Source: Pelagophyceae sp. CCMP2097 (taxonomy: Eukaryota > Sar > Pelagophyceae). From it: a DNA stretch of 35,763 nucleotides. The notes beneath the pieces are model-generated. The model did not search any database and was not told the DNA's origin. It saw nothing but the letters and a program-made list of their open reading frames with translations. Within the stretch, counting starts at the first letter, position 1; each line of letters begins with the position of its first letter. The DNA lies in the NCBI GenBank assembly GCA_026770575.1, contig MU657240.1:94199-129961 (forward strand), written 5' to 3'. The position numbers and the translations under genes were made by a program. This document shows, piece by piece, positions 1 to 35,763 of the stretch.

Positions 1-1034
1 GGCCACATGAAGCCCTCGGAGAACCAGTCCTTCCAGCCGTAGCGCAGGATCTCCGCCACCTTGGGCGCTCCGGATGCCGTCAGCTTGCCGTTGAAAACGA
101 ACTCGGTGAACATGGCCGCCGTCTGGAGCTTGCCCTTGTACTTGGAAACGACGAACTCGACGTCCTTGAGCGCCGCGATGAGCTCCGGGTACAGGTTGCG
201 CACGAGGCGCTCGCGCTCGTGGCGCGGCGACGACCGCCGCTCGACGAGCGCGTTCCTAGTGGAGACCGACGAGTCACGGGGCGGGGCCGCGTCTTCCAAC
301 GAAGACGAAATGAAAATCTTCAACGACGGCGGATCATTTTTCGACTTTTAAAGGGTGCTGACGCGCGCGCCACGACAAGGGCTAGGGCGTTTGCCAGAGA
401 CGGGGGCTCTCGAGTGGAGCAGAGCGACCCCCACGCGCCCCCTTCCAAAGAAGAAGAAACGAGTTTCTTCAACGACGGCACATCATTTTTCGACTTTCAA
501 ACGGCGCCGACGCGCGCGCCACGACAGGGTCTGGGGGCGTTCGTCAAGGAAGGATGCTCTCGAGTGGAGCAGAGCGACCCCCACGCGCCCCCTTCCGAAG
601 AAGAAGAAACGAGTTTCTTCAACAACGTTGGGTCCTTTTTTGACTTTCAAAGAGCTTCGACGCGCGCGCAACGACGGGGACGGGGGAGTTCACCGGAGAA
701 GGGCCGCCCAAGGATGCGCACGAGGAGCCCCTCTGACGAGACGAGGCGCCCCCTTCGAAAGAAGAAGAAACGAGTTTCTTCAACAAAGTCGCGTCCTTTT
801 GCGACTTTCAAAGGGGGCCGACGCCCGCGCCACGACCGGGCTTGGAGCGTTCACCGGGAAAGGGCCGCCCCGAGGGGCCGCACGCAAGGCGACTCACGCG
901 ATGTCGACGCGGTCCCGGCGCTTGAGCTTGTCCTTGCGCGCGACCTTCTCCGCGTAGTCAGGATCCGACCCCGACGAGTGCCGATCGCTGCCTCGTCTTT
1001 TCTTATGCGAAGACGCCTTGTCCCGGCGCCCCAT
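1..1034 (-). CDS. 5' end of a second copy of the GNAT-SET giant gene (runs off the left edge)
   Basis: The first two exons of a gene that matches the start of the giant gene at 10393-19749. Exon 1 is 898-1034 (137 bases, start ATG at 1034) and looks identical by eye to exon 1 of the other copy. Exon 2 begins at 255 and is cut at position 1; over 255 bases it has no indels and I saw one silent change. The donor (GTGAGT after 898) and acceptor (CTAG before 255) are kept. The encoded N-terminus is rich in Lys, Arg and Ser and then enters the helical region that precedes the GNAT fold. Whether the rest of the gene exists lies outside the window. The coding conservation suggests a recent duplicate or an allelic assembly artefact. 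Confidence 0.75.
256..897. repeat. Intronic tandem repeat, four units of about 148-161 bases (copy A)
   Basis: The single visible intron of the left-edge gene copy is filled by a tandem repeat. Each unit contains a purine-rich GAAGAAGAAACGAG stretch, then a run of T and GACTTTCAAAG. The GACTTT(C/T)AAA element recurs near 345, 493, 640 and 803. The corresponding intron at 19116-19612 has only three units and is 145 bases shorter. Confidence 0.85.
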
Positions 1035-1275
1035 CGTGTCGAAACGCCTTGCCCCGCTCTCGCCTCGCCGGATGCCACGTGCAGGCAGGAGCTTCGACGC
1101 TTCGAAGCTGGTGACGAAAGCGGCGAAATTCTTCAAGATCTGCTTCAAGACCCGGAATGTTCCTCAGAATTGAACCCGGGGTTCCGCACGATTTGGCGAA
1201 GCTTATGCATCGAGGAGCCGAGGCGTGTCAAGCGCCGCGCCCCTCCCGCACACTGAGGGTTGCGTGCGCCCAGCC
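1035..1275. repeat. Duplicated 5' flank of the giant gene copies
   Basis: About 240 bases upstream of the left-edge copy's start align with 19750 to about 20010 upstream of the other copy, with scattered substitutions and small indels. They share long identical stretches, such as the segment containing AAGATCTGCTTCAAGACCC. The duplication therefore covers at least part of a promoter. Similarity fades after about 1275. Confidence 0.8.
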
Positions 1276-1699
1276 GCCCATGCGACGGCGGACCAGATGA
1301 GAGACTGGACCGAATTCCAGATCCGTGGGCCACCGAACCAGCTCAGCGTCCGCTGAAAGCGGCCGGCGCGGCGGTCCGCGATGGACGCAGCCGCAAACTG
1401 CGCCGCCTGCCAGGCGACGTGCAGCTTGTGCAGCCACACGGTCGTCGGAGTCGAAAGCAAGCCACAACATACGGCCGTCGCGCAGCTGGCACGTCTCTCG
1501 TGATCGCACGTCGAACACGACGTGGGTGTTTCATCTTGCAAACCTCTCCTCAAAACTCTCCCTCGGTTGATACCCAGCTGCAGAGCTCGGTGCTGACGAA
1601 GCGGTAGACGGGGTCGTCGACCCCCCCTCCCGACCTCCCGACACCCTCCACCTCGCCCGTACCGCAGCATGAAACTTGGATATACTTAGTAGTCCCTTT
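1276..1699. other. Intergenic, nothing recognised
   Basis: This stretch lies between the start of the left-edge gene copy and the stop codon of the SAM synthetase gene. Both genes are on the minus strand, so it should hold the 3' UTR of the synthetase and the distal promoter of the copy. No convincing ORF, RNA gene or AATAAA signal is visible. Confidence 0.5.
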
Positions 1700-4600
1700 T
1701 CAGATGGCGAGCTCTTTGGGTTTCTCCCAGGTGAACGCCACGTCGTCGCGCCCAAAGTGCCCGTAGCACGCCGTCTTCAACATGATGGGCCGCCGGAGCT
1801 GCAAGTCGCGCACGATGCAGCCGGGCCTGCGAACGAACGCTTGTTCAAGGCGCGACACGAATCTACCGCCTGCGATGCGTACGCACCGCAGATCGAAGTT
1901 CGCCCGTACGATCTCCACCAGCTCCGCGTCCGTCTTGCCTAGTCGGGCGCTCGCGGCGCGCCGACGCACGCGGAAGCGGCGCAGGCGGAGATGGTTTTGG
2001 GTATTTTTTCGTCTTCCGCGCCGACGCCGGCCCGTGACCCGACAGCGCCGGGGCCGTGCCGAACGAGTCGACGTGGATGGAGAGCGGGTACCTAGAGGGC
2101 GTTCTACAAGTTTCCGAGACGTTTTCTAGCCGCGCGTTCGATAAAGATGCCGTCGAAAAGGGGCCATCGAAAAGGGGCCGTCGGAGGGAGCGTCGATAAG
2201 GACCGTCTCGAGCCTTGTCGAGGGGGCGTTCTCACGGGTGCCTTGTCACAGGGACCTTGTCATGGGGACATTGTCACGGGAACCTTGCCACGAAGACCTT
2301 GCCACGGAGACCGAGCCACGGGGACCTTGTCATAGAGACCTCGTCATGGGAACCTTGTCGCTGGGACCTCGTCACGGAGACCTTGTCACAGCGACCTTGC
2401 CGCAGGGGCCTCGTCACGGAGACCTTGTCACGGCGACCTCGTCACAGCGACCTTGCCGCAGGGACCTCATCACGGGGACCTCGTCATGGAGACCTTGTGA
2501 CGGGACCTTATCATAGGGACCTCGTCACGGGGACCTCGTCACAAAGACCTTGTCGCAGCGACCTTGTCTCGGGGACCTTGCCACGGGAAGCTTGTCACAG
2601 CGACCTCGTCACGTGATCTTGTCACAGGGATCTTGCCGCGGGACCTTGCCACGGGGACCTTGCCACGGGGATCTTGTGGCCCGGGGACCTCGGACCGGCC
2701 ACTCTCGGGCCGAGAACCGACCGTCACCGGTCCGTCAACGGGACCGTCGTCGGGACCGCATACGGGCCTGTCTCGGAGACCGTCGTCGGGCCGTCTGCGG
2801 GACAGTCTCGGGGCCCGTGCAAAAGAACCGCTCACGGAACCGCCCAAAGGGACCGTCAAAGGGACCGTACAAGGGCGCGTATGCGAGCCCGTCTTCGAGA
2901 CAATTCGTCTACGGGGCAAAGTGGCCGTCGAATGGGCCCGTCCGTCGTAGGGGCCGGGAAAAGTGCAAGGGCCCGTATCGACTGCATCGGTGGGTGTACG
3001 AGGGACCGTCAAAGGCACCGTCCAATGGCCCGTCTAGGAGACCGTACGAAGGACCCTCTCGGGACCGTCTCGGGACGGTCAAAGGGCCGTATGAGGCGCC
3101 ATTTTCGGGACCGTTGGCCGGGCCGTACAAGGGCCCGTGGAGGGCCCATCAAAGGGGTCGTCTACGAGACAGTATAGGAGACCGTACGAGGGACGGTCTC
3201 AAGGACGGTCTCGAGACCGTTTCGGGACCGTACAAGGGCTCGTCTTCGGGTCCGAAGACGGCCCGAAGAAGGGCATGTAAAAGGGACCGTCGAAGGAGAC
3301 CGTCGAAGGACCGTCGAAGGGACCAACTAGGAGACTGTACGAGGGATCGTGTGAGAGACGGTCTCAGGACCGTCGAAGAGCCCGTATAGGAGACTGTCGA
3401 CGGACCGTCGACGGACCTTGGAAGGGACCTTCGAAGGGACCGTCTAGGAGAACGTCTAGGAGACCGTACGAGGGACCGTCTCGGGGCAGTAGAAAGGCCC
3501 GTACGAGGGGCCGTACGGGGCCCGTCAAAGGGTCCTTCTCAGGGACCGTATCGGAGTCCGTCTAGGGCCCCTCAAGAGGTCCGCGAAAGGGACCGTGCAA
3601 GGACCCGCAGAGACCGCGCAGGTGACCGTACACGGGGCCGTCGAATGGGACCGTCCAGGTTACCGTCGAAGGACCGTCAAAGGGACCGTCGACGGAGCCC
3701 GTCAAGGAGGCCGTACGAGGAGCCGTCTCATAGGCCGTCGAAGGGACCGTAAAAAGGACCGTACGAGGGGCCGTCTCCGGGACCGTAGAACGGCCCGTGC
3801 AAGGGACCGTTTAGGGGACCGTTTGTATTCAGGACCGTCTAGGAGGCCGTACGTCCAAGGGGCCGTCTCGGAGACCGTACGAGAGGCCGTACGAGGGACC
3901 GTCTCAGGACCGTCCGTATCCAGGATCGTTTACGAGGCTGTTGAAGGTCCGTCGAAGGGCCCGTCGAAGAACGTTCGAGGAGACGGTACAAGAGACCGTC
4001 TCAAGGACATTCGGGGAGACGGTACAAGAGACCGTACGAGGGACCGTCTCAAGGGCCGTCTCGGGACTGTCGAAGGGCCCGTCTTCGGGACCGTCGAATG
4101 GGACCGTACGAGGGACCGTCTCAAGGTCCGTCTCGGGACTGTTGAAGGGCCCGTATGAATGGCAGTCTTCAGGATCGTTCAAGGGACCGTATAAGGGACC
4201 GTACGAGGGATCGTATAGGGGACCGTCGAAGAATCGTACAAGGGACCGTACAAGGGTCCGTTGAGGTACAGGAGACCGTACGACGGTCTCGAGGACCGTC
4301 TCAAGACCGTCTCGGGGCCGTTTAAAAGCCCATCTTCGGGACCGTCGAACGGGTCTGTCGAATGGGACCGTCGAATGGGACCGTCGAAGACCGTACGAGG
4401 GGCCGTACGAGGGACCGTACCAGTGTCCTTTTTTGCCAGGACACCGCGTGGCAGCCGGCCCCGGAGGACCTCTCTGGCACGTTGGCCGTATTGTTTTATT
4501 CTCATCGCAGTGGCGTTTCAGCACAGACGCCGCTCCGCACGCGATGCCAATCGCATACGAGATTTGCACGCTGCACCGGTGGCACAGCTTCGCATGGACC

Positions 4601-7600
4601 AGCGACTTGGCCACCCACCGAGCCGCGTAGGCGCCGGAGCGGTCGACCTTGGTCACGTCCTTACCTGTGAATTTTCTGTGGGATTCGAGCCCCTCTTTGG
4701 CGCGCAGAGGCCGCGGAGACGCCTCGGACGCCGGCCCGCACCGGAGAAGGCGCCGCCGCCGTGCGCGCCCCAGCCTAGGTGCGTTTTCGACGGCGTTCGT
4801 CCGGTCATGTCGCCGCTCTCTGCACCGCTCTTTTCTCAGCTCGCGCTACTTGACGCCTCGCGCTACCCCTCGCGCGCCACGCTCCCCGGCCATGCCACCG
4901 CCCAGACGGACGCGGGCGCTTGCCGCCGTACGTGTCGACGACGATCTTGCGGCCCGTGATGCCCGCGTCGCCTACCGATGGTGATTACGACGGTGCCTGG
5001 CTGGTCGTTGGTCGTACATCCTTCAATCATCCTTCAATGCATGAAAGTATCCCATCTCGGCACGCACCAAAGCCCCCGAAGGCGCTCTTCGGCCACCGGC
5101 GCGCACGGCACAGATGCACCCGACGTCTCAGATGCACCCGACGTCTCCTCGCTCCAGGGTCGGTCTCAAGTTTCCCGACGGTGGTTTTCCGACTCGACGC
5201 GTTTGCGCGCCGTGCGGCCCACCGATGACAAATCTCCCGCTGGGGTTCAAATGGTATATCGTGTCAGAGTCCAGGTATTTCTGCGGGATGACCGCGCGCA
5301 CGACCTAGCCAAGCGGGGTTCACAAAGTGCGAAGAAGTTTGCAGCGAATCGTAGAGGGCCCCGGGGCAGAGTCCTTGTCAGAGCTCTTTGAATCGCCCGG
5401 CGCGCCCTTGCCATCGTCGAGCGAGGTCCCGAGGACCCACGGGGTCCCACAGGCCCGATGACCGGATTCGAAAGGCGTTTGTTCAAGACGCTGCGTGTCA
5501 CGTGTTCCATCAGCCCCTCGCGGATCTGCTCCTGCGTCGCGCCCTCGTCGTGCTGCGCCGAGATGCAGACCGTGTGCACGCGCGTCGGGACGGGGCGGCC
5601 GTTTTCGAGGGAGTATTCGCCTACCGAGGCTGATGACGACTGCGACAGGTCGTTTTAGCAACACCCGGCAACACTTTTTGGGACGCCCGCGAAGCAGGTC
5701 GCGCGTCTCTTTCGAGGCCTCGCGAGGCGTGGGCGCCTTTGCGGGGCGGCGGCCGCATAGGGCCGTCTGGCGGCCGGTCCGACGGTCTTCCGAGGAGCAT
5801 GAGATGGAAGTCGTCACTGTGGACCGTTTAGAAACCACCGCCGAGGATCAATATAGGACCCGGTCGGGCTGTTTACGGGCCTTTTGAGGCCTCTCGAGGG
5901 CCGCCGATTGTCCCGTCTCGGGGCCGCGTAGGGGCCGTCGGGAACCGCGGGTCCGTAGTTCATCGAGGAACCCATCGTAGAATCCGGGCGGACGAGGGCC
6001 CGGGGCCCGACTCGATTCCAGACAAGTCCGTCTCGAGTCCGCATGGTCCTTGGCGAGGCCGCAGAGGGTCCGTCGAGGGCGGGACAGTCTCCCGACCGTC
6101 GAGGACCCGGGGGCCGTCTCGCTTGCAGAGGGATCCGCATCGGAAACGCGCGACGCCGTTCCGTAGAGGGTCCCTCGTATCAGGGTCCCTTTCGGGTCCC
6201 TCTTGGGCCGCCATCGGGCCGCATCGGGGCCTTTCGAGGATCCGCCTCCGTTCTCGACCCGTCTCCGGACCGTGGAAGAATCCGGCCGGATCTCGGAAAT
6301 GGGCCGGTTTGGGCAATCGACCCGTCTCGTAAATCGACCCGTCTCGTAAATCGGGCGTTCCAAGCCCCCTCTCTCGCCTTGGACGCCGGCCCCGACACGT
6401 CACGAGCGTCTTGCCGTCGGGCCGGAGCCAGTCGAGAATTTTCGTCTTGCGGACTTGGGCGAGTCGCGACGCGAGCCTGCGCGGCCGTCGGGCGGTAAGA
6501 AAGGCGGCATTTTACGACGGCGCCTTTCTCGAATCGGCGAGTGTCCCAGAAGCGTTGCAAAGAGGCGGCCGGCGCTGCAGTCGTGGCGGCAGTCGCCACC
6601 TTTTCGAATTTCCAGTCTCGAGCTTGGCCAACGACGCGGCCTCCGCGCTGCGTCGCCAGGACGTGCGACAGCGGCATCAACGACGCCTCGGCCTCGTCCG
6701 TGGCGTAGCCGAAGACGACGGACTGGTCGCCTAAAGAAGCGTGCGCAAAGGCAATTGTCCCCAGAGGCCAAACCTCCGAAGTCGCCAAAACGTCCGAAGT
6801 CGAATGCAACAAGGGCCCTCGAAGGCACGGGGTCCGCGGCACGTCCCGGTATGACTCGAGGCGCCGCTCGGGACCGCAGACGGCACGCTGCCGGACCCCG
6901 TACGGCCCGACTGAGGTGTGCCGCGGTCAAAGCGCTCCCCGTCTCGAGGGGCCTCCTGGAGCACCCTGCAGAGGGGCCATCCAGCCTCCGTCCAGAGGGC
7001 CTGCCTCGAGGGACCTTTGAGTGAGGCCCCGATTCCTCTGCCGCCGCTCGGTGCGCGCGCGACGCCCTCCAGAGGCGTCGTCCGGAGGGGCCGTGTCAAT
7101 CTGCCGTCTTCCGTTTTCCGGGCGTGCAGAGTTTCAGCCTCGAGGGGCCGTAGAGCGCGAACGCCTCGAGGGGCCGTGTCGAAGAGCCGTCGACCGCGTC
7201 CCTTCTCTGGGGGCCGTCTCTCGGGGCCGTCTCGAGTTGCGCCCCAGGAGATGGTGCCAAAGAGGAGCCGTGCTGGACAACAAAAAGCGCCGGCCGTTTG
7301 GGACGCCTCGGACTGTCGCAGACCCAGCCGTAGGACCCGCTCGAGGGCCGCCTCAAGGACCGTCTTCGGGACCGTCGCAAGTGCAGTCTCAAGGCCGCCT
7401 CGAGGGCCGCCTTCAGGACCGTCTGAGGGGTCCGGAGAGGACCCGGCATCAGGCCGGCACGCCCCTGGTATCCGGCCCCGGCAAAGAAGACCCGGCACCA
7501 AGACCCGGCACCGGGCGCCGCCTCGAAGCGCCCTTGGTAGCGGGGTACTACGGCTCCGGTCCGAGGTTCCCACGGCCAGACGAGAGGGTCCCGGGACACG

Positions 7601-9200
7601 GCCCCCGGTCCGGGGACCCGGGAGAGGGCCGCGGTCCCCAGTGTCAAGGACCCGGGAGAGGGCCCGGGACGAGGCCCCGGTCCAAGGACCCGGTAGAGGG
7701 CCCGGTTGACAGCCCAAGGAGATGGGCGCAGTCTGTACCCCTGTACACGGCCCAGTCGAGGGACCCGGGCCCAAGAGGCCGTGGAGCGGGAAAGGCCGTT
7801 GAGAGGTCCCAGAAGAAGTCCCCGCTCCACGGCCCCAGTCCACGGCCCCAGTCCTTCGGTCCCGGGACGAGCCTTCGGAGAGGGCCCCACGGCCTCGAGA
7901 GAAGCGTCCGGCCAACGTTAAAAAACAACGTCGACACACGGCCCTGGTTCAAAGGCCCGGTCCAAGGCTCAAAGGAGAGGGACCCTGCACAAGGCCCGAG
8001 CCAAAGGTCCCTGTCCTTCGACCCAAGCCCCTGTCCTTCGACCCAAGGCCCCTGTCCAAGGCTCCAGTCCGGCCGGTCAGGACCAGCCCCCCAGGAGAGG
8101 GATCCGGCACAAGACCCCAGCAGTTTGACCCGGCCGAGACCCCAGTCCCCTGCAGAGGGGCCCGAGGCAGAGGGGCCTTGGACCCAGTAGACGGCTCCGG
8201 TATCTCGACCCGCGTCCTTCGGCCCAGTCCAGGGACCCAGTCAGTCGAGGGACTCCGCACGAGGAGCAGGGGGACCGGAGGCCGCGTGGCCTCAGTAGAC
8301 CGGTCCAGTTTGCTTTGGAGACGCTGCAAAATACCGGCGCCCGTCTCTTCGACCTTGGCCGCGTCCACACACTGCGCTATATCCGGCGACTGCTCCTCCA
8401 GCGCCACGATCACGTTCACCGTCTTGTAGTCCAGACCCTTGGCCGCGTCGTCGTAGCCGATGCCCTTGAGAGTCTCGCGGACGACGGCCTGCGAAGTTCG
8501 ACGTCTGGAACCGCATGGACCGGCCTCTGCAATGAGCCATTCTCCATCGAGGCCGGGCCCGCTTGAAAGGTCGCGAGGCTGCCGGCCGATTCAACGGATC
8601 CACGACCGAGGGCCGGAGTGTGGCGAACGGGCGTCTCGAGAGGGATTCGTACCTCGTAGTTCACTGTAGCAGAGGTCGTAATCTCGCCGAAGATCATTAT
8701 CATGCCGGTTTTCGTGCAGCACTCGCAGGCCACGCGCGACCTAGGAAGCGTTGAGCGCAGGGGGGGGCTTTCGAAGGTTGCTCGCCGAGGGGCCGCCATC
8801 GAGGGGCCGCCTTGGAAGGGCCGCCTCCGAGGGCCGCCGTCGAAGGACCGTGGGGCCGTTCGTCAAGGTCGTCGCCGAGGGCCGCCCGGGGCCCTTTGGA
8901 GCGCCGCCGCGGATCTCTGCGTCTCTTGCGTTTCGCAGGTCTTGCACTGCGATTCACGTTTCGTCGTCCTTAACACACGCGTCCAGGATCGCGTCGCTGA
9001 CCTATGCGTAGCGTCAATCGCATCGCTGCGCACGGCAAACGCCGCCGCGAACCCGCGGCGGCGACCCGGGCCGCCGGGGAAAAGTCGGAGACTGGAAACG
9101 ACAAAGCCCGGGCAACCAATCGAACCCCCACCTGGTCGCAGACCTTGTCCGGGTGGCCCTCGCAGACCGACTCGCTCGTGAACAGGAAGAGCTCTGACAT
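1700..9200 (-). CDS. S-adenosylmethionine synthetase (methionine adenosyltransferase), 14 exons
   Basis: Makes S-adenosylmethionine from methionine and ATP in the cytosol. Exons, in transcript order: 9132-9200, 8958-9001, 8653-8740, 8335-8488, 6649-6730, 6397-6476, 5502-5620, 5211-5304, 4924-4971, 4742-4774, 4541-4664, 2039-2091, 1887-1938, 1700-1826. They total 1167 bases, giving 388 residues, the usual length of the family, with every phase matching. Diagnostic motifs are GHPDK (15-19), GAGDQ (117-121), FGYATDE (125-131), RPDGKT (164-169), GGPHGDAG (240-247), DTYGG (256-260), GAFSGKD (267-273) and KVDRSGAY (276-283). The C-terminus has the expected [10 protein letters not shown]. Three of 13 introns need GC donors (before 6649, 5211 and 4924), which restore conserved residues exactly. 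Introns 4, 6 and 11 are swollen with minisatellites. The product looks full-length and functional. Confidence 0.97.
2092..4540. repeat. SAM synthetase intron 11 with two minisatellite arrays
   Basis: This 2449-base intron is mostly repeats. About 2215-2690 holds 15-16 base units of the type GGACCTTGTCACGGG. About 2700-4430 holds shorter variants built on GGGACCGTC or GGGACCGTA at 12-15 base spacing. Individual units are degenerate. The long ORFs across it (for example 2550-3389) reflect low stop-codon content, not genes. The flanking exons code for the segments ending SYAIGIA and starting [11 protein letters not shown], so the intron is well bounded. Confidence 0.9.
5621..6396. repeat. SAM synthetase intron 6 with degenerate GC-rich repeat
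   Basis: A 776-base intron. The stretch from about 5880 to 6350 contains weakly periodic segments built on GGGACCGTCGAGG and GGGCCG. It includes a short direct repeat of CGACCCGTCTCGTAAAT near 6318-6352. No coding signal separate from the host gene is visible. Confidence 0.6.
6731..8334. repeat. SAM synthetase intron 4 with GGGCCC/GGACC-rich repeats
   Basis: A 1604-base intron. About 7040-8260 is a mosaic of degenerate 12-16 base units around GAGGGGCCG, GACCCGGGAGAGGGCC and GGCCCGGTCCAAGG. It contains overlapping long ORFs on both strands (for example 7021-8190 plus and 6731-7939 minus). These have repetitive Pro/Arg/Gly composition and no domain, so I do not call them genes. Confidence 0.8.
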
Positions 9201-10392
9201 GGCGACGGGCCGCACGAGGGGGCGGCGTCGGGCTGTGAAAGGACTTTGTAGATCTATAGACACACACTGGCTTTGGCGATATTTACTTTAATCGATCAAA
9301 CAGTCGGCGGAGGGCAGGCGAAGCGCAGGGAGCAGAGAAACGGGAGAGCGCGAAGAGAAGCGGCGGGCGGTGTCAGTCATTTAGCTGGCCTTGGCGATAA
9401 CAAAACGCCTCCCGGCCGAGCCACTGGCAATTACTCCAACGTCCGAGTCGCGTCGGCGCGGTGGACTCTCCGTCGGGCGCTGGCTCGTGCCGATCCGATG
9501 GGTGGCAACCTCTCGGAGGCCTCCTCCTCAACTTCGCAAGTGAGCACCCGCCCTTCTCTGAGCCGCCACAGAGGCCCGCGGTCGCTTCCCAGTTCTGCGA
9601 CGGGATGGGCGTCCCCGTGCCGGACATCCAGGGGGCTTCAGAAACCGTACTCGTAGAACACGGCACGACCCTCGAGGCCGCTGCAGACGACTCCTCGTTG
9701 CCGATGAATATATTATCAGGTTCTGGGCTCGCGGCGACGGCGTCGGCAGTGGATCAAAGGTGCTCGGGGTGCGCATCTCGCAAATTGCGTGGATCGGAGC
9801 GCAGTCGGGGGTTCGTGCGTCGGGCGGGCGTTTGGCTCGATGGAAGGTCGGGCGGAGATGCCGGTAGCAGCAGCCGCCAAAGTCGCGCGGCCGCGCTCAA
9901 ATCGGGGATTCAGAGGCTCTGAGAGCGTCGTTCTGGACGTGATCGGGGTGGCGTATCTCGTGTTCTGCGTGGGTGTTCTCGGTGACGCGTTCGTGTTGTG
10001 GTCTCGTAGGGGGGATTGTTCGGGGGTTGTTGGGAGGCACGTGGGTCGGCGGGGTCGTGCCTTGGAGGGCGGGCGGGCGTCGGCCGCGGTGGAAGGGTGG
10101 AAGGTTCGTCGTCGGAGTCGGCACAGTCGACCATGGTTCCCGGATTTTGCTCTGGTGTCAGAACTCGAGATGGAACTCGAATGACCGGGTGGTCGGAAAG
10201 TGTGTCGTCTTGGACTGGTCCTCGTCCTTCAGGCGTGGGTGCGGTACCACCAGATCCACTGGCCCTACATAGTTTGGCCGTTTGATTCTTTTACTCTTTG
10301 ACACGTCGCTCAAGGTTCACGTAAAGACGCAGCGATTGGATGTACGTCGTCTCGCGCGGCCGCGTCCGGCTTGACGAGCCTGTCGGATGGAC
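9201..10392. promoter_or_regulatory. Intergenic: SAM synthetase 5' region and 3' region of the giant gene
   Basis: 1.2 kb between the SAM synthetase start codon (9200) and the stop of the upstream giant gene (10393), both on the minus strand. An AT-rich patch at about 9279-9298 sits some 80-100 bases upstream of the synthetase ATG and could be its core promoter. A second AT-rich patch at 9704-9718 is unexplained. No ORF here has a recognisable domain. A 97-codon minus ORF at 9373-9666 starts with GTG and resembles nothing I know. Confidence 0.4.
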
Positions 10393-13300
10393 TCAAGGCG
10401 GGTGCTGTTCAAGAAGAGACGATTTCAGCTCGATTTGTCTCTCCGTGGAAAGATTCCCGCAAAAGACGGTCGACGCAGCAGCGTGCTCGCGCGCGGCGAG
10501 CCAGCGGTTCCAGCGCCGGATCGCGCGGAGCTCGCCGAGTAGCATCGGGTCCGGCACCAACTCGTCGCCGCCGGCCGCGGCCTCGGGGAGCGGCGCCGAC
10601 CGTTCGACTGTCGCGTACTTCCCAGTGCGCGACCATCGCTTCTTCCGGCCGCTCTGCTGGCGCAGGTAGTCGACGGCGACGAAGAACTCGTCGTCGAAGC
10701 GCTTCTCGGGCAGCGAGTCCTTGAGCGTCTTGCCTAGGAACGGAGGGCACATCGTCAGGCGCGTGTGCGAACTTTTCGAGTCCGTGTAACGTGTAGAGTC
10801 TCGAAGAGACTCGTTTGATGACGCCGCCGGGAACGGAGCGCGACGACGCCTATCGCGGTAGGACTCAGACGAATCGAAAACACGGATTGTCCACGACGAT
10901 GTTTCCCGGGACGCCGGATGCGGACCGGCGACGTAGAGCGGCGGCAGCGGCTTCTTGGCCGCGGCGCGCTTCTGGTTCATCTTCTCAAAGGCGTTGGCGA
11001 CTTTGATCATGACCGCGCTAAGAAAGGAGAATCAGACGTTTGAGTGTCGTTCAAACAGCAGTGGCCTCACCGCTTGCCGGCGCCGTGGAACTTGAACGCG
11101 GCCAGCGACGGGCAAATGTTGAAGAAGCGCTTCGTCTTCGTGGCCTTGCCGACGAGCATCGTCGCGCAGTTGAACATCGCCGCGGTCTGCGTCGGCGAGG
11201 GTCGAGTGAACGATGTGAGGTGTGCTTCGAAAAGTGGGGTCTCGAACATGGTGACTCGACACGACGACCAAAGGAAGAGCTTCCGGGACGCCGCGCACGT
11301 GCCTCGACTTCCGTCTCGCACGTGCCGAGTCGGAATCGGCTGCCGAACTTGAGGCCTCCGCCCGGGATGGTCAGTCGCGCCACGAAGCGCCCCTCGACGC
11401 ATTGGACGCCGAAGAAGCGGTCCTGCGCACAACACAAGAATCATGGATGATCAGAGACGCACACGACGTCGAAGAAGAAGACAGAAAACGACAGGCCGGG
11501 TCCAAAGAACGCACCATGTCCGTCGCCTCGGCGAACGCGTGCTCGAGCGAGTAGAGGCACTCGAGCGGGTCGCGCGGGAAGTTGTAGACGTAGTTCGGCT
11601 TGAGGCCCTTCGCGACGCGGTGCTCGGCGTGCAGCCGCTCCCGCTCCTCGCGGTGCAGCGCCGTCGCCAGCGCGTCTGGGCCGAGCGAGTTGCCGACTCC
11701 TGTCACCACTCCGGTGCCTTTTCGGCCTCTGCGGACCCAACGCGAATCAGCAGGCGCGATGCGCTTCTTGGAGAGGTGGCCGTCCTTGGCGTGGAACGTG
11801 TAGGTGAAGGAGTGAGAGTTCCGCTTCTTCTGCACTTTCACCTCGACGCCGTAGAAGCCGTAGAACTCTCTCTGCAGCGCGGCGGGGTACGGCGACGCCG
11901 CGCTCGTCTTGGCGAAGCGCAGGTGCTTGAAGAGGCCGTAGCAGAAGCCTAGGATGAAACGCAGGGTCGAAACATAAATGTCACGTGTGAGAATGCCACC
12001 TCCTCCCAAAACAACAAACCACCGCGTTCCCCCGAAGAGAAGACCATCCTCTCTCGACGTGCGTCCTTTCTCGGCCTTCCAAAAGTTTGGGCAGAGGTTG
12101 AATCGACGACGCTGTCTTCGGACGCGCGGCGCTGGCGAACTTCTCCAGGTCGTTGATGGACAGGCCGCCGAGCGTGTGCGCGATGATCGGGAACTTCTCC
12201 ATCGCCTTGAGCAAGGCGGGGAGTCGGCGCCTATTTTGTTCTCGTCTTTGCCGCGACCCTCGGACAACGTTTGGAAAAGGCGACTCCTCGACGAAACCAA
12301 CGAAAGACACGACTGAGAATATGCTCGAGGAAAGACTCTGGCGCGGCGTACAACGCGGCGTGCGCCCAGACGCAGTCGGGCGTGAAGTCATCCGAGGGGC
12401 AAGCGGGTGCCTCTGTGCCCGCAGGAATGCGCGACGGCACCGGCACCAGCGGCTTGAACCTAGCGTCGCACGCGGTTACATCAAGAGGGAGGAGCAAGCA
12501 AGGACGTGTTCGAAACGTAATTGCTTTGGAACCGAAGCGGGCCAAACGTCGGGATCTCCGGCCAGACGCTCTGTCGGCGTGTGAAGCGCGACGCGACGGG
12601 CAGGCCCTCGCGGAAGTTGACCACGTCCTCCGCCTCGAGCCGCTCGAACTGGCTCACGAGGTCCTCCGTCGCCGCGCTCGTCGCGCCTATAGGAAAAATA
12701 GGATACACGTAAAAGGGACATCGGACGTCTCAATTTTGTCTCCACTCGATCTCTCCTCTCGATGCGCGCGCAAAGACACTGGTGGACGTGCGCTTCGCGA
12801 GCATCCGCAGCCACTTGGCGCGAAGGTGCTTGCCGATGTCGCCTTTGGAGACCTTGATCGCCTTGAGGCGGCGCCGCAGCTCTCGCTTGGTCTTCTTGCT
12901 CGCGCAGAGCCGCTCGAGCTCGGGCTTGAGCTGCCGCAGCTTGATCATGAGCTACGGACGAGTTGCTCGACGATGATGCCAGGGAGGGGGTTCTCTCGAG
13001 ACGCTGAATTCAAAGGTTACCTTGGCCCGGCGCCGAGACCACTTGTCCTGGTAGAAGATCTGCTTCGCAGGCTGAGCCCGCATTGGAATCTGGGGGTGGA
13101 AGGCCTTGCCGCTCGGCAAAGTCACTCGAGTTCCATTGGTCTTCACCCGCGGCTTCGGCACCTACACAAGATTCATCGGCATTCAAGACGAAAACAATTC
13201 AACGTCGACAGAAAAAAAGTCGTTCGCACCACGTTCGCCTCGCGCCAGGCTGCGTGTCGCATCGCCGCCTGTGACAAAGATCCACAAACCGACGCAACAA

Positions 13301-16300
13301 AAGATCAAAAGAAGAAAACGCACCGAGAGGCGCCGCTGCCCGTCCTCGTCGGAAACGTCGGAGCCGTCGGGGTCGACGGCGCGCTTGCCGAGCCAGCCGA
13401 CGATGCGGCCGCGCTGCCCGTCCGCCGGCTTCTCGGCCTCGAGCGAGCGCAGGAAGTGCCGCCGGCGAATGTCGGCGAACGGGTTCTCCGACGATGCCGC
13501 CGTCCGCTCCTGGATGCCCTCGCGCAAAGCGATGCGCCGCGCGAGCTGGTCGTCGTTCAGCTGGCCCACGCAGCCGAGCTTGCGCAGGTGCTCGCGGTGG
13601 CCGTCGAGGCACTTCGTGCGGCGCTCCAGGCCGAGGAGCACAGAGAAGTGGACCTTGGAGCCGTGCTCGGCGCTGCACTCGAGGCAGTAGAGAACGCGAC
13701 CGGCCGGGAGGCCGCCGGGGAAGCCGACGCAGTACGAGTGGCAGTACTTGTCGCAGGACCGGTCCTTCTTCTTGTCCGCATTGCAACGGAAGAGCAGCGC
13801 CTGCTCGCACGAGTCGTGGCAGACCTCGCAGCGCGGCCGCACTTCAATGGGCTGCGCCTCGACNNNNNNNNNNNNNNNNNNNNNNNNNNNNNNNNNNNNN
13901 NNNNNNNNNNNNNNNNNNNNNNNNNNNNNNNNNNNNNNNNNNNNNNNNNNNNNNNNNNNNNNNNNNNNNNNNNNNNNNNNNNNNNNNNNNNNNNNNNNNN
14001 NNNNNNNNNNNNNNNNNNNNNNNNNNNNNNNNNNNNNNNNNNNNNNNNNNNNNNNNNNNNNNNNNNNNNNNNNNNNNNNNNNNNNNNNNNNNNNNNNNNN
14101 NNNNNNNNNNNNNNNNNNNNNNNNNNNNNNNNNNNNNNNNNNNNNNNNNNNNNNNNNNNNNNNNNNNNNNNNNNNNNNNNNNNNNNNNNNNNNNNNNNNN
14201 NNNNNNNNNNNNNNNNNNNNNNNNNNNNNNNNNNNNNNNNNNNNNNNNNNNNNNNNNNNNNNNNNNNNNNNNNNNNNNNNNNNNNNNNNNNNNNNNNNNN
14301 NNNNNNNNNNNNNNNNNNNNNNNNNNNNNNNNNNNNNNNNNNNNNNNNNNNNNNNNNNNNNNNNNNNNNNNNNNNNNNNNNNNNNNNNNNNNNNNNNNNN
14401 NNNNNNNNNNNNNNNNNNNNNNNNNNNNNNNNNNNNNNNNNNNNNNNNNNNNNNNNNNNNNNNNNNNNNNNNNNNNNNNNNNNNNNNNNNNNNNNNNNNN
14501 NNNNNNNNNNNNNNNNNNNNNNNNNNNNNNNNNNNNNNNNNNNNNNNNNNNNNNNNNNNNNNNNNNNNNNNNNNNNNNNNNNNNNNNNNNNNNNNNNNNN
14601 NNNNNNNNNNNNNNNNNNNNNNNNNNNNNNNNNNNNNNNNNNNNNNNNNNNNNNNNNNNNNNNNNNNNNNNNNNNNNNNNNNNNNNNNNNNNNNNNNNNN
14701 NNNNNNNNNNNNNNNNNNNNNNNNNNNNNNNNNNCGTCGCAGCGCCTCCTTGGCCAGGTCCTTGAGGATGCGGCTCCGCTTGCAGTCGCGGATGAACGCC
14801 TCGAGGTTCACGTCGCCTGGCAGCGCCAGCGCCACGCGCCGGTTGAGCCGCGGCGCCTCGACCGCCCGAAGCTGCGCCGACGGCTGCGCGGTGGCCGTGC
14901 GCGGAGAGCTGCTCGTCGCCGCGGTCGGCAGAGGCCCTCGAGGAACTTTGGCGGCGTCGAGGGGCGCCGCGTACTTGGCCGCGAGGTGTGCCGGTCTCAG
15001 GACCTCGAGGGCGCGCTGGAGCTCGGCGACTGTCGCAAAGTGCGGCTGCGCGCGGCAGATGAACCACTCGTGGCCCTGCACCGTCTCGCGCGCGAAGCCG
15101 AGCGCCGCGAGGACGCGCTGCGCCGCCGGGACGTCGAGGTGCGCCTTGACGTTCGGGTTCGACAACTTGAGCCAGCGGTACGTCGGCTCCTCCGGGTACG
15201 CGTAGACGCACTTGAGCACCATGATCAGCGCCTCGCGCGACTGCGACGAGAGCCATTGCAGGCCGAGTGTCGTCGAGACCTATTTTCAATTTTGAGCTTA
15301 GGAGGCGTGTTCGACCAAAAGGCACGTTCACGTACCGCCGGGGCCTGCGACGCGACGACCGGTGCTGCCTCTAGCGCCACTATCGGTGCAGCGTCGCGAG
15401 CAGGTCGCTGCGAGTCGCCTCCCGAACTGCTCGTCGTCCCTTGCCGCTTCTTCCGTCCGTCTTGCGCGGCCCGCGACCGCTTCTCTTGCCGCGGCGGCTC
15501 GGCATCGGCGTCGTCGCGCTGGTCGTCGACGAGCACCAGCTCCAGGCTCGGCTGCGTCTTGGCGGCCTCGTTGCACGACCTAGAAGTTTCCATTGTGCGG
15601 GCTGTCGTCAGTTGTCGGACATTCTCGAGGGCCCTTTTTTCAAAGGCGCCTCTTTTCGACGCTGCGTCGCGCGGCTCGAGTCGCGCGGCGAATCGGGCCG
15701 GTCGCGCTGCCGGCGCGTCGACGTGCTGTTCCGACCTGTGGTGAACATTGTGAAGAAGGGACCACGTGCGGACAACGACGTTCGACTCACGACTGCGGGT
15801 CTCGCGTCTCGACGTCGTCCAGCGCCAGCGAGGCCAGCGGTGGCGGTGACCTATATCTCGTCGGGGTCGCGACAACGGCCGTTTCGCCAAACACACGTTT
15901 CAAACACGGTCAGCTCACCTCGTCGCGTCCTCGGAGCGGCCGAAGCGCACCGGCTGCGCGTCGTCAAGCTGCGCGTCGTCGAGTAGCATGGCGTCCAGCT
16001 GCGCGGCCTCTAGCTTCTTCTTGGCCTTTCCCCGCTTCCTCTTGGCCTTCTTGCGCCATTCCGTTTCGGCGCGCTGCGCGAAGAGCGCCACCTTCCACGC
16101 ATTCTGCCGGGCGGTGGCGCCGATGAAGCCGGTGCAGTCGCGGCGGCCGCAGAAGCACGGCGGGAACGAGCCCTCAAACGTCGTCAGGCAGATGGGCTCT
16201 TGGGCGTAGTTCAGTGTGAGCCAGGCGCCGCTCGGGATGTCCTTTGTCGCGACCAGGAAGACGCGCTGCACGCCGTCAATCTCGAACCTATAAAGAGTGG

Positions 16301-19300
16301 TCACTAGGTTGAGCAGGGAGCACCACGGCATAGTTGGACACGGAGCGCGCGCCACTCGAGCGTCCTATGCCAACCAGAGTCAATGTGCAGCAAAACGTTC
16401 GATGATTGATACTGTTCGTCGTCAGAGACAGGTGCGCTTACGTGTTCGGGTGCGTGCAGGCGTTGTTCGCGAACCGCGCCAGCGAGCCCGATTCCTCGGC
16501 GTCAATGCACATCTTCTTGCCCTCGAGCCAGACCGTGTAGCGCGTCGGCGGCCGCTTCAGCCGCTCGGCCTCCGTGACGCACTCGCCCAGGTACTCGACG
16601 ACGACATCGCCCCGTGACATGGTGGCCGTAGTCTTCAGGCCGAAGCCCGCGCCCTTCCTGGCCTTGTCCACGCTCAGCACCGGCCTAGGGTGGCAATGTC
16701 GGTCGACGGCGCTCCATAATCACCCCGCCTCTCGCGCTCGACGGCCTCGCTATTGGGCCATGCCCGACGCCCCCACGCCTCTGATGCCGCTCCCGACGCG
16801 GTCTGTGACGACGGTTTGGGTTTTCCAACCAGAAATCGCCGACTCTGATCCCGGCCAGTCCCGCGGCAGCGAGCCGGCGAACTTCTGGCGCCACCAGCTC
16901 GGCTTGTTGCCCGTGATGGCGTCGTCCTAGAGGGAGGGCGGTGAGGCTTCGCGCATCGTCCCTTTCCAAGGAAATATTGTCGAGCCTCTCGTTCGCACGC
17001 AGAGCCGCCGCACGGGCGTCCATGTGGGGCTCCCTTGATCACGTATGAGCTCAGGAAGAGGCCATAAGAGTCCATGGGATTCCGTATGAGCCCCATGCTC
17101 TTAGTTCGGGCGATTTTGTTTCCGTCGACAGGCCGTCTACGGACCGTCGAGGGGTCGCATCGGACCATGCAGAGGGCGCCTCGGACCTTCGAGGGGCCAT
17201 GTAGGACCGTCGAGGCGCCGAAAAGGGTCTTTGAGACCCCCGTCGGATCATTGGGGGGCATGAGACCGTCTGGGGGCAGTTTTCGGACCGTCTACGGACA
17301 ATCAATCACGTGGGTACATCGGATATTTTTAAGCCCGTAGAAGACCGTCGAGATTCCGCGTAGGACCGTCGAGGCCCACGCAGGACCGTGGGAGGGTGCG
17401 CATGGGACCGTCTAGGGTCACAAAAGGACCGTAGAGGACCGTAGAGGACCGTAAAGGGTGCCAAAAGGACTGACCGTAGAGGGGTCGTATGGGACCGCCG
17501 AGGGGCCACATATAGGACCGTCGAGGGGCCGCATCGCACCGTCTAGGCGTCGTCCTGGCGTCCCGAATTGTATATCTGACAGAAATATTTTGGAACTTCT
17601 CCTCACGACTGTCGCACAAAGGAATCAGTTGAAAGACGCGGCGTGCGCGCGGCCGGCCGGTCCAGGAGCTCAAATGGCTTGCCGCCGTCGCCGAGGTAGC
17701 CGCTGTAGGCCTCCGCGGCCTCGCGCAGGCCGTCGGAGCGCTGCGAGAAGAGCAGCGTCGGCTCCTTTGTCGTGCCGTCCGCCTTGGGCTTCTTGCCGCA
17801 GTTGTCGAGTACGACGCGCAGCTGGTCCTTGAACTGCTCCCGGTCGAGCCGGCCGCCCTTGTCGGCGAGGAAGATGCCCATGCCCACCAGGTTGTTGTCG
17901 TCCTCGAAGGCCTTGGTCGCGTAGCTGGGGAATCGAATGTCAGTGGGCGACGCCAAGGGGCTCAAGACGAGCTCGTGAAACGGGCACCGTCCCACTCTTC
18001 ACTCGTCGAGTATGAAGGATCTCTCGCCATTGGATGCATCTCTCGTTTGCGGTCTCAAAGTTGTGCGGACGCGGCCGTGAAACCCGAGCGAGGCCTGGTA
18101 TAGCATGCCGAGCCGCGTCGGCTTCGACGAGTCCTTGGTGGCGCAGCGCCGGAGGCCGACGTGCTCCCAGACCTTGACCGCGGCCCGCGTCGCGCTGAGC
18201 ACGATGGCCTCGACGCCGAGGCGGCGGCCAAGCGTGATGATCAGGTCGAGCCTGTTCCAGAGTCGGTGAGTGAGGATCGACCGGGAGGTGGGCGAGAGTG
18301 TGGCACATAGCTCTTCCCGCTCTGCACGCAGTACCGCTCGCCCTCTTTTCGAAAACAAGACGGATTTGTGGAATTGCGCGGATCGGGCGCCGGTGCGGAC
18401 TCGAAGTGCAGCAGGCCGTGGCCGCGCGCCTCGGGCATCGTGACGGCCGCGTCGACGTAGAAGATGATCGGGTGCTCCTGTGATGCGCAAAGGTGCGAGG
18501 ATGCCGGCAATCGGTGGCGGTCGTCCCGCAAAAGCTTCAGAATGTAAAGAGACGCACCTCCGACAGCTCGACCTTGCCCTTCAACTCGAGGCGCTTCGGC
18601 AGGACGACGGCCTGGAAGACGACGGCCGACAGCTTGTGCAAGACCTACATACTCACGATCAAAACGAGAGTGAAGAGAGGCAAAGTTGAATTGCGTCGTT
18701 GCAAACTACGGTCACCGTACGCACCAGCGAGAGGAGCAGCTTGAGCTCTTCCGCCGTGCCGTCGATGATCTGCATGATGTGGCTCTCCCAGGTAAACGGC
18801 GTGGTCGGCAGCGGGCCGTAGTCCTCCTCGTCGTCCTCGTTGCGCCGCGTCCACTCCTCTGGCCACATGAAGCCCTCGGAGAACCAGTCCTTCCAGCCGT
18901 AGCGCAGGATCTCCGCCACCTTGGGCGCTCCGGATGCCGTCAGCTTGCCGTTGAAAACGAACTCGGTGAACATGGCCGCCGTCTGGAGCTTGCCCTTGTA
19001 CTTGGAAACGACAAACTCGACGTCCTTGAGCGCCGCGATGAGCTCCGGGTACAGGTTGCGCACGAGGCGCTCGCGCTCGTGGCGCGGCGACGACCGCCGC
19101 TCGACGAGCGCGTTCCTAGCAGGGAGCGATGGGTCACGTTTCGAGGCGGGGCCGCGTGTTCCAACGACGATGCAATGAAAATCTTCAACGACGGCGGGCC
19201 ATTTTTCGACTTTCAAAGGGCGCCGACGGGTGCGCCACGACGAGTGATGGGGCCTTCGTCGGGAAATGACGCTCTCGAGTGGAGAGAGATCTCTCCATGA

Positions 19301-19749
19301 CCCCCCTTCCAAAGAAGAAGAAACGAGTTGCTTCAACAACGTCGGGTCTTTTTTCGACTTTCAAAGGGCCTCGACGCGCGCGCCACGACGGGGCTTTGGG
19401 CGTTCATCGAGGAAGGGCCGTCCCGAGGGGGCCGCACGAGGAGCCCCCCCGACGAGTCGAGGCGCCCCCTTCCGAAGAAGAAGAAACGAGTTTCTTCAAC
19501 GACGTCAGGTCCTTTTTCGACTTTCAAAGGGGTCGACGCCCGCGCCACGACCGGGCTTGGGGCGTTCACCGGGAAAGGGCCGCCCCGAGGGGGGGCACGC
19601 AAGGCGACTCACGCGATGTCGACGCGGTCCCGGCGCTTGAGCTTGTCCTTGCGCGCGACCTTCTCCGCGTAGTCAGGATCCGACCCCGACGAGTGCCGAT
19701 CGCTGCCTCGTCTTTTCTTATGCGAAGACGCCTTGTCCCGGCGCCCCAT
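10393..19749 (-). CDS. Giant multidomain chromatin protein: GNAT-SET-PUB-PHD-AP2
   Basis: Phase-consistent exons, in transcript order: 19613-19749, 18725-19115, 18558-18644, 18401-18477, 18003-18251, 17618-17924, 16844-16926, 16442-16684, 15919-16287, 15791-15850, 15336-15579, 14735-15279, gap, 13324-13863, 13021-13161, 12780-12951, 12506-12686, 12337-12459, 12124-12230, 11515-11948, 11309-11422, 11071-11186, 10926-11017, 10393-10733. That is about 1,717 residues plus whatever the gap holds. A basic N-terminus is followed by a GNAT-like fold (about 206-275), SET (445-552), post-SET CxCx4C (569-576) and PUB (about 766-845). After the gap come a PHD-like finger, a basic helical stretch and an AP2 domain. 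By family knowledge SET and GNAT modify lysines, PHD binds histone tails, PUB binds p97/Cdc48 and AP2 binds DNA. The combined role is inference. The weakest join is the 691-base repeat-filled intron at 16927-17617; two genes split there remain possible. The ATG at 19749 is conserved in the copy at 1034. Confidence 0.75.
11071..11422 (-). other. AP2-type DNA-binding domain within the giant gene
   Basis: Exons 11309-11422 and 11071-11186 join in phase 0. The first gives FFGVQCVEGRFVARLTIPG and RLGTCETE. The second gives TAAMFNCATMLVGKATKTKRFFN. This follows the AP2 layout: YRGV, GRFVA-strand, a LGTF-turn with TEEEAA, an alpha helix, then K-N-F. The exon before (11515-11948) holds a weaker strand pattern around FYGVEVKVQ and SFTYTFHAKDG that could be a degenerate relative; that is a guess. 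AP2 domains in algae and apicomplexans bind DNA. Confidence 0.6.
13324..13863 (-). other. PHD-like zinc finger within the giant gene
   Basis: Directly downstream of the gap the exon encodes CEVC, a cysteine at FRC, then SCDKYCHSYC and, 14 residues on, CLEC. This fits the C2-C2-HC-C2 spacing of a PHD finger with a lengthened loop. PHD fingers read histone H3 tails. After it come a basic helical segment and an acidic GSDVSDEDG stretch before the donor at 13324. The true N-terminal border may lie in the gap. Confidence 0.65.
13864..14734. other. Assembly gap of 871 N
   Basis: A run of unknown bases inside the giant gene between the PUB and PHD regions. Adding 545, 871 and 540 bases gives 1956, divisible by three. 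If the gap size is real, the two flanks could be one 652-codon exon. Confidence 1.
14735..15279 (-). other. PUB domain within the giant gene
   Basis: The exon encodes ALIMVLKCVYAYPEEPTYRWLKLSNPNV, shown here in pieces: ALIMVLKCVYAY, then PEEPTYRW, then LKLSNPNV. A second half follows with AQRVLAALGF and a terminal strand HEWFICR. This matches the PUB/PUG fold, which in PNGase, UBXN6 and HOIP binds the C-terminal tail of p97/VCP (Cdc48). The domain is followed by an Ala/Pro linker and a short segment, DVNLEAFIRDCKRSRILKDL. The exon runs into the assembly gap still in frame. Confidence 0.75.
15919..16684 (-). other. SET and post-SET lysine methyltransferase domain within the giant gene
   Basis: Two exons (16442-16684 and 15919-16287) encode the domain. 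Visible motifs are the SET N-flank KGAGFGL, the strand VVVEYLGECV, RYTVWL, CIDAEESGSLARFANN, then ATKDIPSGAWLTLNY and the post-SET zinc motif CFCGRRDC. SET enzymes transfer a methyl group from S-adenosylmethionine to lysine. The usual NHSCxPN signature reads NNACTHPN here, with His replaced by Asn and one extra residue, so activity may be altered. The intron at 16288-16441 falls just after this motif. A Lys/Arg-rich tail follows (KKAKRKRGKAKKK), a likely nuclear localisation signal. Confidence 0.9.
16927..17617. repeat. Giant-gene intron with GGACCGTCGAGGGGCC minisatellite
   Basis: About 17125-17560 consists of degenerate units around GGACCGTCGAGGGGCC, 12-24 bases apart, in an intron bounded by TTT|GTGCGA and CCTCTAG. 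It separates the GNAT-containing part from the SET part of the gene. If two genes exist instead of one, this would be their intergenic region. Confidence 0.75.
18003..18644 (-). other. GNAT acetyltransferase-like domain within the giant gene
   Basis: Exons 3-5 join to give a beta strand and helix around VDAAVTMPEARGHGLLHF, then LGRRLGVEAIVLSAT and AAVKVWEHVGLR. This matches the GNAT pattern of an acetyl-CoA loop (family Q/RxxGxG/A, here RGHG) followed by a strand and the A..xYxxxGF helix. The intron between exons 4 and 5 uses the donor GTCCGC; splicing there gives the normal spacing between loop and strand. The loop lacks one of the usual glycines, so catalytic activity is uncertain. The substrate is unknown; a histone or other nuclear protein is inferred from the neighbouring domains. 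Confidence 0.6.
19116..19612. repeat. Intronic tandem repeat, three units of about 150-160 bases (copy B)
   Basis: First intron of the giant gene. The GACTTTCAAAG element recurs near 19208, 19357 and 19517. Sequence and order match the four-unit array in the left-edge copy, with one unit fewer. Confidence 0.85.
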
Positions 19750-20009
19750 CGTGTCGAAACGCCTTGCCCCGCTCTCGCTGCGCCGGATGCCACGTGCAGG
19801 CAGGAGCTTCGACGCTAAGAAGCTGGTGACGAAGCGGCGAGATTCTTCAAGATCTGCTTCAAGACCCGGAATGTTCCTCAGAATTGAACCCGGGGTTCCG
19901 CACGATTTGGCGAAGCTTTTGCATCGAGGCGCCGAGGTTCGAACGAGGCGTGCCAGCGTCGCGCCCCTCCGCACACTGAAGGGCGCGCACACCCAGGCCA
20001 TCCAGGCGA

Positions 20010-21555
20010 CGGCTCGGCTAGGACGCCGTGGCCGGCGAACCAGGGTCTCCATGCTCTCGAGCGCAGCGCAGGAAGCTGTCATTCCGGGAATTGCCTGAAG
20101 AAGGCGCGCGTCGCTGCGACTTCGGCTTTCACCGGCCTTGGCGGCTCTGTGATGCGCGACCTTCGAGTTGATCCACAGCCACAGATCGTGGATCCACAGC
20201 CACAGAGCACGCGGCGGAGACGTCTGACGGGGCGACGGGGCTTGGACGGTGCTCTCGCGCCGTGAGCAGACGACGCGGCGGAAGCAACGCGGACGGAGCC
20301 GCATGGTTTCACGGAAGGATGCACCATCTTGCGCCGCCCGTTTTCGATCGGGATTCCAGAGTGCCGGAAACGACGTTCGACGGTTCTTAGAAGGTGCTGT
20401 CGTGTCCTGGACGCGCGGCGGGCTGCGACGATTACATGTGCATCGGTGGGCCCCTTAACCTTCGAGGTGCCCCGGAGCATCCGCCGGCTCACTCCAATGG
20501 AGCCACTTCTTGCAGCGGCGCTGCAAAGGGCTCTTTTCCCCCACAGCCTCCTTGGTCGCGCCGGCATCTTTCGCACCCGCCACACGGTTGTTCCGCAGAT
20601 GATCACTGCGTCGAGAACCCGCGAGGCCAGCGCACCTTTCAAGTTGGTCGTGGGCATCGCGCCGGCCTCGGCAACTTTGATCTCCGCTGCACTTGACAGC
20701 GAGGATGCCACCCCGGCTCGCAGGGGATTGCAAGGGCAGAGACGGTCCAAGGCTCGTCGCGCCCGCCGAGCACGAGGCGATCGCCAAAGGCCTCGAGTAC
20801 TCCAAAGGTCTCGAGTACACGGAGGTCCCGCTCAACGCCCTGAACGAGCCCACGGCGGCGACCGGGCACCATTGGCGCAAGGCGTTTGAGGGTCCAACCA
20901 CATACGCCGCGCTCCGGGCGACGCTCGAGCCTCGAGCACGAGTCAGCGTGCTCCAATCGAAGCCTGCGGGCGCGCCCTCGAATGGCGGCGGGACCATCGC
21001 AGAGCCCGTCGAGGGCACGGTCGACGCGGCGCGCACGCTATAGAAGATGCCTGCACTCGCTGCGTCCGACGGCCGCTGCTCCAGCTCCTCCGGCCGAGAC
21101 GGCCTCGGCATTCACGCTCCTCGCACACTTTGACGGGAGATCTTTTTCGAAGACGTCCGACGGCGGTGTGCCGGGCTCACTTGCAGGAAGTGTGCTACCA
21201 GTGTACCTCCGAGCGGGGAGCGCGCCGTTGGCCCGTCTACGATCCCGACGATGAAGGGCGCTTCTCGCACCGACTTTCTCCGTTTGCGACGGGCCTCGTC
21301 GTGCATTCCCGAGCGGCGGGCGCTGCTCCCATCTCGAGGGCTCGGGGCCGAACTCTTAATTAGTTCCGTGGTGGGTCCGGCCGACAAAGGCGCTCGCTCG
21401 CCCCTTGGACGCCCGCGCGTCGTCGCGCGGCCGCCGCGGCCGCCGCGATCGCTCCGTGCTCCGTGGCGAGCTATGCCAGCGTCGAAGATGTCGCCGGTGT
21501 TTGACCGGAGCGCGTCGACGGCCGCGGGCATGCTGCACGACGCCTGTTCCACGTC
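20010..21555. other. Upstream region of the giant gene; no confident gene
   Basis: 1.5 kb between the duplicated flank and the stop of the kelch gene. It contains a short tandem repeat, GATCCACAGCCACAGA twice near 20168-20207, part of which forms an inverted repeat (GATCCAC and GTGGATC). A plus ORF from 20705 to 21043 (112 codons) has a less arginine-rich, protein-like composition with a doubled KGLEY motif, but no family I recognise. On the minus strand, open frame continues for about 145 codons past the kelch stop without a recognisable domain. Confidence 0.4.
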
Positions 21556-23274
21556 CTAGTCGCCCTCGTCGGTTGCGTCGGCGGCGAGCACCTCCGTCGT
21601 CGAGAAGCCAATCTTCCCATCGCTTCCCCCAACCACGAGGATCTGTGGCCCTTGCACAGCGTCGATTCGAATGGCTGCACACGCACCTCGCCCCGTCTGC
21701 ATGGTCGGCCCGGGCGAAAACTCCAGCGCCGCCACGTCGAGGACCTCGGTCGTGGCCCATGGCGTGTTTGCCGAGTCAACCCCGCCGATGATAAGGACGT
21801 GCTGCGCGTCGACGGGCACGGCCGCGCATGCATCGCGACTCGAGCTCATCGATGGGCCGGGCGCGAACGCCATGGTCCGGACATCGAGGATCTCCGTCGT
21901 ATTCAAACATCCTGAATTCGAATTACCACCGGCCACCATGATGCGGTGCTCGTCGAGCGAGACGGCCGCGCACCCGCTGCGTGGAGCGGCCATGGCGGGC
22001 CCATGCGCAAAGGCCATCGTGTCCAGGCTGAGGATCTCCGTGCTCGACAGTCGAAGCTCGCCGTCGATACCGCCGACGACGAGGATCCTGCGAGCGTCGA
22101 GTGCGACAGCAGCACAAAAGGCCCGTGGCGATTGCATGTTCGGCCCCGGCGTGACCGTGAGCATAGAGAGGTGGAAGATCTCCGTCGTGTTCAAAGAAGA
22201 AGCACCATCGCAGCCGCCCACCACGAGCACGCGGTCCGCGTCGACGAGGACGGCCGCACAGCAAAATCGTCCCACGCGCATGTTCGGCCCGGCCGTCCAG
22301 GCCATCGTCCGCGCGTCGAGCACCTCCGTCGATTCTAAATCAGACCCACTCGAAGAACCGCCAAACGCAAACACGCGCCCGCCGGCGGACACGGAGGCGC
22401 ATCCAGCACGTCCTGCGCCCATATCCGGCCCCGGCTGGAACGCGGCAGAGTCGGTCCATTTCCGCGCGCCGAACGCGGCCGTCTCGAGGCCAAAGTAATC
22501 CAGCTCCTCCATCATGGATTCTTGCGCGGCCTCGGACAATTCACCGATACTCTTGCGCGTGAGCGCAGCGTCGAGGTCGCGGAGGAAGTCGAGGATCATT
22601 CGGAACCGCTCGCCGTCGCGGTCGATGAAGATGGACCCGTCCTCTGGATTGGACTGCAGCATCGCAGCGCAGCGCCCAAACATGCGGCCGAGCATCGAGT
22701 CCTCGACCTTTGTCAGTACGGCGCGCGACGTTTCAAATCGCACGCCACCGACGTTGAGCTTGATCACGCCGTCGGGCGGCGGCGTCGCTGCGCGCATGCG
22801 CGCCTTTTCGCCGTCCACCTCGGCGCGGTCTCGCTCGAATGCCGCGCGCTTCTCCTTGAGCCTGGCTTGTCCGCGCGCGAGCTTCTCGTCCACTTGCCGC
22901 GTCATGGCCGCGCGGTGGTCTTGGAGCGCCTGCCGGTCGCTCGCGAGCAGCACCTGAGATGGACCCTCGCGTCGAGACCTCGTGACGGATGAAAGACGCC
23001 GGTGCCGCACCCTCTCGGCGTGGAACGCGCGCTCGAGGGCGTCGATCGCCGAGGCGTGCGCGTTGCTCGTGCGCTGGACGACGTCGAACTCCGCGGCCAG
23101 GTCGCCCGACGACGCCTCGCGTCGAGAGAACAAGGTCCATGAATTGACCCGACGCCGGTGCCGCACGATTTCGGCTTGGAAGGCGCGGTCGAGGGCGTCG
23201 ATCGCCGAGGCGCGCGCGCTGCTCGTGCGCCGGACGACGTCGAACGCCGAGACCAGGTTGCCCGACGAGGCCAT
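21556..23274 (-). CDS. T1/BTB-kelch repeat protein, single exon
   Basis: An uninterrupted 572-residue ORF. Residues about 1-105 hold two tandem copies of a 52-residue segment with the core ASAIDAL(D/E)RAF. A Lys/Arg/Glu-rich coiled coil follows at about 120-165. A KCTD-type T1/BTB domain begins at KLNVGGVRFET and includes IFIDRDGERFRMILDFLRD. The C-terminal half has six kelch blades, each with VxGG and TTEI/STEV plus GPxM elements, which would close a beta-propeller. BTB-kelch proteins often act as substrate adaptors for cullin-3 ubiquitin ligases; that role is inferred from the family. The lack of introns contrasts with all neighbours and could mean retrogene origin. It is divergently arranged with the SPAG17-like gene. 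Confidence 0.92.
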   Translation of the reverse strand: MASSGNLVSAFDVVRRTSSARASAIDALDRAFQAEIVRHRRRVNSWTLFSRREASSGDLAAEFDVVQRTSNAHASAIDALERAFHAERVRHRRLSSVTRSRREGPSQVLLASDRQALQDHRAAMTRQVDEKLARGQARLKEKRAAFERDRAEVDGEKARMRAATPPPDGVIKLNVGGVRFETSRAVLTKVEDSMLGRMFGRCAAMLQSNPEDGSIFIDRDGERFRMILDFLRDLDAALTRKSIGELSEAAQESMMEELDYFGLETAAFGARKWTDSAAFQPGPDMGAGRAGCASVSAGGRVFAFGGSSSGSDLESTEVLDARTMAWTAGPNMRVGRFCCAAVLVDADRVLVVGGCDGASSLNTTEIFHLSMLTVTPGPNMQSPRAFCAAVALDARRILVVGGIDGELRLSSTEILSLDTMAFAHGPAMAAPRSGCAAVSLDEHRIMVAGGNSNSGCLNTTEILDVRTMAFAPGPSMSSSRDACAAVPVDAQHVLIIGGVDSANTPWATTEVLDVAALEFSPGPTMQTGRGACAAIRIDAVQGPQILVVGGSDGKIGFSTTEVLAADATDEGD

Positions 23275-23827
23275 GGTCGAAGACGTTTGTTGTTCTTCGA
23301 TGAATTTTCGACTCGGAAGAGCCGAAAAATTGCCGAAACTTCAAGACTCTATAGAGCTCGGAATTGATTCGTACACCAATTTATTGGGCCAGCCCCAGGG
23401 TGGATTTTAAGCAAGCAACCTCCTCGTATCTCCAGAGTGACACGCCCGGCCGCGCGCGAGGCCGGGGGGCGCCCTTGGCCTCGGCGCCGTGGGCTCCTCA
23501 AACCACGGCGAGGATATTTTGCACTTTGGGTATTTGTAGGATTTTTGGTATTTTAAGGTTTTTCCACGTGGCTGTGAAGAGGGTAGGGTTGCCCCGAGGT
23601 CGCGGGCGGGCGGAGGGCGGCGCCCATTCAAAGGCGCTGCGGCCACATAATCGCATTTTCGGCGAAGGCGTTAACGGAGAGTTGGGACGGCGTCGTCGGA
23701 GGACCGATCGGATCGTCGGAGGACCGTCCCCGAAACGAGCCGTGCCGGCGCCGAGACCGCGAACGCCTCGAGCCTGCGTTTCGGCGCGGTCGTTTGACGG
23801 CCGGGGCTGCGACACGGCCCAGGTACG
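23275..23827. promoter_or_regulatory. Divergent promoter region between the kelch and SPAG17-like genes
   Basis: 553 bases between two start codons pointing away from each other. A T-rich patch at about 23513-23565 (containing TATTTTGCACTTTGGGTATTTG) and an AT-rich stretch at about 23280-23385 stand out from the GC-rich surroundings. These are candidate core promoter elements for the two directions. No classical TATA box is certain. Confidence 0.45.
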
Positions 23828-26800
23828 ATGGCGAAAACGCCAAAGCCTGCCCCGCCGCCGCGCGCCGACCTCCGCAAAGCCCTCGTCGTCCGAGTCGACT
23901 GCGCCGGCGCCGGCGCCGACGCTGCGCTGGACGCCGCGCTGCGGCGCCTCGGCGAGCTTGACGAGGGAACGGCGGCCGGCGGCTTAAAGGCCGGCGCCGT
24001 TTCGGCGGCGCGCGTTTTGGTGGTGACGCGCGACGAGCTGACCACGCTCGGCAATTCGCTCAAGGCGGAGAAACAGGGCCGTTCGGACAAATATGTCCAT
24101 TCCGGATCGGCAAAGGAAGTCGTCCTGGCGGCCGCCCTCCAGCGCCGAATCCTCCTCGAATCCGACGGAGGCCAGACCATCTTCATCTTGCGCGACTACC
24201 CGTCGACTGTCGCAGAGGCGGCGGAGCTGCTGCAACGCGCCGACTCCGCGGGGAGGTCGGAGCCCGCGCTGGACGCCGTCGTGACCGTGGTGCGTCTTCC
24301 CCTTGCGCGCGCGGGCGGGCCTTTGAAAGCACCCTTTGGAAAGCACCCTTTGGAAAGCACCCTTTGGAAAGCACCCTTTGGAAAGCACCCTTTGGAAAGC
24401 ACCCTTTGGAAAGCACCCTTTGGAAAGCCCCGGAGACTGGCCCTTTGCAAGGCCGTTTGCAAGGCCCCGTGCGAGGCCCCGTGCGCGGTCTTTGAAAGGC
24501 ACCTCGGGCGGGCCGTCTCTCGCCTTTGCAATTGGGTATTGGCTCCCTTTGCAAGACCCCCGAGGCATGTTGTCCCTAGCTTGTTTGAAATCCGCCCTGT
24601 GTGGACCCATCGAAAGACCCTCGAAGGGGCCTTTGAAGGACCCTCGCCACGGCTCCTCCGAGACGGCGTCTTCGAATGTCCCTCGACGGCCCTCGAGATC
24701 CTCTTCGAAAGAGATGGCCCCTTGCGCGCTCTGCGAAGGACTCCTGCCCCGAGGTACAATCCCGAGACTTTCCCGAGAGACTTTCGGAAGTGCACGCAAC
24801 GGCCCTTTTCGCAACGGCCCTTTGAAGGAGTCGGCCCCGTCCGAGGTGGCCCTCTCGAGACGGCCCTCGAGACGGCCCCGTTGAACGGCCCTCGAGACGG
24901 CCCCTCTCACGACGGCCCTGTTCGAAAGCCCCATCTTCAGGCCCTCTCGAAACACCGTCCCGAAACACCGTTTCGGCCGACCATGGCCGCTTGTAGGTCT
25001 CGAGCGGCTCTGAGGGTGGCGGCGTGACGTGGCCTGCGCCGCGGCGGCCGTGCTTGGCCTTTGACTTTTCGCCGCTCGCACAAGACCTGATGCCCCCGGG
25101 CTTTGAAGACGCTGCCAAGGGCAAGCCCAAAGCAAAAGACGCGTTAGCGCCCCGCGCGCAGAACGTCCACCTCGACATCGCAAGAGCGAAGCGCGCGGCC
25201 GCGGCCGCCGCGGAGCAGCGTGCGTTCGAAGCGCCACCCGCGGCGCAAGGCGTCTTCTCGACGACGCCCTCGACGACATTGTCGACGACTGAAAAGCAAG
25301 GTGCCGACGCCGCGCCGCCTCTCGTCCGAACTTTATTCTCGGCGGCTCGCAAGGAAAAAGGCGCCTGGGCGGACCTCACTTTTTCAACGTGCCCAGTCGA
25401 TGCGTTATCAAAGGAAGAAGACTATGCAGAAACCGTCCTCCGCAACCTCCGCTCTGCCCTCGAAACCCTCGCCGGAGCAAAGTGCGCCTTTAAGCACTGG
25501 GTCGCCGGCTTGGAGGCGGTGCCCGTGCCCGTCGAAGGCAAAGGAGTCGCTAAGGCCACCGCAGAGGCCGCGGCGGTGGTGCGGGCGAATTTAGGAGATT
25601 ACACGGAAATGCCGCCCTGGGCTTCGCACGCCGTCCGCGCCGACTACGCAGCGCTGGCGTCGAGCGTCGAGGCGGCGTGGCACTCACCCGGTTTACTTTT
25701 ATACTGTGCCGTGGAAGCCGTGTGCGCGCGCGCCGAGGCCGCCGAGGCGAGCACGCCCGCGTCGCCGCCGCTGGACCGGCTTCGGCAGCGGAGCCGCGGC
25801 CTGCAGCGGTTGGGGGGGGCGGGCTTTGACGTTTCGCGCGCAGACTTGCACACCAAGTCGACCAAGTCGGGTTTCCCGCCGGCCGGCGGCGCGGCGCTGT
25901 CCGCAGTGGTCACCGTGGACCACGCCGATTCGCTCGGCCTGCGCCTCGCGCGCGCCGAGCTTTTACGGGAGGCCGGAGGGCTGCGTCTGACTGCGAAGGA
26001 CGAAGACGCCCCTGCACCCGAGGCGGTCTCAGCACTCGTCCTGGCTCTCGAGCGCGCCGCTTTCCGCCAGATGCAACAGCCCCGCGTCGTCGGCCGCGGC
26101 GCGCTGCCGCCGGGCGGGGCGACGCTGCCGCCGGAGAAGCGCGGCGTGTGTCACCGGCGCCGGCGGTCGGAAAACCCGGACCTGTCGCGGCTCCAAACTC
26201 CGGCTCCGAGGAGACGGCCCCGAGGAGACGGCCCCGAGGAGACGACTTCTTGAGACGGCCCCTTTCGACGGCCGTTCGAAACGGCGCCTTGAGACGGCCC
26301 CTCGAGAGGCTCGAACGGTCGCTGAGGCGGTCGCTTGGGCGGTCCCTTGGACGGTTCCTTTGGACAGTTCCTTGGAGGGTCCCTCGACGGGCCCTCTGTG
26401 ACCGTCGCTTTGAATGCGGCCCCAAAGACGGTCCCTTGGACGGTCACTCGGCTTTCGGCCCCTCGAATCTCTGCCATGTGTCCCCTGGGCGGGCCCTCGG
26501 ACGGTCGCTTGGACGGACCCTCGCACCGCTCTCAAACAATATGGCATCCCTGTTCGAGGAACGATGAAGGGGCCTCGTCAGGCCCGAACAAGGGCCCGAA
26601 CAGTCGCCTCTGGCAAGGAACCCTGCGTGGGGACTTGATAGGGCCCTTGAAAGAGGCCTTTGCAAGTGCGGAGGCCTTGTAAGTGACCGCCAAAGAGGCC
26701 GAAGCAGGGGCCCGTCCGGAGACACTGTCACGACGGGGCTCTTTTCAGAGCAACCTCTTCAAAGGAACGTCGTCACGCGGGACGTCGTCGAAGTGATGTC

Positions 26801-29800
26801 GGGAAATGTGTCACGCGGGACGTCATGGGAAGTGATTTCGCCCGTCTTCGGATGGGGGGCCGGGTCCAAAAACCTCGCAAGGACCTTGCCACCGGGCCCT
26901 CGTCGCGGGCTTCCTACAGGGACCTCGTCAAGGGGACTTCGTCAAGGGACCCTTTACGGGACCGTGCGACGGGCAACTTGTCGCAGGGACCAAGACGTCG
27001 CAGGGACCCATGTCACACCGACCTTGTCACGGGCGCTTTGTCACAGCGACCTTTCGCACCTTGCCACGGGGACCTCGTCGCACAGGGACCTTGCCACGGG
27101 GACCGTGGCACAGGGACCTTGTCACAGGGTTCTTGCCACAAGGGCCTTGCCACAAAATCCCGTGTCATAAGGACCTTGTCATAGGGACCTTGTCACGGGG
27201 ACCTTGTCTCACAAGGACCTTGTCACGGGGGCCTTGTCAGTGGGACCTTGTCAGAAGGACCTCACAGGGCCGTGTCACGCGAACCTTGTCCAGGGTTCTT
27301 GTCACAGAGCCGTGTCGCGGGATCTTGTCAGAGAGACCTTGCCATTGGGACCTCGTCACGAGAACCTCGTCACGGGGACCTCGTCACCGCAAAGACTCGC
27401 CACAGGGACTTTGTCATTGGACCTCGTCACGCGACGGGAACCTCGCGACGGAGACCGTGCCGTGGGGACTGTGGGACCGTCGCACAGGGAGGGTGTCCTG
27501 GGGTCCTTGTCCTGGGGACCACGTCATAGGGACCTTGCCGTGGGTTGCCTGTGGGTTGCCTCGCAAATCTCCCCGGCCGCCGCAAGGGTGGCGTGCGTCG
27601 CGCGGCGCCGAGGCCCGACGCACGCGGTCTAGGCCGTCGTTTTGAAAGATTGGGCGCAGACTGAGCGGTTGGTGCATCCCTTACAATGCCGCATAATACC
27701 ACAAATACCGGATAATACCACCAAATACCAGGTCGACTCCACCGAGCTCCTCGCCTTTGCCGGCTTCTCCGGCGCGCGGCCGCGCCCTTTTCAGAAGAGC
27801 CGTTGGAGTGCATAGAAGAGTCGTTGGAGTGCATCATCGACGAGTCTTCTTGGGTTGCAAGTTTCAAAAGGCCGGGGCTGCAGAAGGCACTTTGAAAGTG
27901 GTCGAATTAGGCGCCGACATGACCGATTTCGCCCAGCGCTCCATGTTCGATTCTCTCCTGCGCGGCGCCTTTGTGGCCCAAGGAGTGGACGGCGCGGCGC
28001 CGTCTGTCTTTGGGCGAAACTACAAGGATCTTCTTGCGTCGCACGTCATGATGCAACTCCTCAGCGCGGAGATGGCGCACGAGCCCGTCGTGCTGCAGCA
28101 GTCGCGAGCCGCGCGGAAGCTTGGGAACCCCAAAGGCGCGCGAGGAGGGCGTCTCAGAGACTCGATCCGAGACTCGATCGATTCTGCATTCTTGGCTCTC
28201 GAACCGCGCGGGTCGCGCCGCATGCGAGGGTGCTCCCGGGACGCCGCAGGATGGTCGTACAACGTCGGACTCTCTTAGCTACCACGCGGCCACGGACGAG
28301 CTCCTTTTGGTTTTGCACCAGCCCACTGCCCGCGGCCGAATCGGCCAGGCCTTGTGGGACCCTTCTTTGATTTTCGGCTCCCGGCCAACGTTTGCCAACT
28401 GGCGAGCGGCCGGCGTCGTTGCACCGCGAAGCGGAGGCTGGACGCGTCAGCGGAGGGTGGACGCCCCAGCGCATGCGAGACTTTTTGAAGGCCCGACGCC
28501 GCCTTGAGACGGTCGTAGGTCGCACGGCCGCGGCAGTTCCGCGGCGGCGGGCCTGGATGCGCTGACGCCGCGGTCGGCGGCGGCGCACGGGAGTACGGTG
28601 GACATTTATGCGGACAAACTCGCGGTGCGTCCGCATCAAAGGGGCAAAGTTTCGGGTTTGGAAAACCCGCCGCCGCGAGGATTGCGGTTCGAGGCGGCGG
28701 CAGGGGCGTCGCGGGGGTCTTGTCGTTGGGATGCCGACACATAGTCGTTGTCACGGGGACCTTGTCGCGGGACCTTGCCACGGGGCCTTGTCACGGGGGA
28801 CCTTGCCACAGGGGACTTTGTCAATGGGACCTAGTCACAAGGACCTCTTCAAAGGAACCTTGTCAAGGGGACCTTGTGGCAGGGACGTTGCCGTGGGACC
28901 TTGTCACTGCGACCTTGTCACGGGGACCTTGTCACGGGGGACCTTTTCACGGGACCTTGCCGCAGGGGACCTTGTCACGGGGGACCTTGCCACTGCGACC
29001 TTTGTCACGGGGACCTTATCACGGGGAACTTGCCTCGGGAACCTTGCCACGGAGACCTTGCCGCAGGGGAACTTGTCACGGGGGACCTTTGTCACGGGGG
29101 ACCTTGTCACGGGGCCTTGTCTGACCTTGCCCCCGGGGACGTTGCCTTGCCGCACCTGAGAAGGAGGACGGCGTGGGGAGAGGCGTCCGAGCCCTTTGCG
29201 GCAACTGATCCCCTTGCGCGTCGAGGTGCTGGCGACGGCGACAACTTTGCTCTTCCCGGCCGACCACTCGGTGATGAAACTGCGCACCATGGGCCCAAGT
29301 GCCGCTTGGTTGACGGTGCGCAAAGACGACGTGACGTTTGGCCTCAGAGCGGCAGACGGCGGCCGACTCGCGGCGGCGCGGGCGCAGGGCGACAAGGTGG
29401 ACCTCCCCAAGAAGGGCGCGGTCGGGTTCGGGGCCGATTTCGTGTGCGACTTTGGGACGGCGCGGTGCGTGGTGCACAAGTTGGAAAAGGGAGAGGGCGT
29501 ATGTTTACAGACGACGGACCCGTCGGGCCTCACACTCGACGTCTCGACCGACGGCATGGTGCGCATGCGCCGGGTCGAACTCGGCGGCCACGGCGAAGTC
29601 GAACGAGTTGTCCTCGGCAAGGGGACCGTGGTGATTCGGCACAAGAGCGGCGCGAAGACACTTTTGTTCGCCGACGGCTCTTCGGCGACGCAGGGCAAGC
29701 CGGGGTCGGACCTCGTCTGGCGGCGGTTGAAACTGGAATCGATCGACGCTGCAACCCAGGCGCGCATCTCCCGGCCAGAGTCTGGAAACGGTTCCCTGGT

Positions 29801-32800
29801 CCGGTTCCACGACGGTGCGACGCTCGCGCGGCATTTCGACGGCACGGAGATGCGGTGCGATGCAAAGCGGGAAAAGGTCCTCGTCCGGGCGCCCGGGTTT
29901 GCGGCGGTCGAAATTTCCATGGCCATCGACGCCACGGCCCGCGCGCACGCTTCCGGAAACGCCGTGGCCATCAAAAAGGGCGGCGCGCGAATTCGCCTGC
30001 GCGTCTCGGCGCACGACGGCACGAGGATCCTCGCCACGTCTGGATGCAGCGTCTGATGAGTTTGCAGAGACCTTTCGCCTTGTTCAAGTCTCTGCAAGGG
30101 ACTCTGCAAGGCCGGTGGCCTCTGCAGCATCCGACCCAGAGGGTCCTTGCGCCGCCGAGGCGGGTTTGGTCCGAAGAGGCGTCGTCCGACGAGGCGGGTC
30201 CTTTTTCGAGTTTTCTTCTTTTGTCGAGGCGCCTTCCGAGATGCCCAACCGCCGCGGAGATGCCCAACCGCCGCGAGACGACGCTCCCTCGAGACGGCCC
30301 CGAAAACACCGTCCCTCTACACCGTCTCGAGAAGACGGTCCCCTGAGACGGGCTCACCACACGGTCCCTCGGGGAGGTCCCTCGAGCCGGTCCCGTTGAC
30401 TACGGTCCCCGCGACGGTCCCTCTACGCGGTGCCTCTGCAATGGTTCCAAGAGACCGTCGCTTGAGACCGTCACTTGAGACGTTCTCTCAACAAGGTCCC
30501 TCGACAAGGTCCCTCGACAAGGTCCCTCGGGGCGGTCCCGCTCCAGAAGCCGACACATGCTTGCATCGCCTTGAGCGCGAGACGGGCGAACCTTGTCACG
30601 GGGATGCTCGTCACGGGGACCTCGTCTTAGGGACCTTGTCGCGGTGATCTTGTCACAGGGACCTTGCCACAGGGACCTTGCCACGGGGCTCTTGTCACAG
30701 GGACCTTGCCACGGAACCCTTGACATGGGAACTTGTCACAGGGACTTTCCGCAGGGTTCTTCTCACAAAGTTCTTCTCGCAGGGTTCTCTTCGCACGGAC
30801 CTCGTCTTAGGGACCTTGCCACGGGGACCTCGTCGCGGGATTGTTGCCACGGGGACCTTGCCAAAATAACTGGTCTCAGGGACCTCGGCACGGGGATGTT
30901 GTCACAGGGACCTCGTCTCAGGAACCTAGGGAGACAGGGAGACAGGGTTCTTCCCGCCCAGTCGGACCCTCGAGGCTCCTCTTTGGAATCGCCTCGAGGC
31001 TCCTCGCTCGAGGACGATTCAAGATATCCTCAAGTCATGTCTCTCGAAGAGTCATATCCCTTGGTCATCTCCAGGTACGACACGTCCGTCACGGCCACGA
31101 TCCGATCGCGCCTCTCGCTGCTGCGGCCCGACTGCGCGGAAGTCGTCTGCGCCGACGACGGCAGTGGACAGTTCCGGCCGGCGGAGCTCTGGGCCGGCGG
31201 GGCCTTAAAAGTGCGTCTTTGGGAAAGGTCGTATTCTTTTGCAAAAAAAGAAAAAAGAAAAAAAGAAAAAAGGGGCAAGGCGTATTCTTTGGCGCAAACG
31301 CGAACGAAAAGGGCCATCGTTGGAACCCGCCGGCGGAGCTCTTCGGCTTATTCGGCGCGGGGCCGCGCGAGAGTGATTCGTGGGAGGGTGCCTCGCCACG
31401 GCCGTCTTAGGTCCAAGGCGAGACTTCGCGGAGCGTTTATGGTGCGGCGCCGCCGGCGTTCAAGGACGAGACGGATTGTGGGGCTTACGACTTTGACTGC
31501 AAGGCTGGCCTACTTCGGACCGAGGACCCGGAATTCAACCGCTTCGCAGCCTACCTTTGCGGTCCGAGAGCCGGCGATGTCGAGCTCGAGTTGGCGGGAG
31601 TCGCGGCGGGTTTACGGTGCGAGGCCGTCGTCAACGCACCGCGCGAGGCCAGGTGCCTCGTCGTCAAGCGAGACGGGTGCGTGGCGAGGCGGAGTTGGCA
31701 TTTGGTGCCATGTGCAATCTGTGATGTTGGACCTTTGATTTTCGAGTTCAAACTCCGTTGCAGGTCGGGATCCGAGCTCCTCCGCCCCGCCGACGTGGCG
31801 AGGCTCCGGCGCGAGGCCGGATACGCCGGCGACTCGCCCTACGTCGGCCGCGCCGAAGTGGCAGAGGGCGGCGCGCTCGACGACACGCTGAACGCGACGC
31901 TTTCGGCGACGCTCGCCTCGACGGGCCTCGGGGCGACCGGGACACCCGGGAAGCGGCGCGCGACTATGAAGGCCGACGATTCTGAGGACCTTGCGTCGAA
32001 GCCACTGCCCGCGTCCGTCTCCAAAGCCGTCGTTGTGCAAAGCCGGAGCACGCCGCGATTTCCACGCCATGGCCGGAGGTTTCAATTCCCTTCAAGCCGC
32101 CGTCTTGAGATGGCTTCTCTTTTTCCGGAGTCGGCCCTTGGCACGGTCTTGACGAGGCCCACGGTGGCTTTTCGGTGACGACGTCGCGCAGGCAGCACGT
32201 CCTCGTCCGCCGCCACGACGTCGGCGCTTCAAACTGCGTCTTTGCTGCTGCGTTTGGGCCCTTGGCCCACGAAAGCGACTGGGCGACGCGGCCGCTGCCG
32301 CACGCGGCGCGAGATGAAGCCGACTGGCCAGCGGAGCCCGCTGCATCGGCGGCGCCGCGCGTGCGAGTGGTGCGCGTGGTCGTCGAGCAAAAGGCTCTGA
32401 GTGAAGATGGCCGATCTTTGATGCGCTGTGCGATGCTGGACTCGGCGGCCTGGGTCGCAAGGCGCGCCGCGGAGATGGATAGGTTTTCGGTGGCGGACCC
32501 GCGGCCAGCCGAGGCGAGACCTGCGGCGTTTCTGGAAAACGCGGTCGGGGAACCACCGTCGGGAGTTCCGGCAACGGTGTCACAGGGGCCTTTTCATGCT
32601 CGTCGCGGGGACCTTTTGAGGAGGGGTCTTCCGAAGGGGGCTTTTCCGGAGGGGGCTTTTCCGAAGGGGGCTTTCCCGAATAAAGCACCCAGGGTTTCCG
32701 GAGAGGCGGCCCAGGACGGCATCCGGCGACCCGTCGCCGTGCGCGGGATGCCGGTCGTTGCGATGCTGGGACCCCGAGCCGCCGCGTGGGACGTTTGTGG

Positions 32801-35111
32801 GATGCATCCCGTACGGGCTCGCGGGATGCCGAGGAATGGGTGCGAGAGGGTCAAGACCATCATTTCCCGGGTCTTTTGAAAAGCTCAGAGGGCCCTCGCA
32901 AGGCCTCTTTCAGGGCCACTACGCGATGACCTGCAAAGGTGACCTGCAAAGGCCCCTTTTCAGGGCCCGATCACCCCCCCACGATCCTTGCAAGGGCCCT
33001 TCCAGGATCCTTCAAGGCTCCTCGCACGGGCCTCGGCAAGTCTCTCACAAGGCCCCAAAAGGACGGCTCCAAAGGCCCCAAAAGGACGCCCCAAAGGCTT
33101 TTATGGCTGACAAAGGACGTGTGGCCCTTCGGGATCATCCTTTGGACGGTGCATGGAGACGGTTTCTCGATCGACGGTCCCAAGAAGACGGTTCCGAGAA
33201 GACGGCCCATGGAGACAAACACTCGAAAGGCTCCTCGAAACGGGCCTCTCAAAGGCCCAACGGGCCTCTCAAAGGCCCAACGGGCCTCTCAAAGGCCCAA
33301 CGGGCCTCTCAAAGGCCCTTGGCCGCAGTCGCTTTTCGACGGTCCTTTTCGACGGTGCCTTCTCCACGGCGGTCATCGACGGTCCCGAGACGGCGGCCCC
33401 GGTGCAAGGCTCGTCGCGACGGTCCCTCTCTCCGGGCCGCCAAGCTTCTTATGGAAGCGGGCCACGCGCGCCCGCGTCGGACCAGCCTCTGGACGGTCCC
33501 TCGAGACGGTATCTTGTCAAGGCCCCTCTAAATGGTCCCTCGAGGCGGCTCCTGGAGACGGCTCCCCTGGACACTCCACCAAGACGCTCTCCACGGCCCC
33601 TTGGTCCATGGTGGCCGACGCGGACAGAGCGACGGCGGGAGGGGGGCTCTTTTCGACGGTCACACGTCTCTCTCGAGGGGCCCTCTCCACGGCCCCTTTG
33701 CGGTCCCTCTGCAAGGTCCCTCTGCAAGGTCCCTCTGCAAGGTCCCTTATGAAGGTCCCTCTGCAAGGTCTTTCTGGAAGGGCCGCCGCGTCGGACCTTG
33801 CCTTTGCCGCCGCGTGCGATGATGGGATGCAGCCCATACGGGCTCGTGCCGCATGGGATGCCGTGCCTCAGGGGCCTGGTCTCACAAGGACCTTGCCTCT
33901 GTGACTTTTGCTCACAGGGACCACAGGGACCTCGTCGCGGAGACCGCGTCACGGGTCCTCGTCCAGGGTCCTCGTCGCGGAGCCTTGAACAGGGTCCTTT
34001 GTCACGGGATCGTGTCACGGGGACCTTGTCGTCGGGCAATCGTCGGACGGGACGGGGCCATTGGGACCGGGTCACGGGGATCCGAGGACGTGGCAACTTG
34101 TCGCGGGGATCGTGGGACCTTGTCGCGGGGATCCTCGTCGCGGCGACGCTGTCGCGGGGACGCCGTCGGCCCGCTCGCTCCGCCAGAGGCGCCTTAGGCG
34201 ATCTCGGCCGAGGCGGCGGTGCGGAAGCGTTTGAAAAGAGCCTATAAATTACAACGGGCGGCCATTCGGCGGAAAAAAAACAAAGAACGTGCCGCCGGCG
34301 ACGCGGACTCGGGTGGGCCCATGTCCTTTGGCTTCTCGGTCGATTCTGCGACGGCGGGCGACGAAGACGACGCCGCCGCCGAAGCGGCGGCGGCGGAGGC
34401 GCTGTTGGACGTCTCGGATGACGAGGTCGAGGCAGAACGCCTCGCGCATTTGGCCAAGCGGAAGATTGAGCCGGAGGTGAAAGCGGCGTTTATGAACCAG
34501 CTCGGATTCGAGCTGAAGCCCGCGTTCGTCGCGCAGACTGCGACGGCGCAGACTGTGACGGCCCTTTTGGACGTGTCGCAGGTTCGCAACGCGCTGGTGC
34601 AGTGTCTGGGCCGCGCCGTCTCCGAGGCGTCGGTGGCAAAAGCGTGCGCGGGCAATGCGGACTTGGACGCCTTTGCGACCATGGTCGACGTCTTCCGCCG
34701 CGACATGCACGCCGTCGACGAACGTTTCCAAGCCGCCTGCCGCCGCACATACGTGCGTTTGTTGGCGCCCTCTGTTTCGGGGGCGAGACCACCGCCGCGA
34801 AAAGGGCGCGACCCACGACAAAATAAGAACCAAAAGGCGCACTGGGCCTCGAGGGCGCACTGCGACCCCCGACGCTGAAGAAACGATAGGCCTCTGCGGC
34901 CGTGCCTGCCGCGGCGCCGTCGGCGGCGCCGCGGGACTTGCGAGCGACAGCGCCTGCGGCGCAGGGCGCCTTTTGGAAGTCGCGCACGGCAAACGAGTTG
35001 ATGCAGGGCTTGCCCCGCGACGCCGCGGGGCCGCACTTGGACGACGTGTCGCACCAGCCAGCCGGCGCCGCCGGCGCGGGGCATGCCGCGGTCAAGGCGA
35101 TGCGGCGCTAG
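23828..35111 (+). CDS. SPAG17/PF6-like ciliary central-apparatus protein, 12 exons
   Basis: Phase-consistent exons: 23828-24289, 24997-26145, 27732-27807, 27911-28100, 28279-28414, 29181-30050, 31013-31210, 31411-31676, 31764-32078, 32192-32543, 34198-34752, 34890-35111, giving about 1,596 residues. SPAG17/PF6 is a large C1a projection protein of the axonemal central pair. Supporting features are EPVVLQ followed by HYHAATDELLLVLHQP (about 620-642) and the repeated strand pattern VRFHDGATLARHFDGTEM with VLVRAPGFAAVEI (about 880-920). Others are CAEVVCADDGSGQF, GAYDFDCKAGLLRTEDPEFN and DGSGELLR-type motifs. It is shorter than human SPAG17 (about 2,200). The borders of exons 5-7 are least sure. 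Exons 11-12 could be a separate small gene. Introns 1, 2, 5, 6 and 10 are full of minisatellites. Confidence 0.6.
24290..24996. repeat. SPAG17-like intron 1 with seven perfect 14-base repeats
   Basis: The intron contains AAAGCACCCTTTGG repeated seven times without a mismatch at 24326-24423. Beyond it lie looser CCTTTGNAAGG and GAGACGGCCC repeats to about 24920. The perfection of the 14-mer array suggests recent expansion. It is spliced between a GTGCGT donor and a TTGTAG acceptor. Confidence 0.9.
26146..27731. repeat. SPAG17-like intron 2 with two repeat families
   Basis: About 26205-26530 carries GAGACGGCCCC and GGACGGTCCCTTG units. About 26880-27560 carries 15-16 base units of the GGACCTTGTCACGGG type, the same family as in the SAM synthetase gene. 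Near the acceptor, ATACCAC repeats occur (27695-27728). ORFs here are repeat artefacts. Confidence 0.85.
27795..27836 (+). repeat. 21-base tandem duplication spanning a splice donor
   Basis: GAAGAGCCGTTGGAGTGCAT is followed directly by a near-identical second copy (one substitution). Each contains a GTGCAT donor candidate, at 27808 and 27829. Only the first keeps the frame open, because use of the second would include an in-frame TAG at 27811. Confidence 0.6.
28415..29180. repeat. SPAG17-like intron 5 with GGACCTTGTCACGGG array
   Basis: About 28748-29145 is an array of 15-17 base units of the GGACCTTGTCACGGG family. 28415-28745 is GC-rich sequence without a visible coding signal. The exact borders of this intron are uncertain. 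Confidence 0.75.
30051..31012. repeat. SPAG17-like intron 6 with three repeat blocks
   Basis: About 30285-30535 has CCTCGACAAGGTCC units, including four consecutive near-perfect copies around 30495-30530. About 30590-30945 is another GGACCTTGCCACGGG array. About 30970-31015 has CCTCGAGGCTCCTC units. No gene is visible. Confidence 0.75.
31211..31410. repeat. Purine-rich A/G tract in SPAG17-like intron 7
   Basis: The stretch 31243-31276 is almost only A with single G residues, which is exceptional in this GC-rich window. It lies shortly after a GTGCGT donor and well upstream of the CTTAG acceptor at 31410. Confidence 0.8.
32544..34197. repeat. SPAG17-like intron 10 with several minisatellite families
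   Basis: This 1654-base interval holds CCGAAGGGGGCTTTT units (about 32625-32685), a 20-base unit CGGGCCTCTCAAAGGCCCAA in four copies at 33241-33320, and TCCCTCTGCAAGG 13-mers (about 33700-33770). A GGACCTTGTCACGGG-like array follows at about 33870-34160. A direct repeat of GGGATGC...CCCATACGGGCTCG type occurs near 32795-32835 and 33820-33860. Splice borders are GCG|GTCGGG and CCTTAG. Confidence 0.75.
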
Positions 35112-35763
35112 AAAGACGCCGGCGAGGCGAAGAAGACCGCCTAACTCCGAGTTTGGAGGGCCTCCTCCAAGGGCGGTTGACCAGTTGATGAATTCGAGTG
35201 TGTCTCTTGGTTGTTGGGGTCCAAGGGGGCTGTTGGGGTCCAAGGGGTTCCTGATGGTCGGTGTTGTGTGCTGGGAGTACAAAGCAGGCTGAGAGTGCGC
35301 AGCACGACTCCCCCTGGGGCGCCAGCTTCGGTGCTGGTGGGCAGAGAGCGTCATTCTTTTAAATCTCACTTTGAGTGTAAACTCGGCAGGGTCGTTGTGC
35401 GCCATTTGTGGCGCGCGACGATGCGTTCGAAATCCCTTGGCAAGGCGCATGTTTGCACCCAAGACACTTGCCCGATTCACAAAAGTTCTTTAAATAAAAG
35501 CCCAAACACAAGCCGTCGGCCTAATCCGACTTCGAACGAAAACTCGGCCAGGTTGTAATGCGCTGTTCGTGGCGCGCACTGGGACGTTCAAAAGGACCTA
35601 TAAAAGAAAGTATTGAAACAAAGGAACCTGACTCCAAAAGCAGCCCTTATTACAAGAGCGCGCCGGAGGCACACGGAGGACCCGAAGGATACAGCCAAAT
35701 CCCATTGCAATGCCCACGTAAATAATTGAAATTATTTAACTAATCGCTGAACTTTCAAATCCT
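35112..35763. other. 3' flank with 161-base spaced direct repeat and poly(A)/TATA-like signals
   Basis: Downstream of the last stop there is a tandem GGGGTCCAAGGGG pair (35213-35250). An AATAAA at about 35494 may serve as the polyadenylation signal of the SPAG17-like gene. A segment at about 35368-35437 recurs in degenerate form at about 35529-35598, 161 bases later, with a shared GTGGCGCGC core. TATAAAAG at about 35601 follows the second copy and could be a promoter for a gene beyond the window. The last 60 bases are AT-rich. Confidence 0.5.

Follow-up and report, generated by a model that had tools for sequence, protein, structure and literature searches.

Gene structure at the locus

We analysed a window of 35,763 nucleotides from the genome of Pelagophyceae sp. 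CCMP2097. The results showed a real gene at 10393..19749 on the minus strand, with 24 exons and 23 introns, an ATG at 19749, a stop codon ending at 10393 and a single open frame outside one N gap. The open length is 5898 nt, of which 871 are N (13864..14734). This structure is a curated model; the first computed models, which included some false short exons, were dropped. The first-pass annotation had given the same strand, start, stop and open frame, and its 22 joins became the 23 introns of the curated model. The first part of another, neighbouring member of the family lies at 1..1034, also on the minus strand, and leaves the window into N.

Exon 1 (19613..19749) carries the ATG, conserved in many copies and absent from some, and encodes a basic N-terminus. 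Exons 2-6 (17651..19115) hold a GNAT-like region with a weak match, and are followed by intron 6 (16927..17650), with a GC donor and a minisatellite insert, and by exon 7 (16844..16926). Exons 8-10 (15919..16684) encode the SET domain and post-SET cysteines, exon 9 (16353..16364) being a microexon of 12 nt within SET. Exons 11-12 (15336..15850) form a charged linker. Exon 13 (13324..15279) runs from a PUB-like domain (15034..15234, limits approximate) through a PHD-like Cys/His cluster (13675..13830), and is broken by the gap in the window and open in copy A. Exons 14-19 (12124..13268) include exon 15 (13161-13021), which is likewise fast-changing. Exon 20 (11515..11948) is a variable module whose length differences keep the frame in most copies; exon 21 (11303..11422) encodes the hypervariable sheet part of an AP2-like domain, exon 22 (11071..11186) its helix and a conserved tail, and exons 23-24 (10393..11017) the C-terminus and stop. 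A possible extra exon of 15 nt (10835..10849) was found in the public model P0005.

Paralogous copies and continuity of the open frame

The CCMP2097 genome holds about 20 paralogous copies of this gene with the exon order retained. They lie in both orientations, clustered on a few contigs, and their homology spans the gene and a few hundred flanking bases. Most of the copies followed carry lesions. A 57% match, C27:374982, was considered as an ancestor and proved to be a degenerate fragment.

Splice dinucleotides were retained in between-copy comparisons (copy C77_195900b excluded) at 349/357 donors and 335/347 acceptors. Other GT/GC dinucleotides in the same introns were retained in 3715/4801 cases and other AG in 1091/1525; inside exons, the counts were 9709/10837 and 3348/4136. 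Splice dinucleotides were thus retained more than expected by chance. GC donors were found at introns 6, 9, 16 and 21, with GT instead in one copy for intron 6, two for intron 16 and one for intron 21. Indel lengths were multiples of three in 148/253 cases in exons and 99/649 in introns, counted, like the silent sites below, without copies below 0.6 or above 1.5 of the exon's length; here, as in the silent-site, omega and identity analyses below, the pairs are related, non-independent copies, so that P values and averages serve only as a guide.

Two joins had been singled out in advance as doubtful, the one at 16927-17617 and the one at the gap, and both stood. In four of six copies, intron 6 measures about 95-98 nt; the window copy, A and F have a longer one owing to the minisatellite insert, which these three have in common and which is absent in B to E. 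Copy A has coding sequence opposite the gap; this copy is gap-free, and its PUB-like, WW-like and PHD-like parts share a single open exon of 670 codons. The introns of 68, 211 and 56 nt between SET and PUB join the two in frame, just as the first-pass annotation had claimed.

The locus could instead hold two adjacent genes duplicated as a unit, a SET/PUB/PHD-like gene (exons 1-18) and a separate AP2-like gene (exons 19-24). The C-terminal part has 14 database proteins, all from CCMP2097, and the public models begin a separate protein in exon 19: 11 of the 14 start at the same Met, and the other three are partial and start just after. P0005, the public model on the window's contig, is among those starting there. 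However, the intron before exon 19 retains its donor and its acceptor in 19/19 comparisons each and is in frame with exon 18, and exons 14-18 of the window copy contain no terminating stop. Moreover, some public models are mis-spliced in part (P0009 and P0013 read through intron 20), so that such models need not rest on transcripts. We consider two genes rather unlikely. A single open frame with SET, PUB-like and AP2-like parts is well supported by the comparison of about 20 copies, as a prediction from sequence.

The unit could also be a large mobile element whose variable domain recognises insertion sites, as about 20 copies in both orientations, with homology that ends a few hundred bases outside the gene, might suggest. 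Against this, no terminal inverted repeats were found between the ends, Pfam matched the spliced product to no transposase, integrase or polymerase family, and the unit has 23 introns and copies clustered on few contigs. We regard a mobile element as very improbable.

Domain content of the predicted protein

The first-pass annotation had proposed five domains, and profile HMMs divided them. SET scored above its curated Pfam cut-off in the spliced product (E 1.1e-12, 48.7 bits against 22.4), whereas GNAT and PUB fell below theirs, and PHD and AP2 had no Pfam match. The post-SET cysteines align with those of NSD3, and the NSD/ASH1/SETD2 enzymes (NSD, ASH1L, SETD2) are the nearest SET plus post-SET sequences among solved structures. 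They differ in their neighbouring domains: no AWS domain before SET appeared here in Pfam at E-values up to 10, nor a PWWP. NHSC is a motif of active SET enzymes, and its position here reads NNAC, retained in the copies compared. The sequence comparisons firmly assign the domain as an NSD/ASH1-like SET with post-SET.

The PUB matches (E 5.5e-7 and 1.6e-5; 29.9 and 25.2 bits) lie below the Pfam cut-off of 34.3, and recruitment of Cdc48, which was part of the earlier proposal, would rest on this sub-threshold match. GNAT gave best E-values of 0.009 (IDM1_C) and 0.036 (Acetyltransf_1), each in 4/5 copies and under the cut-off. GNAT acetyl-CoA loops carry the motif Q/R-x-x-G-x-G/A; the loop here reads RGHGLL and departs from it. 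The likeness to IDM1-type histone acetyltransferases is thus a weak N-terminal match far under the cut-off, with a loop motif that ends in Leu and not in Gly/Ala. C4HC3 is the pattern of PHD fingers, and this order is seen by eye in the PHD-like cluster, where nine residues, a long interval, separate the third Cys from the fourth; no Pfam PHD match was found in the spliced product or in the WW/PHD pieces. The WW-like motif, a two-Trp pattern by eye, falls in the window's gap and is readable in copies A to F, and its 40-aa piece had no match in Pfam. In sequence searches of the PDB, the GNAT-like and WW/PHD pieces had no matches above chance level. The GNAT assignment, a weak match, and the PHD assignment, a cysteine pattern, are plausible and statistically insecure.

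AP2 was not matched by Pfam in any of 14 copies, and a whole-genome search for AP2 found eight places, none within this family. When a profile from 14 of 16 aligned copies was compared with AP2 by hhalign, the two aligned in register (P 1.5e-5, probability 79.6). The domain appears to have the three strands and helix of AtERF1 and other plant AP2 domains in the same register, and in its best match among structures 27% of residues are identical; it differs from these domains in reading FFG for YRG and AAMYN or AAMFN for RAYD, and in its hypervariable strand residues. The AP2 domain named in the first-pass annotation failed in Pfam, and an AP2-like fold is supported by the profile and the fold comparison.

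Variable blocks and proposed role

In the variable blocks of the AP2-like domain and of exon 20, identity between copies was 56-63%, against 81-83% in introns 19 and 20. Core positions and the helix of the AP2-like domain are conserved. Omega at the predicted contact positions was about 1, not above it, against 0.29 at core-facing positions of the same block. Frame-broken copies were left out of the protein alignments (18/23 kept for exon 20, 16/23 for exons 21-22), and one near-duplicate was removed from the omega analysis of exon 20. Residues predicted to contact DNA diverge between copies more than the introns next to them, as though the family's members were being directed towards new DNA sequences. 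That the gene belongs to a clustered family with hypervariable contact residues lay beyond the view of the first-pass annotation, and it is a more interesting fact than the joining of domains.

In sequence searches, the two variable parts had no matches above chance level in the PDB, nor had the AP2-like part in Pfam. Exon 20 matched neither the AP2 profile nor the other variable part; its single-sequence fold (pLDDT 36.9) was too poor for use, and no fold was prominent for it in the VIA list, which is not evidence for a new fold.

A mostly decaying family could show variable blocks through relaxed constraint, local hypermutation or age, with no selection on DNA recognition. The lesions and the contact-position omega agree with this, as do the silent sites, where divergence is likewise higher in the blocks (224/791) than in the AP2 helix and tail (168/2328). 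The constrained core-facing positions speak against it, as does exon 20, in frame in 17/20 copies; and relaxed constraint alone would not yield blocks with lower identity than introns 19 and 20. We judge decay to be improbable.

The reading that we prefer, with confidence evenly balanced, is a family of DNA-targeted lysine methyltransferases whose DNA-recognition face is diversifying, PRDM9-like in its working but built on AP2. One gene of this expanded, clustered pelagophyte family would encode a chromatin protein of about 1,980 residues, in the proposed order GNAT-like, SET and post-SET, PUB-like, WW-like, PHD-like, hypervariable module and AP2-like. The AP2-like domain, probably together with the exon 20 module, would choose the DNA site, and SET would then methylate a lysine there, most likely of a histone, with H3K36 as a possible site judging by similarity. 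Anchoring would fall to the WW-like and PHD-like parts, and the PUB-like part could bring in Cdc48/p97. With common enzymatic parts and different contact faces, the copies would form a repertoire of site-specific writers held divergent by selection, as in PRDM9 and KRAB zinc-finger proteins. The DNA-targeted role that had been proposed earlier is consistent with these data.

PRDM9, as portrayed in the portion of the literature consulted, likewise combines a SET-type methyltransferase with a fast-changing DNA-binding domain and variable DNA-contact residues in one protein. Here, the binding domain is AP2-like and not made of C2H2 zinc fingers (Pfam matched the spliced product to no zinc-finger family, and there is no C2H2 array), SET is NSD/ASH1-like with post-SET, GNAT-like, PUB-like, WW-like and PHD-like parts are present, and there are about 20 copies. 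The KRAB zinc-finger repertoire resembles the family in its expanding, clustered paralogues with divergent DNA contacts, but the family has an enzyme in the same chain and another DNA-binding fold.

The first-pass annotation knew of no family with this combination of domains, and the joining of SET, PHD and AP2 has a partial precedent: in Archaeplastida, class III-3 Trithorax-type proteins have SET and PHD with AP2 reported as an extra domain (PMC5725981, relevant section). There, PHD precedes SET, and that section mentions neither GNAT, PUB and WW nor a family with variable contact residues. In literature searches covering few subscription journals, no paper combined SET domain, AP2 and pelagophyte, or four of SET domain, AP2 domain, PUB domain, PHD finger and alga, and for PUB with SET no PUB domain was among the matches listed. 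SET-domain genes of CCMP2097 are reported to respond to salinity (PMC9133084). In databases, the GNAT-like region had four proteins, of which P0001-P0003 come from short JGI contigs and the fourth is a CCMP2097 model, and exon 13 had no homologue at E 0.001 or better among 7,995 candidates scored (proteins of 0.55-1.75x query length, a range that longer models exceed).

More tentatively, and with the chances leaning against it, the family may be an independent AP2-based counterpart of PRDM9 or of the KRAB zinc-finger repertoire, made up in a stramenopile alga of clustered SET writers that are addressed to DNA. Selection would keep their contact faces divergent, exchange between copies would shuffle these faces, and the writers would set recombination sites or silence fast-changing repeats. 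If so, algae would have arrived on their own at the PRDM9 design, in which a fast-changing DNA-binding domain directs a methyltransferase, and would have used a different DNA-binding fold for it. The roles of such repertoires, whether in recombination sites, repeat silencing or something else, would then become testable in a strain that is in culture and has both a genome and public RNA-seq data.

Structure of the gene

The gene was modelled from translation in each frame, a simple gene model and comparison with copies in the same genome. The curated model runs from 19749 to 10393 on the minus strand, with 24 exons, 23 introns and an open frame across 5898 nt, 871 of which are N. The first-pass annotation had read one polypeptide with 22 joins; its multi-exon frame held, and the number of introns was corrected to 23. 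The introns of 68, 211 and 56 nt that it described are introns 10, 11 and 12 of our model. Exon 9, within SET, is a microexon of 12 nt. GC donors were found at introns 6, 9, 16 and 21, a high share (4/23), and GT takes the place of GC in one copy at intron 6, two at intron 16 and one at intron 21. A possible additional 15-nt exon (10849-10835, minus strand) was proposed by one computed gene model, and it matches five additional residues between exons 23 and 24 in P0005, a public model of the C-terminal part.

To compare copies, we assembled six from their loci, A, B and C as whole genes and D, E and F in part, and aligned additional copies in parts. The results showed that splice sites were conserved in 349/357 donor and 335/347 acceptor comparisons (copy C77_195900b dropped, intron 6 acceptor left out), the corresponding counts being 3715/4801 (GT/GC) and 1091/1525 (AG) for other dinucleotides in the same introns and 9709/10837 and 3348/4136 inside exons. 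In a separate alignment, the intron 6 acceptor was AG in 7/7 sequences. Indel lengths were multiples of three in 148/253 cases in exons versus 99/649 in introns, and in exons 14-19 alone in 16/32 versus 28/129. A stretch previously regarded as doubtful, 16927-17617, proved to lie inside intron 6; this intron measures about 95-98 nt in copies B to E, whereas in copies A and F and the window copy a minisatellite is inserted in it. The unsequenced gap (13864-14734), the other weak point, is coding according to copy A, in which a single open exon of 670 codons extends from the PUB-like through the PHD-like part. The WW-like motif is legible in copies A to F, and the same exon has stops or frameshifts in B to F. 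Public models instead place a separate gene from exon 19, 11/14 starting at one shared Met position there and the other three being partial; however, the intron preceding exon 19 keeps its donor and its acceptor in 19/19 comparisons each. For this reason we prefer, from these comparisons, to read exons 1-24 as one gene.

Copies in the genome and their constraint

The public protein models belong to Pelagophyceae sp. CCMP2097, and its light-harvesting genes are consistent with an alga of the red lineage. Searching the same genome with the two protein halves gave 138 and 135 matches, counted exon by exon. The match tables contain 19 places matching exon 2 and 21 matching the PHD-like part of exon 13, window copy included, indicating about 20 copies. 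These lie on both strands, mainly on contigs C20 and C77, with further ones on C57, C126, C337, C459, C232 and C4; a neighbouring copy starts at 1034 in the window and extends left into N. In window coordinates, homology between copies extends from about 10.0 kb to about 20.0 kb, copy A reaching somewhat further upstream, and terminal inverted repeats sought at the ends of this unit were not found. Locus L069 (G000:C27:371500-378000) holds a degenerate relic of the family, beside which inspection by eye suggested WD repeats as well as the end of a transposase of hAT type.

The sequenced exons of the window copy and of the copy at C77:149-160 kb are without lesion. Every other copy traceable across most exons has a stop, frameshift or lost splice site, part of which could be assembly error; some short partial copies have no lesion. 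Omega (NG86), calculated between the window copy and each of copies A to F over the part that it covers, was 0.04-0.24 for SET, 0.14-0.35 for the PHD-like part, 0.20-0.31 for exon 2, 0.10-0.59 for exons 3-5, 0.29-1.25 for PUB, 0.62-1.24 for exons 21-22 and 0.76-1.05 for exons 23-24.

Elsewhere in the window, an ordinary neighbour gene at 21556-23340 (minus strand) encodes a 594-aa open frame with BTB and Kelch repeats. Long 14-base and 12-base minisatellite arrays occupy 2185-4360 and 26700-30750, and the array within intron 6 is similar. Part of an S-adenosylmethionine synthetase C-terminal domain, probably a fragment or exon, lies at 3904-4845 (minus strand) in a minisatellite-rich stretch; this enzyme makes the SET cofactor, and we claim no link to the SET gene.

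Variation at the predicted DNA-contact face

In the second strand of the AP2-like domain (exons 21-22), variable and conserved positions alternate. In AtERF1 numbering, with the register set by us, the 16 copies compared have 6, 6, 6, 7 and 4 different residues at positions 154, 156, 158, 160 and 162, against 2, 2, 4, 1 and 1 at positions 155, 157, 159, 161 and 163; position 151, with 7 residues in the same 16, is an exception. We take positions 154, 160 and 162 to be DNA-contact positions of the AP2 domain. The seven putative contact positions, these three together with 150, 152, 170 and 172, gave dN 0.80 and dS 0.79 and the twelve core-facing positions dN 0.077 and dS 0.265, that is, omega of about 1 and 0.29, respectively. 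Passages of PMC3602543 discuss Arg150, Arg152, Arg170 and Trp172 as GCC-box-binding residues. By block, omega was 0.89 for the AP2 sheet (bootstrap 0.64-1.26) and 0.55 for the exon 20 sheet, none clearly above 1. That core positions are conserved speaks for selection on shape, the putative contact face being either free to vary or under pressure.

Exon 20 keeps its frame in 17/20 copies, in which its length differs by -18 to +27; the remaining three differ by +1, -130 and +624. Mean pairwise identity (gaps counted) was 0.63 for the exon 20 sheet, 0.56 for its loop and 0.63 for the AP2 sheet. Introns 19 and 20 reached 0.81 and 0.83, and the helices 0.83-0.85. Fourfold silent sites differed in 224/791 comparisons in the AP2 sheet versus 168/2328 in the AP2 helix and tail. 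It follows that the blocks are old, fast-mutating, or both. Two of the copies are almost the same throughout exon 20 but not in the AP2 sheet, which points to exchange between copies. Exon 15 (13161-13021, minus strand), with 61-70% identity in pairwise windows, changes faster than neighbouring introns and has a broken frame in three copies; it is possibly a third variable segment.

Proposed role of the family

The exact domain set was not met in the protein database and literature searched. The combination of SET, PHD and AP2 has been reported for green-lineage proteins (PMC5725981). Most likely, the AP2-like domain would select a DNA site and SET would methylate lysine on nearby nucleosomes, the PHD-like and WW-like parts would serve as anchors, and the PUB-like part may bring in Cdc48. 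The predicted DNA-reading face varies from copy to copy. PRDM9 follows the same logic with zinc fingers. Recombination sites, repeat silencing or fast-changing gene control would each fit as the process served.
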